From positions 62,001-126,000 of the forward strand of contig CM017456.1 of assembly GCA_007674295.1 (NCBI GenBank): DNA of 64,000 nt, in the 5' to 3' direction. The position numbers were made by a program, and so were the translations under genes. The notes beneath the pieces are model-generated. The model ran no database searches. It was not told the origin of the DNA and saw nothing but the letters and a program-made list of their open reading frames with translations. Each line of letters starts with the position of its first letter. The first letter of the stretch is position 1. Positions 1 to 64,000 of the stretch are shown piece by piece. Source of the stretch: Antonospora locustae (taxonomy: Eukaryota > Microsporidia).

Positions 1-221
1 GACATTAACATTTACTTGGTATAGCAAAGAACCTGAAAAACTAGCGTATTAATTTAACACAAAGAAAAGCTTTTTTTTGTGCTTTCTTCTGTGTGACTAT
101 GTCCGATTTGTTTTCCATTAGAACAAATGCTGTTTTGTGTGACATGTCGTATTTTCCGGTGCTTATCGTTTCTTGCGTATCCTCAACGAAATTTCAATGT
201 TACTCTTGTTTTGCTACGCTT
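1..221. other. AT-rich intergenic DNA at window edge
   Basis: I see no convincing gene here. A 34-codon minus-strand ORF (145 down to 41) exists but has no C-rich start context and no recognisable features. The region lies downstream of the minus-strand TMEM208 gene and probably holds its 3' end signals. Confidence 0.4.
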
Positions 222-650
222 TTATCTATTTTTTAAATTCTTGTGGGGAAGAAGTCTCATAATTCTTGGTACAAACTCATAGAGTGTCGAGAGAATCATA
301 ACAAGATATAGCATGTATGCCCAGGAAGTCCATACAGACAGGACTTTGATTATCCAGCTCAGGTACAAAAAGTCAAAGCAGATTGACACGATTCCCCCGC
401 TATCTAAAGACATTCCTCCGTTTTCTAGTCGTCTGCTATTGTCTGTGGTGTACTCAGGTTGCGAAATTTTGTACAGAAAAAAGATGGATAGCGCTTCAGG
501 CGTTGTTTTCAGCAGAAGTCGAATACAGCTTGCAGACTTCGCTAAGCACAGTAAGAGAGAAAACAAAAATGCTGCTGCTTCCCCTATGAACAGGTTTCTT
601 ATCACGACTTTATTTCTGGCAACTGTTTTTTTTGCCGCTGTGCTTGCCAT
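222..650 (-). CDS. TMEM208/SND2-like ER membrane protein
   Basis: A 142-residue protein with a basic start rich in Lys/Arg, two hydrophobic segments in the first half (about residues 20-62), a polar linker ending in a GGMSLD motif, and two more hydrophobic segments followed by a basic tail. This plan, especially the Gly-Met-x-Leu turn before a third helix containing VLS and a Trp-rich fourth helix, matches the TMEM208/Snd2 family, which helps insert membrane proteins into the ER independently of SRP. The ATG at 650 is preceded by a CCC eight bases upstream, as at most genes here. The family call rests on motif memory and topology, so an unrelated four-helix protein is possible. Confidence 0.6.
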   Translation of the reverse strand: MASTAAKKTVARNKVVIRNLFIGEAAAFLFSLLLCLAKSASCIRLLLKTTPEALSIFFLYKISQPEYTTDNSRRLENGGMSLDSGGIVSICFDFLYLSWIIKVLSVWTSWAYMLYLVMILSTLYEFVPRIMRLLPHKNLKNR

Positions 651-737
651 CGATGGGAGTCAAAAACACATTTACTTTATTTCTGTCCACACCTCGTGAG
701 CCGAAAGTGGTTTAGTTTTGAAAAACGCCCTTCCCCA

Positions 738-1085
738 ATGCCAAAGATAGACGAAATAGAAGAAAAGGACGATTCCGAAACACACATCAAGCTTATTGTG
801 AGAGACCAGGATGGAGTGGCAATAGAATACAAAGTGAAAAAGAACGTAAAGTTTGGAAGAGTGCTTGAAAACTATGCAGAGGAAACAAGAAAAAATAAGA
901 GTGACTTGCGCTTGACATACAAGGGCAAAATACTGAGCCAAAGCACCACGCCATTCGATTTGAGATTGCAGAATGGAGACGAAATTGAAGTTGTTGCAAG
1001 CCAGACAGGTGGAGGCAAGAAAAGTTCTTTAATTGATACATTAACTGGTTCGTATGCAGATCTCATTGAGGTTTTTTTGTTGTAG
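738..1085 (+). CDS. SMT3: SUMO (ubiquitin-like modifier) precursor
   Basis: A 115-residue ubiquitin-like protein: acidic N-terminus, then the SUMO beta-grasp fold (residues about 16-88) with the typical 'DLRLTYKGK' and 'LQNGDEIEVV' stretches, then QTGGG at 89-93. SUMO is matured by a Ulp protease that cuts after Gly-Gly, activated by the Aos1/Uba2 E1 and passed to UBC9, which is also encoded in this window (14452-14928). After GG there is a 23-residue tail to be removed, long for the family. The ATG at 738 is chosen because it follows CCCCA directly; upstream in-frame GTG codons lack an ATG. Confidence 0.92.
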   Translation: MPKIDEIEEKDDSETHIKLIVRDQDGVAIEYKVKKNVKFGRVLENYAEETRKNKSDLRLTYKGKILSQSTTPFDLRLQNGDEIEVVASQTGGGKKSSLIDTLTGSYADLIEVFLL

Positions 1086-2022
1086 GAGTAGTTAAGAATC
1101 AAGTAAGAAAGGTAAACAGTGCCCTAACCATGTTGAGTATGATCCTCGAGCCGTTCAAGTTGAAGTTCCTGATGTAAAACAAAAAGTTGGTGTTATTTAG
1201 GTTACCACTGCTCTAATTCGAATTGGTTATGCAAATTTGTGAAGGTGACTTTCCAATACTTCGTATACACATAGGGCGTTTAAGAGACTCTAAAATGTAG
1301 AAATACAGATATGTTTGTCTCTATCTCTGCCTGCTGAAAAAAACAGTAAACACTCCAAATTTTATGGCGAGATACAAATAGAACAGAGAGCATGTAATCA
1401 CAGAAGCGTCTGGATCTAATTAAAATTTGACTTACATTGTATGCGTTTTGAAGAATTAACGAATATTCGAAATGTTCTGTAATACTTATTGCAGGCTTGC
1501 GAATTATCGTGTTGAAGTAAACGAAAACAACGCATCAGTGTAATGAGCGGATTTAAATAACAAATGAAAGCGTTCCTGAAATGGTGATGTGGAATCTATA
1601 TGAATAACAATGGAAAATAGTCGGTTTCCTACCAATGTAGATGTAGCCCTACTCAAAACTATTGTTCGATATCATGTTGTATATATTGCCACGAGGCAGA
1701 GAATCCACATTATCAAAAAACTCATCTCTCTGAATAGAATATTGAAAATTGACGTTTTTATTTGTTTCTTATCGTAGTAATTAAGTTTCTTGTGTGCTTG
1801 GTAGACGTAAAGTCTAACTTATCTGCAGAGGCAAAGTATTCGATTCCAAGAGACTTTTTCACAATTATTGGGAGCTTACATGAAAATGGCATTTCGGACT
1901 TTTGTGGGTGCCATCTCGCATGGCCCAAGAATCTTTATTGAATTTGCAAATGACTACAAGCAGTAAGCTTGATCCACATTGCGCGTACTACGATGCAAGA
2001 TGTGTATGCATTTTTAGCCCCA
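1086..2022 (+). pseudogene. Intergenic region with protein-like fragments, possible decayed gene
   Basis: No intact gene spans this 0.94-kb gap, but several 20-55 codon stretches on the plus strand read like protein and change frame or hit stops: one around 1097-1240 broken by TAG, one starting at ATG 1229, a 55-codon ORF at 1610-1777, and a 50-codon run up to about 1940 containing CGCHLAWPK. Together they look like a gene with several frameshifts and nonsense codons. I do not recognise the ancestor, and chance ORFs in AT-rich DNA remain an alternative. Confidence 0.3.
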
Positions 2023-3228
2023 ATGTCCGACGTAAGAAGCGAAAACGCAGAAAGCTGCGTTACAGAAGACGAGTTTGAAAACGAAAAGGTGGTGCATGCG
2101 GAATACATGCAGTGGAGAAAGAACGTCCCATATCTCTATGACACAGTGCTCAATCATGCGTTTGACTGGCCAGCACTGAGTGTGCAGTGGTTTCCTGATT
2201 ACACGAGAGACAATGACGGAACTACGCAGCGGCTGTTAATTAGCACGCACACATCCGGCCAAGAGGCGGAATACTTGCAGATTGTCTCGGTGACCTTTCC
2301 CGATCTCATCATAGAGGACGTTGAAGAAGTGGGGCAATTTTTCACCGACTCGAAATTCAGGACACTTCAGAAGATACCCGTGAAAGATGAGGTTAACAGA
2401 GCGAAGTACAATCCGCATATTCCCAACTTGATAGCAGCGCGTTCCGACAGCGAAGATGTATGTTTATACGACTACACAAGGCATCTATCACAATCAAAGG
2501 AGCCTAATCCGGACCTGGTGCTGAAGGGCCATGCAAAGGGTGGCTATGGCATCGACTGGAATTATATCGACAAGAACATTTTGATTTCTTCCGGTGAGGA
2601 CAACGCAATTTGCTACTTCGATATCGGTAGTGCCGGGGGCCAGAAGGAGATGGCTTGTGTGCAGAAATACGAGAAGCACACAAGGGTTGTTAACGACGTC
2701 TGTTTCAATCACTTTAATTCGAATGTGTTTGCGAGCGTGAGCGACGACAGGAACCTAATTGTCTGGGACAGAAGAATGGAGAATCAGGCCGTGTTGGAGA
2801 AGGCTCACGCGCTTGATATTCTTACAGCAGAATTTAACCCGCTTGAAGAGTTTGTGCTTGCGACGGGCAGTGCAGATGCCACAGTTAAAATATGGGACAC
2901 GCGGTATCTTGACAGAGTGCTTCATACGCTTATTTCACACAAGAAAAACGTAAATCAGGTGCGGTGGTCCGTTCACATGAGCAGTGTCCTTGCGTCAGCG
3001 TCTGCAGACAGACGTGTCTGCATTTGGGACGTATCCCAGACGGGGATGGAAATGGCGTCTGAGGACCTTGCAGAGGGGCCACCTGAGCTCGTCTTCATTC
3101 ATGGTGGACACACAAACGCCGTGACCGACATATGCTGGAATCCACTTGAGAAGTGGGAAATCGTCAGTGTTGCAGAAGACAACATTCTGCAAATTTGGTC
3201 AAAGGCCGTCCCTGAAGAGTATCGCTGA
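2023..3228 (+). CDS. RBBP4/MSI1-type WD40 histone-binding protein
   Basis: A 401-residue WD40 propeller of the RbAp46/48-MSI1-HAT2 family. The N-terminal helix 'EYMQWRKNVPYLYD' and the following 'ALSVQWFPD' are the histone-H4-binding signature of this family, and six to seven WD repeats follow (for example 'LKGHAKGGYGIDWN', 'ASADRRVCIWD', 'NILQIWSK'). Such proteins are shared subunits of histone acetyltransferase, CAF-1, deacetylase and NURF-type complexes, so which complex this serves cannot be read from the sequence. I start at 2023, where ATG follows CCCCA; an in-frame ATG at 1993 would add ten residues. Confidence 0.9.
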   Translation: MSDVRSENAESCVTEDEFENEKVVHAEYMQWRKNVPYLYDTVLNHAFDWPALSVQWFPDYTRDNDGTTQRLLISTHTSGQEAEYLQIVSVTFPDLIIEDVEEVGQFFTDSKFRTLQKIPVKDEVNRAKYNPHIPNLIAARSDSEDVCLYDYTRHLSQSKEPNPDLVLKGHAKGGYGIDWNYIDKNILISSGEDNAICYFDIGSAGGQKEMACVQKYEKHTRVVNDVCFNHFNSNVFASVSDDRNLIVWDRRMENQAVLEKAHALDILTAEFNPLEEFVLATGSADATVKIWDTRYLDRVLHTLISHKKNVNQVRWSVHMSSVLASASADRRVCIWDVSQTGMEMASEDLAEGPPELVFIHGGHTNAVTDICWNPLEKWEIVSVAEDNILQIWSKAVPEEYR

Positions 3229-3675
3229 ATCTTTGTGCATTCAAAAAAGAATGCTTCATTCAATAAATCAATCGTCTTTTGTGATATTTTTTGTTAATTT
3301 TCTGTTTCCGCTTTTGGAACTGCAAAATACATGTTCTTATGCGAAAAGAAGCGTTAGGTAGCGCTCAGAAAGCAGTAAAATCGCTTATTAATATGCAAAA
3401 GTTCTTTAGAATATAAAATAAAAAGCTATAAGTTTATAGCACCACTGCATTCAAAAGTTACAAGACACTTTCCCATTACGGAATCTTTTAAAAAATGCAA
3501 ACTTCCCGGGAAGCTTCCAAAAGAAACGTGTGAACCAGACGCCTTTAAAACAACCACCAGGACGTAGAAAAGACCACAATATGCGTTTTTGTAACAATTT
3601 TTTTAGGCGTGTTGTACCTACGATTTCCAAAAATGGAAAAAGAATGAAAATATTTTGACGTTAGCGTTGGTACCG
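3229..3675. other. AT-rich intergenic DNA, no gene seen
   Basis: The 447 bases after the WD40 gene are AT-rich with poly-T and poly-A runs. AATAAA-like motifs near 3262 and 3417 could be polyadenylation signals. No ORF or structured RNA was found. Confidence 0.5.
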
Positions 3676-3987
3676 ATGCAGGGAACGATATTCATGGGGC
3701 TTTTCTACTTCCTCTCGCTTGCACTCTACGTATCATTCGTCGTTTTGGGATGTGCGAGAAAGCAGGACGGCGAGAATTCCAAGCTTCCGACAGGCCAAGC
3801 TACGAGGTACTTCGCCATAGAAAACAAGTACGGCGTGGATGTCTGTCCCATCTGCTTGGAGGACTTTGACGAGGACTCGTATTGCAGAGTCCTTGAATGC
3901 AGCCATGTGTTTCACTACGAGTGTGTCAATGAGTGGTTTGCCAGTGTGGCCGTTTCGTGTCCGCTCTGCCAACAGTACAGTAAATAA
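3676..3987 (+). CDS. Membrane-anchored RING-H2 protein
   Basis: A 103-residue protein with one N-terminal hydrophobic segment (about residues 5-27) followed by a cytosolic RING-H2 domain. The zinc ligands are visible in order: CPIC, then C-x-H-x2-H-x2-C in 'CSHVFHYEC', then CPLC just before the C-terminus. RING-H2 proteins are ubiquitin E3 ligases, and small TM-plus-RING proteins often act in ER or endosomal membrane quality control; that role is inference. The ATG at 3676 lacks a C-run; a second in-frame ATG at 3694 would shorten the anchor slightly. Confidence 0.8.
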   Translation: MQGTIFMGLFYFLSLALYVSFVVLGCARKQDGENSKLPTGQATRYFAIENKYGVDVCPICLEDFDEDSYCRVLECSHVFHYECVNEWFASVAVSCPLCQQYSK

Positions 3988-4033
3988 ACATTGTGAATAT
4001 CAGATTTTTTAGACAAAACTGTGTAGTTGCGCG

Positions 4034-4784
4034 TTAATACACACGCTTCAACAGAAACGTTTGTATTCCTGCGCCAATCAGCCCGCCACCGAACTCTCCG
4101 ACCCAATATGCCCAAGAATTGATCCACACCCATGCGAAGAGCACCGGTGCAAACACAAGACCAGGATTGAAAGTCCCACCAGACGATGACGCTCCTAAAA
4201 AAGCAAGGAATCCAAGCGTCCAATAACAAGTGGCGGAATCATTTTTTTTCGGTTCTTTTATCACAGACCTTCATTTTCATCGTCTCTTCGTCCAGGTCCG
4301 GTTCGTGAAACGTGTTTATTGCCACCGAAAAGACCACGAATACAAGAATTCCGGTCAGAACTGCCTCGTTACAAATGATGTTGCCTGCGTTAACCTCGTC
4401 AAAGGCGCGTTTGGGCCTGATAATGTTCAGCAGCGTGTATGAGCTTCCACTGAAACAGCCGAGCACTACAACCGATGCAATCATGAAGCCGCAGAGCTGT
4501 GCACAGATGAAGGTGAGGCCCCTAATAACGGGAATGTGTCCAAAAACCATGGCGCTGAACGTAATTGCTGGATTGAAGTGTGCAAGCGTCATGTCACAGA
4601 ACGTGTAGATCAGCGCAACAGAGCTAAAACCAATAGCGGTTCCAATTATGACCTGCCCTGCTGCAGAGAGCGTCTGAGCCTGACTGATCGTGGCAGCGTA
4701 TACGATAAACCCAAATACAAACGAACACGCCATCTCAGCAAGGTACGGCAAAAGGTACTTTTGATAGGTCTCGAAGGTGCCCAT
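4034..4784 (-). CDS. Aquaporin (MIP family), frame interrupted at an 8-A run
   Basis: A water/glycerol channel of the MIP family that would be about 255 residues, the size of known microsporidian aquaporins. The first 181 codons (from ATG 4784, after GGGGC) encode four helices including the first half-helix motif HFNPA. The second part, in another frame down to 4034, holds 'SGGTFNPG', the second half-helix, with NPG in place of NPA, and the last helix. The frames meet at a run of eight T on the plus strand (4242-4249, A on the coding strand), where the first frame ends in TGA. The homopolymer could be a sequencing error, a real inactivating mutation or a site of slippage. Aquaporins are discussed as water channels for spore germination; that role here is inference. 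Confidence 0.82.
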
Positions 4785-4984
4785 GCCCCTTCTAAAGCAA
4801 TATTTTTAATTTTGTTTGGCGAACCTGATTTTTATGCGCTGGCTGCGCAGCTACAGACGTCTTTCCAGATCTGCATGGAATAAAAAGACGGGTTCCCTGA
4901 AGGGAACGCACCCCGCTTCGTACGAATGTAAAAAGCACACCATCTTAAAAAAGGGGTTTTAATTACGCGCACCGCCCCCCGGGA

Positions 4985-5983
4985 ATGCACATTCCGGTCG
5001 AAGCATCAAATATTACGCCGACTGCATTGGTGATTTCGCTGTGCACGTTCAACTGGCTTGTGAAAAGCACTGAGAATTCTTTTTTTGTTTCAGTGCCGCT
5101 GTTTGTATCGCTTGTGCTTGTAGCCTCATCGCTTCTCAGCTTGAAGAAGAACCAACCGATGCTGTCTGCAAAACTTTTCTTGCTGGGGGCGTCCTGTGCT
5201 CTCTTCGACTTTCTAGTTGCCCGGTTCATGCTGAAGCTGATGCGTTCAAACTCGATAATTGTCGTTTTCAGCACAGTATCCGCCGGTATAAGCTTCGTAA
5301 ACATGCTGTACTCGCGAAACTACTCGAAAATGCTTTCGTGCGTCCTGATCAATCTGGTGCTGCTGTCGTACACAAAGACAATGGAAAGATTCGAAGTGAT
5401 TGGTTGTATCGAGGATCCAGATGACATTAGCACAAAAATCGTCCCTGTCTGCATTCTGAGCAGCATACATCTCATTTACCTCGTTCCACTCAGAGTCGTG
5501 CTCTCTGTAGAGTACAACAAGGAAGAGCACGTAAACGCGCATCTCTCGCTTTCTATCGTACTGTTTCTCGTCTGTGCTGGGAAGACGCTGCTCAATTTGA
5601 ATGCATTCAGAGAAGAACTGACTGCAATCGGAAAAAACACTCTCTGCACCATCGCTTTCTTAGTGGGCTTCGCACTTCTCGTCTTCTTTTACGTAGCCGC
5701 CGTGTTGTTCCGAAAAAAGCACCGCTACTTTATGTTCGTCCGCATATACCAGATTTGCATCTCTCTTGCCTGTATTCTGTACATGTTTGATCCGCCTGAC
5801 TTCGTGTTTGCGAAAAATGTACTTGAAAGCGAGTTCATTCTCTTCTATCTACCGTTCTTTGTGGCATCACTGTTCCTTCTTTTGACGCCTGAAAGCCTGG
5901 GCGAAATAAGCAGAAGCGCAATCTTCGATGATTTTAGAATACCAACCGTTATTGCGTACTATGGCCATACAAACCAAAACTGA
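4985..5983 (+). CDS. Polytopic membrane protein of unknown function
   Basis: A 332-residue protein with about nine or ten hydrophobic segments spread along its whole length and short charged loops. I recognise no family signature. The ATG at 4985 is preceded by a run of six C followed by GGGA, the strongest C-run context in the window. The last 30 residues are polar and probably cytosolic or lumenal. It may be a microsporidia-specific transporter or ER membrane protein, but nothing in the sequence decides this. Confidence 0.8.
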   Translation: MHIPVEASNITPTALVISLCTFNWLVKSTENSFFVSVPLFVSLVLVASSLLSLKKNQPMLSAKLFLLGASCALFDFLVARFMLKLMRSNSIIVVFSTVSAGISFVNMLYSRNYSKMLSCVLINLVLLSYTKTMERFEVIGCIEDPDDISTKIVPVCILSSIHLIYLVPLRVVLSVEYNKEEHVNAHLSLSIVLFLVCAGKTLLNLNAFREELTAIGKNTLCTIAFLVGFALLVFFYVAAVLFRKKHRYFMFVRIYQICISLACILYMFDPPDFVFAKNVLESEFILFYLPFFVASLFLLLTPESLGEISRSAIFDDFRIPTVIAYYGHTNQN

Positions 5984-6280
5984 GATAGGAAGGCAACAGG
6001 ATCCCTTGTATAACACACTTGGCATATATACTCTGTGCGCAAAAAAGAGTCGCAAGCCACTTCTCTAATAAACGTATTTTGTCCATCAGCGCTTACGTCC
6101 CGCGTGCACAAACGTCAAAAACGTGCTTCTACCTGCGGATGCTTTCGTCTGCAACCATCAGTGCAAGTGGAGCGATAAAAACGTGGATTTATTTGCGTGT
6201 TGCTTGCACAAGGCAGAACTATGATGCTGCAGGCCATGGACACACACCGTGGGCTTCTATCTCTTTCTGTGAGCGCGCCA

Positions 6281-6457
6281 TTAGTCGTGATTTCCTTGCT
6301 TACGCGCAGACGAGAATCGCGGCACTCCAAACTCGCTCAGTAGTTTTCCGTTTCGGAGACTCTCTTCGATGGACTCATTCAGCGTGGATGCAAGAATCAT
6401 CTGCTCCTCCGGGCTGAATGCCAGACCAAGACCAAGAAAAAGCAACATGCACTGCAT
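6281..6457 (-). CDS. Small secreted or membrane protein, 58 codons
   Basis: A short ORF that size filters would miss. It starts MQCMLLFLGLGLAFS, a signal-peptide-like hydrophobic start, then an acidic to polar stretch with 'EEQMILAST' and 'EESLRNGKLL', and ends in a basic tail. A clean TATA box (CTATAAATAAAG) lies 9-19 bases before the first ATG and 18-28 before the second in-frame ATG at 6448, which may be the real start. The combination of promoter, signal peptide and composition supports a real gene. I do not recognise the product. Confidence 0.5.
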   Translation of the reverse strand: MQCMLLFLGLGLAFSPEEQMILASTLNESIEESLRNGKLLSEFGVPRFSSARKQGNHD

Positions 6458-6464
6458 CGCCTTC

Positions 6465-6476
6465 CTTTATTTATAG
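6465..6476 (-). promoter_or_regulatory. TATA box of the 58-codon gene
   Basis: CTATAAATAAAG on the minus strand, immediately upstream of the small secreted ORF at 6281-6457. The very short distance to the ATG matches the other TATA boxes in this window (near 9991, 28571 and 42681). Confidence 0.5.
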
Positions 6477-6533
6477 TTTTCCCCAGTTTCAAAAGTGTTT
6501 CAGACCTGTTGCACCGGCATGTCCTGAAGCAAA

Positions 6534-6944
6534 TCACTCGGAAGTTGTCTTGGAAAGCATGTCCCGCAGCACACTCATCACGAAGACCTTCCCCTCGCTG
6601 TTCTTTCCGTAGTCCAGCACAGCCGCAACTCCGCACGGACACACCTTTGACTTGTCGTGCCGAGACACCAATCCTGCAATCTTGCCAAGCTCCTTTCTGC
6701 TCTCGATCAAAATCACAGGGATGTTTCTCTCTCGGCACAGAGCGTCGATCACCGTGCTTGCCTTCTCGTCGTTGTCCTTGGCAAGCAGAACGAGTTTGGG
6801 CTGCTTCCTCATCACAACGGAACTCACCTGGCGAAAACCCTTCACAAAAAGCTCGCGGCTGTTTGCAATACGGCAGACTTGCTCTAACGCAGTCGGAAGC
6901 GTCATCGACGCGTCAATAACCGGTGCGTACACTTCTTCCGTCAT
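6534..6944 (-). CDS. RPS12: Small-subunit ribosomal protein eS12
   Basis: A 136-residue member of the L7Ae fold family. The central 'PKLVLLAKDNDE' and 'LCRERNIPVILIESRKELG' correspond to the conserved core of eS12, and 'VLDYGK' near the end is the typical eS12 C-terminal motif. It is part of the 40S beak. I start at 6944 because that ATG directly follows CCC; an upstream ATG at 6983 would add an atypical 13-residue extension. It is divergent from the thioredoxin gene with only 63 bases between the two ATGs. Confidence 0.9.
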   Translation of the reverse strand: MTEEVYAPVIDASMTLPTALEQVCRIANSRELFVKGFRQVSSVVMRKQPKLVLLAKDNDEKASTVIDALCRERNIPVILIESRKELGKIAGLVSRHDKSKVCPCGVAAVLDYGKNSEGKVFVMSVLRDMLSKTTSE

Positions 6945-7007
6945 GGGTCGTTTATTCGCAAAAATTTTCCTACAGAAAAACACGACGTAAAAAAAAACTT
7001 AGTGCCC

Positions 7008-7355
7008 ATGGTGAAACCGGTGAGAAAGCTTGAAGAGAATGTGTCCACAGTCAATGGCCTTGAAGAAGTTCTGAAGAAGGAAAAACGCATCATGCTTGTA
7101 TTCCATGCGAAATGGTGCGCTCCGTGTAGAATTTACGAGAAAATCATAGACGAATACAGAACAGAGCACAACGTGCCTCTCTGTCGTGTCAATGTCGAAA
7201 ATGCAAAAGAGCTGACTGACAAGTTTCAAATCATGTCCGTGCCCTTCACACTAATTATAGACGAAGATATGTCCGTAAAAGCAACACAGAGTGGTAAGAT
7301 AGATGAAAAAAGCTTTCATGATCTTGTGATCAAGTATTTTAGCAAAACTCCATAG
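7008..7355 (+). CDS. Thioredoxin
   Basis: A 115-residue thioredoxin with the active site WCAPC (Cys37 and Cys40; WCGPC is more usual) and the cis-proline loop 'SVPFTLII'. It would reduce protein disulfides in the cytosol using NADPH through thioredoxin reductase; no signal peptide is present. The ATG at 7008 directly follows CCC. It shares a 63-base divergent promoter region with eS12, suggesting strong housekeeping expression of both. Confidence 0.93.
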   Translation: MVKPVRKLEENVSTVNGLEEVLKKEKRIMLVFHAKWCAPCRIYEKIIDEYRTEHNVPLCRVNVENAKELTDKFQIMSVPFTLIIDEDMSVKATQSGKIDEKSFHDLVIKYFSKTP

Positions 7356-7706
7356 TCTGTCTCCAAATAAATTCTTGCAAATCTCTGCAAGTGCTCATTT
7401 TTAGGTTCTGCGCGTTCTCCGTTGCATACTTTCTGATCGTTTTCGTAATCAAGCGACCTTCTGCAACAGCTCAGACTAGCCTCGATCTGCGTTTGCTATT
7501 GCAGGACACAGAGTACATTTGCCAATAGCTGCCGAATAAATATTTGGTTCTTTATTCAAAGAAGAAAAGTGAAGAGTGTAAGCTCGCCGCAGAAGGCCTT
7601 TCAAGAACGAGCAGAGTGCAGTCGCCATCTGCTCAACTTTTCGCCATACGACACGTTCACTGCAAAAACCACGAAACCTTTTTTGTAAAACAGAAAAAAG
7701 GCCCCA
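7356..7706. other. Intergenic DNA, nothing recognised
   Basis: This gap contains no ORF with a start signal. A 96-codon plus-strand frame overlaps the start of MBF1 in another frame and looks like a chance ORF. The last bases before 7707 carry the GGCCCCA start context of MBF1. Confidence 0.4.
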
Positions 7707-7982
7707 ATGGGCGTGAATTTCGATCCAAAGCCAGTCAAGCTCTCAAAGAAGCAAGTGCATGCCCCTTCTGTCGTCGAGGAGGATTCAAAAAAGGCCGTTG
7801 GTGCCGTGAACGGTCAGAAAATAGTTCTTGGTAGAGCTGCTGCCGAGATGAAGCAGAAGGACCTGGCAATGAAAATAAATCTTCCCGTCCACGTAATTTC
7901 TGACTGGGAAAGTGGAAGAGCGATGTTTGACAAGAAGATCGCAAAGAAGATCGAAGCAGTTCTGAAAATAAAGCTTGTATGA
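7707..7982 (+). CDS. MBF1: Multiprotein bridging factor 1 (MBF1)
   Basis: A 91-residue protein with a lysine-rich N-terminal half and a helix-turn-helix (Cro/C1 type) in residues about 37-88: 'IVLGRAAAEMKQKDLAMKI' and 'VISDWESGRA' are the core. MBF1 is a conserved coactivator that bridges TBP and transcription factors and also protects against frameshifting at collided ribosomes. It is shorter than the about 150 residues of yeast MBF1, having lost much of the N-terminal domain. ATG follows CCCCA. It converges on HOP2, with the two stop codons two bases apart. Confidence 0.88.
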   Translation: MGVNFDPKPVKLSKKQVHAPSVVEEDSKKAVGAVNGQKIVLGRAAAEMKQKDLAMKINLPVHVISDWESGRAMFDKKIAKKIEAVLKIKLV

Positions 7983-7984
7983 GC

Positions 7985-8899
7985 TCACTCTAAGCCAATC
8001 TCACAAAGTAGTTCTCTCTTGCGCATACCCGTCCCCTCGCAGAGCGAATCGATGATAGCCCGTAGAAAGTTTCGACGCACTTTGATCTCTGTCTCGATTC
8101 TCTTTATGTCCCCGTCCACCTTCTTCATGTCCTCCACGTTGACAGCGTCCTGCGCAATATTGCTAAGCCTCTCTCTGCAGAGACCAATTTCTTCCTCAAA
8201 ACCCTTGATTTGGCTTCTCAGCACATCGTCACTTGGATACTCATTCACAGCTGTCAGAAGATTTGTGAGCTTTTCAGCTTCGCTCTTCAGGCGCCTTACG
8301 TCTGCCTTGACTTCCTCTATTTCCTTGTCCATACTGCAAATTGCATCGGCATCTACTTCTTCCCGCGACTGTACAACACAGTACACTGACGATTTTCCGT
8401 ACACCTTGCAGTAGATTGACTTGTCTTCGATAAGATGGCTGAGAATACGTTGTATCTGTACCCTGCTAATCTCGTTCTTGAAACCCAGGACGATGTCCCC
8501 CACCACAAAGGGCCTATTAGCACTTCTCATGTAGTCAAGCACCTTGGATGCAAGAACATCGTCTTCTTCCGCGTTCCTTGTCCGCTTTTCCTTTTCCTTT
8601 GTCTGGCTTGACGTCTTTCGCACAGATGTCTTTCTCTTGGCAGCTACAGAGCCACTAGTATTACTAGGTGGTGTTTCCCGTGATATGCTCTTCTTTTTAG
8701 ACAACGAGTCGCGGGACGTGCTTCTTTTATTTGATATCGAGTCGCGAGACACACTTTTCTTCTTCTTTCTGGAAAGCATCTCGCTGCTGGTACTCTCCAG
8801 AGTGCTGCTTTCTGTCTGCAAGTCATCGTTTTCTGTTTGTGTTTCCACGTTCTCGTCGTTGGAAAACTCAGAATAGAGCTCAGGCTCGTTGTGAAGCAT
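7985..8899 (-). CDS. HOP2: HOP2/PSMC3IP homologous-pairing protein
   Basis: A 304-residue protein. Residues about 120-180 form a winged helix ending 'KVYGKSSVYCVVQ', closely matching the HOP2 (TBPIP) winged helix, followed by a long coiled coil with the break typical of HOP2, and a short C-terminal region. HOP2 works with MND1 to stimulate strand exchange by RAD51/DMC1 in meiosis. The first third is a serine/lysine-rich extension with three degenerate copies of a 10-11 residue S-R-D-S unit, not part of the classical protein. Start at 8899 is chosen because the ATG follows CCC; the ORF is open further upstream. Confidence 0.85.
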   Translation of the reverse strand: MLHNEPELYSEFSNDENVETQTENDDLQTESSTLESTSSEMLSRKKKKSVSRDSISNKRSTSRDSLSKKKSISRETPPSNTSGSVAAKRKTSVRKTSSQTKEKEKRTRNAEEDDVLASKVLDYMRSANRPFVVGDIVLGFKNEISRVQIQRILSHLIEDKSIYCKVYGKSSVYCVVQSREEVDADAICSMDKEIEEVKADVRRLKSEAEKLTNLLTAVNEYPSDDVLRSQIKGFEEEIGLCRERLSNIAQDAVNVEDMKKVDGDIKRIETEIKVRRNFLRAIIDSLCEGTGMRKRELLCEIGLE

Positions 8900-9036
8900 G
8901 GGTCTCTTGCTTGTGAGTAAATGCACTGAGCTTAGCAGATATTCACTACCAGATGCGGTACAGCATAAGAAAAGCATTCGGGCGTTCATTGCACAAAAAA
9001 CATGTTCAAACACGATTCAGACCCCTCTACTAAGTG

Positions 9037-9630
9037 ATGTCTTCACGAAAAAACACAAAATGTTCAGAAACATCAGATGCTGAGGACATCAGCAGCACGT
9101 TTGCAACAGATGCAAGTACGTGTGCCACTCAAGCGAGTAGTGCAGACGCCACCAGCGTAGAGAGCGATATGTTTGGTAAGTACAAATCAAAACCAAGTAT
9201 CTTTGCCAAGACTAACGCAAGAGAGAATCAGACAGATGAGGCTCAAGACGTGATGCCTGAGGAGAAGCCAGAAATGCCACCTCCTGACACAGAGAGCCAC
9301 GTAGGCCACGTATTTAAGGAAAAAGGCTTTCTCTTCAAGTTTGCGAACGAGTGGATCGGCATCGGGGAAGGGACCGCAATTATACTGGAGGATGAAGAGA
9401 AGTTGCGCTTTGTCTTTTTAAGAACTGGGCTGAATACGTCTGCACTGAATTTCTGGATTAATTTTGACACAAAAGCACTAGCGGCCGGAAAGTCTGTCAA
9501 GTTTCTAGCACCTGACATTAAGGACGGAGAGGCTCCGGTAGCAGTCTATGCAATCAAATTTGAAGACGACTTACAATCAAGTGCACTGGCTGAAATGCTC
9601 TTGCGATACAATGGTCCAGCAGAATGCTAA
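9037..9630 (+). CDS. Ran-binding-domain protein (RanBP1/NUP2-like)
   Basis: A 197-residue protein with a Ser/Thr/Ala-rich, probably disordered N-terminal half and a C-terminal Ran-binding domain (about residues 90-197). The core 'ANEWIGIGEGTAIIL', 'RFVFLRTGL' and 'ALNFWINFD' correspond to the RanBD beta-barrel that binds Ran-GTP. The disordered first half with a single domain resembles RanBP3 or Nup2/Nup50 more than RanBP1, so a nuclear transport role is likely but the exact ortholog is unclear. It is divergent from HOP2 with 137 bases between starts. Confidence 0.78.
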   Translation: MSSRKNTKCSETSDAEDISSTFATDASTCATQASSADATSVESDMFGKYKSKPSIFAKTNARENQTDEAQDVMPEEKPEMPPPDTESHVGHVFKEKGFLFKFANEWIGIGEGTAIILEDEEKLRFVFLRTGLNTSALNFWINFDTKALAAGKSVKFLAPDIKDGEAPVAVYAIKFEDDLQSSALAEMLLRYNGPAEC

Positions 9631-9871
9631 TCAGAGAGACTCGTTTCTCTCGCGCGCTTCTGTGCTTCCTCCGGAAACACCACATGGTCTGGGTTTTGAT
9701 AATGAAATTATTAATATTAACTTCTATTCTGGGAACATCTTCAGGACTGCGGTCCAGTATCTTCTGAATCAGCATCAGTTCCAGTAAAGAAAACAAAGCA
9801 CTTGCTCTGGAGAACAGATTTAGACATTCTCTTCTCTCTCTACAGAAAGAGGTGTTGGCATACTTCTTCAT
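9554..9871 (-). CDS. Hypothetical 105-residue protein overlapping the RanBD gene
   Basis: An ORF whose ATG at 9871 is preceded by CCCGA, the local start context. It encodes a leucine-rich helical middle ('SLLELMLIQKILDRSP') and a basic stretch with Trp and Cys. The last 77 bases lie antisense to the end of the RanBD gene at 9554-9630. I recognise no family. The start context and charged, helical composition argue for a gene; the antisense overlap argues against. Confidence 0.3.
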   Translation of the reverse strand: MKKYANTSFCRERRECLNLFSRASALFSLLELMLIQKILDRSPEDVPRIEVNINNFIIKTQTMWCFRRKHRSAREKRVSLISILLDHCIARAFQPVHLIVSRLQI

Positions 9872-9990
9872 TCGGGTTCATCTTCCCCCGAAAGTGTTAG
9901 CATCTTCTTTGTTAAGTCGAGAATCATGTTATTGAATTAATAAATAATTCCCTTTGCGGAAATACCTTAAAATCTAGACACTCAAAAAAA

Positions 9991-10000
9991 GTATAAATAG
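9991..10000 (+). promoter_or_regulatory. TATA box of the Cys/Pro-rich secreted protein gene
   Basis: GTATAAATAG lies 22-31 bases before the ATG at 10022. The identical decamer precedes two members of the small GPI-type family (28571-28580 minus strand and 42681-42690), so it marks secreted, probably strongly expressed genes. Confidence 0.65.
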
Positions 10001-10021
10001 CAAGGTGCGCATGACCCTCAC

Positions 10022-11167
10022 ATGAACATCTCAAAGCCTATCGGTTTGTTACTGACTATGGTGGTATCAAGCTTCCAGCACCACCAGTTTGATTCAGGAG
10101 AGACTGTGGTTTTGATCAAGGGCAGATGCGGGGATCACCCTGCGAGTATCTGCAAGAAGAATGGATACGCACCAGTATGGGCAGATGCTTGCAACATTGG
10201 CATTCTGCTTCAGATACTGCGAAATAACTGTGTCGATTCTGCCTTTGTGGGTGGATGGAACGGCCAACCTGCAAACCTTGTTTTGAGATCGAATGGAGCG
10301 CTGGCGCCGTATTGCCGAGTTACAAATGATGCAAACCATGCATTCTGCAAGCTTCCATGTCCGTGTCCACCATACAGACAGGCAGAGACGAAGCCAGTTC
10401 CATGTGTCGAGAAGAAGGTGGTCCCTGTATGCCCAACACCAGCCCCTGTTGCATGTGCAGGTGCCGATGCAACTGCAGCTGTGTATGTTCAGCCACAGCA
10501 ATGTCCACCATCCTCCTATGCAAACGCAGAGGCCATCGCATATGTTCAGCAACCACAGTGGACACCTGGTCCTCCATGCAGACCCTGTATTCCACCAGCA
10601 CCCTGCATGCCTTGCAGACCACCAAGACCGCCCACACTGTGCAAACCGTGCCCAATATTTGCCGCGCACCTTCAGAAGGTGTGCAGTAGGCCTAGAAGAA
10701 TCGGTCGTTGTGGAGACCGAATCTGCAAAGAGGTGAAGGACATTCAGGTTGCGAGGAGCTATGTGTTTTCAAAGTGCCCTCGAAACAAGCGCTGTGACGT
10801 AGAGGTGAAGGTGGAGGACGCAAAGAGAATCAGCGACACTAAGTATGTGATGCTCTCGCAGTACATGGAGAGAAATGCGCCTTACCCGAACATTCTGAAG
10901 TTTCCAGAGAACCTCTCCAAGGTTGCATACTGCGTGCACAAAAAGTTCTGTGTTGAGCCGTGCCTTTATGTTGGTGGAAAATGCTGCGACCAGCTGTTTG
11001 TCTTTCTCAAGGGCCGTCTCTATCACATCAAACTTTCTCTTCGCGAGTTCGCCAGACGAGAGTTTCGCTGCGACTCACTTCACCTTGCAAAGGTAAGGAA
11101 ACATGACATGCGCAAGCTGATTAACCGCGGATTGGCTCGAATTGTGCTCGATGGGACGGTTTTCTAA
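10022..11167 (+). CDS. Cys/Pro-rich secreted protein, candidate spore wall or polar tube component
   Basis: A 381-residue protein with a signal peptide (about residues 1-20), an N-terminal Cys-containing domain (about 25-115) with 'CKKNGYAPVWADAC' and 'SAFVGGWNGQ', a Pro/Cys-rich middle (about 116-215) with repeated C-x2-C and PPxPC motifs, and a basic, Cys-containing C-terminal region. It has no TM tail. Signal peptide, many cysteines and a proline-rich centre are usual in microsporidian polar tube and spore wall proteins, but I cannot match it to a named one. A TATA box at 9991 and the CCCTCAC context before ATG suggest high expression. Confidence 0.75.
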   Translation: MNISKPIGLLLTMVVSSFQHHQFDSGETVVLIKGRCGDHPASICKKNGYAPVWADACNIGILLQILRNNCVDSAFVGGWNGQPANLVLRSNGALAPYCRVTNDANHAFCKLPCPCPPYRQAETKPVPCVEKKVVPVCPTPAPVACAGADATAAVYVQPQQCPPSSYANAEAIAYVQQPQWTPGPPCRPCIPPAPCMPCRPPRPPTLCKPCPIFAAHLQKVCSRPRRIGRCGDRICKEVKDIQVARSYVFSKCPRNKRCDVEVKVEDAKRISDTKYVMLSQYMERNAPYPNILKFPENLSKVAYCVHKKFCVEPCLYVGGKCCDQLFVFLKGRLYHIKLSLREFARREFRCDSLHLAKVRKHDMRKLINRGLARIVLDGTVF

Positions 11168-11259
11168 CTGGAAAACATACGAATAAAGGCTTGTATGATG
11201 TATTCACTCTCAACGTGTTACGCGCCGCTCAAATCAAAACTAAACAAAAGCAAACCCCC

Positions 11260-11808
11260 ATGAAGTGGGAGAAGCTTTTTTGTGCCAACTTAGCGATGGT
11301 CTCCGCGTTTTTTGTCACCGTGCTCCTTCCACAAACAGCATTTGTGCATGCAGTGATCAGAAGCATGCGCAACTGGCAGTCTCTTAAGTGCACAACACCA
11401 AAGGCGCTCGCCTTCTTTCTTCCGTCAAAATGCTTTCTTCTGAACTACACACTTCTGAAGATCATGGAAAGCACAAGTGGGAGAAAGACTGCAAGGAGGG
11501 CACGGAGAGTTGCATCTGACCTGGTTCACAGCAGCTTTCTCACGTTTCTGAGTCTTGTCTGTGCGTACGTATTCAAAGTTGATACAGAGTATCTTTTGAA
11601 GAACCTTGTCTTTGCATCCATGGCAACATATGGAATGGTTTGGTGCAGCCTCATGCAGATGGACACACTGAGCCTTTTCTTCCTCTTCTGTATCATCACT
11701 CTCAATGCTCTTTTGTTTGGATTCACGTTTCTCTACGAGTTTTCTAAGATTCACAGATACATACTTGGGCACTCCGAGAAACTCAGATTCAACATGTTTT
11801 TCAATTAA
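11260..11808 (+). CDS. Multi-pass membrane protein of unknown function
   Basis: A 182-residue protein with about four or five hydrophobic segments (roughly residues 8-28, 42-62, 86-105, 110-130 and 135-165) and a basic loop 'GRKTARRARR' in the middle. I recognise no family. The ATG at 11260 directly follows five C; the frame is open upstream but without another ATG of this quality. It lies downstream of the secreted protein gene in the same direction with 92 bases between. Confidence 0.75.
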   Translation: MKWEKLFCANLAMVSAFFVTVLLPQTAFVHAVIRSMRNWQSLKCTTPKALAFFLPSKCFLLNYTLLKIMESTSGRKTARRARRVASDLVHSSFLTFLSLVCAYVFKVDTEYLLKNLVFASMATYGMVWCSLMQMDTLSLFFLFCIITLNALLFGFTFLYEFSKIHRYILGHSEKLRFNMFFN

Positions 11809-11961
11809 ACATTTCATCTGTGTTTCTGTTGCAGTGCAGTGGTCAGCATGCACCAGCGTTTTAGTTTGTCACCAATGAGCTCATGAAGCTTCGCTTTACA
11901 GGTGTCTTGTCACCAACTATTGGAGCCCTAAAAAGAATATATTTCTATTGAAAGGAGAGAC

Positions 11962-13569
11962 ATGGGACGACTTATTGTAATCAGCAACCGGCTGCCTATA
12001 TCGATCACGCGCACGGACACAGGGTTCAAGTACAAGCAGAACAGCGGGGGGCTTGTAACCGGTCTTAAAGCACTGAAGAAAGAGATCGACTTTCTTTGGA
12101 TTGGAAACATAAGCGGAATGCACTTGACAAACAGCGAAAAGCAGGTTATCGCGGAAGACTGCTGGTCCCAGTTCAAATCAATACCTATATTTATTTCTAA
12201 AAAACTAAACGACGACAGTTACAATGGCTTCTGCAACGCGATTCTCTGGCCGCTTTTGCACTCGCTCACGGACAACGTTGTGTGGTATCCTGCGAAGTAC
12301 CATGCATACAAGAAGTACAACAATGTGTTCAGCAGCAAGGTCTGCGAAATCGCTAGAGACGGCGACCTGATCTGGGTACACGACTATCACCTGATGCTGC
12401 TTCCGAAGCTGATAAAGAACCAATGCAAAAAAAATGTGAAGGTCGGATTCTTTTTACACACGCCGTTTCCATGTCCTGAGATGTTTACGACTCTTCCTGT
12501 TGCAAAGGAAATACTGCAGGGAATTCTGGGCAGCGATGGTATTGGATTTCATCTCTTAGAATATCTTTCAAACTTCATTGACACGTGCAAGTCGCACCTG
12601 AAGCTGAGAGACTTTGAAGACCAGCTCGTGTGCGATGAAAAGGGCAGCTGTACCCATGAGAAACCAGTTGCATGCACTGCGTCGTCAGAAAACAGAGAAT
12701 GCAGAGAAATTTCGCAGCCGTCCACCTCGCACTCAAACACTTCTGTAAATGCAGCAAAAGAAAACACTGTTCCACAAGGTGTGCAGCACAAGGGAATATA
12801 CTACATGCCGAATTTAATAACAATTGGCCATCGAACAGTGCGTCTCAAGGCTGTGCCAATAGGCATAGACCCACAGCTGTTCAAGGACACGCTGTCAAAG
12901 CCGGAAACCAAGGCGCGAATCAGCAAGCTGAAGGAAAGGTTCCGCGGAAAGAAAATTATACTTGGTGTTGACAGAACAGACTACATAAAAGGCATTCCGC
13001 ATAGACTGCTGGCCTTCAACAAGTATATTCAGAGGTACGGCAACGATGCAGTTTTTTTACAGGTGGCCGTGCCAAGCAGAATGGATGTTGTTGAGTACAG
13101 GGCCCTTGTAGAGAGAGTGAAGAAGATGGTTTCCGAAATAAACGGTGGATGTGGAAGTGTGGACGACATGTACTTTTACTTTCTCAACAACTCGGTACCA
13201 TTTGACGAGCTCTGTGCGCTTTACGCAGCAAGCGACGTATGTCTGATAACAAGTATAAGAGACGGGATGAACCTAGTAGCGCTTGAATATATAGCATGCC
13301 AGGAAGAAGGTAGAGGGAGGCTTGTGCTCTCCAAGTTTGCTGGTGCCAGTAGCACGCTGCCTGGATGTATATCAATCAACCCTTGGAATATAAGTCAGGT
13401 TGCCGACAGCCTGAAGGAGTGTCTGAGCATGTGCAAACACGAGATCTGTGAGAGATACGCAATAAACAAAAGGGGTGTTGATACCTTCACAGTGATGCGG
13501 TGGGCAGAACAAAATATAAGAATGCTCTCGTCGCAAGCTGGTGACGAGAGCATTGACAAGGCACCATAA
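11962..13569 (+). CDS. TPS1: Trehalose-6-phosphate synthase (TPS1)
   Basis: A 535-residue GT20 glycosyltransferase that makes trehalose-6-phosphate from UDP-glucose and glucose-6-phosphate. Recognised segments in order: 'VISNRLPISI' at the start, 'WVHDYHLMLLP', 'FLHTPFPCPE', 'GVDRTDYIKGIPHRL' and 'SDVCLITSIRDGMNLVALEY'. Trehalose is a main sugar of microsporidian spores and is linked to osmotic germination. A low-complexity insert rich in Ser, Cys, Glu and Asn (about residues 213-275) sits between the two Rossmann domains, where yeast TPS1 has a short loop. No TPP phosphatase domain is fused. The ATG lies in a GGAGAGAC context. Confidence 0.96.
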   Translation: MGRLIVISNRLPISITRTDTGFKYKQNSGGLVTGLKALKKEIDFLWIGNISGMHLTNSEKQVIAEDCWSQFKSIPIFISKKLNDDSYNGFCNAILWPLLHSLTDNVVWYPAKYHAYKKYNNVFSSKVCEIARDGDLIWVHDYHLMLLPKLIKNQCKKNVKVGFFLHTPFPCPEMFTTLPVAKEILQGILGSDGIGFHLLEYLSNFIDTCKSHLKLRDFEDQLVCDEKGSCTHEKPVACTASSENRECREISQPSTSHSNTSVNAAKENTVPQGVQHKGIYYMPNLITIGHRTVRLKAVPIGIDPQLFKDTLSKPETKARISKLKERFRGKKIILGVDRTDYIKGIPHRLLAFNKYIQRYGNDAVFLQVAVPSRMDVVEYRALVERVKKMVSEINGGCGSVDDMYFYFLNNSVPFDELCALYAASDVCLITSIRDGMNLVALEYIACQEEGRGRLVLSKFAGASSTLPGCISINPWNISQVADSLKECLSMCKHEICERYAINKRGVDTFTVMRWAEQNIRMLSSQAGDESIDKAP

Positions 13570-13606
13570 CACGTGTGCACACAAATAAAATTTTTATGAA
13601 CCACCC

Positions 13607-14266
13607 ATGTTGCTGTGCTATCTTTGCATTTTCCGTTGTCTCATAGTAGAAACAAGCAGGAGCAGACCGTACAGAGAGCTGCGTGAGCTTGAAAAGGACA
13701 CCGCAATGCTTGTTGACTATAAGTATGTGGATCTTGACACCAGAGGAGACTCCGACACAGACGATTACCATGCAGTGAATATGTACAACTACAAGTGCAG
13801 GCTGCGTATAAAAAGCCACAAGGACCCTCAAGACGTGGAAAAGCATGGCCGTATTGTGACCAACTATCTGCTTAAGAAGCAGGAGGAGTCTTTTCTGTTC
13901 ATAGCAGACAGGAGCGAGTACTACCTGTTTTCTGTTTACGACGAGCACGAGCGTGGTGACAAGGCACTTCAGGTTACAATATACGAGGGCAGAAAGAACG
14001 ACCCGCGTATAATGTCATCAGCAGACTCTCACGCGAAAGACATCCACAGAAAGATTCAAGCTGCAATTGATTACTGCAAGAGCATCAGCAACATTCAGAG
14101 ATTTGACATTGCAGAGGACGCTGAATTCAAAAGTTACTACGAAATGATGGGAAAGATTGTGTTCTACTCAGTGGTATTCAAAGTCGTGGCTGTTGTGAGT
14201 ACGTTCTTCTTTTTCAACAAGAAGATAAAAGAGTTTTATCTTTCTAAAAAGATCATCAGCGAGTAG
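13607..14266 (+). CDS. p24/EMP24-like GOLD-domain cargo receptor
   Basis: A 219-residue type I membrane protein: short N-terminal signal peptide, a lumenal beta-rich region (about 25-135) consistent with a GOLD domain, a helical stretch, and one C-terminal TM segment (about 184-203) followed by a lysine-rich cytosolic tail 'NKKIKEFYLSKKIISE'. p24 proteins cycle between ER and Golgi in COPI/COPII vesicles. The lysines sit at -6/-5, not the canonical -4/-3. The layout fits better than the sequence identity. The ATG at 13607 directly follows CCC, 37 bases after TPS1 ends. Confidence 0.6.
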   Translation: MLLCYLCIFRCLIVETSRSRPYRELRELEKDTAMLVDYKYVDLDTRGDSDTDDYHAVNMYNYKCRLRIKSHKDPQDVEKHGRIVTNYLLKKQEESFLFIADRSEYYLFSVYDEHERGDKALQVTIYEGRKNDPRIMSSADSHAKDIHRKIQAAIDYCKSISNIQRFDIAEDAEFKSYYEMMGKIVFYSVVFKVVAVVSTFFFFNKKIKEFYLSKKIISE

Positions 14267-14451
14267 CCTGAATGCGCTTCTCTCTGTCAGCATGGCCAAA
14301 AGCGAGAAGACGTATGGCGAAAGTCCTGTGCCAGTACACAACAAGCGTAAGTGAGTTTCTGTACAAAATCAAGTAGGGCTTATGTCTCAAATGCGTACAA
14401 GCAAGCTTCGCACTTGGCTGCTGATAAAATTGTTAGATTGGCGTGCTTGCC

Positions 14452-14928
14452 CTACTCTGTCGCCCATTCGTGGCTCGAGTGGTATTTTTTTATGTTTTCC
14501 TTCACCTTCCTTGCAAATCTAGTTTTGCTGTTTTCATATTCGTCGCTTGCAACTCTGTTTGCAGGTGACCTTATGTTTGGGTTTGCAAGCAGCTGCTGCA
14601 GTGCGTACAGAACTCTCTCAATTCCAAGACTTGGCTTCCACTTGTCTCCTAAGAGGTCTAGGCAGACAGTTCCATTTTCATACACGTTGGGGTGGTACAC
14701 AGGATGAACAAACTGTGCAACAGGCGGCGTAAATGGGTACGTCTGCTTGAAAAAAAGATATATTCTGAAATACCCGCCTGTATACATGTCAGTACCTGGG
14801 ATGCCACACTCCCATTGCATAATATTGAGCTTGTTATTTTCGCTTACAGGCCGTGCGTACATCATGTATCCACGTGTCTTGCGCATCCCTTTTCGTTCTG
14901 TCAGAAGCCTCTCTGCAGCTGTCGACAT
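14452..14928 (-). CDS. UBC9: SUMO-conjugating enzyme UBC9
   Basis: A 158-residue E2 enzyme. The N-terminal helix 'ERLLTERKGMRK' with its basic residues and 'GFYAKP-like' YMMYARP match UBC9 rather than ubiquitin E2s. HPN is at 79-81 and the catalytic Cys is Cys89 in 'NGTVCLDLL'. It accepts SUMO from the E1 and transfers it to substrates; SUMO itself is encoded at 738-1085. The insertion usually found after the catalytic Cys in UBC9 (an acidic 'NEDQ' loop) is shortened. ATG directly follows CCC. It converges on the p24-like gene. Confidence 0.9.
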   Translation of the reverse strand: MSTAAERLLTERKGMRKTRGYMMYARPVSENNKLNIMQWECGIPGTDMYTGGYFRIYLFFKQTYPFTPPVAQFVHPVYHPNVYENGTVCLDLLGDKWKPSLGIERVLYALQQLLANPNIRSPANRVASDEYENSKTRFARKVKENIKKYHSSHEWATE

Positions 14929-15715
14929 GGGCTACCATTACAGAATACAAAAACAACAGCATATGCGTGTCCAGCATCGTTCAAATTGGCTTCGCTGTTC
15001 ATGTGCAATTTTTCGTCTTACATTGAATCCGTGTGACAATACATTTTGTCAACAGTCGAAGCCCCATGTGGTTACAGGGCTTCCTTATGTGTCCCATATA
15101 CGCAACCGCTAGAATATATGCGAGTAATACAAATACATTCTGAGAAACCACGGTTCTGCAGACATGTGCATTGTGGAAAAGTTCCATTTAATACTGAAAG
15201 ACAAAAAACACTATCTGTACGATCTCTTTCTAGACCCGATTATAGACACACACCGAGACTGTCGGGTGTCCTTTCGTCTTTTGGGAGCCTTGTCACGAGC
15301 AAACATTATTCTTCTGATGGTTTCACACAGCATGGCATTGTTGGCCTCGTTATGTTGCCTCTTCTTACTGTAACAAGACATTACAACAAGCTTCTCTGAA
15401 AAGTCGCCGGGCTCCAATGGTCATGGTTCCTCTGTTGCTCTCTATAGCTGCATATAATACGCGCGTCAACTTGTCAAATAAAAAGTATGTTATATAAAAT
15501 GACTTTGTTCGTAAAGTTATCCTCCATACTACATCTAATGGCGGTAATCAGGAATGTTTTTCATACTAGTTGCACAGGAACACATTGCATGCTGGCTGAT
15601 TATAACAATATGGTCTGAGTGCTTGTCAGTCTGTATATGACAAAGGTACAGATGCCTGAATCATGACCATGTTCCCCACGATAATTTAGAACAAGTAAAC
15701 AAAGAATGTATCCCT
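14929..15715. other. Long intergenic region, only weak ORFs
   Basis: The 787 bases between the divergent UBC9 and the next gene hold no clear gene. A 69-codon plus-strand ORF (15164-15373) ends in a hydrophobic tail, and a 68-codon basic frame runs antisense to it (15211-15417) but starts at TTG. Neither has a C-rich start context directly upstream. TATA-like DNA is seen near 15490 (TATATAAAATG). Confidence 0.4.
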
Positions 15716-16309
15716 ATGGTTGTTCAGAGGTGCAGAGTCTTTCCGGGCTCACGATCTAGTGTTATAAGGCACATACAGAGATCACTGAGACTTACCAGGC
15801 TTGGCGAGGGCGAGAAGTTACATTGCACAGCATCAAACGCGATTTTCACTATATTGTTCTATCACTTAGCACATGTATCATTTTTATTTTTTTTGAAGCT
15901 GGTTTCTAGTATTACTTCAATATCAAAGTGGCTGGGAAAGTTTCTTGTTGTGTCTGCTCTTTTTTTTCCAGTCCTTGTCTTCACATACCTGACCATGGGA
16001 CTTCTCCTGCATTTGTATCTAAGGCCGCAAGTTTCTTTTGGAGAATGTCTCTACATAGCGGTGCTTTCAAACGTATACTCACCCATTCTGTCTGTACTCA
16101 TTGGATTTGGATACATCGGCGGTGGCTTTCTTAGCCTTGTGTGTTTGCTTTTTCTATTTATTGCAAACTGGCTGGCATATTCAAATATCTGCCAAGAAAA
16201 GGGCAACGAGGAGGATGCATTTCGCACAATGGTGGTGTTGATGGTGATTAATGCTGTTTTGATGGTGTCTGTGGTGCTTTTCTTTAATCTTTTGCACGAT
16301 TACAATTAG
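15716..16309 (+). CDS. Polytopic membrane protein, possibly Yip1-like
   Basis: A 197-residue protein with a basic N-terminal region of about 40 residues followed by five hydrophobic segments (about 42-65, 75-100, 108-130, 132-155 and 170-192). The clustering of five helices in the C-terminal part after a soluble start resembles Yip1-domain proteins of ER-Golgi membranes, but the diagnostic motifs are not clear, so the family is a guess. ATG at 15716 follows CCCT. Confidence 0.6.
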   Translation: MVVQRCRVFPGSRSSVIRHIQRSLRLTRLGEGEKLHCTASNAIFTILFYHLAHVSFLFFLKLVSSITSISKWLGKFLVVSALFFPVLVFTYLTMGLLLHLYLRPQVSFGECLYIAVLSNVYSPILSVLIGFGYIGGGFLSLVCLLFLFIANWLAYSNICQEKGNEEDAFRTMVVLMVINAVLMVSVVLFFNLLHDYN

Positions 16310-16698
16310 ACTAAATACGTGTAATTTGTGCTAGAGAGGCATAATGGCTGAAAAGAGCAAATATGATGTTCACAAGTACAATTAGTCTGTTGCATTTCAC
16401 GTACGAAAGCCTCATATGTAAATAAACATCTCTTTCTAGCTCTTATTTTGAGCTGAAAACAAATTTCCCATGTGAAAGACGCCCTGGTATAAACAGCTTA
16501 TCTCACTTACATTCAATTGACATGTGAAACGGTTAAGTGATTTATTGGTATGTGTGCGTACAAGAAATGTCCTCAAGCAAGCAGGAACACTTGAGATCAA
16601 ACGGCAACTAACTCGAATTTTACTACATAAAGAAAAAGGCAAACTCCATTTGCGAAAGACAAACAACAATGATGTTATATAATTTTATATAAACAAGG
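16310..16698. other. Intergenic DNA, nothing recognised
   Basis: A convergent intergenic region of 389 bases. AT-rich, with AATAAA near 16421 that may end the upstream mRNA. A 13-codon ORF at 16343 has no support. Confidence 0.4.
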
Positions 16699-18360
16699 TC
16701 ATTGGCAGTCTTCCGCAGCATGGGGAATGTTATCTTCCTGCGCACGTACAACATCAGCTCCTGTAAGTCTGGCTTTTTTTGCATTTTCATCAACATACGA
16801 TATTTCAGGGCAGTTGCCAACTCCCCCACACATGTCGTACACAACCTGTCCGATATTCACGCACAGCTCGTCTGCTACCATCTGCTTGCGTGCTTCAACA
16901 TGCACTCGTATATAATCCTCAGTCCCAGATGGTCTTACAAAGCCCTTTCCTCTGAACTTTTTTATTAGGTCGTTTATCCTTTTCTGAACACCTTGTGGCT
17001 CAACTACTTCATTTTTGGAGTCCATGATCAGAATGTTCTTGTCCTTGACTCGCACAACAAGATCTTGAGTTGGAAACTCGTCGTACAGCTCGGTGTCAAA
17101 ATCAACAAGTACCTCGTATATCAGAAAATTAGCAAATGCATCTCCTATCGACGGGTCAAACATTTGAGAAAGAACCTGCAACGTCTTTCCCTCCTTCGAG
17201 TTGTTTTCATTTATATGTTTAAGTGCCTTGGGACTGAAATAGCAGCTTCCATGGCCATTTGGCTCAAAGTAGACACCTACATCATAGCCTTTTGCATGTC
17301 TTATGAAATTTTTGACACCAGTCTGGCTGATAGAAACAGGAACCAGCCGCTCTAGCCACTTTACAGCAGCGGTGTTGGAGTAAAATGACAGCACAGCACC
17401 AAGCTTCAGGTCTCCACCTATTTCCTTTAGGAGCCTTGCAAGCAGAGATACAGTGATGCAGCAGAGCTTGTCGCCGTCCAGAAGACTGAAGGGGTCGCCT
17501 TGGAAGTATACTAGCCTGTCTGCATCTCCATCAAAAGACGCAACTATATCAGTGCCACTATGTCCAGGTGGTGCACAACGTTTCCTCTTGACATAGTCTG
17601 CCCCGCACATGTGATTAAGCAGTCCATCTCCATTGATAAGCTCCACATCCAGGCAGTCGTCCATCTTGCCAAATATCTTTTTAATAACACCGTTTGCAGT
17701 GTCAACACGTCTCTTGGGCGTTTTCTTGCTTTTCGAGTCCATATCCACAAGGTCATGCAGTGACCTATAGCATCTGTTCAGATGTTCTATGTACTTTTCC
17801 TTGGGCTCTCGCTCTCCACTCTGGTTACTGCTTCTCACAAGCCAGTGCAGCTGCGGAGTAGATACCTCGCCATAATCGTACACATCTGCGTCAAAGCCCC
17901 TTAGCATTTCTACGATTGTCCTAGTGATGTCCTCTCCGCTTTCTCTCGTATCGCGGCCAATAAGCATTCTCGCAGGAATTCCATTGCTTATGTCTTTCAT
18001 CTGCCCATACTTTTTGTGTATCTTGTTCACAGCTGCATATAATGCAGCATCTTCACAGTTGACAACCTCATCAAACATCTTCTCCCAGGCCTCGTCCAAG
18101 CAATCTCCATTATGATCAACTATCTTTAGCCCGTTATCATGCGAAGGATTGTGCGATGCAGTCACCATGAGACCGATGTACTTTCCTGCAAAAGTAGACG
18201 ATCTGACAAATGCTACCAGAGATGCTCTGCATATGCATCGCCTCAGATCGTCGGACGCACGTCCTCTGTACCCCGCAGTTCCATAAAAATAGTGTGTGGT
18301 GGGTTTTTTCAGAATATCAGGTATGCTAGATATCAACTGTTGAATTTTGCGCCTCAACAT
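16699..18360 (-). CDS. PCM1: Phosphoacetylglucosamine mutase (AGM1/PCM1)
   Basis: A 553-residue alpha-D-phosphohexomutase interconverting GlcNAc-6-P and GlcNAc-1-P on the way to UDP-GlcNAc, the substrate for chitin and N-glycans. Recognised features: 'FYGTAGYRGRA', the phosphoserine loop 'TASHNPSHDNG' (around residue 66), the metal loop 'DGDADRL' (around 275), the sugar loop 'GVYFEPNGHG' and the phosphate loop 'FVRPSGTED'. The double His/Asn pattern and the NGHG motif identify AGM1 rather than PGM. Start at 18360 has CCCC shortly upstream and gives the usual family length; the ORF stays open about 190 bases further up but would overlap the MBOAT gene. Confidence 0.93.
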   Translation of the reverse strand: MLRRKIQQLISSIPDILKKPTTHYFYGTAGYRGRASDDLRRCICRASLVAFVRSSTFAGKYIGLMVTASHNPSHDNGLKIVDHNGDCLDEAWEKMFDEVVNCEDAALYAAVNKIHKKYGQMKDISNGIPARMLIGRDTRESGEDITRTIVEMLRGFDADVYDYGEVSTPQLHWLVRSSNQSGEREPKEKYIEHLNRCYRSLHDLVDMDSKSKKTPKRRVDTANGVIKKIFGKMDDCLDVELINGDGLLNHMCGADYVKRKRCAPPGHSGTDIVASFDGDADRLVYFQGDPFSLLDGDKLCCITVSLLARLLKEIGGDLKLGAVLSFYSNTAAVKWLERLVPVSISQTGVKNFIRHAKGYDVGVYFEPNGHGSCYFSPKALKHINENNSKEGKTLQVLSQMFDPSIGDAFANFLIYEVLVDFDTELYDEFPTQDLVVRVKDKNILIMDSKNEVVEPQGVQKRINDLIKKFRGKGFVRPSGTEDYIRVHVEARKQMVADELCVNIGQVVYDMCGGVGNCPEISYVDENAKKARLTGADVVRAQEDNIPHAAEDCQ

Positions 18361-18464
18361 ACTTAAGGGGTTTTTTTTGTTGGCAATTAAGTCGAAGAGC
18401 TGAGCTGATGTATAGAAGCCAGGAAACTTACATTGTGTCGATAAGTCGTAGAGCACACGTTTAA

Positions 18465-19655
18465 TCAGGTCTTTTCCTTCACTGTTTTTCTTGGCGTTGG
18501 AACTGCAAAATTCAATGCATATAATAAAAGCACTATAAGATGCCCGTACCACCAGACGCTTTTCCAGACACAGATCGCTTTCGTCACGCTAAGAAAATAG
18601 AAGGGAACCGAAACATACGAAATAAAAAGGGATACAATTGTTGCATTAAGTATCTTGGCTGGCAAAGGCCACAAGTACATGTCTACCAGCTTTTTACTGT
18701 TTCGTAGTGCCAATGTTGAGAGCCCAAAACTAATGAACATCATGAAATAAGAGGGATGGCCTCCATGGAGCAAAGACGAGCCAACAAATGTAGCAATGCT
18801 TGCCATAAACGCATTTTTCGTCTTCAGAGGATCAAATATGCTCTCTCTTAAGAATATGGCTGTGTATGTGTTCCAGTGCATTGACACGTCTTTTAGGTTT
18901 TGTGATAGCTCTACGTCAAGGAACGAAATGTTTACCACATCATGCCCGCACAGGCGGTAGCACGCAGAAGAGAATGTCCATATTAGGTAGTATTGACATC
19001 TAAATCCGAGCCCGTATATGTACAGAAGAATAATGCGCGTAGACAAACTTTTTTGGCACATCACATACTGAAACGGAACAGTCGTTTTAATAAGCATCAT
19101 CAGACATGCAAACCCCACTGTTTCAATAATCTTTTGCATAACACACACAGATGTATCTTCTCTTTTCTGTTCTGTCGTCTTTTTATTCTTTTCATCAAGG
19201 TACTTTTCTCTTTGCCTGTACTGCTCGTATGGTATTACAGGGCCTGCCAATATGCCTGGAAGAAAGAAAATGTACTCAAAGCTTTCAAGAAATCCAACAC
19301 GTGCTTTCGACAAGTAGAACATCTGCGGAACAAGCAGAAGAAGCTGTATGGTTATATTGTTTTTGCTTGATATGTCTATGTCTAATGTCTTAGAGTATGC
19401 TTTGGATAGTACTATAGCACCAAGATTGACAACCAAGAGAGGGTACGTAGCACGCTTGAATACTCTTGTTGCAAGCAGGTTCACAAGGACCAGGAATATG
19501 TAGAGAAGAAAGTGGTGGATTGAAGAGCCAGATAGAACAATCAACACACCAATGATGATGTGCATGTATCTTTGGTCTTTTTTTGTGCATGCACAGACAA
19601 ACAGAACAAGAAGCATGTTAAGAAAGTAAAGAACCGTATTGCTTTCCACTTTCAT
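18465..19655 (-). CDS. MBOAT-family membrane acyltransferase
   Basis: A 396-residue protein with about ten TM segments. 'MHWNTYTAIFLRESIFDPL' and 'GSSLLHGGHPSYFMMF' match the conserved MBOAT core: the Trp-Asn region and the catalytic His in a small-residue-rich helix. The 'HGxxPxYF' form resembles lysophospholipid acyltransferases (ALE1/LPCAT type) more than sterol or protein acyltransferases. It would act in the ER membrane to remodel phospholipids. ATG directly follows CCCC. AGM1 lies downstream on the same strand with 104 bases between. Confidence 0.8.
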   Translation of the reverse strand: MKVESNTVLYFLNMLLVLFVCACTKKDQRYMHIIIGVLIVLSGSSIHHFLLYIFLVLVNLLATRVFKRATYPLLVVNLGAIVLSKAYSKTLDIDISSKNNITIQLLLLVPQMFYLSKARVGFLESFEYIFFLPGILAGPVIPYEQYRQREKYLDEKNKKTTEQKREDTSVCVMQKIIETVGFACLMMLIKTTVPFQYVMCQKSLSTRIILLYIYGLGFRCQYYLIWTFSSACYRLCGHDVVNISFLDVELSQNLKDVSMHWNTYTAIFLRESIFDPLKTKNAFMASIATFVGSSLLHGGHPSYFMMFISFGLSTLALRNSKKLVDMYLWPLPAKILNATIVSLFISYVSVPFYFLSVTKAICVWKSVWWYGHLIVLLLYALNFAVPTPRKTVKEKT

Positions 19656-19761
19656 GGGGTCATTAACATGTTAGTTTTCGAGTGTTGTAAATACAAAACA
19701 AACTAATGCTAAAATGCTTGGAGAGCTCAAGCACATAAATCTTTGACATAAAGCCCCTCAC

Positions 19762-19971
19762 ATGATAATACCCATTCGCTGCTTTACATGCGGAAAGGAG
19801 ATATCAAGTGCATGGGAGCCGTATGTGGATGCAGTAAAGAGAAATAAGAGCGAGTGTGAGGCTCTTGATGATCTCGGGCTTAAGAGGATATGCTGCAGAA
19901 GAATGCTGCTATCGCATGTTGACATTATTGGAAAGATGCTCGAGCTTGAGATGCTGAAAGACACATTGTAG
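19762..19971 (+). CDS. RPB10: RNA polymerase subunit RPB10 (ABC10-beta)
   Basis: A 69-residue protein starting [12 protein letters not shown], with the zinc ligands Cys7, Cys10, Cys44 and Cys45 and the '[19 protein letters not shown]' helix typical of RPB10, a subunit shared by RNA polymerases I, II and III. Length is that of the family. ATG follows CCCCTCAC. It is divergent from the MBOAT gene. Confidence 0.97.
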
Positions 19972-20546
19972 AAAGCCATGTAGAACATATGTTATTCAGA
20001 TTGGGAATTACTCACGTTTATTGTGAATGATATGTGTATGTTTTGTGTTTAGTTTTGAGCACAAGAGAAAATAGATCTATGAAAAGCAATAGCAGAATTA
20101 CTGCACAGAAGAACATTTTTGAAAGTAACAAGTTTCAAACGAAAGGTGAGATACGCACTTAGAGGCAGGAGTAGCATATATGTGGAAGAATGCACCGAAA
20201 AAGGAACCTCATAAAGAGTGCATGGAGCGCTTGATCTTCCCTGCATGACAATGTACATCTGTGCCAACAGCACAGGTGCACTTGTATTGAAAAAAAATAC
20301 TGTAACTTCGTAAACGCTTGTAATGAATGCATTATACAAAACATCGTTTCTTTTCCAGCATCAACAGTATCGGTCTCGTTTTCATCTTCAGCATGAGTTA
20401 TTGAATGCTAGGAGCTGCATGTAAAAAGATGTGGGTATGTTTGAGATTCTGTGTTATCTTGGTGTAGAGCATGAGACAATGGTATACAAAAAGCCGTTCT
20501 GGACACAAGTAGCCTTACCCTCTTAGTCTATGTTGCAGTAAAAAGT
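19972..20546 (-). other. Intergenic region with hydrophobic ORF fragments
   Basis: No intact gene. On the minus strand a 20-codon ORF begins near 20395 and a 96-codon hydrophobic frame (20339 to 20049) without ATG continues one frame away, as if one small membrane protein had been frameshifted. It could equally be chance reading in AT-rich DNA. No RNA gene is evident. Confidence 0.25.
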
Positions 20547-21956
20547 TTATTTGTCCTGAGACTTTAGTACGTCTATACACTGTTTGATCAAGCTCTTTGT
20601 CACAGGCACATCCTTGTCGCCGTCAGTGGCCCATATTTTCTGGCCCTCATCGTAGACCATGATCTTCAGCCCATCATTGTAGTCAAGCACAATCATGTTG
20701 TTCCACAGCCCGTGAATGAGCCCATTCTCCATTCTTTTTATTCTAACAACAAAACTGGCCTCTGTGTCTTCTTTTACCACGCTGTTTTTGAAATTTTTTA
20801 TAAAATACCTGAGCCTTTCGTACTTATTCAACAAGTGCTCTGGAATCTTGCTTGTTGAGTGCTCCTCCTTTCTCAGTATCTTTCTATTATTGTCTATTCT
20901 CACTCCTATATATGTGAATGTTTGTGCTCCTGCCTTAAATAGAATATTGGAGTGATCGCTGAAGTATATTCCATGATAACCGCTTACAAGTATGTAGCCA
21001 ACTCCTTTTATTTTGCTTAATGGAATGCTGAACACAAGATAGTCGATTTTTGGTCTCTCCACTACCACACTGCACTCAAGTTTTCGAAGAATCTTCGAGA
21101 ACATGGACTCTCTTTTAGACAGAAACTTGGATTTCCTTAGCTCGGTGAGAGTAGGTCTTTCCATTGGATTCGTAGTTAGTATGCTAGATATCAGCTGCCT
21201 CCCTTCTTGCGATATATTGGAGTCCTTTGGAAATATATAAGAGTTTGTCTCTATCATTTTGTATATTTCCTTGACATCCTTCTTCTGAAAAGGAGGAACA
21301 CCTACCAACAGTGTGTATATAATTACTCCCAGAGACCATATGTCGACCTCAAAAGAATGTCCGTTGTCCTTGTCAAAGAGCACCTCGGGAGCAATGTAGT
21401 TTGGCGTGCCGCATATAGTTCTTTTTTTCTGTCCCTCCTTGATCACCGCCGCAAGGCCAAAGTCTCCCAGCTTGATGTTGTTGTTGCTATCAAGAAACAA
21501 GTTTCCCAGCTTGAGGTCTCGGTGCACAACTTGTTTGACCTCGTGGAGGTATTCAAGAGCATCAAGAATCTGTAACGTAAACACTCGGACCTGCTGCTCG
21601 CTGAAACTCTTGCGTCTTTTGAGTAGAGCATCTAGCCCGCCATTCTTACAGTATTCAAGAACCATGTAGAGAAACTCACCATCTCGAAAGGACCTGTACA
21701 TCTTAACAACGTGCGGACTATTCAGACTCTGGTGTATAGCAATTTCTGATTCAAGCTTCTCCTTTAGTTTTGTATTCTTTATCTCGCACAACTTCACAAC
21801 CTTAATTGCATACTCTTCGTTGTTTTCAATTGTTGCTAGATAGCACTGGGCAAAGGCACCTCTTCCTAAAAGAGACCGCACTGTATACACTGTCAGGTAG
21901 TTGGGATCGCGTATTTCCTTTCCAATGGGGATGAATAAGCTGAACTTTTTTGACAT
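20547..21956 (-). CDS. Polo-like kinase (PLK/CDC5)
   Basis: A 469-residue protein. The Ser/Thr kinase domain (about 22-276) has the glycine loop 'GRGAFAQC', Lys52, HRDLKLGN with Asp147, DFG at 165-167 and activation threonine Thr180 in the T-loop before CGTPNYIAPE, which is the PLK form. The C-terminal part carries polo-box-like segments ('GVGYILVSGYHGIYFSD' and 'YERLRYFIKNF'). PLKs control mitotic entry, spindle poles and cytokinesis. It is compact compared with CDC5 (705) or human PLK1 (603), mainly through loss of the N-terminal extension and inter-domain linker. Start context is GGGGCTTTTGC before ATG. Confidence 0.93.
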   Translation of the reverse strand: MSKKFSLFIPIGKEIRDPNYLTVYTVRSLLGRGAFAQCYLATIENNEEYAIKVVKLCEIKNTKLKEKLESEIAIHQSLNSPHVVKMYRSFRDGEFLYMVLEYCKNGGLDALLKRRKSFSEQQVRVFTLQILDALEYLHEVKQVVHRDLKLGNLFLDSNNNIKLGDFGLAAVIKEGQKKRTICGTPNYIAPEVLFDKDNGHSFEVDIWSLGVIIYTLLVGVPPFQKKDVKEIYKMIETNSYIFPKDSNISQEGRQLISSILTTNPMERPTLTELRKSKFLSKRESMFSKILRKLECSVVVERPKIDYLVFSIPLSKIKGVGYILVSGYHGIYFSDHSNILFKAGAQTFTYIGVRIDNNRKILRKEEHSTSKIPEHLLNKYERLRYFIKNFKNSVVKEDTEASFVVRIKRMENGLIHGLWNNMIVLDYNDGLKIMVYDEGQKIWATDGDKDVPVTKSLIKQCIDVLKSQDK

Positions 21957-22371
21957 GCAAAAGCCCCTTGTGCTTTTCTTTTTCTTAAATATTTGATGTC
22001 TTATTGATTTTGTACTTGGAAGTTAACTGCTGCATCTTAGTGTCAAAGATGTCTGCAGCAACACTTTAGCACACAAAAGTAACGATGCTTGCTTCCTATG
22101 CAAAGTGGTTTACACTGCATGCTTAGTGCGTACTACTTGGCATAACATAAAATGCTCTATCTTCGTCTTTTTCAGTAGCGTAACATGTTGTGTATTGCAG
22201 CTTGCACTACACTAACTATCTCTCTACTTTTTAGGTTATGATGGAGGTGAAACCAGCCCCTGTATCCTTTCTGGATTGTCATATGTGCACATGAACAGAA
22301 AATTACCATTGACACCTGAATATGAAAAAAGAAATTTGTGCATCTTTATGCAAATGAAAGATACACGAGCC
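21957..22371. other. Divergent intergenic region
   Basis: AT-rich region between the PLK gene and the RING gene. An 18-codon ORF at about 22237 and an in-frame ATG at 22291, upstream of the chosen RING gene start, are the only coding-like features. Confidence 0.4.
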
Positions 22372-23034
22372 ATGAACATCTTAATTTATTGCAACAGTTG
22401 CTACAAAAACGAGGAAAGCAGCAGCTTGAAGTTCTACATAGGCGAGTGCATGCATCTTCTGTGCAAAAACTGTATAGAAGACATTGACCTGTGCAAGATA
22501 TGCAAGAAAACATGCGAGTTCAAAATCCTAGAGCATGACCTGAAAGAGAGCTTAACAAAGGAGCCATCGTCTTTTCTCATAAACACGGTGGAGACGTCCA
22601 TGTTTCAGCTCAGCAGCTCCATAAATCTTGCACTCTACTACAGATCACAAATAAGCACATACAAAAGCCTTCTGAAGAAAGCCAGAGAAGAGCTTGAAAG
22701 ATGTAAGAAGGTGCGCGATGTTCGCAGAATTCCTCACGAAGAGAGCAGAAAGATCTTTTTCCACAAGAGCGAGAAGAAAAATGACGTTATATCAAGCAAC
22801 ATAGATAGGATTTACAGAATGGGCAGAGATGCAAGGATTCTGGCCGCAGATGTAGGCAAGGAAAACAGAGTGCCAAGAGACTTGGTACAGATTGCAAAAA
22901 AGACAGAAAACAGGCACCAGGACTTTAATGAGAGTGTGAAGTCCTATTCTACAAACGTAAGCACAAGACTTACAATGTCACGGAGGGAAAGCAAGGCGAA
23001 GAAGCCCTTCAAGCATTTTGGAAATTTTTATTAA
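22372..23034 (+). CDS. ZIP3/RNF212-type RING protein (meiotic SUMO/ubiquitin E3 candidate)
   Basis: A 220-residue protein starting directly at a C3HC4 RING: CNSC, then C-x-H-x2-C-x2-C in 'CMHLLCKNC', then CKIC. The RING at the very N-terminus, followed by a helix with 'FQLSSSINLALYYRSQI' and a coiled coil ('SLLKKAREELERC'), then a Ser/Arg-rich tail, is the ZIP3/ZHP-3/RNF212/HEI10 architecture. These proteins mark crossover sites on meiotic chromosomes as SUMO or ubiquitin ligases. HOP2, SUMO and UBC9 are nearby. An in-frame ATG at 22291 would add 27 residues; I prefer 22372 because family members begin within a few residues of the first Cys. Confidence 0.65.
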   Translation: MNILIYCNSCYKNEESSSLKFYIGECMHLLCKNCIEDIDLCKICKKTCEFKILEHDLKESLTKEPSSFLINTVETSMFQLSSSINLALYYRSQISTYKSLLKKAREELERCKKVRDVRRIPHEESRKIFFHKSEKKNDVISSNIDRIYRMGRDARILAADVGKENRVPRDLVQIAKKTENRHQDFNESVKSYSTNVSTRLTMSRRESKAKKPFKHFGNFY

Positions 23035-23372
23035 AGGTATAGAGTATCCTTGTCTTTTCGATGCCGAAAGCATACCAAAGGTCCTTGATGACACACAAAT
23101 TTAGGTACTTCCTCTGTCTGCTTGTATTGGACATGAGATTTTCTGTCACAAAAATAACAGATACGGAATGACATGCATAGCATAGATCAGTAATGACATA
23201 GTGGATAGCAGACAGGGAAAACAATACCTTTATTTTAGAAAAAGAACATGATATAGATAGCGAAGTCTTATGACTAAACACCTTCAGATAAAAAGTTTTT
23301 TATTTTCCTACTACACTACTAGGCTAACAGAGGCTCTTAATAATCAGGCAATGATACACACTAGCGGTGTTT
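23035..23372. other. Convergent intergenic region
   Basis: Contains a 90-codon minus-strand frame (23281 to 23009) with no ATG until its second half. I consider it non-coding or a remnant. No other feature seen. Confidence 0.35.
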
Positions 23373-24245
23373 TTACTCGTTCTTATTCAATATGTCTTCT
23401 CTCAGCTGCCTAGCTTTTTCCATCAAAATACAAATAGCTCTTTTTAGCAGAACCAGAGGGTCAATGAAGACACTTTCGATGGTAAAAATAAAGTGGTTCG
23501 GAACTCTTCCAATGTATACTCGCCCGTCAAATTCCTTGTGTCTTAGGACCTCACGACTCATAAAATCCAGTCTTGGGTTTCTTACAAATGCCTTTTTGCG
23601 CCCGCCAATTTCCTGAATGCCTATGACACCTTCCTTGAACAATGACTGTAGCTTCACAGCTTCTTCGTCGTACACATCTTGTACCTGTATATCTGGCATC
23701 AGCCTGTATGTTGCCGGACACACAGGGCTCCACTTTGCATGCTCCTTTCCAATTCCCTTTGAACAAAGCATCTCAACTTCTATTTCTTGTTTCGGTGCAA
23801 GCCTTGTTATCAGCACGTTTCTCTTAAACCAAGGATCTCTGCAAGATGGCGGACATTGAATGTCGTGCGAATAGATGCTTGTTATTTCGCCAGTGTCATT
23901 TTTGGCATATATTCTGAATTTCAGAGTTTCTAGCTCCTTTGCATTCACCTTCTCCGGGTCTATAACTATTGGTATAAGACCCAGCCGATGTGCAAGAGTC
24001 TCGTCTGGCATAACACCGCTGTTCTTGTATACAAGAACCTTTTCCACAGCTAAAGTAGGAATTTCGCTGATGAGAATTCTGCGAAGCGCATTTGCCACAG
24101 AACAGTCTGTGTTTATCATATCAAACTCCAGAAAACTCTCTTCTCTTTTCACTAGTTTTAGTCTCATTTGAGAAAGTGCTTCTTCGTGTGTGGTTCTGTC
24201 AATCTCGTCGCACCTAATAATGTGCTCTCTCTCGTGCTTTATCAT
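23373..24245 (-). CDS. RPC40: RNA polymerase I/III subunit AC40 (RPC40)
   Basis: A 290-residue member of the RpoA/Rpb3 family. 'NALRRILISEIPTLAVEKV' and 'MPDETLAHRLGLIPI' are the alpha-motif, and 'KGIGKEHAKWSPVCPATYR' is diagnostic of AC40, the subunit shared by RNA polymerases I and III, rather than RPB3 of polymerase II. It dimerises with AC19 during polymerase assembly. Slightly shorter than yeast AC40 (335). ATG has CCCCGG seven bases upstream. Confidence 0.95.
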   Translation of the reverse strand: MIKHEREHIIRCDEIDRTTHEEALSQMRLKLVKREESFLEFDMINTDCSVANALRRILISEIPTLAVEKVLVYKNSGVMPDETLAHRLGLIPIVIDPEKVNAKELETLKFRIYAKNDTGEITSIYSHDIQCPPSCRDPWFKRNVLITRLAPKQEIEVEMLCSKGIGKEHAKWSPVCPATYRLMPDIQVQDVYDEEAVKLQSLFKEGVIGIQEIGGRKKAFVRNPRLDFMSREVLRHKEFDGRVYIGRVPNHFIFTIESVFIDPLVLLKRAICILMEKARQLREDILNKNE

Positions 24246-24683
24246 TGTACCGGGGAGGCTTTAAAACGAGCTCAAACCCAACATCTAGTTCACTTGAAGA
24301 GACTCTGGCATTAGCACAAAGAACGTAAGCAGTACAACTTTATTAGAACTGCCATAAAACATAATCAAAACAATGTGTCTACAAGGCGAAGGATTACGTT
24401 TTAGTATAGCTCATGCCCTGCAAAGAAGGCAGTTGTCTTCTTTTTATGCATCTAAAGAAGGCGAGATGACTTTAGAGAAGGATATTGAAAATGAAAGCCT
24501 CAATACATACTAGAAAGCGGACAAACGTGATCTTTCCATAAAAACTGATCACGCTTTCAAACGAAAAAGGCCAGTATGCAAATCTCATAGAAAATGCATA
24601 TGTTCTCCCTAAATGCCATGTCCCCTTTCTTGATTGTATTCCATTCCTGCACACGTCGTACCAATACACATACACTTCTGATG
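24246..24683 (+). other. Intergenic region with a 46-codon ORF
   Basis: A plus-strand ORF at 24373-24513 encodes 46 residues with a balanced, charged composition ('EGEMTLEKDIENES' near the end), but it lacks a C-rich start context. Otherwise the region is AT-rich spacer between two minus-strand genes. Real or chance cannot be decided by eye. Confidence 0.25.
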
Positions 24684-25217
24684 TCAGCTTTCAAGATACT
24701 GTATGAACTTTTTTAGATATCTCACAAGCTCGTCGCCAGAATAGAAAAGCTTATCTATTTCTTCCAGAACCCTTTCCCGTGAGAACGGCAAGGGCTCGAG
24801 GTCATGCTCCATCAAATCCTTGGCTTTCTGAGAATCGGCACTGTCGAGTTCATCTCTTGTAAATACGTCCCGCTGAATCCAGACATCCTCTAACCCACAA
24901 TACTTTTTAAAGAGTTTTGGATATCTAATTGCATCTGTCTTAGCACCCCTGAAGAAGCTCATCACAAGTCCTCTCACCGTCTGGTACAAGGAACCTATGT
25001 TTGTTTTTTCAGTCTGAAGTATCTCGTTAGCAAGGTAGTATAAATTTAGCTGGTGAAACACATTTGACCTCATGAGCTCGTTTGTGTAGATTTCAATTAT
25101 CTTTACATGCTCGGTTTTGTTTATTCTTATGTAGAGAGCAAGAGTCTGTATGTTATCCTGTGTTGGCTGCAAGCATCTTAGAGACGTAATCAAGTATTCC
25201 CTTGAAAGTAAAGACAT
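24684..25217 (-). CDS. CID (RPR)-domain protein, possible PCF11/RTT103-like
   Basis: A 177-residue, all-helical protein. Its first about 110 residues ('YLITSLRCLQPTQDNIQTLALYI', then 'KIIEIYTNEL' and 'LNLYYLANEILQ') follow the pattern of the RNA polymerase II CTD-interacting domain, in which short helices lead to a 'KL..LYL.N.I' helix. CID proteins bind the phosphorylated CTD and act in 3' end formation or termination. Much shorter than PCF11; the C-terminal 70 residues have no known motif. ATG at 25217 directly follows CCCC; the frame is open to 25268 without ATG. Confidence 0.5.
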   Translation of the reverse strand: MSLLSREYLITSLRCLQPTQDNIQTLALYIRINKTEHVKIIEIYTNELMRSNVFHQLNLYYLANEILQTEKTNIGSLYQTVRGLVMSFFRGAKTDAIRYPKLFKKYCGLEDVWIQRDVFTRDELDSADSQKAKDLMEHDLEPLPFSRERVLEEIDKLFYSGDELVRYLKKFIQYLES

Positions 25218-25313
25218 GGGGTCACTTTTTGCCTTCTGGTATTGAATCCAGCTCAACAACCCAAGCACTCTCTTGCGCTACTCTGTGTCTGCATGTCCGC
25301 ATATTTTGCATCT

Positions 25314-26000
25314 CTATCTACTGAGGCTTATGAGCTCGTTCTGCTGATCATACACAATGATCTCTTTCAGACATAGCTGATATACTAGCTTTAGCGCAAC
25401 AATTCTATCCATTCCCATATCCTCCACGCTTCCAATACTTACATACTCGTTTTCTATGAGCATTACAAACAGTCGTTTCAGGAGACTATCTTTCGACATA
25501 TAAATTGTTTTTAAGAGTCTATCTCTTGCCATGAGCCTCTGTACTCGCTCGTCGTGCTTCAGTATTGAAAAAAGTGTCACCTTGTCCAAGCTTGTTATTC
25601 TCTCTAGCCTTTCAACCTCCTTTACAATCTCCATTTGCTCTATGCTTGCAAGCTCATAGTCGTTCTTCAAGTTTGCAAGCTTCACCTCAAGCTCGTCTAT
25701 CTTCTCGTCCAGCCCTAAATATTCCTCTATGAGCTGGTTCTTCTTTATTAGGCAGTCAAGATTCATCGGAATAAACGTAGAAATATTTACAAGATACACC
25801 AGCATGCTTCTGCAATGGTGTCTGGGGTCCAGCATCTCTTTGTCAATAACGGGAAGGTCAAGTAGCTCGCATGTCTCCATAAATTCATCAAAGCTCCTGA
25901 TTGCATCTATCTCTGGCAGCGTGTCTTCCACAAGACACACTGCTCTTACATGGTTTTTCACACATACTCTTACGTCTTCTATTATCTCTTCGAGCAACAT
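25314..26000 (-). CDS. Coiled-coil protein, weakly NUF2-like
   Basis: A 228-residue protein: helical N-terminal domain (about 1-95) with 'MLDPRHHCRSMLVYLVNISTFI', a coiled coil (about 98-140) and a C-terminal helical part that could form a winged helix. The N-terminal pattern (a Pro-Arg followed by a helix with aliphatic-Asn-aliphatic) recalls the calponin-homology domain of kinetochore NUF2, but the protein is only half the usual length and the C-terminal part does not fit. I regard the function as open. Start at 26000 has CCC 13 bases upstream; it diverges from TAH18 with 60 bases between ATGs. Confidence 0.5.
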   Translation of the reverse strand: MLLEEIIEDVRVCVKNHVRAVCLVEDTLPEIDAIRSFDEFMETCELLDLPVIDKEMLDPRHHCRSMLVYLVNISTFIPMNLDCLIKKNQLIEEYLGLDEKIDELEVKLANLKNDYELASIEQMEIVKEVERLERITSLDKVTLFSILKHDERVQRLMARDRLLKTIYMSKDSLLKRLFVMLIENEYVSIGSVEDMGMDRIVALKLVYQLCLKEIIVYDQQNELISLSR

Positions 26001-26060
26001 CGTGTTAGCGAGGGCTGCCTCGCATTCACAAAGAGCGCATGTACACAGCACACAACCCTT

Positions 26061-27941
26061 ATGAGGATAGCAATTCTTTATGCAACACAGACAGGAAAGT
26101 CGGTTCATATATCGCGTATAATACAGCGTGCCATCATGTTTGGGTATGATTCAGAAACATTGTACAATCTAGAAAGACAAGAAAGAAAGCACGATGTTAT
26201 TGTCAGCGACATTAACAATGTCACAATTCGTCCACACAAGAGCCATATAGAAATACTATTTTACAACCATCTAGAAATAAGCTGGAATCTTGCAGCCAAG
26301 AGCTTTATAAAAGTAGAAGATTGTATCAAACTTGGCAATCTACACAGCAATTGTAGGGAAAACGTGCGTATGTGTTTTGACTTTATCGTATTTGTAGTTT
26401 CTACACACGGGGATGGTGCACACCCATACTCACTCTCTCACTTTTGGAATAACTTTGTTTCAATACCAAACTTTGCTGTGTTTGGACTTGGCGACTCAAG
26501 CTACGACAAGTTCAATTATTGCAGTAAAAGACTGTTCAATAGATTGTGCATGAGCCACGGCGTCGGGTTTCGAAGAGGAGAAGGTGACGATCAGGATCCA
26601 TGTGGTGTGTACACAGGATTAAGGGATTGGCTAGGTGACCTGTGTGCGTATATAGACGAGTTAGAGCACAACAAAGAAACTGAAGAGACAGACATGTGCA
26701 AAATAGAAAACATTCGCAGTATTACGGAAAACGTGCAAGACAGTCATATCAAAACTGACGCTGAAATTCCGAGTTTTCAAAACTCGGCAGAAAAGATGTA
26801 TCAGTGCGCAGAGCTTGTAAACAAGGTGTTCCTGACACCCAAGGGCTATGACAGACCCGTTCTAGAACTTTCTTTCAAGGTGGAAAAGTTCTGTGAAACT
26901 ATAAGCATAGTTCCCAAAAATGGAAACGCAGAAGAGTTTGGAATGTTTTTGGGTGTGGAGAGCGAATGGCTAAGAGTTCTTGATTTTAACAGAGAGCCCT
27001 GTCAGCAGTTCTTTTTGCATCTGCACAAGTTTTTAATGCACAAATATATAGATAGCTGCAATAATCGCATTTGTTATGCAACATCAAGAGACATAACAAC
27101 CACAGACAGTAGCAGTACCATTGAACTACCATACAGCAACAATGTGCAACATACGGAGATTTTGAACAACGCCGAACATTGGTTTCAGCTCACTGGTTGC
27201 AGCGTGCCTTTAACCACACTTCTTGCGCGTCTCTGGGATATTGGAACAGACTACTCTTTGTATTTCAATTACGTAGTGAAGAGTAGGAGATCACTGTATA
27301 GCATTCTGAAGGAGCTAAACATAAAAGTAGACTTGCCGTTTCTTCTGGAGAACCTGTCCTTGATTCATCCCAGGTACTATACAGCAATAAACACGGAAAA
27401 CACATGCACCATTGTTGTGGCACTGCAAAAGAACGGGCTTTGTTCTGAGTACTTAAAGTCTATGGCACTTGGACAGCGTCTGAGTATCGGATTACATAAA
27501 AGACATGTAGACATATCAGAAAAAATGTGTTTTGTCTGCACAGGCACTGGAATAAGTGTTCCGCTTTCCATTCTACTTGGATTCACACGCAAGACTGCAT
27601 GTTGCACTGCAGAAGAGCCGTCTGGGGTAAGGACATACGGACTGAGACATAGAGTACCGTTTCTAGAAATAAACCCGTACATAAAACTGCCAGTAATTGT
27701 GTATGGATTCAGATACAAAGAGAAGGACTTTCTCTACAAAGACATTTTGGAAAGACTGGCTACAGAGGGAAAAATTATTCTGCACACTGCTGTGTCTCGT
27801 GAGAACAGAGAGTATGTGCAAGACATTCTTGCTCGCTTGGACATAAAGCACCACAGCGTGGTTGTTAGCGGGAACGCAGTGCTAAACAAGCACATAAGAT
27901 GTGTGCTTTTAGACAAGAAGTTTCAATCTGAAACATGGTGA
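26061..27941 (+). CDS. TAH18: NADPH-dependent diflavin oxidoreductase TAH18/NDOR1
   Basis: A 626-residue flavoprotein: flavodoxin domain (about 1-145; 'ILYATQTGKSV', 'STHGDGAHP', 'VFGLGDSSYDKFNY'), connecting/FAD domain (about 215-450; the FAD motif appears as 'HPRYYTAI') and NADPH-binding domain (about 460-626; 'VCTGTGISVPLS'). The C-terminus FQSETW is the NDOR1 signature ending in Trp. With Dre2 it supplies electrons to the cytosolic iron-sulfur assembly machinery. ATG at 26061 follows CCCTT. The insert at about 200-220 is acidic and lineage-specific. Confidence 0.94.
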   Translation: MRIAILYATQTGKSVHISRIIQRAIMFGYDSETLYNLERQERKHDVIVSDINNVTIRPHKSHIEILFYNHLEISWNLAAKSFIKVEDCIKLGNLHSNCRENVRMCFDFIVFVVSTHGDGAHPYSLSHFWNNFVSIPNFAVFGLGDSSYDKFNYCSKRLFNRLCMSHGVGFRRGEGDDQDPCGVYTGLRDWLGDLCAYIDELEHNKETEETDMCKIENIRSITENVQDSHIKTDAEIPSFQNSAEKMYQCAELVNKVFLTPKGYDRPVLELSFKVEKFCETISIVPKNGNAEEFGMFLGVESEWLRVLDFNREPCQQFFLHLHKFLMHKYIDSCNNRICYATSRDITTTDSSSTIELPYSNNVQHTEILNNAEHWFQLTGCSVPLTTLLARLWDIGTDYSLYFNYVVKSRRSLYSILKELNIKVDLPFLLENLSLIHPRYYTAINTENTCTIVVALQKNGLCSEYLKSMALGQRLSIGLHKRHVDISEKMCFVCTGTGISVPLSILLGFTRKTACCTAEEPSGVRTYGLRHRVPFLEINPYIKLPVIVYGFRYKEKDFLYKDILERLATEGKIILHTAVSRENREYVQDILARLDIKHHSVVVSGNAVLNKHIRCVLLDKKFQSETW

Positions 27942-28031
27942 CTGCACACATGGCAACACGAAACTGAACACATACAGTGTATGCCAAGCTAATGATGAAG
28001 TAATTCTCTCGTACATAAAAATAAAGTTTTG

Positions 28032-28247
28032 ATGTTCGCCTTGAGTTTGGACTTTCAAGCATACTTTATTGAAAAGCAGGTAAGTAAAATATGTGTGTTT
28101 TGTGTCTCGTTGGCAGCCTCTATAAGTCACTTTTGCATGCACAAACCAATCCATGTACAGAATTTAGAACAGGCGTTATTACTTAGCTCACTTGTCATCG
28201 GAGCTTGTGTGGTGGCACAAAATGTCTTGGCAGGCCGCAAGACCTAA
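28032..28247 (+). CDS. Signal peptidase complex subunit SPC1-like (SPCS1)
   Basis: A 71-residue protein with a short N-terminus ending in 'LDFQAYFIEKQVSK', then two hydrophobic segments (about 20-35 and 47-65) and a basic end. SPC1/SPCS1 proteins have exactly this layout: a D-F-x-x-Q...E motif before two TM helices joined by a short loop. They support signal peptidase at the ER. The last about 21 codons lie inside the 195-bp segment that is duplicated at 42 kb. A TATA-like stretch (CATAAAAATAAAG) precedes the ATG. The family call is by pattern only. Confidence 0.5.
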   Translation: MFALSLDFQAYFIEKQVSKICVFCVSLAASISHFCMHKPIHVQNLEQALLLSSLVIGACVVAQNVLAGRKT

Positions 28248-28379
28248 CATTCTTTTCAGGTGTTAAACAATATCTCAGCACAAAGACATCACAAACCAAC
28301 GCATCTTTATTGAAGCGAAAAGAGCATGCTCGAGACAAACAGCAGCAGTCCACTAAATGCCATCGCACTCACACCGTTT
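28185..28379 (+). repeat. 195-bp inverted duplicate, copy 1
   Basis: Every base I compared is identical to the reverse complement of 42363-42557. The segment holds the last 21 codons of the SPC1-like gene, the spacer, and the 3' end of the convergent GPI-type gene (28307-28552) including its hydrophobic tail. Because it contains the end of an intact neighbouring gene, this copy is the likely source. Confidence 0.95.
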
Positions 28380-28552
28380 CTGGACTTTCTTGACCTCCTA
28401 TTAGACGAATCATCTTTATTGTCATCATTTGATGAGGATTTATCATTGTCATTTTTGTCAGGGTTTGAGCCGCTACCTGACTTTTCGTTGTCCTGGCAGC
28501 TAACTTTGACAAGAAGTGCAATCAGCAGTACTGCCCAAAACTCTCTCTTCAT
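28307..28552 (-). CDS. Small secreted GPI-type surface protein (family member A)
   Basis: An 81-residue protein: signal peptide MKREFWAVLLIALLVKVSC, a short polar low-complexity middle rich in Ser, Asp, Asn and Lys, a basic patch, and a C-terminal hydrophobic tail 'GLLLFVSSMLFSLQ' of the GPI-anchor signal type. Its first part resembles member C (42709-42987) and its end is identical to member B (42007-42435), so it looks recombinant. Start: the second ATG, after CCCTCA; a first in-frame ATG at 28561 lies just upstream. TATA box 19-28 bases before. Confidence 0.75.
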   Translation of the reverse strand: MKREFWAVLLIALLVKVSCQDNEKSGSGSNPDKNDNDKSSSNDDNKDDSSNRRSRKSRNGVSAMAFSGLLLFVSSMLFSLQ

Positions 28553-28570
28553 TGAGGGCATTCTGCACAA

Positions 28571-28580
28571 CTATTTATAC
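28571..28580 (-). promoter_or_regulatory. TATA box of GPI-type gene A
   Basis: GTATAAATAG on the minus strand, about 20-28 bases upstream of the ATG at 28552. A second shared element, AAAATTAATAAATTCGAA (minus strand, 28603-28620), lies further upstream and has counterparts before members B and C. Confidence 0.65.
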
Positions 28581-28620
28581 TTTTGAAAATCAAACTTCTG
28601 TTTTCGAATTTATTAATTTT

Positions 28621-28935
28621 TGTTCTATTTTCAAAAATAGAATCAATATGAAATGTTTGTTTGCCCAAAATAAAGCAATTTAAATTAAAGTAAGAATTAA
28701 ATGTAGAACACAGATGACAATGTAAATTAAAATGATGCAAAACAATAAGTGTTGAAAGTGTCAGGTCAGGGTGATACTATGGTGCAGCCTTGCCTTGTGT
28801 TTCTAACATAGGTAAATGGTTTATACCACTAGACTCAACTTTCCAAGTATTTGCATTGCAATTGGTCTGTAATGTGTGCTAAAAAGTCTGTCATTCTTTT
28901 CACCAAATAAAATATGTGTCCTTACTCAAGATTAG
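28621..28935. other. AT-rich intergenic DNA
   Basis: Very AT-rich spacer between the promoter of GPI-type gene A and the 3' end of UTP21. No gene seen. Confidence 0.5.
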
Positions 28936-31011
28936 CTAGACAAGTTCTCGAACTCTCTTGTGAAACTCGACTATTCCAATGGTTTCAAGACACATTTCTT
29001 CCACCTCTTCCCACTTTTTGCTGTAGAAATCTATAAATTTCTCTATTTGTTTGTAATCCTTCTTGTCTATACCAACCTCTCCTAGCACTTTTTGTGCCCT
29101 AAAGAAGTCCTTGTCAAAAATCTCAATCAGGTAATTCTGGTCGTCGCACTTTCTGAACTCAATGTTCTGTGCAGGAAGAGAAGCAGGTTGTGCAAGGTAG
29201 TCATTGAGCATTGCATTGTTGTAGTAAGTGCATACGGTGCCATCATTGAAAAGCACAAATAAAAAGTCATGGTTCACAGAAAACAAAGCTGAACGTGGTG
29301 TCTTTTCAAACTGCACTCTATCCAGTACATTTCCCGATGCAATATCTATCAGTAGAAGCTCTGGAGTAAGAATTCCAACCATTCTCAGGTCTTTAGTAAC
29401 AAAGTAGTCAATCGCCTGGTACTCGAACTTTCGCACTAGTTTCAACGAATTTACATCGACCATAACCACCTTTTTGTCTGTGTTTATGAACAACATGTTT
29501 CCGTACCTTTTCATCTTTTTACCGCCAGCTACATCTATCTCGCCAAGCATATTACCTTCAAAGCTCAAAACCAAAACTTTCTCCAGCACTGCCACATATA
29601 TCTTTTGTTGAATTATTGCAATGTCCAAAATGCACAGACCACTAACTGCTATATTGGCCTCTTCTCTGGACTGTTTGTTGCAGTTCTGCATGTATGCACA
29701 GCGAATCATGCCTATTCTGGACACCACACGCCGCGATACTACGTTAAAGACCTTCAATTCCTTCCTTCCATATGCACAAAACGGATGTTCAAATCCTAGA
29801 TGCTCGAATTCAAAGTCGCTGCTAGTGTTTACAAGTCTTCCATTTTTTTTATCAAAGTCAAGAAGAAAGATGTTCGAATATCCTGACACAACAACCTCTT
29901 CTTTGTCCACTCTTATCTTGTTTATGTTTCTCATGTCTTTGCATGAAAAGCGAAATGTTAGATCGTCCTTGTAAATGTTAATTCCTATTACACTGTTTTC
30001 CTCCATCAGAACCATGTGTTTTGTGCTTATAATGTCCATACACTCAATTTTACTGTGCAGAACTCTCCTATGAACCAATATTGGTTTGTAGCCTTCCATG
30101 GAATAGAACTCGAGGTTCTGCCCCGCAGATATAAGATCTTTTTGTCCTGGCAGAAAGCACGCCCAGTGAATATCTTTTAGCTCTGCAACACACTTCAGCC
30201 TGGAAAGCTCGAAAATGTATGTGTTTTCGTTACAGCATATCATGTATGGTTCTGTGTCTGTTCTGAAGGATACGTGCCTCACTCCAGAGACCCTTATTAT
30301 AAACATCTCCTTGTTCTGCCTTAGATTGAAAAACACAATATCGGTCTCGCGCAACAGGGCCACCACATCTATCAACGGTGTCTGCACTGCCTGTCTTACA
30401 TTGCATATGTTAAATGTATAAATGACCTTTCGAGACACAACATTGTAGATCTGCATTTTGTTGTCATATACAATGAGAACCTTGTTGATGTAGGTTGCTG
30501 GATGCATTATACAGCGTATTCTATTTGCATCTTTTTCATTCCTCACATCACCTTCTATCACATACAAGATGCTGAAATGGTCCATAACGATCACTGCATT
30601 CGTACTCATGGCTAGAACAACAAAAGGCCCTACAAACAGCATGCACTCTATGACCAGTCCGGCATACTCGTTCTTATACACCTCGTTGCCCTGTATCAGA
30701 GACACTGTGTATCCAACGCCGTCATACACAATCTTATGTGCACTTTCTGTTTCTCCCCTGTTTACAACATATATTATATTATCGCTTGTCACATACAAGC
30801 GATTGTCGCGATGCAAAATCTGTTTTGTTTTTCTTCTGAAGCTGGGTCCTTCAAAAATGAGGTTAAATGTCTTTGCATTGTAAACTCTAACGGCACTTGA
30901 AACAGCTGCCATGTAGAAGACACCTCCCATTTCATAAACTACAAAGTTGTCTGGGTTTTCAAGAAGCGTGCGCGTGTAAGTGAACAATCCGTTCTTTGTG
31001 CTCTTGATCAT
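28936..31011 (-). CDS. UTP21: UTP21/WDR36, SSU processome WD40 protein
   Basis: A 691-residue protein with degenerate WD-repeat strands along its length. 'HPATYINKVLIVYDNKMQIYN' with 'VIYTF' after it (around residue 170-205) is the UTP21 signature, and the opening 'LFTYTRTL...VYN...L.FEGP' and 'NIIYVVNRGE' also match. UTP21 belongs to the UTP-B module that assembles on the 5' ETS of pre-rRNA in the nucleolus. It is about 250 residues shorter than yeast UTP21, with most of the conserved C-terminal helical domain reduced. ATG is preceded by CCCAT. Confidence 0.82.
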   Translation of the reverse strand: MIKSTKNGLFTYTRTLLENPDNFVVYEMGGVFYMAAVSSAVRVYNAKTFNLIFEGPSFRRKTKQILHRDNRLYVTSDNIIYVVNRGETESAHKIVYDGVGYTVSLIQGNEVYKNEYAGLVIECMLFVGPFVVLAMSTNAVIVMDHFSILYVIEGDVRNEKDANRIRCIMHPATYINKVLIVYDNKMQIYNVVSRKVIYTFNICNVRQAVQTPLIDVVALLRETDIVFFNLRQNKEMFIIRVSGVRHVSFRTDTEPYMICCNENTYIFELSRLKCVAELKDIHWACFLPGQKDLISAGQNLEFYSMEGYKPILVHRRVLHSKIECMDIISTKHMVLMEENSVIGINIYKDDLTFRFSCKDMRNINKIRVDKEEVVVSGYSNIFLLDFDKKNGRLVNTSSDFEFEHLGFEHPFCAYGRKELKVFNVVSRRVVSRIGMIRCAYMQNCNKQSREEANIAVSGLCILDIAIIQQKIYVAVLEKVLVLSFEGNMLGEIDVAGGKKMKRYGNMLFINTDKKVVMVDVNSLKLVRKFEYQAIDYFVTKDLRMVGILTPELLLIDIASGNVLDRVQFEKTPRSALFSVNHDFLFVLFNDGTVCTYYNNAMLNDYLAQPASLPAQNIEFRKCDDQNYLIEIFDKDFFRAQKVLGEVGIDKKDYKQIEKFIDFYSKKWEEVEEMCLETIGIVEFHKRVRELV

Positions 31012-31327
31012 ATGGGTACTTATGTTTTAAGAGTAAGACTTTCTCTCAATATATAGATGCATCTGCAGTTGGGTCTGCAGAATTTCAACCTAACTATTTT
31101 GAACAATTCGCCTTTTCTTTACCGATTACGTTGTTACAACAAAAAAAGGTAAAGTTTGTAGCATCACTACACATCGTCAAACGATATGTTCAAAATCACA
31201 TAGCAGCTGCTGGTTTTACTGCAGACAACTTCTGGTGCAAAAGTGTACCTCTGGTGCATTTCAGTTATTGGGATACCCTATGTCCTCTCACTACTACTGT
31301 AATAAAAAGGACAAAAAGAAAGCCCCA
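31012..31327. other. Divergent intergenic region
   Basis: AT-rich spacer holding the promoters of UTP21 and the Arf-like gene. A 31-codon ORF at 31058 ends at AAAAAGGTAA, resembling a splice donor, but no matching second exon was found. Confidence 0.35.
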
Positions 31328-31837
31328 ATGGGGTTCGTCTACTCGTTTTGCTACAAGGAAAAGAAGTACTTTCTTGTTATACTTGGAATAGACAAGAAGT
31401 TCAAAAAGAAGGTATTTGCAAGGCTTACTGGATCAGAACCTGCCCTTGAGAGTAAGTCGCGGTATGAGGAAAAAAAAGTGTATGTGGGTGGTCTTAGTAC
31501 AATAGTGTGCTGCCTGGATGACGACAACATAACACACGAACTTTGGACTGTGCATGTGAACTGTGCGAATGCATGTGTATTTGTATGCAATCCAGACCTA
31601 GAAAGCCAAGAGCACATTGAAAAGACATTTGAATGGCAGTTTGGAAAGAAGTTAGACAAACAAGACTTCTGTGTTCTGATCATTGTCCATTCCAAATCAA
31701 GGTTCACGGGGCCTATTCTGAACAACTACAACAACCTAAAGAACGTCTGCATGCTGCGCATAGATGAAGGTTGCACGAAGCAGGACGAGCAGATTGATCA
31801 GGGCGTTGAATGGCTGGTAAACAACATGCAAACTTAG
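31328..31837 (+). CDS. Arf-like protein lacking GTP-binding motifs
   Basis: A 169-residue protein of Arf length. It begins M-G-F-V-Y-S-F, a plausible myristoylation site as in Arf, and keeps the fold pattern: 'FLVILGIDKK' strand, 'LWTVHVNCANACVFVCNPD' like the Arf helix and strand with a Val-x-Asp end, 'DFCVLIIVHSKS', and an 'IDQGVEWLVNNM' C-terminal helix. Yet the P-loop GxxxxGK[ST] is replaced by GIDKKFKKK, the WDxGGQ motif by a CCLDDD stretch, and NKxD by VHSKS. It is therefore unlikely to bind GTP. ATG follows CCCCA. Alternative: an unrelated Rossmann-like protein. Confidence 0.6.
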   Translation: MGFVYSFCYKEKKYFLVILGIDKKFKKKVFARLTGSEPALESKSRYEEKKVYVGGLSTIVCCLDDDNITHELWTVHVNCANACVFVCNPDLESQEHIEKTFEWQFGKKLDKQDFCVLIIVHSKSRFTGPILNNYNNLKNVCMLRIDEGCTKQDEQIDQGVEWLVNNMQT

Positions 31838-32059
31838 TAAAGATGTTTCTTACCCTACAAAGCCATTGTCTCAGTATGTGTGACACGAGGATTAGAAAGT
31901 ATTTGGTATTTTGCAAGGTGTTTCTATATTGCATTAGCTGACATTTGTGCAGTGAAGATGGAAAACTGCTGAGTGTGTTTGCTTGAGTCCAAGAAGTGAA
32001 TCAGACTCAAGTTCTTAAAAGGCAGCAGGTGCGATACAAATAATTAATAAAAAACCCCC

Positions 32060-33394
32060 ATGGGAACCACACAATCATCTGTGAAAAGGTGTCTGGTTGT
32101 TCTGCGTGTGAATGACAACTCTAGATGCTTTCCGCACATCTCTCCATTCATACATGCGATTGTCAAGTACAATTCCATTCCAATTCAATCTGAGGACGAT
32201 ATCAAGAAAATGGCAACACAGCGTTATCTGGACCTGGAAATACTTGACCTCATAAACGGAACAACGAAGAACCTCGCTGTGGAAACGCCTCTCGGCATCG
32301 GCGTTAAGTTCTGCGTACCACGGCTGCTTGAGCTAAAGGTTCTTGAGATAGAGAAGGGGTCTCCTGCGGAGAAAAGGATCACCGAAGGTGACTTTGTGGT
32401 AGGCATCGAAAACTTTTATTTTGAAACAAATGACGAGTTTTTCTACGCCATTTACAGAAACAGAGGCGCTATGCTCAACTTTATAGTATATAGAGAGGGA
32501 CAGGTAAGACGCGTTCCTATAAAGCTGAACACAAGTGAGCCCTTTTTGGGTGCAGTATTTGGTGAAGGAATACTCATGACAGCAGTGAGGTCTGGGAACG
32601 TGGTAAACATTGGCACACAGAGGGAGTACCAGCTTTGTGTTAGCGGAGCGGCATCTGAAGACACAAGCGATGTGCAGTACAACACAGAAAAAATGGCAAA
32701 TGGAAAACTGCAAGGTGCAGAAGGCGAGGCACCTGACAGCAGTAATGTAACTTGCAGTCAAGGAAGCAATAGCAAAGTGGAGTGCGCTGAAGAGCGGGTT
32801 CAAGAAATGAAAAACAATGGTAACACAAATACAGAGACATATGTACAGGTCAATAATATTCAAGAGACAAAGTCCACAAATGAAGGAAATGCTGAGTGTA
32901 TCGCGGAAGGAGAACACCGGTTTTCAGGTGCAAACAAAGGTCAAGGTGCGAACGAGACGCCATGTGACAGCGAACCATCCCAGAGAAGCACGTCCATGTG
33001 TAAAACTACTTGTCCTGAGCATGCAGAAGTTACATGCAGTGTTGTAATGCACGAAAATTACTTTTCAAAGTCTAAATATAATGAGTCTATCAGTGTCCTT
33101 GGCACGCACCAGCTGAATATTTCCACAGAACATATTGAATCTCAAAAGGATATCTTTACTGACAGAAATGAAGTCATTAGTGATCATGTACATGCAACCA
33201 ATGAAGTGTCTGATCTGGACACCAGTCAAGCTACGTCTGCAGACCATGTATACTCTCTTTGTAATTCAGAAACAACTCTAGAGGATGGTATGCGTACCTG
33301 TCCTATAATTGGTGAATACTCAAATGAGGATAAGATAAGGCTTCTCGAAACACTGACTGGATCCAAAAGTGAAAACACGTCTGAGCCAGAATGA
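32060..33394 (+). CDS. GRASP/GRH1 Golgi reassembly stacking protein
   Basis: A 444-residue protein. Gly2 (MGTTQSS) is a myristoylation site, and residues about 5-195 form the tandem PDZ-like GRASP domain ('CLVVLRVNDNSRCFP', 'LEIEKGSPAEKRITEGDFVVGIE', 'LNFIVYREGQVRRVPI'). GRASP proteins tether Golgi membranes and support unconventional secretion; yeast GRH1 acts at ER exit sites. Residues 200-444 are low-complexity, rich in Ser, Thr, Asn, Glu and Cys, and probably a regulatory phosphorylated tail. ATG directly follows five C. Confidence 0.85.
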   Translation: MGTTQSSVKRCLVVLRVNDNSRCFPHISPFIHAIVKYNSIPIQSEDDIKKMATQRYLDLEILDLINGTTKNLAVETPLGIGVKFCVPRLLELKVLEIEKGSPAEKRITEGDFVVGIENFYFETNDEFFYAIYRNRGAMLNFIVYREGQVRRVPIKLNTSEPFLGAVFGEGILMTAVRSGNVVNIGTQREYQLCVSGAASEDTSDVQYNTEKMANGKLQGAEGEAPDSSNVTCSQGSNSKVECAEERVQEMKNNGNTNTETYVQVNNIQETKSTNEGNAECIAEGEHRFSGANKGQGANETPCDSEPSQRSTSMCKTTCPEHAEVTCSVVMHENYFSKSKYNESISVLGTHQLNISTEHIESQKDIFTDRNEVISDHVHATNEVSDLDTSQATSADHVYSLCNSETTLEDGMRTCPIIGEYSNEDKIRLLETLTGSKSENTSEPE

Positions 33395-33495
33395 AATTTG
33401 GACTACCTCTGCTGCAAACAATATATAAAAAATGTCGTCAACAAAGAGCAAGACATGGTTTTGCATGGCATCTAGCTCATCAGAAACAGCGCAGT

Positions 33496-33768
33496 TTACT
33501 GCTGTGCATTGAGACTCTCGCAAATTTTCTGAAATGCATTTGATATTCTGGACTGTATGTAGGGAGACCCACCGTTGCTGGGGGAATTTCTATTATAATG
33601 CATTTCAAAAGCATTTCGAGCCAATACAAGGTCGTTTTCTTTTATGTTCAGAATACTCAACGATTCCTGCATTGTTATTGCTCTAGTGGCTGGGAAGAAA
33701 TGGCACACAGTGTTCGTAAACGCTCTTGCTAAAACCTGAATGCTGTCTAGAACTATTTCGCGCAGCAT
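33496..33768 (-). CDS. PAM16: PAM16/TIM16, mitosomal import motor J-like subunit
   Basis: A 90-residue protein. 'ITMQESLSILNIKENDLVLA' and 'GGSPYIQSRISNAFQKI' match the J-like domain of PAM16 (Tim16), which lacks HPD and regulates PAM18 in the Hsp70 import motor at the inner membrane. The N-terminal hydrophobic helix is short. In microsporidia this machinery would serve the mitosome. Start at 33768 because ATG directly follows CCC; an in-frame ATG at 33780 would add four residues. Confidence 0.85.
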   Translation of the reverse strand: MLREIVLDSIQVLARAFTNTVCHFFPATRAITMQESLSILNIKENDLVLARNAFEMHYNRNSPSNGGSPYIQSRISNAFQKICESLNAQQ

Positions 33769-33928
33769 GGGCGGTGTCATTTTTTGTTTATCTTTGCAAA
33801 GCACGAGATGCCAGTAATTGTGATAGTATCTGAACAAACATAGACCAAGGCTTTCTTGTTGAGTCGTGCTGCCTCAACAACGATAGCGAACTGTCTTAAT
33901 GTTATATAAAAAGAACTCTCTACTCTGC

Positions 33929-34033
33929 ATGTCCAACAAGCCACGAAAAACATACCTCTTGTATTTGTTGTATGAAAATCTTCTAAACACTAAGTATCAA
34001 CTATACAAAAACATAGCGATGTCTCCACATTAA
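33929..34033 (+). CDS. Possible 34-residue microprotein with TATA box
   Basis: A short ORF with a TATA box (ATATAAAA, about 33904-33911) about 20-25 bases before the ATG, the same spacing as other genes here. The product starts MSNKPRKTYLLYLLYENLL, basic then aromatic and leucine-rich. No C-rich start context and no family match. Divergent from PAM16. Confidence 0.25.
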   Translation: MSNKPRKTYLLYLLYENLLNTKYQLYKNIAMSPH

Positions 34034-34210
34034 TGCATACAACAAAGCAACGGCTCTTTGTGGTTTCTATCAAAGTCTTATTGCTATTTCCGTGCAGACA
34101 TATGGTGCCAGGCAGCTTTTTTACTATCTTGCAGCTTAAAACACAAACGGAACAGCTCTCAAACAAGAACGTTTTGGATTAAAATAAATAAGATAGACTA
34201 CTTGAAAGAC

Positions 34211-34993
34211 ATGATGCAGCAAAAAATTATGGCAGGCTTATTAAAAGCAATATGGCTATGCAGTGTATACTTACAGCTAGCTGAAATGGCCGTAGGTGCT
34301 CACAATTACGACTATGGGAGCAGGCCAAATCCTGCGACTAGCAACTACTACTACACACCCAGCTATTACACACAGCCCACTTTTTTAGGGAATATACAAC
34401 CACAAGCCATGCCACTGCAAAAGCCCTTAGCGAACGAGAATCTTCCGCAAAAAACACTCGGACGCGCCCCTACTACCGTCCCCAAGATAAAAAGCACCAC
34501 CATAAAAGTAAGTGAAAAGCGAGAATCGCCTCTAGACATATTAATTAAGGACCATCCTGAAATTGGCAACAAGCTGAAGAAGATATTTGAGTATAATGGA
34601 ATAATGCCCCCGTGGAACCCACTCAAGGACCTTTCAAGCCTTGAGCAGCAACGTTTGCCTGATTCATGCATGCTTTATGTGAAGATGAAGGACATTCTAA
34701 AGGTGTTCGAAAGTCTCAAAGAGATGATAGCAGATGAGCTTTTGAAGGTGGAGACATATGTAAAGAGAGCAAAGGCATATCTCCGCGAGAAGCGGGAAAA
34801 ACTCGAGCGCAACCTTGACAGAATGAAGCGATACATGAAAAAGATCAAGAAGTCGAAATCAGACTCTGTCAAAGCAGAGTATGCTCGAAAGTTTAGAGAA
34901 ATTCAAGCTGACACAAGAAAAACAATGGAGGAGTATCAAAGTCTGAAGAAGTGGATGGTAAGTACGCTCAACAACTTCAAAACGTTGTTTTAG
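34211..34993 (+). CDS. Secreted Tyr-rich/coiled-coil protein, candidate surface or polar tube protein
   Basis: A 260-residue protein with a signal peptide (to about residue 30), a Tyr/Asn/Pro/Thr-rich segment (about 30-95), a short conserved-looking region with 'MPPWNPLKDL', and a lysine-rich amphipathic coiled coil to the C-terminus (about 155-260). Basic, lysine-rich secreted proteins of this size occur among polar tube proteins (PTP2 type), but only two Cys are present and no motif confirms it. ATGs at 34211, 34214 and 34229 are all in frame or close; the first is used. No C-run context. Confidence 0.65.
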   Translation: MMQQKIMAGLLKAIWLCSVYLQLAEMAVGAHNYDYGSRPNPATSNYYYTPSYYTQPTFLGNIQPQAMPLQKPLANENLPQKTLGRAPTTVPKIKSTTIKVSEKRESPLDILIKDHPEIGNKLKKIFEYNGIMPPWNPLKDLSSLEQQRLPDSCMLYVKMKDILKVFESLKEMIADELLKVETYVKRAKAYLREKREKLERNLDRMKRYMKKIKKSKSDSVKAEYARKFREIQADTRKTMEEYQSLKKWMVSTLNNFKTLF

Positions 34994-35372
34994 ACGCAAA
35001 TGCCTACTAACGAGTCTTGTAAAAGCGAGTACAAAGCATTTTATATATTATACACACCACCACGACAAAAATACACAGTTTTCCTGTAATTCAATGTTGA
35101 CCTGAAAAATCTGCAGAGAAAGGATCTAATCATAAAACAGACATAGCAGTTGTGAAAATCGTGCCTGTTATGAGTATTTGACGAAACATCACTCTTCTCA
35201 GACAATATAGAGCCAAAAGAATCACAAAATACTAGACGTTCAGCTAAAAACGTAAGCAAGTTATTACTTAAGGTGTTACCTCACATTTAGAGAAGGACCT
35301 TGTGTTGAAGAAGTCTTCTAAATAAAGCCTAAGTCGTGACTGTTTACACAGTAAACTAAGGTGTGTTTTTCT
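34994..35372. other. Convergent intergenic region, nothing recognised
   Basis: AT-rich spacer. AATAAA at about 35320 is on the plus strand and may end the upstream mRNA. A 72-codon minus-strand frame starts at TTG and is not supported. Confidence 0.4.
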
Positions 35373-37751
35373 CTACATAAACTCACGTGCATCGATAGAG
35401 AAATCCTTGCTGTCCAGTGCCATACACCATCTCATGTATCCTTTTTTTGTCATGATTAGGTCGTTGAACAGCACATATTCAGGTGCCCTACCATGTAAAA
35501 CACTTGAAGGATGTATGTAGCATATCTTTCCCTCTGTAATTGTCATGTATGCATCTCCTCTCTTCCTTGCTACATTATGCTTGAAACCTTCTAAGAACGC
35601 CTGAAATACACCATCATGATTGCTCTGCAAGTCTTCATGCTCGTTGTGCCTCTGGATGTTTTCGTCATTCGAAAAACCGATGCAACTTCTCTTGTAAAAA
35701 TCGCCATTCTCTGTGCCAGCGTCAATGAGAAACTCTGCACGTCTTCTGGACTTCGCATTTGCGCAGCCTCCATTTGGCAAAAAATGCTCAATCAGCTGGC
35801 CTATTACCTTTTTGACGTGCTCCATATTCTTGATGTTCATTCCGTTTGCTTCAAGGAACTTGTGCGAGTATTGCTCATTTTTCCACCTTCTATAAATGTT
35901 CAGAAGCGTGTAATGGTCTCCCCGTGCATCTTCGTACTTTCTCATAACATTTATACCCATATCGGATTGAAACCCACTGAGATCTCCTTTTATAATGTTT
36001 GGCACAGACAACATGGAAATAATAGCTGCAGTATCTACGAGAACACCAAGCCGGCTTGCAACTAACAAGGTCTTGGCACACTGAACGTGTACTGGTAGCG
36101 TGCTCATTTTTTTTCCTTCCACTGTTAAAGCATTGTTTTTAAGTGCACCAATGCTTTCCAGAAAACTCTGGGCTTCTTCAAGTCGATCTTCAGGCAGTGA
36201 GGTAACTAAGTTTGTATAGCGCACTCCTAGAGAAGTAAGAAGAAGCACAACATTACACAGATTAACTCTCAGCATTTCTGGATCAATGCATTCTTGAAAT
36301 GCTTCAAACTCCTTTTTGGTGTAAATCCTATACACAGTTCCCTCTCTGACTCTGCCAACTCTTCCGGCTCTCTGTCTTGCCTGTGACCTCGATATTTTTG
36401 CCACAAAAAGCGTGTCTATCTGCATAAATGTCTTCTGCTTGAAATACCCGCTATCTATGACGTAGTCTACATCCAAGGTGATTGATGTTTCTGCTATGTT
36501 GGTCGCTAAGATGATCTTGGGCTTCGCTGAGGGTAAAAACACACGTGGTGACTGCAAAGAGCTGTGAAGCGGTATGATCGTGTGAGACGAGGACAAAGAC
36601 CTCTTCAGAGATCTGTATGCATAGCTTATTTCCTCCTGACCCGGCAAAAACACAAGAATGTCTCCTGTTTTGCATGATGTATATGCACAGACGCCGCTGT
36701 CTCTCGTGACATTTGCACTGCTGTTGCCAGCATCTACATCCTTGCTGCTTTCAACAGCAGTGTTTCCACTATGCATTCTATTTGCTACAATTTCTCTGTA
36801 CTCTGCACCAGCACACAGCATTTCTGTTGTTTCGATGGTCTCCTTCAAATAGTCGTCTGCCTCACACCTGAGATAATACACTTCTACAGGAAACCTCTCC
36901 ACTTCAATGCTTATCAGAGGACATTTGAAGAAATCGACAATGTCTTCGCTGAGTGTTGCACTCATTACGACCATTCTTCTCCTCATTGCTAGCAGCACAT
37001 CAATATTAACTGTACGCTCGTGTGCTTCATCCACGACCAGCACGTCACTTCTGATCTTGTTTCGCAGCAAAATTCCATCAGTGACATAAATAAGCCGTGT
37101 CTTGTCACTAATATCCTCCTCAAATCGGACTTTGTACCCCGCCTTCTCTCCTAGTGTCCTTTTTACGTACTTTGCAATTGAAATTGCTGCTAGGCGCCTG
37201 GGCTGCGTGCATACGACTGTACGGAACTTCTCCAGCAAAAACTGCGGTATAAGCGTGGACTTTCCGCATCCTGTGTCACCTCGTATGCATATCACATCAT
37301 GTGACTCCATGAGAGATAGAACAAGCTCCTTTATTTTGGTGATTGTTTCTCCTCTTGTGAGTTTAAAGGTGTATTCCTCTCGCTTTTGATCACGCCCTCT
37401 GTGAAAGTTTGCCTGCGCATATTTTGAACTAGACGTAAGTTTTACATTGTGCGTCTCTTTGGTATGTACCTGGACTTTCTTGTGAATGTCGGTGTCTATT
37501 GCACATATTCGCCTGTCGTGCTCTGAGTTCTCTTTGGACTCTGTGCAATGGCCATCAGATTTGACTTGCATGCACTTCTTATCTGCATAGCTTTCAACCG
37601 CAATACACAATTTCAAGTACATATCCTCACCTAAATAGCTCTTGAGCCTTTCAAGTTTATTGTCAATGTGCAGAGCCATTACATATTCTCTAAACATCTT
37701 TTCGGAAAGATTTAAAGCTTTTGAGAGCTCGGCTATTTTGTCTGCTGTCAT
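35373..37751 (-). CDS. DEAH-box RNA helicase (PRP22/PRP2/PRP43 group)
   Basis: A 792-residue SF2 helicase. Motif I GDTGCGKST, motif Ia TQPRRLAA, motif II DEAH ('VVDEAHERT'), motif III SAT, motif V 'ATNIAETSIT' and motif VI QRAGRVGR (usually QRAGRAGR) are all present, followed by the winged helix, ratchet and OB regions ending 'HPSSVLHGRAPEYV'. An inserted low-complexity stretch separates the two RecA domains. It could serve splicing or rRNA processing; the subfamily is not decided. ATG at 37751 follows CCCTC; an ATG at 37814 would add 21 hydrophobic residues. Confidence 0.9.
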   Translation of the reverse strand: MTADKIAELSKALNLSEKMFREYVMALHIDNKLERLKSYLGEDMYLKLCIAVESYADKKCMQVKSDGHCTESKENSEHDRRICAIDTDIHKKVQVHTKETHNVKLTSSSKYAQANFHRGRDQKREEYTFKLTRGETITKIKELVLSLMESHDVICIRGDTGCGKSTLIPQFLLEKFRTVVCTQPRRLAAISIAKYVKRTLGEKAGYKVRFEEDISDKTRLIYVTDGILLRNKIRSDVLVVDEAHERTVNIDVLLAMRRRMVVMSATLSEDIVDFFKCPLISIEVERFPVEVYYLRCEADDYLKETIETTEMLCAGAEYREIVANRMHSGNTAVESSKDVDAGNSSANVTRDSGVCAYTSCKTGDILVFLPGQEEISYAYRSLKRSLSSSHTIIPLHSSLQSPRVFLPSAKPKIILATNIAETSITLDVDYVIDSGYFKQKTFMQIDTLFVAKISRSQARQRAGRVGRVREGTVYRIYTKKEFEAFQECIDPEMLRVNLCNVVLLLTSLGVRYTNLVTSLPEDRLEEAQSFLESIGALKNNALTVEGKKMSTLPVHVQCAKTLLVASRLGVLVDTAAIISMLSVPNIIKGDLSGFQSDMGINVMRKYEDARGDHYTLLNIYRRWKNEQYSHKFLEANGMNIKNMEHVKKVIGQLIEHFLPNGGCANAKSRRRAEFLIDAGTENGDFYKRSCIGFSNDENIQRHNEHEDLQSNHDGVFQAFLEGFKHNVARKRGDAYMTITEGKICYIHPSSVLHGRAPEYVLFNDLIMTKKGYMRWCMALDSKDFSIDAREFM

Positions 37752-37873
37752 GAGGGCACTGCCTGTAGTACAAAGAATCTCGGCTATCAGTCCTTTGCAG
37801 AAATACCAGGACATTGAGCATCTATGCTAACGTGATATTATAACGTGTGCAGCACATACTGAAATGTATACTT

Positions 37874-39043
37874 TTATTTTTCTGGTTGTACTATGTCTGT
37901 AAAACATAGCTTCTTAGGCACCTCCCAAGGAAACATCTCTCTTCCAAAATGTCCGTAGGATGCTGTTTTTCTAAATATGGGGTTTTTGAGACCTAGCTTG
38001 CGCGCAATCATGCTAGGCCTCATGTCAAAATTCTGATTGATGATTTCAACTATTCTGTCGCTACTGATGACACTTGTGTTATATGTATCTACGTATATAG
38101 ACAGTGGCCTTGAAATGCCAATTGCATACGATATTTGAATCAAAACACGCCTGCATATTCCAGAACTTACCAGAGATTTTGCTATCCACCTTGCCATGTA
38201 CGCACCGCTTCTATCAACTTTTGACCAGTCCTTACCACTAAAGCATCCACCGCCATGGCATCCAAAACCACCGTAAGAATCAACTATTATTTTTCTTCCT
38301 GTCAAGCCTGCGTCTGCAGCAGGCCCCCCGTGCACAAAACTGCCGCTTGGCTGTATATAGTATATGGTGTCCCTCAATAGCGACTGTGGAACGACAGCCT
38401 TGACTACGTTTTCCATAACAAAAGATCGGAGTTCCTCTGTACCAACCTTATCAGAGTGCTGAGTAGATATTACAATTGTGTGTACCCTCAGAGGTACTAG
38501 CCTTCCACTATCTTCGAGATATTCTATGGTCACCTGCGACTTGCAGTCTGGCCATATGAAGTCATTGGTTTTCCTTAATTCGGAAAGTCTTCTCACTAGA
38601 TTGTGTGCAAGAACCAAACTCATGGGCATTTTCTCGATAGTTTCGTCAGTTGCATATCCAAACATCATTCCCTGGTCTCCGGCGCCAGTCTCCCCATAAC
38701 CATTGTTCTCTATAGCACTTGCTATTTCATTGCTTTGCTCTTTTAAGCAAACAGACACATTTACTGTCTTGTAGTCAAATCCCTTTCTGCAGCAATCATA
38801 CCCAATATCCTTCAAGACGCATCTCACCAATTTTTGATAGTCGACAGTTGCTCTAGAAGATATCTCTCCGCACAAAAGCACCATTCCTGTGCTTACAACT
38901 GTTTCTACAGCAACACGGGCATTAGGATCCTGTCTAAGATGTTCGTCCAGAATTGCATCACTGATCTGGTCACATATTTTGTCTGGATGTCCTTCTCCTA
39001 CGCTTTCTGACGTGAACAAAAAAGTACGAGCACCGCAGTTCAT
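37874..39043 (-). CDS. SAM2: S-adenosylmethionine synthetase
   Basis: A 389-residue enzyme making S-adenosylmethionine from methionine and ATP. Recognised: '[20 protein letters not shown]', '[12 protein letters not shown]' and the phosphate loop '[22 protein letters not shown]'. In the latter, Cys replaces the Ala/Pro usually seen. Length is the family norm. ATG follows CCCTTG. Confidence 0.97.
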
Positions 39044-39240
39044 CAAGGGTGCATAATTTAGACGGAAATGAGCTCACAGAAGCTTATATACACCAAACAC
39101 CGAGCTTCTACTAGAATAAGCCAAACGTGACAGAGCCGAAAAACTGCCTCATTTTTCTTGCTGTAAAGCTCAATGACTGTGCTTATGTCTCTTATTAACT
39201 AGCATTACGTGTGTGAATTCTGCTTGCTAACTTGTGACAC

Positions 39241-39831
39241 CTAGCTTTCATAATATATGTCCAGCTTATATATAAACCCCCTGTCAAATGTTTTTCGCAC
39301 AATTGGTGGGTCTGTGTTCATAAGGGCATTGAGAATATCAACACATCTATACTTCGATACACCTGACTTCCTGAGAATGTCTTCGTAGAGAATGCCGCTT
39401 TTATTTGCAAATAGGAATCTTACTAGCTTATCTGCATTTGAACGATATAGAGCATTGTCAGGTATCACTTTGTGGACTTTTTCCAAAACATCCTGTATTT
39501 GCATGCTTTTACTTGTCATCACCTCTTTTTCCAGTAGCTGCTCGTGCACATGGTGTATCTTTGATACTGAAAATTGCGTATTGGCCACGCCAGTTGAGTC
39601 AACGTTTTCATCATTTTGAAGAGCTTTATCTGACATCTCATCCATCGATAGCAGCAGTGCCTCAAGCTTAAAGTTGAAAATGTTTATCTGCTCGTTAAGC
39701 ACAAGCACTCTCTCAATCTTCGTCTTTATATCCCTAATTGCAAGGTGAAGTCTCTCAATTTTCTCCTCATACATGGGCAGGGATTCTATTCCAGCAAATA
39801 ATGCAGTTTTGAAGCTCTCAGAAAGACTCAT
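39241..39831 (-). CDS. Coiled-coil protein with C-terminal winged helix, unknown
   Basis: A 196-residue acidic protein: coiled coil in residues about 15-70, a polar linker, then a C-terminal region (about 125-190) with the helix-helix-strand pattern of a winged helix ('KLVRFLFANKSGILYEDILRK', 'KYRCVDILNAL', 'RGFIYKLD'). I recognise no family; kinetochore or transcription factor subunits with this layout exist. No C-rich start context. It diverges from DPH3 with 91 bases between ATGs. Confidence 0.65.
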   Translation of the reverse strand: MSLSESFKTALFAGIESLPMYEEKIERLHLAIRDIKTKIERVLVLNEQINIFNFKLEALLLSMDEMSDKALQNDENVDSTGVANTQFSVSKIHHVHEQLLEKEVMTSKSMQIQDVLEKVHKVIPDNALYRSNADKLVRFLFANKSGILYEDILRKSGVSKYRCVDILNALMNTDPPIVRKTFDRGFIYKLDIYYES

Positions 39832-39922
39832 TTTCCATGAACCTGCCGTTATGTCTTTCTATGCCCTATAAAGCCTCTTGCTGCTTGCTTCGGAGTAAAC
39901 AACAAGCATGCACCCCTAGTCT

Positions 39923-40234
39923 ATGGACAGAAGAAGCGACATTGAGCTAAAACTCCTTGAGGAACGAATATATCGCGATGAAAGGTACAACATCATAAAG
40001 TATTACGACGAGGTGGATATAAAGGACTTTGAGTACGACGCAGCAAATCGTGTATTTACTTTTCCGTGCCCTTGCGGTGACCAATTCGAAATATCTCTTG
40101 AAGAGCTACTAAATGGAGAAGAAATAGCAATGTGTCCCAGCTGTCCTTTGATTGTGAAGGTTGTTTATGAGGACGAAGACATAAACAGAGTCAAGGAAGT
40201 CATAGAATCGAGCGCAAGGTCGTTATATTCATAA
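39923..40234 (+). CDS. DPH3: DPH3/KTI11 CSL zinc-finger protein
   Basis: A 103-residue protein with the CSL zinc finger: Cys49, Cys51, Cys71 and Cys74 in '[14 protein letters not shown]' and 'MCPSC'. '[13 protein letters not shown]' precedes it as in DPH3. DPH3 is an electron donor for the radical-SAM step of diphthamide synthesis and for Elongator. The first 27 residues are an extra helical extension not found in typical DPH3. ATG has CCCC in the preceding ten bases. Confidence 0.93.
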
Positions 40235-40424
40235 CAAACTTTTGTGTTTGTATCTAATTGCAGCTGCCGACAACGCCTCAGGCTCTGCAAATGCAAAGAC
40301 AATGCGGGGCATTTGGCCCCTTTTGTGGTTGAGCTTTGTGGTAAATTTACTTTATTCTGTGTGTGTCAGCGATTGCAAAAGTAGTATAAAAAAATCAGAG
40401 AGCAGGGTTACGCAACGCTATATC

Positions 40425-41225
40425 ATGGAGAAAGAACAGTATTTCTACCTGTCACTTCACTACGATAGTCTGAAAGACACTGAGAAGTCGCTTGAGTATT
40501 ACATAAAGGGCTTTGAGACGATGATGAGCAGCCACGAAGCCATCACAAAGCAGGTTTGTCTGAACTTGGAAATTCTTCTGATGAAAAGAGTTAAAAGGCT
40601 GCAGGAAACTTTGGAAAATCTAGGAAAGATGAGGTCAAACGCACTTAATCCCACCGAAATACGCTTTCTAGAGGATCACGAGGAAGGTATTCAGAGTGAT
40701 ATTCTCTTGACGTTCAATCGCGCCATATCCATATTTCAGATAATCAAAGACAGTGTTGGTGTATCCGACCACAAGCTTCTGGCATACGTAATGAAGACAA
40801 AGGCAGACTTTCTTAGAAGAAAGGCCATCTTCTACGAGGACTCCGGGGACACACATACAAAGGCTGAGGCAACTGCTCTTTATGAATATGCTCTGGTGCT
40901 CTTGATAAGCACGCCAGTACAATGCCCATACAAACTAGATGTCATGCTGAACTATGCAAAACATGCACTTGAATGTTATGGCGACGAATCCAAAATAAAA
41001 AGCCTACGAGAAATATTCTACGGGGCTCGCAGATTTTTCATGCATGATCAAGGTGAGGATACAAGATACTACCTCTACATGCTGAAGTACATAGGACTTT
41101 ACCTAGATAACAAGCAAAACATTCGCAACTTGACATTCGATAGATGGATACTTGAAGAAGACGATCCAAACGCAGCCAACATCATTGTACATGAAGACTT
41201 GTACACTCTGTATGTTAATACGTAG
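40425..41225 (+). CDS. Divergent 14-3-3-like protein
   Basis: A 266-residue all-helical protein of 14-3-3 size. 'FYLSLHYDSLKDTEKSLEYYIKG' at the start corresponds to helices 1-2, 'AYVMKTKADFLRRKAIFYED' to helix 5 and 'CPYKLDVMLNYAKHALE' to the 'P-x-x-L-x-L-NF-x-V' helix. Many phosphopeptide-contacting residues are not obvious. Start at 40425 fits a TATAAAA box at about 40385; the frame is open to 40302 where it would add a hydrophobic segment. Confidence 0.6.
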   Translation: MEKEQYFYLSLHYDSLKDTEKSLEYYIKGFETMMSSHEAITKQVCLNLEILLMKRVKRLQETLENLGKMRSNALNPTEIRFLEDHEEGIQSDILLTFNRAISIFQIIKDSVGVSDHKLLAYVMKTKADFLRRKAIFYEDSGDTHTKAEATALYEYALVLLISTPVQCPYKLDVMLNYAKHALECYGDESKIKSLREIFYGARRFFMHDQGEDTRYYLYMLKYIGLYLDNKQNIRNLTFDRWILEEDDPNAANIIVHEDLYTLYVNT

Positions 41226-42006
41226 AAGTAGCTTCTATATCCATATCTGCTTTTGCATCTTGCTGCCATAGTCAATTTAGAATGTTTTGTCTTGTTAAAC
41301 CCCGTATTTTGCATTGCCCTCCTTTTGCTGAGACATTGCAATCCTGGCTGCAGATAGCAACATGCATTCCACTTTTGAATGCTTTCTGAGAATTCTTGTA
41401 TTTCGTAATACTTTCTCTATGCATTGCTTGTCTTTGACGAGAAAATTTATTACACTGTGGTGATTACTTATACTTCTTTCATTTCACAGAACTATACTTC
41501 TATGTTCATCACAACATTCACAAGCAGGTCAAATGTTTGACATAGCTATCGTATGCACATGTGCAAAATTCCTTTTATGCAAGTGCTCTTGCATACAGCA
41601 ATTCAATGTCATCTGTACTGTGTATTTACTTTTTATTATGTGCTATCCTTGGTATTCCATATTTTCACGATCTCTGCATCTTTCATGTATATCTCTTTTT
41701 CCCACCTTTTTCAGATTGCATTTCGTCGTCTCATGTATTTACATTGTAATTCTAGAATGCCAACATGGTATGTGCACATCAGCTCCGTCCTACAATTTTC
41801 TATTTTTTTCAGGTCATATTGACAATGACAACAAGTAGTTACATGTGTTGGCATGGAGGTTGTAGTGTGTATTTGTTTAGGATTTAGAAATCACATTGTC
41901 ATTGACCCAGCATAGTATATGCTTTTGTTTTGCAAATGGAGTAAAATTAATAAGTTCAAGAAGGGAAGCTGTGTTCGAAGACAAACAAGCTACATGCAAC
42001 GCCCTT
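41226..42006. other. AT-rich intergenic region upstream of GPI-type cluster
   Basis: A 780-base spacer rich in T and CA. ORFs of 60-100 codons in it are chance-like. The element AAAATTAATAAGTTCAA at 41943-41959 lies about 50 bases before gene B and is shared with genes A and C. Confidence 0.5.
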
Positions 42007-42435
42007 ATGAAAAAAAGGATTTGTATAGTTATTTTGTTATTTTCACATATCAGTTGCCAGGGAAATGAAAACGTAGGCAATGGTTTAAGCACTAACAAAG
42101 GCATCAGCAATAATGGCAGCTTTCCATTAACAAATAACAACGTATCCGCGAATAACAACGCATACTTGAGTAATAACACATCTTCTGGCGAACAGTCCAA
42201 CGCAGGCAGTGTTCCTTCTTCCGGCGAACAGTCCAACGCAGGCAGTAGTCCATCTTCTGGCGAACAATCTACTGGAGACGACCAAACCTCATCAAACAAT
42301 AGTACAGGTGATAGCAGCAATCCAGAAAATGGCAGCGAAGAGCCACCCTCAGAAACACCCGAAAACGGTGTGAGTGCGATGGCATTTAGTGGACTGCTGC
42401 TGTTTGTCTCGAGCATGCTCTTTTCGCTTCAATAA
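42007..42435 (+). CDS. Secreted Asn/Ser-rich GPI-type protein (family member B)
   Basis: A 142-residue protein: signal peptide (about 1-19), a long Asn/Ser/Gly-rich middle with N-glycosylation-like sites, 36-bp tandem repeats (42181-42279) encoding SSGEQSNAGS-type units, an acidic stretch, and a hydrophobic C-terminal tail identical to member A. The layout (signal peptide, Ser/Thr/Asn-rich repeat stalk, GPI-type tail) suggests a spore wall or plasma-membrane surface protein. AATAAA overlaps the stop codon. ATG follows CCCTT. Confidence 0.8.
   Translation: MKKRICIVILLFSHISCQGNENVGNGLSTNKGISNNGSFPLTNNNVSANNNAYLSNNTSSGEQSNAGSVPSSGEQSNAGSSPSSGEQSTGDDQTSSNNSTGDSSNPENGSEEPPSETPENGVSAMAFSGLLLFVSSMLFSLQ
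42181..42279 (+). repeat. 36-bp tandem repeats in GPI-type gene B
   Basis: Two full 36-bp units and a partial third, each encoding about SSGEQSNAGS plus two variable residues. Near-identical at the DNA level, so probably prone to copy-number change. Confidence 0.85.
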
Positions 42436-42557
42436 AGATGCGTTGGTTTGTGATGTCTTTGTGCTGAGATATTGTTTAACACCTGAAAAGAATGTTAGGT
42501 CTTGCGGCCTGCCAAGACATTTTGTGCCACCACACAAGCTCCGATGACAAGTGAGCT
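42363..42557 (-). repeat. 195-bp inverted duplicate, copy 2
   Basis: Reverse complement of 28185-28379. It covers the last 24 codons of GPI-type gene B, the spacer, and, antisense, the last part of the SPC1 coding sequence without the rest of that gene. This makes it the likely recipient of the duplication or conversion. Confidence 0.95.
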
Positions 42558-42680
42558 TGTGAGAAGTATTCTCGATACAATGTCTAACAGAATGAATCAT
42601 GGTTACCATGAGCCATGTGCTTCCGTTTTTATAAAAGAGCAAAATTAATAAGTTCAAAAAGAAAGGTTTGATTTTCAAAG

Positions 42681-42690
42681 GTATAAATAG
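42681..42690 (+). promoter_or_regulatory. TATA box of GPI-type gene C
   Basis: GTATAAATAG, 19-28 bases before the ATG at 42709, within a block nearly identical to the promoter of gene A. The AAAATTAATAAGTTCAA element is at 42641-42657. Confidence 0.65.
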
Positions 42691-42708
42691 TTGCGCATAA
42701 TGCCCTCA

Positions 42709-42987
42709 ATGAAGAGGGGGTTTTGGGTAATGCTGATTGCACTTCTTGTCAAAGTTGGCTGCCAGTACAACGAAAAGTTAAGTAGTGATGGTTCAAACCC
42801 TGACAAAGGATGTGAAAGAGGTCAATTCTCTAATACAAACAGCAGGCTGCTCATAGATAGAATACCACTCAACAAAGGGGATGTTGCAGTTGATAGCAAG
42901 AACAAAAAACTACATAGTAAGCGAAAAAACGAAGAAGATTTTACAAAATCATTTTTGTTTATATCAACCATGTTCTATTCACTTTAG
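42709..42987 (+). CDS. Secreted protein related to GPI-type family (member C)
   Basis: A 92-residue protein whose promoter, signal peptide (MKRGFWVMLIALLVKVGC) and first about 20 mature residues resemble member A, but whose second half is different: basic and polar, ending in a weak hydrophobic 'FLFISTMFYSL'. The GPI-type tail seems lost or decayed. First ATG at 42700 and second at 42709 mirror gene A; the second follows CCCTCA. Confidence 0.65.
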   Translation: MKRGFWVMLIALLVKVGCQYNEKLSSDGSNPDKGCERGQFSNTNSRLLIDRIPLNKGDVAVDSKNKKLHSKRKNEEDFTKSFLFISTMFYSL

Positions 42988-43091
42988 GAAACAATAGAGA
43001 ATATTATTTCTATGGCGGAAAGAGATGCAAAATAGCGGCATGGAGATGAGTTGGTTAATAAACAGCAGAAGATGGCTCTGCTCTCTATCAC

Positions 43092-43613
43092 CTACTGGTT
43101 GTTTATGTCGTATTCGTTCATCAGCTTAATTGCATACTGCAGTTCACTATCATTTTCACAGTAAAGGTCCTCTTCATGGCTTTTTCTCCTGAATCCGTCT
43201 CTAATGTCAAAGGTGCGCCTTTCTCTATATAGATCCAAAGCGTTGTATATGTAAAAAAGAGCATTTGCCATACGAGTGCTGTATATTTTTTGGACTTGTG
43301 GTGCCTGGTAAATATAGCCATTAACTATGTAAAATACTGCTAGCACATCCACATTTTTGCTCGAATGTCGATACAGCTTCTCTATAGCGATAACAGGGGT
43401 TGGCTTTCCTAGAGCATACTCGATACCAACCATGTTCTGTAGCTGGTCCTGTGTAACTTCACAAAACTTTGACTGCATCTTCAAAACCTCGTTATTGCAT
43501 GTTTTTTCATAAAATGGAGAGCTTGAAAAGTACTCCAGTGCATTACTTCTGCTTAGAACATTCTGTGCAAGCCAATACGGGTCTACAAAACATATTTCTT
43601 CCATCTTTGTCAT
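43092..43613 (-). CDS. MED6: Mediator subunit MED6
   Basis: A 173-residue protein. 'NALEYFSSSPFYEKTCNNEV' with 'KMQSKFCE' and 'QLQNMVGIEYAL' and 'VNGYIYQAP' are unmistakable MED6 core motifs. MED6 is in the head module of Mediator, which links activators to RNA polymerase II. It is the short conserved domain only; the variable C-terminal region of larger homologs is missing. ATG has CCC nine bases upstream. Confidence 0.96.
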   Translation of the reverse strand: MTKMEEICFVDPYWLAQNVLSRSNALEYFSSSPFYEKTCNNEVLKMQSKFCEVTQDQLQNMVGIEYALGKPTPVIAIEKLYRHSSKNVDVLAVFYIVNGYIYQAPQVQKIYSTRMANALFYIYNALDLYRERRTFDIRDGFRRKSHEEDLYCENDSELQYAIKLMNEYDINNQ

Positions 43614-43784
43614 GATTGCAGGGTTCTACTCTTTTAACTTGCTAGTTTCGTTAAATGCATATTCTTTGTCTTGCATTCACTAGGCGAGATTGCAGCACGG
43701 TCTTTCAGAGGGCATCATTGAACATTGGTGTTGAGATTGACATTAGAATCTTGATAACAACTTCTTGTAACCTCCCCTTCATAA

Positions 43785-44192
43785 ATGAATAAGCTCGAAA
43801 AGGTCGTATCAAAGTATCACTCAAATGTTGTCGACCACTTCAGCAAGCCCAGAAATGTCGGATCTTTTGATAAAAATGCAAGCGATGTAGGCACTGGAAT
43901 TGTTGGAGCACCGGCATGCGGTGACGTAATGAAGCTTCAGATAAAAGTTGAGGACAATATCATAAAAGACGCTGTGTTCAGAACATTTGGTTGTGGATCT
44001 GCTATAGCATCATCAAGCCTGGCCACTGAGATGATAAAGGGAAAAACAATTGACGACTCTCTGAAGCTGAGTAATATTGAGATTGCTAAGAAACTCTCTT
44101 TGCCACCTGTTAAGCTTCACTGTTCTATGCTGGCAGAAGATGCAATTAGATCGGCTGTTATGGACTACAAAAGCAAGAGAGCCAATAAATAA
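43785..44192 (+). CDS. ISU1: Iron-sulfur scaffold protein ISU1 (IscU)
   Basis: A 135-residue scaffold on which 2Fe-2S clusters are built. Ligand cysteines Cys45 ('PACGD'), Cys70 ('FGCGSA') and Cys113 are present, as is the LPPVK chaperone-binding site (106-110). No long N-terminal presequence; the start MNKLEKVVSKYHS may itself serve as a short mitosomal targeting helix. Iron-sulfur cluster assembly is the main known role of mitosomes. ATG has CCCC shortly upstream. Confidence 0.98.
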   Translation: MNKLEKVVSKYHSNVVDHFSKPRNVGSFDKNASDVGTGIVGAPACGDVMKLQIKVEDNIIKDAVFRTFGCGSAIASSSLATEMIKGKTIDDSLKLSNIEIAKKLSLPPVKLHCSMLAEDAIRSAVMDYKSKRANK

Positions 44193-44533
44193 ATGATCAG
44201 GCTTGTGATCACTCTACAGAACTTGTGAGCAGCCCACAACGAAGAGATCATAGTGCTTTCTATGTAAAATTTGTGCGCGGCTCAGCTTTTGGTGAGGAGT
44301 GTTGTTGTGGAGACGCCATGCGGAGTAGGCAGGAAAAAGAACATGTGCATAGAAAAATTTGCTCTGCGCGATGAGGATTTATCATACAAACTTACAAAGT
44401 AAAAGTCAACTCACAACAAAAAACATTTACTGCAATGTGCTAGTGCAAAGACATACACAGCTCATACATAGCAATAACAACTGTGTGTACATCAAGCATA
44501 CCAAACGGCATGGCTTTTTGAATTTGAATCTAT
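44193..44533. other. Convergent intergenic region
   Basis: Contains a locally GC-richer stretch (about 44260-44340) with no ATG-initiated ORF. It might be a structured RNA, but I could not fold it convincingly. Confidence 0.3.
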
Positions 44534-45190
44534 CTATAGAAATTTGAACATGTTGTTTCCACCAAAGGAGTCATCACTGTAGTACTGAGTAGCTTGTTCA
44601 CCAGTGATATCAAAATACAGCTCTGGGTCCTGTAGATCGCCATTAAATACAGTTGGACTTACTTTTACATTGCTGTATTCAAAAAGATGGGGTTCCTCCT
44701 TTTGTGTAAGAATTTCCCTCACAGAGCCCATACCTCTGTGTGTCTCAAGGTCTAGGTTCTGTGAGGTGCTTTTTGAAGATTTTCTGGGTCTGCTGGTCTT
44801 CAGCTTTGAGGAAACATCGAAGACATCTTGATCAAGACACCAGAAAGACCCCTTTCCGGGATTGTTTGCGGATCTAGGTACTTTGTAAAATGCCTTGTTC
44901 AGCGAAAGGTTGTGTCTGATTGAGTTCTGCCAGTTTCCTTTCTGGCTTTGATAGAAAGGATACTTTGCCATGATCCACTCATATATTTCCTTTAGTGTTA
45001 GCTTCTGCTCCGAGCTTTCAAGTATTGCCTGGGCAATGAGTGTAGAATATGATACATTGGGCTTGTGGTAGAACGTCGACTTATCTTTTTTTGTACCACT
45101 GTGTGTCTTTTTTGAACCCTGCATCAGGGTAGCTCTACCATACGCATATTCTTCGGAATCGCTTCCATGCCCTCGGAAAAACTCAGTCAT
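44534..45190 (-). CDS. Forkhead-domain transcription factor
   Basis: A 218-residue protein with a forkhead winged helix at about residues 46-125: 'KPNVSYSTLIAQAIL' , 'TLKEIYEWIMAKYPFY', the recognition helix 'NSIRHNLSLNKAFYKVPR' and the wing 'KGSFWCLD'. Such factors regulate cell-cycle genes in fungi. The C-terminal half is acidic and lacks known motifs. ATG at 45190 has no C-run; the frame is open to 45199 without ATG. Confidence 0.92.
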   Translation of the reverse strand: MTEFFRGHGSDSEEYAYGRATLMQGSKKTHSGTKKDKSTFYHKPNVSYSTLIAQAILESSEQKLTLKEIYEWIMAKYPFYQSQKGNWQNSIRHNLSLNKAFYKVPRSANNPGKGSFWCLDQDVFDVSSKLKTSRPRKSSKSTSQNLDLETHRGMGSVREILTQKEEPHLFEYSNVKVSPTVFNGDLQDPELYFDITGEQATQYYSDDSFGGNNMFKFL

Positions 45191-45450
45191 TGTAAACAAA
45201 AAGATATTAATTATATATTTATTGACGATGTGTACCTATGAAATAGGCTTCTTTATTGCGTATACATGATGTATGGCCACTGAAGTCTTTATGAACGTCT
45301 ATCAGCTAGGCATTCCTGCAATCGCTGCAATTCCATGATGTGCATGTTCCCAGAATGTAGTGTGTAATAATCTGCGTTATCAACAGGTCTCCTTGGACAA
45401 AAGTGCGGCTCATAGCATACACTGCTGGAATGTGCAATAAAAACGCTGTA

Positions 45451-46770
45451 TCACAAGTGACTCTCCGCTATGGATTGCTTTTTAAGCTCTTCGACCAAGC
45501 TCTGAACGCATTTTTGTAGCAAATCGTGACAATCCAGCTCTGGCTCTGCCTTTTTCAATATATTCTCGCATTCAGTCTGGTCATACGACATCAGCAAGAA
45601 GAACGCTCTGAAAATCTCGTTCCTCAGACATTCTGATTCAAGCAGAAGGGGGTTTTTTTCCAGTACCGATAGTTGATCTATAAAGTGCTGAAAAAATTTC
45701 TCGTGCAAGACCTTGTAATTCAAAACACAACAGAGAATCAAGAGCTTCGCCTCGCAGTGGCTATAGTTGCTGTAGTAGCATCGCTGCAGAAGCCGGAATG
45801 CCAAGATGTACTTCTTGGCATAGAAGGCCCAGTTTCCCAGCATGAGCAAGGCATCAAGCACTGGTGTTTCCTCAGATTCAAAAAGATAGCTTTCATTATT
45901 CTCAAAGTACTGGAGAGCACTATCATACATTCCATTCTTTGTCAAGTAGAGCAGCTTGAAGTTGCTATCCTCATTCTCAACAAAATCATGGAGATGGAAG
46001 TATTTGAACTCTAGTATCTTTCGGTCGACATACTCTTGGTCGTGTATTCTTAGTGTACATGCAATGTCAGCAAATATAGACTGCTCTTCCCTACTTACAA
46101 AGGACAGTAGCGTTCCCAAATGAGTCCTTGCTTGCTGAACAAAAAGCTTTTTGAGATCTACACCATCCAAAAAGAGACTACTGCATTTTTTGTACATGTC
46201 AGAAAGCTGGCACACGAGATCATGTATTTGTTCTAGATACCTTTTCTCTGACGTGTGAACAAGCACCATAAGTTCTGACATTAACACCTTGAATTTTTCT
46301 GCATCTCCTGTAATGTGATTGTGAAGGTTCACCAGTTTTCTATACTTATCGTCTACGTCTTTTAAGCTCATGATTGCCGCTATCTCGTCTCCAACAGATA
46401 CTTTTCTCTTCACGTTTACTCCGTGTCCTACATTTTCCTCTTCTTTTTCAAATCTCTCCATGAATGCCATACATTTGCTTTTCGCAGCTTGACTGACTTT
46501 TTTGTTTGCCAAGACTTTTTCAAAAAAACTCTGAACAAGTGGCTGCACCTCGCCCCAAAACCGGTTGCTTTTCTGAAGAAGACGCAGAACCTTGTCCACC
46601 GATTTATTATTGAGATTTTCTTCTGCATGCTGTATTTCTTGTTTGATCGTCTTTATTCTGCTATCTTTCTTAGAAACAACATCCTCTTCGTCAGATGCTT
46701 CCTTCTTGAATGTTGGTTTTTTTCTCACTTCGCTCTGCTCTACATCAATATCTGCAAAAAATTGCGACAT
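45451..46770 (-). CDS. eIF3c (NIP1)-like translation initiation factor, short
   Basis: A 439-residue protein. It begins MSQFFADID followed by an acidic, Ser/Glu/Lys region, as eIF3c does, and continues with the helical repeat region of the eIF3c N-terminal domain. The PCI/winged-helix C-terminal half of the yeast protein (812 residues) is not present. eIF3c binds 40S, eIF1 and eIF5. ATG at 46770 has CCCC nearby. After the TGA the same frame stays open for 53 codons (45450-45289), which is noted as a finding. Confidence 0.55.
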   Translation of the reverse strand: MSQFFADIDVEQSEVRKKPTFKKEASDEEDVVSKKDSRIKTIKQEIQHAEENLNNKSVDKVLRLLQKSNRFWGEVQPLVQSFFEKVLANKKVSQAAKSKCMAFMERFEKEEENVGHGVNVKRKVSVGDEIAAIMSLKDVDDKYRKLVNLHNHITGDAEKFKVLMSELMVLVHTSEKRYLEQIHDLVCQLSDMYKKCSSLFLDGVDLKKLFVQQARTHLGTLLSFVSREEQSIFADIACTLRIHDQEYVDRKILEFKYFHLHDFVENEDSNFKLLYLTKNGMYDSALQYFENNESYLFESEETPVLDALLMLGNWAFYAKKYILAFRLLQRCYYSNYSHCEAKLLILCCVLNYKVLHEKFFQHFIDQLSVLEKNPLLLESECLRNEIFRAFFLLMSYDQTECENILKKAEPELDCHDLLQKCVQSLVEELKKQSIAESHL

Positions 46771-47089
46771 AGGAGAGGGGTATTTTGTACAACTACTAAC
46801 AGTGGTACCATGTGCGTGCATATCAGAGTGCTGAAAAGCTAGCTTCAGAATTGTCCACATGGTTGCTATACACAAATGGTTATGGTATCTTGAGTTGTAC
46901 TGACCTCACTTTATTATAATAAGACCCTGTTGCTGCATATAGCTAAGCGTACCTGGTGTATGCAATCTATTTATGCATGCAAACACACCTGCTAATGGGG
47001 CTCGCACAGAGAACATCTGTGTCTTTTCTAGGTGCTAAAAAATTTTATCATACAAACGTAAACATGAATACTAATTTTTTTTTTACCCC
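46771..47089. other. Divergent promoter region of eIF3c-like gene and actin
   Basis: The actin side ends in a nine-T stretch, ACCCC and ATG. AAATTTTATCA at about 47040 resembles the AAATTT-like promoter signal. No gene found. Confidence 0.45.
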
Positions 47090-48214
47090 ATGGCAGACGA
47101 CGTACAGGCACTCGTTATTGACAACGGCTCTGGCATGTGCAAGGCAGGGTTTGCGGGAGACGACGCACCAAGAGCAGTATTTCCAAGCATTCTTGGCATT
47201 CCCAAGCACAAAGGTGTCATGGTAGGAATGGGCCAAAAGGATCGCTACGTAGGCGATGAGGCTCAGTCTCGACGGGGAATTCTTTCGCTCAGATATCCCA
47301 TTGAACATGGCGTAGTTACAAACTGGGATGATATGGAGAAAATATGGCACCACACGTTCTACAACGAGCTGAGGGTTGCTCCCGAGGAACATCCTGTTTT
47401 GTTTACAGAGGCTCCTCTCAATCCCAAAGCAAACAGAGAGAAAATGACTCAAATATCCTTTGAGACATTTAATGTACCCTGCTTCTACGTTGCGATTCAG
47501 GCTGTTCTGTCTCTGTATGCAAGCGGGAGGACAACAGGAATCGTCCTGGACTCTGGGGATGGCGTCACTCACATTGTGCCGATCTATGAGGGGTACTCAC
47601 TTCCGCATGCAATTAAAAGAATCGATATTGCAGGAAGAGACCTAACAGACTACATGATGAGAATTCTCACTGGAAGCGGATACTCTTTTACAACAACTGC
47701 TGAAAGGGAAATTGTCAGGGATATAAAGGAAAAGGTATGCTATGTGTGTCTTGATTACAACGAAGAGGTGAAGAAGTTCTCATCTGGCGATAATACAAAG
47801 TCTTACGAGCTTCCTGATGGACAGGTCATTAAGATCGGAAGTGAGAGGTTTAGCTGCCCGGAGATGTTGTTTAATCCCTCGATGGGCGGTGTTGAAACCA
47901 AGGGCATTCACGAGGCGTGTTTCGAATCCATAATGAATTGCGATCTGGACATCAGGCGTGATTTGTACGGAAACGTTGTTTTGAGCGGAGGAAGCACAAT
48001 GTATGCTGGAATGAGTGATAGGATAACAAAAGAACTGACTGCCCTAGCCCCGTCATCAACAAAGGTTAAGGTTGTTGCGCCACCCGAGAGAAAGTACTCT
48101 GTATGGATAGGTGGATCAATACTTGCATCGCTGTCCACGTTTCAGCAGATGTGGATAACAAAGAAGGAGTACGATGAGGACGGGCCTTCTGTGGTTCACA
48201 GAAAATGCTTCTAA
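47090..48214 (+). CDS. ACT1: Actin
   Basis: A 374-residue actin with the ATP-binding segments '[23 protein letters not shown]', 'LDSGDGVTH' and '[10 protein letters not shown]' and the usual C-terminus ending HRKCF. Residues around the DNase-I loop differ ('[10 protein letters not shown]' instead of VGRPRHQGVM). It is a divergent but functional-looking cytoplasmic actin. ATG directly follows CCCC. Confidence 0.99.
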
Positions 48215-48444
48215 CTAAAATTGGTCGTAAGTTTTTTTTGCGGACATCACCGCCTTTTTGTTAATGAAATTCTATACTTCTAAGCATGGATACTTCCTGG
48301 AGTGCAAATTGTGTCTCCTCTAGCTATAATTAGTAAGAAACCAGAAAACACACTAGAATATATCTCTGTGCTTTCGCAAAAACCCATTTTTGCTTGTATA
48401 GTGCACTGCACACTATTTTATAAAATAAAAATTTGACGCAGCCC

Positions 48445-49353
48445 ATGATGGATCTAACTGTCTATAAGCCGCTAGAGGGCAACGACTACAAAAGAAAGGT
48501 CGAGTACGACAGAAGTAGAGACATATGCAACAAATACACAGTAGATGAGCTTCGAAATTGGAAGCATCTGGATCTTTACTTTGTACTGGGAATTGACTCC
48601 ATGCGCGAGTGCCACATACCACCGCATGTCTTGAAGTTTGTATACTATAAGCAGACAATGAAATACCATCCAGACGTGTCTGGCTATCCAAGCGAGGCTC
48701 TTTTGGCTGTACAAAAGGCCTACAAAGTGCTAAGCGACCCGACACAGAGGCGAAAGTATGATTCCATACACTTTGATGAGGCACTGCCTGAAGATAGAGA
48801 ATATAATATGGAAGAGTTTTTGAGAGTGTTTTCAGACGTGTTCATTCGAAATGCTAAGTTCAGTAAAACACAACCCGTTCCTATGTTTGGAGATGCAAAC
48901 ACACCCAAAGAGGACGTTGTCTTGTTCTACAAGTTCTGGAACGCATTTGAATCGTGGCGGAGCTTTGAGTTTCTGGACGAGGAGGACGACGTCTTGATGT
49001 CGAGAGACGAAAGAAGACATATGGAAAAGGCGAATAGAGCAAAATGGATAAAGAGGAAAAACGAAGACACACTACGAGTAAGGCGCCTTGTTGAAATTGC
49101 CATGAAACGAGATCCGCGAATAAATAGCAGGCCTGCACCCAGTGACAATGTAGATCCAAAGCTTACAAGCGATGGATGGACAAACAGTGATATTTCTTTA
49201 CTCATTAGGCTTCTAGACGAGATAAAGGCACGGACAAAGTGCAGGTTTGATGTGATAGCTAAGAAGTTTAACAGCACAGCATCCACCAAGAGAGACGCAA
49301 AGAGCCTATTTCTAAAACACAAGCAGATCAGCGCCAGCAAACAAGATGTCTAG
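48445..49353 (+). CDS. ZUO1: Zuotin (ZUO1/MPP11) ribosome-associated J-protein
   Basis: A 302-residue protein. The J domain (about 45-115) has HPD in 'KYHPDVSG', followed by the zuotin homology region ('FSDVFIRNAKFSKTQPVP' and 'FYKFWNAFESWRSFEFLDEE') and a charged helix. A SANT-like segment ends the protein ('DGWTNSDISLLIRLLDEI'). Zuotin recruits Hsp70 to nascent chains at the ribosome. ATG directly follows CCC; a TATAAAATAAAAATTTG stretch lies about 15 bases upstream. Confidence 0.93.
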   Translation: MMDLTVYKPLEGNDYKRKVEYDRSRDICNKYTVDELRNWKHLDLYFVLGIDSMRECHIPPHVLKFVYYKQTMKYHPDVSGYPSEALLAVQKAYKVLSDPTQRRKYDSIHFDEALPEDREYNMEEFLRVFSDVFIRNAKFSKTQPVPMFGDANTPKEDVVLFYKFWNAFESWRSFEFLDEEDDVLMSRDERRHMEKANRAKWIKRKNEDTLRVRRLVEIAMKRDPRINSRPAPSDNVDPKLTSDGWTNSDISLLIRLLDEIKARTKCRFDVIAKKFNSTASTKRDAKSLFLKHKQISASKQDV

Positions 49354-49567
49354 TGCTCATTTCTTCATAAATATGTACGTGAAGAATGAGCATGAAGTAT
49401 CACATCATATAGACACCGCTTTGACCAACAGACAATCCATAATAAAAAATGACACAATAGCATGGTTTCTACGGTTACATAGAAGACTCACAGCTGCTGC
49501 CTGCAAGAGTTCTTCTAGCCTTGCGTAATCAATCCAAAAGCAGAGCCAGCGCGCGAGCAGACGGCAC

Positions 49568-51655
49568 TTATACATCGTAGTTAGGGTGTATGAAAATCAT
49601 TCCATCGTTCTCATAGAAAACTCCTTCGTTGCACATGAGGTGATACAGAATGTTTTCAACTCTTTTCTTCTCACTAAAGTATTGGTCTTCGTTCTCAATA
49701 CACCGTTCGTTCTCTTCCAAGTACGCGTTGACAAGTTCATCTGCAGTCATGCTTTCGCGTGTCTTTATCAGATACACGAGCGACCTTGTAATTTTTTCAT
49801 AGTCTATGGACTTGACATTTACAGGCTCGGACTTCCCTACTCTAAACACAACATCGTCTTTGCTTACCTCGATCATGCTGGACTGTATAAGGCGAAAAGC
49901 CTCATCAACATGCTCTGGTCTGACCTCCTTGTCGCAGTGTACCTTTGCTAGTGCCTCGCTAAGCCTTATCATGCTCTCAAGATGCCTAACTGTCATTCTG
50001 TAGTTCTGCGTGTGAATCAGTGTGTCTTGCCGCAGCTTCACGTAGTTTTTAATCAGCAGGGCATGAGCCTCCTTGCCTATACGTGGTTCTATTTCTCGGA
50101 CATGTCGAATGTATGCCTTTACATCCTCGATTCGAAAGTATCCCTCCTTTTCTATGTTCAGGTGGTTGTTTAGAATGTGATTGGCTATGTTTGCATCGCT
50201 TTCATAGTCCACATCGTCTATAAGCACAAAGTAGAGGTCAAATCTGGACATAATCGGCGCACTTAGGTTTATGTTCTGTCGCAGTGTCTTTCTCTTGTCA
50301 TATCGCCCGTTTACTGGATTTGCTGCTGCTAGAATCGAACACTTTGCGTTCAGTGTGGCGTGAATCCCTGCCTTTGCTATTGTGATTGTCTGCTGCTCCA
50401 TCGCCTCGTGTATGCTGACCTGGTCTTTGTAGTTCATCTTGTCAAACTCGTCAATACAGCACACACCATTGTCTGCAAGCATAAGTGCACCAGCCTCTAT
50501 AGTGAACTCCCCTGTCTCTACATCCCTCAGCACAGATGCAGTGAGACCGGCTGCGCTGCTGCTTTTTCCGCTCGTGTATACGGACCTGTCAAGGAGAGTG
50601 CTGCACTGCTTAAGAAACTGCGACTTTGCAGTGCCCGGGTCACCAACAAGCAGTATGTTTATGTCTCCTCTTAGCTTCATGTTCTCTTCTGTTCTTTTTG
50701 AGACACCGCCAACAAGCATCAGGAGAATTGCGTTTTTTATGGAGGAGTGTCCGTGGATATTTGGAAATAGAGACTGGCTCAGCCTGAAGTACAAGTCGCC
50801 GCTGCACTTTATGTGCTCAATGACAGACACACTGGCAAAAGGCTCTGTTTTTTTGTCTGTGCCAATGCAAACGAACGCAAACTTGTAGTTCAGGTTCTTT
50901 ACGTTTAGAGAAGGCTTGCTTCCCTTTGACACTCCACTCAGAAGCGGTACTGACTTTGACTGCGGCATCATCAGCTGAATGATGTCCGGAATAACCGCTA
51001 AGTATCCTGTGAATATGAGTGAGTCTCCTGCCTTTACAGACTCAACAAGATCGTTTCGTACTATGACGTCGATGTTCCGCGGTAGTGCTCCAGGCGGAAT
51101 TTCCAGACTCACCTCTTGCACATGCACTCTCTGCCAGTTACAAAAAGTCGACTGCTTAAGACGAATATTCCATTCCTTTCTGTTCGTGCACAGATGGTTT
51201 GGGCACACCAGAGGCGTTGTGTATTTGAACTGCTGATGCACACTCGATACAACGCTCTTGCAGTTCTTGCATTCAAATGCACCAAGGAGAAGTTCCGGAC
51301 GCACGTGCGTTGTTCTTGTTGCAGTGCCTCTAAACGACACTAGAGACCCAAGCTTTGCAGACTTCAGGTCTCTTAGACGCAACACATAGCCAAGGTTGTA
51401 GAAAGAAACATCGATGTCGATGCTCTTATCGAAGTTAGACATCACAAACATCTTCGTTGCCCTTGATATCTCATCTGCATAGAGAATGTACTTAGAGACA
51501 ACATCCACATAGAGGTTTGAAGAGTACTCCTTCAACTCCTCTAGGTTTATTCTGATGAGGCGATCGTTTCTGTGGAGCATGTGCTCCAATTCCTCGCGAT
51601 ACTTGGGTGAGGATTCAAGAAAACCCTTGAAATTGGCAGAAAATGAGTCATCCAT
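49568..51655 (-). CDS. MCM6: Replicative helicase subunit MCM6
   Basis: A 695-residue AAA+ protein. The zinc-binding region has C-x2-C ... C-x4-C ('FECKNCKS', 'VCPNHLC'). Walker A GDPGTAKSQ is near residue 340, Walker B 'CCIDEFDKM' and the arginine finger SRFD near 470. 'NLNYKFAFV' and 'YLAVIPDIIQL' resemble MCM6 rather than other MCMs. It lacks the long N-terminal extension of yeast MCM6. ATG directly follows CCC. Confidence 0.93.
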   Translation of the reverse strand: MDDSFSANFKGFLESSPKYREELEHMLHRNDRLIRINLEELKEYSSNLYVDVVSKYILYADEISRATKMFVMSNFDKSIDIDVSFYNLGYVLRLRDLKSAKLGSLVSFRGTATRTTHVRPELLLGAFECKNCKSVVSSVHQQFKYTTPLVCPNHLCTNRKEWNIRLKQSTFCNWQRVHVQEVSLEIPPGALPRNIDVIVRNDLVESVKAGDSLIFTGYLAVIPDIIQLMMPQSKSVPLLSGVSKGSKPSLNVKNLNYKFAFVCIGTDKKTEPFASVSVIEHIKCSGDLYFRLSQSLFPNIHGHSSIKNAILLMLVGGVSKRTEENMKLRGDINILLVGDPGTAKSQFLKQCSTLLDRSVYTSGKSSSAAGLTASVLRDVETGEFTIEAGALMLADNGVCCIDEFDKMNYKDQVSIHEAMEQQTITIAKAGIHATLNAKCSILAAANPVNGRYDKRKTLRQNINLSAPIMSRFDLYFVLIDDVDYESDANIANHILNNHLNIEKEGYFRIEDVKAYIRHVREIEPRIGKEAHALLIKNYVKLRQDTLIHTQNYRMTVRHLESMIRLSEALAKVHCDKEVRPEHVDEAFRLIQSSMIEVSKDDVVFRVGKSEPVNVKSIDYEKITRSLVYLIKTRESMTADELVNAYLEENERCIENEDQYFSEKKRVENILYHLMCNEGVFYENDGMIFIHPNYDV

Positions 51656-51853
51656 GGGCTCTTAACTTTTTGATAAAAGACTTGTCGGCCTGGTCTTTTA
51701 GCGAGGCGTGCTAAAACTACTTGCTATAGGACTCATAGAAACAACTTTTTCTCTGTAAAAGCAGCAAGGGCTCTGTGGGGCATAAAGAGCAGAGTAGCGA
51801 AACAGCGCGCTATCCTTCTGTAAGATGTTATAGTTCAAATTTGGAAACATCCC

Positions 51854-52402
51854 ATGGACAGGGAGAGCATTCGCTTTGATTTTGAAGACTATGTTGAAAA
51901 CGTGCTGGGTCTTCGAGAGGAGGAGGAGACGTACTGCACAGATTATCAAAAAAACAGATGCTTCAGAAAAAACTGCAACAAGCAGCACATCAAGCTCGAG
52001 AAGGCAGTTGTCTGTAAGCATTGGCTGAGAGGGCTTTGCAAGAAGAATAACCAGTGCGAGTTTTTGCACGAGTTTAACCTTAAGAAGATGCCAGAGTGCT
52101 GGTTTTACAGCAAGTACGGCGAATGCTCAAATACCGATTGCATCTTTTTGCATGTTGACCTGAACTCCGAGTACCGTGAATGTCTATGGTACAAAAGGGG
52201 GTTCTGCAGACATGGAAACATGTGTAGAAATAAGCACATCAAGAAAAAGCTATGCTATAACTACTACTACGGATTCTGCCCTGCAGGCCCGAACTGCGAT
52301 TTCGGACATCCAAAGGGCAGCATTCCTGACACCGACTTGCAAAGACTACACAAGAGACAGGATGTTATTAAAAGACCTTCAAACCTCGTTAGAGACGAAT
52401 AA
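51854..52402 (+). CDS. YTH1: CPSF30/YTH1 CCCH zinc-finger protein
   Basis: A 182-residue protein with five consecutive C-x(7-8)-C-x(4-5)-C-x3-H fingers (about residues 34-158), the hallmark of CPSF30/YTH1, which recognises the AAUAAA signal as part of the cleavage and polyadenylation factor. Its presence suits the AATAAA motifs near several 3' ends here. ATG directly follows CCC. It diverges from MCM6. Confidence 0.93.
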   Translation: MDRESIRFDFEDYVENVLGLREEEETYCTDYQKNRCFRKNCNKQHIKLEKAVVCKHWLRGLCKKNNQCEFLHEFNLKKMPECWFYSKYGECSNTDCIFLHVDLNSEYRECLWYKRGFCRHGNMCRNKHIKKKLCYNYYYGFCPAGPNCDFGHPKGSIPDTDLQRLHKRQDVIKRPSNLVRDE

Positions 52403-52779
52403 CATCTTTTCGCAAGCCTTTCTGCATTCCGGTGTGCCGTCCATCATGGCTGCAACCAAAGCAACATTGCGAGAATAGAGAGCATTGTAAATTTCAGCTT
52501 TCTGTGCGTATATTTGACTACTTTGCACCACGCAATTCTCTATGCGTAAGCGTGTGCCACCTACAAGAGGAAGTAGTGTTCTTTATACACCACGCGTTGT
52601 GCAGATACTACAGTCCCTATTGTAGTACATGAGTGTAGTGTAATGTTTACTTCTTGGCTTCTATGTTAGGTGTACCTTCTGTCACTTCATTCTGCACACA
52701 TTATTTTTGTTTGCATTGGTCGCTTCTCCCATAAAGTAAACCTAGATTTAACAAACTTTTGGAAAAATTTTACCCTTAG
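52403..52779. other. Intergenic region with promoter of secreted protein
   Basis: No gene. Close to the next start, an AAAATTTTACCCTTAG stretch combines the AAATTT-like and CCC signals. Confidence 0.5.
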
Positions 52780-53205
52780 ATGAAGGTTGCAGGAATTGTT
52801 TTTTTAGCGTTTATAGCAATGATTTCAGCAAACACACTGGTTGACAAATTCAGTTGTGTTATCGAAGGCTTCAAGAAGAGATTCAAAACAGCGTCATGCA
52901 ACATACATTCGGCATGTCAGAACAGGTTCAAGCGAGCTGTTGATTATTGCGGAACAAAGAAATCAGAAGCGATGGAAAAGGCATCGGGGCTGATGCGTAA
53001 ATATATGAAGACTACTGAAAAAAAGGTCAAGGAGACTGCTGAAGAGACAGAAAACGATGAGAGCACGTTCGATTCCAACAAGGCTACGCCCTCTGAGATA
53101 ATGGAGATGATTCGCCGCATGCTTGAAGAGCAGACTCAGCAGGAGGAGACTGCAGAGGAGGACAAGAAGAAAGAGGCAGAAGTGTCTGAGAAGAAAGAGC
53201 TTTAA
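52780..53205 (+). CDS. Small secreted coiled-coil protein ending in KKEL
   Basis: A 141-residue protein with a signal peptide (about 1-17), four Cys in the first third, an amphipathic basic region and a highly charged Glu/Lys-rich C-terminal half ending in KKEL. The ending resembles a K/HDEL ER-retention signal, so it may be an ER-lumen protein rather than surface; alternatively KEL at the end of a Lys/Glu run is coincidental. No family recognised. ATG follows CCCTTAG. Confidence 0.7.
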   Translation: MKVAGIVFLAFIAMISANTLVDKFSCVIEGFKKRFKTASCNIHSACQNRFKRAVDYCGTKKSEAMEKASGLMRKYMKTTEKKVKETAEETENDESTFDSNKATPSEIMEMIRRMLEEQTQQEETAEEDKKKEAEVSEKKEL

Positions 53206-53263
53206 ATAAAGTTACTATGTTTTAATAACAAATATGTTGTTTGCAGCCTTTGAAAGCCCACTG

Positions 53264-56200
53264 CTAGATATCAAAAACGTTTGGCGTACCGGTTCTATAC
53301 TTCTGAAGAACATCGTCAAGACACGAGAAAACCGAAGTATCTGCCACGTCGTAGTCGCACATTGTCTTGACAATGTCTATTGATAGCCTCATGATGCCTT
53401 CGTGATTGCAGTTTTCCATGCATACTGGCTCGCCATTTATCACTTTCTTCATGCGAGATACCAGAATCTTTGAGATGGACAGAAGCAACGTCTTGCTTCT
53501 TATCTGCAGAAGCAGTCCAAAGTTTCTTCCAAGAAACCCAGAGATAAGCGGTAGTGACGCAGAACAGAGATTGAAGATCCAGACACAGTACTTCTGAATC
53601 TCCCTATCTCCAAAGGTGTCAGCTTTCATAAATAGGTAGATTAGCTTGTTATCAATGTTCTGTGATATTTCAGATTCCATGATGCAGGTGCCATGGTTTT
53701 TTCTAAAAAACTTTGATAATACGTTGGTATTGATTATCGTGGGTGAAGACATCATAAACTTTAGAAAGTTAGCTTTCTGGTTCAGAATATCCTTGAACTT
53801 TTCTTCTATTGAGTATGCCATGAACACATCTCTCCTCTTCACAAGCCTGTTTTCTCTGTTACCATGCGGTCCTTCTACATTTGAAGACGCAATGTGCAAC
53901 TTGTCTGAACATACAAACTCCATGTCTTCATTTTTCACCTTTGCACTGCTGTCGCTTTCTCTGCAGTGAAAGACCACCTTCTGAGATTCAACGCTGCAAG
54001 GTGTGTACTGTGCATCGCTTTCAATGTGGGTATCTTGCATTTCATCCTCCTTCACGGTGCGAATACAAGAATCATTACTCGTCAGATGAAATGCTGTATT
54101 TACCTTCTCGTACTTTTCAGAGCAAGGTAGCTGCGTCTGATCCTTGCTCTTGGCTATGCTTTTTTCAAGTGCGGGATTGTCGTCGCCATAACTAAATGTG
54201 CAAATTATCTCGCTCTTGGATACACAGATAATGAAATCAAACATATCCTGTATTGCTTGAAGCGCAATAATCAGATTGAAGGATGCTATGTCTTGTACTT
54301 TTTCGGTAAATCCAAGCACAAAAGACAACATTTCGCTGTCGTAGAACTCCTTGTTTTCCTTCAGAGAGCTCTCCAGAAAAGAAAAGAGGTTTTCTGTAGA
54401 CATGAATTGAGTGACAAACTTGAAACGCTCTTTGAGGCCGAGCTCTATCGATCTTTTTGCTAGAACAGCAAGGTTTTCCTCTCCAAACTCGGAAATATCA
54501 CATAAATTCACTCTGTGGCAGTTCTGCAGTGTAATGTCAAAGAAAATGTCAAGCACGAAGGGCGATCGAAGTCGAATATCCTTTGTGCACCTAACCATCT
54601 TTACAAAGTTGGAGTCCGACAGTCTTTCAGTGGATTTAATAAAGCCTAGATATATAGACTCGTAGTTCATAAGTATCTTTTTGTATGAGCTTCCGCTTAT
54701 GACCTTCATTATAGTGTACTTCTCGCTTGTCTTAAAATCAAGAATTCTATTGAAAACAAGGAAAGGCAGGGAAAGCGGGCTTGCTTTGAGGGAGTTTTCA
54801 GTAACACCGCTTTCTTTCTGTTTTTCAGCATCCGTACTTACGGAATTAAAGCCAAAAAGATCTTTTTCACAGTGAGGAAGAATGTCTCCTATGACATTGC
54901 AGTGTTTTGAAAACACCTCGAAAAAGAGAATAATCTTTCGTTTGTCCAGTCCAGGCGTTTCCAGCACGTCCTCTCCCAGGCGAAGTACCACGTTGTAAAC
55001 AACCTCGTCCAGACCTAGCATAGTACATAGCTCACACAGGAGATTAGTGCTGTTTCCTGGTATCTGCGTGTAGTTTCTGAGAACGATCTCTCTGTAAGCC
55101 TCTACAAAACACGATTTGCACATCTCTGTCTCATACTTAGTTGGCAATTGAAGGTCCGAACAGAGCGAGCAAAATACTCTGTAATGCTCTATAGAACACT
55201 CATTGTACTTAGCATATCGCAGAGGCATGTCCTTGATGGATGCATACGAATCTCTGAGAAGCTCGCTGCTGAGTTGCTGCGGCTCCAGGCTTGCCGCAAA
55301 TTGGCTGAAAGTAGGTCTTATATGAGCTGCTGGGTTGTGAAGCTGCGTGTTCAAAGCAACCAATGCATATATAAAGACAAACATAGCATCCTTTTGTGAA
55401 TCAGAACAGTATTTCTGCTTGATATTGCAAGTGGTGGTATTTTGAATGTCGTTGCATTCTTGCACAATGTTGCCTGCACATTCGGAGCCTGCATCTTTCT
55501 CCACAAGTACAGATCCCATGTCAACGGATTTGTCTCCATTCTCAGCACTAGCATGTTCACTTTTGCGTCTGCGTGCCCCTTCTTTGGCATCTTGCGATCC
55601 GTCTTCTGTGTATGGAGGAAGGTCTTCTACGATATGGTGCATTTGAGAATCCATTCCCCTAGCATTGTCTGTACTTTGGGCTCTTTCTGCATGCATTTTG
55701 CGCTGGCTGCTTGTAGACAATGCACTACTTGTGATGTCTACTTTTGCATAGTGCTCGAAGTACTGGCTCAGTCCAGCCTGGTCTCTGCAGTACTTTTCGT
55801 TAAACATCTCTATTATTCTGTATATAACTTGGCTCTCTCCAGGCAGAACAAAGGAACTGAGAAACAGTCTCAGAGCTTTTAGAGGTGTCAACGAACTAAA
55901 GTCAAAGGTACTAAGAAAAGCCCTCATGGCACCAGCACTCTTTTCCTTTGACAAAAAGCACCCTAGATTTACTAGATTGGTTTTTCTGCTGTATCGCAAA
56001 AACTTGAGTGTAAGAGTGTCGCAATTCTCTAGGCAACCCAAATTGTTGATGTCGACAAGTGCGTTTTTGAGTTTCTTAAAGTCTTTCTTCTTTACACAGA
56101 ACAAACACGTCTCTTTTTCATTTTTACAGGCACTAAGGAAGTCAATTACATGCTGAATTAGAACAGGACCATAGTGACGACTGAAGTAGCTGCTGCTTAC

Positions 56201-56968
56201 ACCACTTTCTAGCAGAAAATGCTTATCAATGTTTTGGTACAAAAAAGCCACGTTGGTAAAGACGGGTGTTTGCCTTAGAAACGTCAGGTCGTCGATTGTG
56301 GACAGACAGTAGCTTAAAATGTACATTGACTTGCTAAATGCTATCAGCATGGATGCTAGGTGAACCTCGCCGTTATTGACTAGATAGAAGCATAGTTCCA
56401 CAGCCTGCTCGTTCTCCAGAAAACCGCCAAACTTCGAAACGAATTCGTATAGAAACGGAAACTTCACGTAGCACCGCTCACTTAAAAACAACGAAAGAAA
56501 CCTCAGGTCCGTCAGAAGCTTTTCAAACAGCATATATATCATCTCCCTCACGGATTTCCTGATATAATTGTCAACACATGCAAAGTAGAACTTGTAGAAC
56601 ACATCGTCTCTACTTTCCTTTATTTTAAGCTCCTTTAAAAGTAAAATTATATCAAAGTAGACCAGCAAAACAACCTCAACATCCTTGTCTGACTTTGCAA
56701 ACTTCATGTCTAGTATTTTGTTGGCCAGCATCTCAAAGGTATTTTTAAGAACGCCATCTCTTTCCGCAGCCCTTATAATGACATCTCTGATCGCTTTCAG
56801 TATACCTGCAACCTCAGTATTGGAACACGTATTCAGAGCAAGCAGGTCACAAAACACGGAGCACACATCTGTGTCATGTCTTATTCCTTGAAGAATGCTG
56901 TCAATTTCGCTATTTTTGTATCTTTCAAGGGCAAGTAGCCTCAACATTGTTTGTTGGTCTGAACTCAT
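53264..56968 (-). CDS. SEC7-domain ARF-GEF (SEC7/GEA/BIG type)
   Basis: A 1234-residue protein. The SEC7 catalytic core is split in two: 'LRLFLSSFVLPGESQVIYRI' (about residue 365) with the catalytic Glu, and 'ALVALNTQLHNP' (about 540), separated by about 120 residues of Ser/Glu/Asp-rich insertion, where other ARF-GEFs have about ten. Flanking regions are helical repeats (HUS/DCB-like upstream, HDS-like downstream). It would activate Arf at Golgi membranes. ATG at 56968 directly follows CCC. Confidence 0.85.
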   Translation of the reverse strand: MSSDQQTMLRLLALERYKNSEIDSILQGIRHDTDVCSVFCDLLALNTCSNTEVAGILKAIRDVIIRAAERDGVLKNTFEMLANKILDMKFAKSDKDVEVVLLVYFDIILLLKELKIKESRDDVFYKFYFACVDNYIRKSVREMIYMLFEKLLTDLRFLSLFLSERCYVKFPFLYEFVSKFGGFLENEQAVELCFYLVNNGEVHLASMLIAFSKSMYILSYCLSTIDDLTFLRQTPVFTNVAFLYQNIDKHFLLESGVSSSYFSRHYGPVLIQHVIDFLSACKNEKETCLFCVKKKDFKKLKNALVDINNLGCLENCDTLTLKFLRYSRKTNLVNLGCFLSKEKSAGAMRAFLSTFDFSSLTPLKALRLFLSSFVLPGESQVIYRIIEMFNEKYCRDQAGLSQYFEHYAKVDITSSALSTSSQRKMHAERAQSTDNARGMDSQMHHIVEDLPPYTEDGSQDAKEGARRRKSEHASAENGDKSVDMGSVLVEKDAGSECAGNIVQECNDIQNTTTCNIKQKYCSDSQKDAMFVFIYALVALNTQLHNPAAHIRPTFSQFAASLEPQQLSSELLRDSYASIKDMPLRYAKYNECSIEHYRVFCSLCSDLQLPTKYETEMCKSCFVEAYREIVLRNYTQIPGNSTNLLCELCTMLGLDEVVYNVVLRLGEDVLETPGLDKRKIILFFEVFSKHCNVIGDILPHCEKDLFGFNSVSTDAEKQKESGVTENSLKASPLSLPFLVFNRILDFKTSEKYTIMKVISGSSYKKILMNYESIYLGFIKSTERLSDSNFVKMVRCTKDIRLRSPFVLDIFFDITLQNCHRVNLCDISEFGEENLAVLAKRSIELGLKERFKFVTQFMSTENLFSFLESSLKENKEFYDSEMLSFVLGFTEKVQDIASFNLIIALQAIQDMFDFIICVSKSEIICTFSYGDDNPALEKSIAKSKDQTQLPCSEKYEKVNTAFHLTSNDSCIRTVKEDEMQDTHIESDAQYTPCSVESQKVVFHCRESDSSAKVKNEDMEFVCSDKLHIASSNVEGPHGNRENRLVKRRDVFMAYSIEEKFKDILNQKANFLKFMMSSPTIINTNVLSKFFRKNHGTCIMESEISQNIDNKLIYLFMKADTFGDREIQKYCVWIFNLCSASLPLISGFLGRNFGLLLQIRSKTLLLSISKILVSRMKKVINGEPVCMENCNHEGIMRLSIDIVKTMCDYDVADTSVFSCLDDVLQKYRTGTPNVFDI

Positions 56969-57337
56969 GGGTAACATTTCTTATGTTTGATGGTCACAAA
57001 GAAGGCATTGGAGCTTTTCGATGTCACCAAGAGGGTCTTCTGTGCATGCCAACCTGTTGCTTTGCCTACAGAAATAGTATGCTCTTGCTCTAAAGTTAAA
57101 ATGCGCTCCTCAGAAAAACTTCATAATCACGTGTATCAGCGAGATTCCCAATTTGTTCATCACAAGAGCTATTGATAACTGTTATTCAGTGCCTGCAGTC
57201 TACTTTGTGTTGGCAAAGCAATCTGCATACATTGCTGTCTAGCAAATTGTATTCTGGCGCTTTGGAGTGAAGAGCACACTAGTTATTCTCACCAGAGCTG
57301 TGTCTGGGGTAGGAAACACCACAACCCTTTTGGTTTG
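56969..57337 (+). other. Divergent intergenic region between SEC7 and POL2
   Basis: A 61-codon plus-strand ORF at 56990-57175 with two C-x-C pairs is present, but it starts 21 bases from the divergent SEC7 ATG and has no promoter space. I consider it unsupported. Confidence 0.3.
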
Positions 57338-60300
57338 ATGGACGACGAGCAGGAGAGTTTGCTGATTAGGCAGTTTGGATACACACCGTATTACGAGTCA
57401 GAGCAGCGCAGGGGATGGCTGCTAAATTACCAGATCACCAACGACACAACAAGCGCCCTGTTCTCTCGACTGTACTTTATAGACGAAAAGGGCGGGTTTA
57501 CATGCACAGTTCCCTACTTTCCGTCCTTTGTGGTCGAGGCAAGCAGAATCGACATGGTCGAGGAGTATTTGAAAAAAAGGTTTGAGGGCGTGTATCTGAC
57601 TGAGGTTGTGGAAAGAATAGACATGTCAACATTTAACCATCTGAATACACCAAAAAAAACATTCATAAAGATATACTTCTACACCGAGAACGCATTTTCA
57701 AAGTGTCTCGCTGAGATTAGAAACATTTTACGCAAGAGGAAGGGAGCAGATGCCGATGAGACAATATACAACGACTTCTTGTCTGAAGACATAGTCCAGC
57801 GGAGCAATGTGGAGGCACTAATAACAGGCATATACGAGCATGACATATCGTTTGAGATATCTGTGCTCATTGACATAGGTCTCAGATGTGGAAACTGGTA
57901 TCTTGTCAGGTACGAGGAGGAGACATATTTTTTCAGCAAAGAGGAAAGCATGGCAGACTATCCAGACATGCGTGTGTTTGCTTTTGACATTGAAACAACA
58001 AAAAAGCCCCTAAAGTTTCCAAACCCGGAGTACGATGAGATAATGATGGTGTCCGCCATGTGCAACTGCCAAGGATATCTGATTGTGAACAGGGCCATCG
58101 TCTCGGAGGACATCGATGACTTTGAGTATTCACCCAGCAACGAAATAAAGGGGTGCTTCAGAATATACAACGAACCCAACGAAGAATCCCTCATCATTCG
58201 GTTCTACGAGCTTTTTCAGAGCTTTCGGCCAAATCTCGTGACCACATACAACGGATCATTGTTTGACTTCCCCTTTGTCGAGAAACGAACAGCGAAATAC
58301 AATCTCAACCTTTCGGATCTAACAGGCTTTGTCAGCCTTGATGACACTTTTTCGTCGCCGTTCATAGTGCATCTTGACTGCTACAAGTGGGTGAGGCGAG
58401 ACTCGTACCTGCCAATGGGCTCACAGGGTCTGAAGAGCGTGGCAAAGATCAAACTTGGATACTTTCCTGACGAGATTGATCCTGAGATGATGATGGAGTA
58501 TGCCTTGCACAATCCGCACAAGCTTGCGTCGTACTCTGTCTCAGACGCAGTGGCAACATACCACCTTTTTGTTAAGTATGTGAAGCCGTTTATATTTTCT
58601 CTGTGTACGCTGATTCCATACAGCCCTGTTTCTGTCTTGAGTAAAGGGTCCGGGACTCTGTGCGAAGCATTATTGATTGCAGAGGCATTTAGAACAGGCA
58701 TTCTCATTCCAGATAAAAAGAAAGAAAGCAGCCTCAAAAGCTACAAGGGACATGTTGTAGAAAGCACCAGCTATGTGGGCGGCCATGTAGAATGTCTGAG
58801 GACAGGAATCTTTAGGTCAGACTTTATGTACAGGTTTAGAATCAATGTTAGTGCCCTAAGGAGGCTGCATGTAGATGGTGTGATTACACAAAAGCAGCTC
58901 AGCAGCATCGAAACCATGCTAGGTGTCAGAGATCAGATAGACGGGATTCAGTTTGGAGAGAGCAAGCATGACAAAGAAACGGAGTTCGACGAGTACCTGA
59001 CAATAGAAGACAGGCCTGTCATATACCATCTTGATGTTGGTGCTATGTATCCAAACATCATTTTGACAAACAGACTGCAGCCAGTATCAATAAAGACTGA
59101 GGAAGACTGCATGCGCTGCGACTACTGGTCAGACAGAGTCTGCCAGAGAAGAATGGATTGGGAGCTCAGGACAGAGTACTATCCGCCAACAAAGGAGGAG
59201 GTTGCAATGATCAGGAGGCAGCTTGAAAAGGAGTATTTTGTGCCCAGCAGCATTCGCACCACAGACAACACAAGATACACTAGATACAGAGGCTGCGACG
59301 GATATGCGTCACTCGAGAATGATGTAGAAAGAAAAATAAAGTTTGAGAAGCTAAGCAGACATGAGCAAGATGCTGTTTTGAAAAAGAGACTGGCAAGGTA
59401 CTCTCAAAAAATATACCGGAGATCTTATGTGGTTGAAACTACAACACAAAACAACATAATTTGCCAGCGGGAAATACCTTTCTACCTGGACACGGTTCTG
59501 AAGTTCAGAGATCAGCGATACAACTACAAAAAGCTCAGCAAGATAGAGTCTCCGTTCAGGCACATCTACGAGTCGCTACAAATTGCGCACAAAGTCATTC
59601 TCAACTCATTCTATGGATATACAATGCGCAGAGGAAGCAGATGGTACTCTATGGAGATGGCGGCGATTGTATGCCACAGCGGAAAGAACATTATAATGGA
59701 GGCAAGGAGGTTCGTAGAGCAGGTGGGAATTGCCCTCGAAGTGGACACAGATGGTATATGGTGTATGCTTCCATCTTTGTTTCCAATAGAAATGGATGGC
59801 ACTAACATTTTTGTTATGATGTTGAACAAGGTAGTCGCAAACAAGTTCACAAACCACCAGTACCAGGTTGAGGACACAAGTACCTACGAGAATCTGCTGT
59901 ATGAGAGGAAATGTGGAAATGCAGCAGAAGCTGCAAAAACAACATGCGCAACAGGAGAGCCTGCCTATAAGAACAAAATCAAGCGCAATGAAGAAGAATG
60001 CTCAGACAAAAATGATGCAGAAAGATCGCATGCTGGAAATACAATCAGAAAGAAATACAAAGTGATGAGCTACAACTCCATTTTTTTTGAGATTGATGGG
60101 CCATATAAAGCAATAGTCCTTCCTGCATCGGTTGAGGAGAACAAGCTGACAAAGAAGAAGTATGTTGTATTTAACTTTGACGACAAGATCTCGGAGATAA
60201 AGGGGTTTGAAACAAAAAGAAGAGGAGAGCTGAACTTTATTAAAAAATTCCAGGAAGACCTCTTTCGTAAGTTCATTGATGGCGAGAGCCTGGAGTCGTG

Positions 60301-63067
60301 TTACAAAATACTGGGAGATGTGGCAAACTACTGGCTGGACATAATTCAGTGCAAGGCGGAGGGCCTCAACGATGAGGAGATATTTTACCTGTTTTCAGAG
60401 TCAAAGAACATGGCAAAGAGCTTTAATGCATATGAGGGAAGAAAGGCTCTGAACACTTGTACTGCAGAAAAAATCGCAGAGCTTGGTGTAGACATGGAGC
60501 CTGGCATGAAGTGCGAGTTCATCATAAGCGCGTATCCTGAGAGTGAGCCTGTTGTCTTACGAGCAATTCCAACGAGCGTGTTTCGTATAGAAAAGGAAAG
60601 AATGAAGATATTTCTCAGAAAGTGGCTTAGAAGAGACGTCACAGATGTCAGACAAATTCTTGATTGGGGGTATTACGAGGAGAGGTTCAGAACTGTGGTG
60701 CAGAAGCTGGTGTGCATACCAGCTAATGCACAGGGTGTGCAAAACCCAGTGGCAAGAATTGAATTGCCTAAGTGGACTCGCCACGGGGCACAGGTAGAAA
60801 CAATGGAACAGTGGTTTGTTGCAGGCTCGAAGGAGCCGCAGAGAAATGGCCTTGTCTTACCAAGAGATATTGAGGAGGCTCCCACTAAAAGACCATGTCC
60901 TGACACCCCTCATGGAGACTATTACAGCTATCTGAGTACGAAGAAACAGGAGTGGATGCTTGGATTGAAGGGCCAGGAAAAGTCCACACATGTGGAACTG
61001 CTAGAGATTGACTCTGAAGGACATCAAGTGTGGTTTAAACAAAACAACCTGCTTGGTTCTAGACCACTTGTATTCAGGTGCGAATACTTTTTGATACCTA
61101 TACACACCACGCCTGTAAACAGACGGGGTGGCGGGTGCGATGCCCCCATTCAAGACAACAATTTCTGTGCAGAAATGGAAAGTGACTACATGGAGATAAA
61201 TGGCAAGCATCTTGTAAGGAAAAAGCTGTATATGGCGAACACAACAAACCCTGTTTTTGTGTATCTGTCCTTTGTGCACATAGATCATCCAGGATTCATT
61301 TTATACGAGGAAAACACATACAAGCTTATCTACGAAAATCCAAGAATCTTCTCTTCGCGCACGCAATGCCTGTTTGTGACAGCCTTTTCCTTCAAAAAGA
61401 CGGTTTTTTACGCAATAACCAATGAAGAACACAACATATTTTATTTGGAGGGAAGGGACACACAGTACACGAGCAGCGTGCACAACATACGCCACACTGA
61501 CGATATATGCAAGGTTCTCAACGCATACTCGTCTACACATATTCTTGTGCACAACGGCTCATTTAACAAGCCGTACAAAGGTCTTACATACAATTTGAGG
61601 ATGGCCAGTCCGTTACCTCTCGCTGGATTTAGCCAGCTTTTGGAGTATCAGGTAAAGCTAAATGTACAAATGAAAAAAAGATACGAATTCATGGACATGC
61701 TGAGCATATACACACAGGTGCCTCTCGCCAACGTCGATGAAAACATTCTAGACCATATGTATTTCAGAATTCTGAAGGATAGAAATATTCTGTGTATCGA
61801 TAAGAGCTGGAATGCAGGATGCGAAGACACACCAATCGGTAATGCTGTGAATAGTTGCAGCGTGCAGGAAGCTCCATACACAGACAGGGCTGTCGTTCAA
61901 GGGCCTCTTGAGCCACTCTCAAACCTAAAGGTGCTGAAGGATAGCTACTGTGTGCCTGGATACTACAACGCTTTGTGCATTGACATTGAGTGCATTGGAT
62001 CACTTGTACTGGGTGTTCTGGAGCACGAATTTGTTTTGGGAAAGGACTCCTTGTACGACGGAGTCAAGAGAAATGATTTTAGGGCTCTTTTTTCCCTTTT
62101 TCGAAGGTTGTATGTTGACTCGGCAGAGAACAGCAGCGCCATGTACCTGCTGAAAGGCGCTGAAAGATGGGTAAGGTCGTCAAGGCTCACGAGAAGCCTC
62201 CTTCCCGTGCTGAGCTTGTTAAAAACAAGATATCTTATAGGGCTGGTCAATGTTCTGAAAGGGCTGAAAATTGATATTGTAGCCGTCAACAAGGACATCA
62301 TATGCCTAAAGTTGGGAAAAAAATGGATGCTAACATACCTTGAGGAGAAAATTAGAGAAAGCGAGGGTTACTCTATGGTAAGGCTGGGCATTGTGAGAAT
62401 GTACAAGAAGCTGATATATGTGTCGCCTGTTGAGTGGTTCTTCATCGAGGACAAGAACACAGGGGTTTGTGGATCTCACAAGAACCATGACGAAGAAGAC
62501 AAGGATGGCGGTCTCTGTGATGAAGCTGGAATCGGTACTGAATGCAGAATTATGTGCTTTTCGCGTGACAAGGTTCCCTTTGACTTTTTGCGGCAGTACT
62601 TCTGCGGCCAGAAAATATCTCCAAATTACTTTTATTCGCTAGCAATTAGAAAGGCAGTTTCAAGCGATAGCATTGTCCTCATGCTAAAAATCATGGAGTT
62701 GAGAGAGGATTGCTCTGTGCTGAGAGCTAACAGTTTCAGGCTGATGAAGATGTCAGAGTTTGAAAGGAAGAATAGAGTTATCACCAGAGACATCATATGC
62801 AGAAAGTGTGGTTTTGATAACGTTTTCAGAGTCGGCATGCTCAACATGTGTTACAAGTGTTTTAGAAGATTCACTGTAGAGGAGACTGAGGAGGTTCTAA
62901 TGGAAATTGTGCGTGAGATGTCATCCCAGTGCACCTGCTCCACCACACTCTCTGTATGTAGATGCTTTTTACAGCGACGAGATGATTGGATGGCGCTACA
63001 AAACGGATGCAAAACAAGCAGGTACGAGCGATTTCTACGTGGGTTTGCACCCATGTACGAGGAGTAG
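57338..63067 (+). CDS. POL2: DNA polymerase epsilon catalytic subunit POL2
   Basis: A 1909-residue B-family polymerase. Exonuclease motif FDIETT (Asp217, Glu219), polymerase motif A 'HLDVGAMYPN' (Asp566), motif B 'ILNSFYGYTM' and motif C DTDG (Asp803, Asp805) are intact. The inactive second polymerase module follows, and C-terminal zinc modules CysA ('CRKCGFDN...MCYKC') and CysB ('CSTTLSVCRC') end the protein. It replicates the leading strand. It is about 300 residues shorter than yeast POL2 (2222). ATG follows CCCTTTTGGTTTG. Confidence 0.97.
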   Translation: MDDEQESLLIRQFGYTPYYESEQRRGWLLNYQITNDTTSALFSRLYFIDEKGGFTCTVPYFPSFVVEASRIDMVEEYLKKRFEGVYLTEVVERIDMSTFNHLNTPKKTFIKIYFYTENAFSKCLAEIRNILRKRKGADADETIYNDFLSEDIVQRSNVEALITGIYEHDISFEISVLIDIGLRCGNWYLVRYEEETYFFSKEESMADYPDMRVFAFDIETTKKPLKFPNPEYDEIMMVSAMCNCQGYLIVNRAIVSEDIDDFEYSPSNEIKGCFRIYNEPNEESLIIRFYELFQSFRPNLVTTYNGSLFDFPFVEKRTAKYNLNLSDLTGFVSLDDTFSSPFIVHLDCYKWVRRDSYLPMGSQGLKSVAKIKLGYFPDEIDPEMMMEYALHNPHKLASYSVSDAVATYHLFVKYVKPFIFSLCTLIPYSPVSVLSKGSGTLCEALLIAEAFRTGILIPDKKKESSLKSYKGHVVESTSYVGGHVECLRTGIFRSDFMYRFRINVSALRRLHVDGVITQKQLSSIETMLGVRDQIDGIQFGESKHDKETEFDEYLTIEDRPVIYHLDVGAMYPNIILTNRLQPVSIKTEEDCMRCDYWSDRVCQRRMDWELRTEYYPPTKEEVAMIRRQLEKEYFVPSSIRTTDNTRYTRYRGCDGYASLENDVERKIKFEKLSRHEQDAVLKKRLARYSQKIYRRSYVVETTTQNNIICQREIPFYLDTVLKFRDQRYNYKKLSKIESPFRHIYESLQIAHKVILNSFYGYTMRRGSRWYSMEMAAIVCHSGKNIIMEARRFVEQVGIALEVDTDGIWCMLPSLFPIEMDGTNIFVMMLNKVVANKFTNHQYQVEDTSTYENLLYERKCGNAAEAAKTTCATGEPAYKNKIKRNEEECSDKNDAERSHAGNTIRKKYKVMSYNSIFFEIDGPYKAIVLPASVEENKLTKKKYVVFNFDDKISEIKGFETKRRGELNFIKKFQEDLFRKFIDGESLESCYKILGDVANYWLDIIQCKAEGLNDEEIFYLFSESKNMAKSFNAYEGRKALNTCTAEKIAELGVDMEPGMKCEFIISAYPESEPVVLRAIPTSVFRIEKERMKIFLRKWLRRDVTDVRQILDWGYYEERFRTVVQKLVCIPANAQGVQNPVARIELPKWTRHGAQVETMEQWFVAGSKEPQRNGLVLPRDIEEAPTKRPCPDTPHGDYYSYLSTKKQEWMLGLKGQEKSTHVELLEIDSEGHQVWFKQNNLLGSRPLVFRCEYFLIPIHTTPVNRRGGGCDAPIQDNNFCAEMESDYMEINGKHLVRKKLYMANTTNPVFVYLSFVHIDHPGFILYEENTYKLIYENPRIFSSRTQCLFVTAFSFKKTVFYAITNEEHNIFYLEGRDTQYTSSVHNIRHTDDICKVLNAYSSTHILVHNGSFNKPYKGLTYNLRMASPLPLAGFSQLLEYQVKLNVQMKKRYEFMDMLSIYTQVPLANVDENILDHMYFRILKDRNILCIDKSWNAGCEDTPIGNAVNSCSVQEAPYTDRAVVQGPLEPLSNLKVLKDSYCVPGYYNALCIDIECIGSLVLGVLEHEFVLGKDSLYDGVKRNDFRALFSLFRRLYVDSAENSSAMYLLKGAERWVRSSRLTRSLLPVLSLLKTRYLIGLVNVLKGLKIDIVAVNKDIICLKLGKKWMLTYLEEKIRESEGYSMVRLGIVRMYKKLIYVSPVEWFFIEDKNTGVCGSHKNHDEEDKDGGLCDEAGIGTECRIMCFSRDKVPFDFLRQYFCGQKISPNYFYSLAIRKAVSSDSIVLMLKIMELREDCSVLRANSFRLMKMSEFERKNRVITRDIICRKCGFDNVFRVGMLNMCYKCFRRFTVEETEEVLMEIVREMSSQCTCSTTLSVCRCFLQRRDDWMALQNGCKTSRYERFLRGFAPMYEE

Positions 63068-63251
63068 CACCGCTCCATGTGGCTGGCATTGAAATCGTAT
63101 TTTAGACGATCTGCATGAAGGCAATGTCAAACCTAGACTGTTTCCGCGTTCGCCGAGGCTGTACTCTTGTGGCAGCTTTCTATGCACAATGCATGTACCA
63201 CAAGCAACTAAGCCCCAGTCCTATATTGCAAGCTATGAGACCCACACAACG

Positions 63252-64000
63252 ATGGAAGATGAAGAAAAGATAAACAATGAAATACAAAGCTTTCTTGCCA
63301 AGACAACAAGACCAGCTGTAGAAGGCCAGAGCAAAGTGGAGAGCACACAAGAAAGCACGGGTGCAGGTGAATTGGTTGAGATGCTTTCTAGGCTCCAAAG
63401 AACGTACTCCAGAATACAGGAGGCTCTTGAAACGAATGACGAGGGGGGGGTCAAAAGCGAGATACTTAAGAGCGATGTCAAGATGTCTCTTGTCTGCGAG
63501 TCGCTAGTGCGTGTCCTAAGAGAAACATACATTGAACGCAACGAGTTTGCAAAGACCATTGAAAGACTCGAGGCAAAAGAGACATCGCTAGCAAAGGAAA
63601 AGAAGCACCTCGAGGAGAGAGTCATGAAGCTCGAAAACGAAGTAAAGTACGCAGCACAGGCATCTAGTGAGATGGAGAGGTTTATTAAGGATCAGAAACA
63701 GAGTCTGGAGGCTATAAAAGGCAAGTTCGAGTCGCAGAGAAAAGCACTGGAAAACATGAAACTTGTCAACGAAGAGATCGACGCAAGTAGAAGATTGCTT
63801 ATCGAGAAATGCGAAGTCAGTTGCATGGAGATTGAGACGCTGAAGGGACACATAGAGGACAGGACACGAATAATAGATGAACTCAAGGAAAAACTCAAAG
63901 CACAGGAAAAATTGAAAGAAAGTCTTCAAGCGGCCAACAAGAGTCTTTTATCCAAGACAGAGGCGCTTAGCAAGAAGCTCGAGATCAAGGAAAAAAGCCT
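63252..64000 (+). CDS. Coiled-coil protein, 5' part (runs off window)
   Basis: An ATG at 63252, after CCCACACAACG, opens a frame that stays open to the window end (249 codons seen). After a short acidic start the sequence is almost continuous heptad-rich coiled coil, with many Lys/Glu and few aromatic residues. A run of eight G at about 63443-63450 is in frame. It could be a spindle, myosin-like or golgin-type protein; the rest is needed to decide. Confidence 0.75.
   Translation, partial: MEDEEKINNEIQSFLAKTTRPAVEGQSKVESTQESTGAGELVEMLSRLQRTYSRIQEALETNDEGGVKSEILKSDVKMSLVCESLVRVLRETYIERNEFAKTIERLEAKETSLAKEKKHLEERVMKLENEVKYAAQASSEMERFIKDQKQSLEAIKGKFESQRKALENMKLVNEEIDASRRLLIEKCEVSCMEIETLKGHIEDRTRIIDELKEKLKAQEKLKESLQAANKSLLSKTEALSKKLEIKEKS

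What the first reader, a model, noticed from the sequence alone, without database searches (positions are those of the whole stretch)
28185..42557. Identical 195-bp inverted duplicate has shuffled a secreted-protein family
28185-28379 equals the reverse complement of 42363-42557 at every base compared, including non-coding spacer and 21 codons of SPC1. Gene A (28307-28552) has a 5' half and promoter like gene C (42709) and a 3' end identical to gene B (42007). B and C lie side by side at 42 kb. This suggests recent ectopic recombination or gene conversion moving a GPI-type anchor and 3' UTR, with the 28-kb copy as donor because only it belongs to an intact SPC1-like gene.
Basis: partly seen in the sequence, partly recalled or inferred. 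Interest (0 to 1): 0.8.

Follow-up and report, generated by a model that had tools for sequence, protein, structure and literature searches.

The report
Copied gene tail between parasite paralogues
In a grasshopper parasite's genome, two related genes for small, probably secreted proteins share an identical 195-base end, most likely because DNA repair copied the end of one gene onto the other; this is a tidy but ordinary kind of recombination event.

Summary
Confirmed: 28185-28379 equals the reverse complement of 42363-42557 at 195 of 195 bases, with sharp edges. A search of the 3.17-Mb assembly finds two copies. The organism is the microsporidian Paranosema (Antonospora) locustae: its uL14 matches PDB 6ZU5 at 140/140 residues.

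A, B and C are the only family members found. Their promoters and signal-peptide halves are related, so A is a full-length paralogue, not a C+B chimera. An outside protein, P0001, has A's N-terminus and its exact 23-residue tail.

The "SPC1" label is wrong: the SPC12/SPC1 gene is on contig C4.

Best reading: recent conversion-like copying between paralogues, probably A to B. The 5' edge lies in paralogous genes; beyond the 3' edge no homology is detectable, suggesting one-sided strand invasion closed without homology. Rad51-family genes are present; no Ku match was found. Direction and mechanism are inferred. A staggered-break inversion of the 14 kb between the copies is a serious rival. New member of a known kind; modest interest.

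The parts
28185..28379 (+). 195-bp segment D, copy 1: 73 nt of gene A's 3' coding end (23 residues and stop, plus 1 nt) and 122 nt of 3' flank
   Evidence: 195/195 identical to the other copy; two copies found in the assembly
42363..42557 (-). 195-bp segment D, copy 2 (inverted): 3' coding end of gene B and 122 nt of the B-C spacer
28307..28561 (-). Gene A, 84 aa: signal-peptide-like N-terminus, N/S/D/K-rich middle, hydrophobic C-terminal tail (start may be 28552)
   Evidence: codon score 0.093, within the range of the window's genes; relative P0001 with matching N-terminus and tail
42007..42435 (+). Gene B, 142 aa: diverged N-terminus, S/E/Q/N-rich middle with 36-bp repeats, tail identical to A's
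   Evidence: 5' CDS related to C and to A (0 of 500 shuffles reach the score in each); tail within D. Its codon score, -0.006, is just below the 5th percentile of true-gene chunks, 0.004
42700..42987 (+). Gene C, 95 aa: 5' part and promoter close to A's; diverged tail, outside D
   Evidence: A-C CDS alignment score 180, shuffle maximum 57; listed unchanged in the protein database as P0002
28604..28620 (-). Family promoter motif AAAATTAATAARTTCRA upstream of A
   Evidence: perfect match; three perfect matches in the assembly, one per family gene
41943..41959 (+). Family promoter motif upstream of B
42641..42657 (+). Family promoter motif upstream of C
42179..42266 (+). 36-bp tandem repeat (2.4 copies) in B's middle
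28032..28247 (+).
   Evidence: no SPC12 match at E<=1, SPC12 gene on C4, no homologue found, codon score -0.138 against a 5th percentile of 0.004

Best explanation
Genes A, B and C are a small family, with no other members found in this genome, of probably secreted proteins with a hydrophobic, possibly GPI-type, C-terminal tail. In the recent past a break in or near the 3' end of B was repaired by copying from A, 14 kb away in inverted orientation: the broken end invaded A's tail region, 195 bp were copied (23 tail residues, the stop with its overlapping AATAAA, and 122 bp in all of 3' flank), and the new end was rejoined where no homology is detectable. It works like ectopic gene conversion, but is not a classical two-ended tract. 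SHOWN: exact identity, two copies found, sharp edges, family relationship, B's frame kept across the junction, two Rad51-family genes present, no Ku match. INFERRED: the break, one-sided invasion, the direction A to B, and any effect on anchoring of B.
For: 195/195 identity including 122 bases outside the genes A and B; at the about 14% divergence of A and C, 122 identical sites would have p about 1e-8, so the last copying is much younger than the A-C split. All three genes are related in promoter and 5' CDS. P0001 has an A-type N-terminus and the same 23-residue tail, so the tail belongs with A. Outside D, B is the most diverged member. Beyond D on the 3' side no homology is detectable (497 of 500 shuffles score at least as high). 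Two Rad51-family genes, no Ku match. In a self-comparison of contig C10 (151,251 bp), 3 of 36 rows lie wholly in the interior, all three in this family.
Against: Direction is not proven: B could have owned the same conserved tail and been the donor. DNA next to D's 5' edge in A and B is too diverged to align with confidence (the significant pre-D alignment of A and B, reached by 1 of 500 shuffles, ends short of it). No other strain's or species' DNA was available for the flanks. The A-C tail likeness is not significant on its own (62 of 500 shuffles). Homologous recombination is itself reduced in E. cuniculi, where its working is called uncertain (PMC1851970, passages). No reads were available.
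Confidence: 0.6

Rival explanations
1. Conversion-like copying in the reverse direction: B's 3' end and flank were copied onto A.
For: Identity is symmetric, and the ORF that was said to mark 28 kb as donor looks non-coding. If the tail is a conserved family feature, B may always have had it.
Against: P0001 shows an A-type gene with this tail; B is otherwise the most diverged member.
Confidence: 0.18
2. The two copies are the footprint of a 14-kb inversion with staggered breaks: fill-in duplicates the sequence between the nicks at both ends in inverted orientation. Before it, A and C would have been tandem neighbours and B convergent with the flavodoxin-domain gene at 26061-27941.
For: The geometry matches: otherwise single-copy DNA, inverted, at both ends of one segment, with sharp edges. 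Such footprints are described for two Drosophila inversions (PMC3355041, passages read). A and C are the closest pair.
Against: That paper attributes them to non-homologous end joining; no Ku match was found here, and classical NHEJ is reported lost in microsporidia (PMC6635534, passages), though alternative end joining is not excluded. The break in B would have to fall by luck in frame at a paralogue's tail.
Confidence: 0.14
3. Assembly artefact: one 195-bp copy was placed wrongly.
For: No reads could be examined.
Against: Each copy has its own flanks and completes an open reading frame. The protein searches list C (P0002, from a 4,485-nt contig) but neither A nor B of this genome, as expected if a short-read graph breaks at a true exact repeat; suggestive only, since other reasons for their absence are possible.
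Confidence: 0.05

Closest known systems
Interlocus (ectopic) gene conversion between dispersed paralogues
   Same: Identical tract within otherwise diverged paralogues; tract includes coding and non-coding DNA; copies dispersed on one chromosome
   Different: One edge runs out of detectable homology, so a classical two-ended tract is not enough; direction is inferred only
Gene conversion and translocation proposed at the microsporidian sex-related locus (PMC2866331, passages)
   Same: Conversion invoked within microsporidian genomes
   Different: There inferred from gene-order differences between species; here an exact recent tract between two paralogues
Staggered-break inversion with flanking inverted duplications (Drosophila inversions 2h and 2q, PMC3355041, passages)
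   Same: Single-copy DNA duplicated in inverted orientation at both ends of one segment
   Different: Here the junction is in frame in a paralogue and no Ku match was found; ancestral gene order unknown
SPC12/SPC1 signal-peptidase subunit
   Same: Short ORF with hydrophobic stretches
   Different: No match to PF06645; the SPC12 gene of this genome lies on contig C4

Membership tests
Classical ectopic gene conversion | Tract between paralogues much more similar than the rest of the pair | tested here: met
   195/195 against weak A-B similarity outside it and 86% for A and C
Classical ectopic gene conversion | Both tract edges lie in homologous sequence (two-ended tract) | tested here: not met
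   No homology beyond the 3' edge (497 of 500 shuffles reach the score). Hence described as conversion-like one-sided copying and not filed as a classical tract
Classical ectopic gene conversion | Non-reciprocal transfer with known donor, seen against an outgroup | tested here: inconclusive
   P0001 supports A as the tail's owner; no outgroup DNA for the flanks
Staggered-break inversion | Inverted duplications of otherwise single-copy DNA at both ends of the segment | tested here: met
Staggered-break inversion | Segment inverted relative to an outgroup | not testable with these tools
   No microsporidian relative's genome was available
SPC12/SPC1 | Match to PF06645 | tested here: not met
   No match for ORF 28032-28247 at E<=1; genome hit at C4:207187-207393, E 5.2e-20, over the cut-off
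GPI-anchored surface protein | Signal peptide and hydrophobic C-terminal tail after a small-residue site | tested here: inconclusive
   Hydrophobic ends in A, B and P0001, weaker tail in C; C13-peptidase gene present, which may be GPI8; no dedicated predictor run; Gaa1 search uninformative
General genomic repeat or mobile element | Many copies | tested here: not met
   Two copies found in the assembly

The most novel reading that the evidence does not exclude
In a genome without a detectable Ku, one-sided homologous copying closed without homology may be a recurrent way to swap whole 3' modules (membrane tail, stop, poly(A) signal and flank) between surface-protein paralogues, even in the interior of a compact chromosome.
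Probability: 0.2. Interest if true: 0.45.

Novelty: new member of a known kind. Interest (0 to 1): 0.25.

Why it matters
It is a clean, recent record of recombination inside a compact microsporidian chromosome, away from its repetitive ends, and it hints at how breaks are repaired where no Ku is found. It also corrects a gene label (SPC1) and shows a three-gene family in which the C-terminal tail, stop codon and poly(A) signal have moved as one unit. For the wider field it is an ordinary event.

Tried and rejected
SPC1 identity: rejected. General repeat: rejected. RNA element: no Rfam match at gathering threshold in 25000-45000, no unusual fold of D as DNA (z 0.71). tRNA: none in the window by a bacterial-code scan. 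Wider regulon sharing the family promoter: not supported; three perfect matches, and with one mismatch allowed 5 matches against 4 for the reversed-pattern control. Homologous 3' flanks of A and C: not found (286 of 500 shuffles). Pfam for A, B, C: sub-threshold matches for A (5) and B (1), none for C. The sigma-70 and terminator scan is bacterial and uninformative here. Literature: the listings of searches (12 of 35 papers shown; 10 of 253; 10 of 92) show no report of this family or event; passages on gene conversion in PMC2866331, PMC12558613, PMC4704409 and PMC3566094 concern other matters. The P. locustae genome paper (PMC7643970) is not held, so a published annotation of these genes could not be checked.
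Full report
Observation. Window 28185-28379 and the reverse complement of 42363-42557 agree at 195 of 195 bases, and agreement stops abruptly on both sides. The repeat finder gives the same arms and two further, diverged inverted pairs, 28526-28620/42641-42735 (86%) and 28473-28531/42727-42785 (92%), which are the promoter and 5' parts of genes A and C. The window is positions 62001-126000 of contig C10 of a 3,170,203-bp assembly in 17 contigs; searching that assembly with 28185-28620 finds the two copies of the 195 bp and the A-C match, nothing else (the tool calls such counts lower bounds). An exact 195-mer pair by chance has an expectation near 10^-102.

Organism. The uL14 of this genome (contig C3) is identical over 140 of 140 residues to the uL14 chain of PDB 6ZU5, which the ribosome paper names as Paranosema locustae (PMC7644102, passages read). 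The G+C of contig C10, 41.7%, agrees with the 41.6% and 42.0% quoted for Antonospora locustae (PMC13174016 and PMC11592040, passages read). Not in agreement: PMC13174016 gives 18 scaffolds for the public assembly where 17 contigs are held here, and an older paper gives a genome of about 5.4 Mbp (PMC2803860, passages). The abstract listed for PMC5697631 gives Paranosema locustae as a synonym of Antonospora locustae.

The family. A (28307-28561, minus), B (42007-42435, plus) and C (42700-42987, plus) are the only members found when the genome is searched with A or B at E<=10. All have a hydrophobic N-terminus, a polar middle and a hydrophobic C-terminus, weakest in C. In shuffle tests the 5' coding parts of B and C, and of B and A, are related (0 of 500 shuffles reach the score in each), as are the promoters of A and C (0 of 500), B and C (0 of 500) and A and B (3 of 500); A and C are closest (CDS score 180, shuffle maximum 57). 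A 17-base promoter motif has three perfect matches in the assembly, one at each gene; with one mismatch allowed there are 5 matches against 4 for the reversed control, so only the perfect matches are informative. Pfam gives sub-threshold matches for A and B and none for C.

A is not a chimera. Two protein searches (45 and 974 candidates scored) list one outside relative, P0001 (89 aa, from a 7,952-nt contig, source code 'lgn'), with A's N-terminus and an identical 23-residue tail; 42 of 57 aligned residues outside the last 24 columns are identical, and 23 of 24 within them. So N-terminus and tail belong together. The tail of C looks related to A's in the full-length alignment, but that stretch alone is not significant (62 of 500 shuffles).

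The SPC1 label. ORF 28032-28247 has no SPC12 match at E<=1, no PDB match at E<=10 and no homologue in the protein search. A clear SPC12 gene lies at C4:207187-207393 with E 5.2e-20. The codon score of the ORF is -0.138 per codon; 173 chunks of 71 codons from 30 ORFs that I took as genes have a 5th percentile of 0.004, and the ORF ranks 11th lowest of 44 ATG-initiated ORFs of 55-110 codons lying mostly outside those genes, a set that also holds A and C. The test is rough: gene B itself scores -0.006.

Mechanism. The 5' edge of the duplicated segment lies in the tail region of two paralogues and keeps B in frame, although the DNA right beside that edge is too diverged to align with confidence; the significant pre-D alignment of A and B (1 of 500 shuffles) ends short of it. 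Beyond the 3' edge no homology is detectable (497 of 500 shuffles score at least as high). The genome has two Rad51-family genes and no Ku match at E<=1 (the family rang in one of the 14 controls, Bacillus subtilis). In Encephalitozoon cuniculi Ku70 and Ku80 are reported absent and Rad51 present, but the same paper reports more than half of the homologous-repair proteins missing and leaves open whether that pathway works (PMC1851970, passages). Classical end joining is described as lost in microsporidia (PMC6635534, passages). One-sided strand invasion from B into A, copying of 195 bp and closure without homology explains the anatomy best. Zero differences in 122 bases outside the genes would have probability about 1e-8 at 14% divergence and about 0.29 at 1%, so the last copying is young relative to the A-C split; no absolute date is possible.

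Direction. P0001 makes A the more likely owner of the tail and B the recipient. It is not proof: B could have had the same conserved tail, in which case only the flanks could tell, and no relative's DNA was available.

Inversion rival. Inverted duplications at both ends of a segment are also left by inversions with staggered breaks (PMC3355041, passages). The geometry here fits. Against it stand the missing Ku match and the in-frame junction in a paralogue; alternative end joining remains possible. Gene order in a relative would decide.

Background. In a self-comparison of the whole contig C10 (blastn, word 16, E<=1e-5), 36 off-diagonal rows were found; 3 lie wholly in the interior and all three belong to this family (the 195-bp pair, the A-C pair and B's tandem repeat); one more row joins the left terminal stretch to 10.8 kb; the other 32 lie within about 7.3 kb of the left end or 6.6 kb of the right end, in repeats and tandem arrays. 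Only this one contig of 17 was compared with itself, so how often such events occur genome-wide is unknown.

Function. The copied piece carries the stop codon with an overlapping AATAAA. A C13-peptidase gene is present; GPI8 belongs to that family (recalled), so a GPI-type tail is possible. Gaa1 gave no answer, as nothing rang in the controls either. The effect on B is inferred: it now ends in the same tail as A.

Noticed in passing
Contig C10:1-7265 and 150037-151251 (L016, L025; outside the window): Both ends of the contig carry related repeats (about 80-86% identical), consistent with subtelomeric repeats and a near-complete chromosome.
   Followed up: no
Contig C10:146802-147555 (L025; outside the window): Tandem array with a unit of about 66 bp and about 95-98% identity between copies.
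   Followed up: no
Contig C1:102360-103091 and 359914-360645 (L029, L030): Two Rad51-family genes on one contig; one might be a Dmc1-type meiotic recombinase (recalled idea, not tested).
   Followed up: no
40302-41225 (+): 307-aa ORF with a signal-peptide-like start and a sub-threshold 14-3-3 match (E 3e-5, 24.1 bits against a cut-off of 33.2).
   Followed up: no
10022-11167, 34211-34993, 52780-53205 (+): Three ORFs with signal-peptide-like starts and no Pfam family above cut-off; the first is rich in Cys and Pro.
   Followed up: no
42179-42266 (+): 36-bp tandem repeat in the middle of gene B; repeat number may vary between strains.
   Followed up: no
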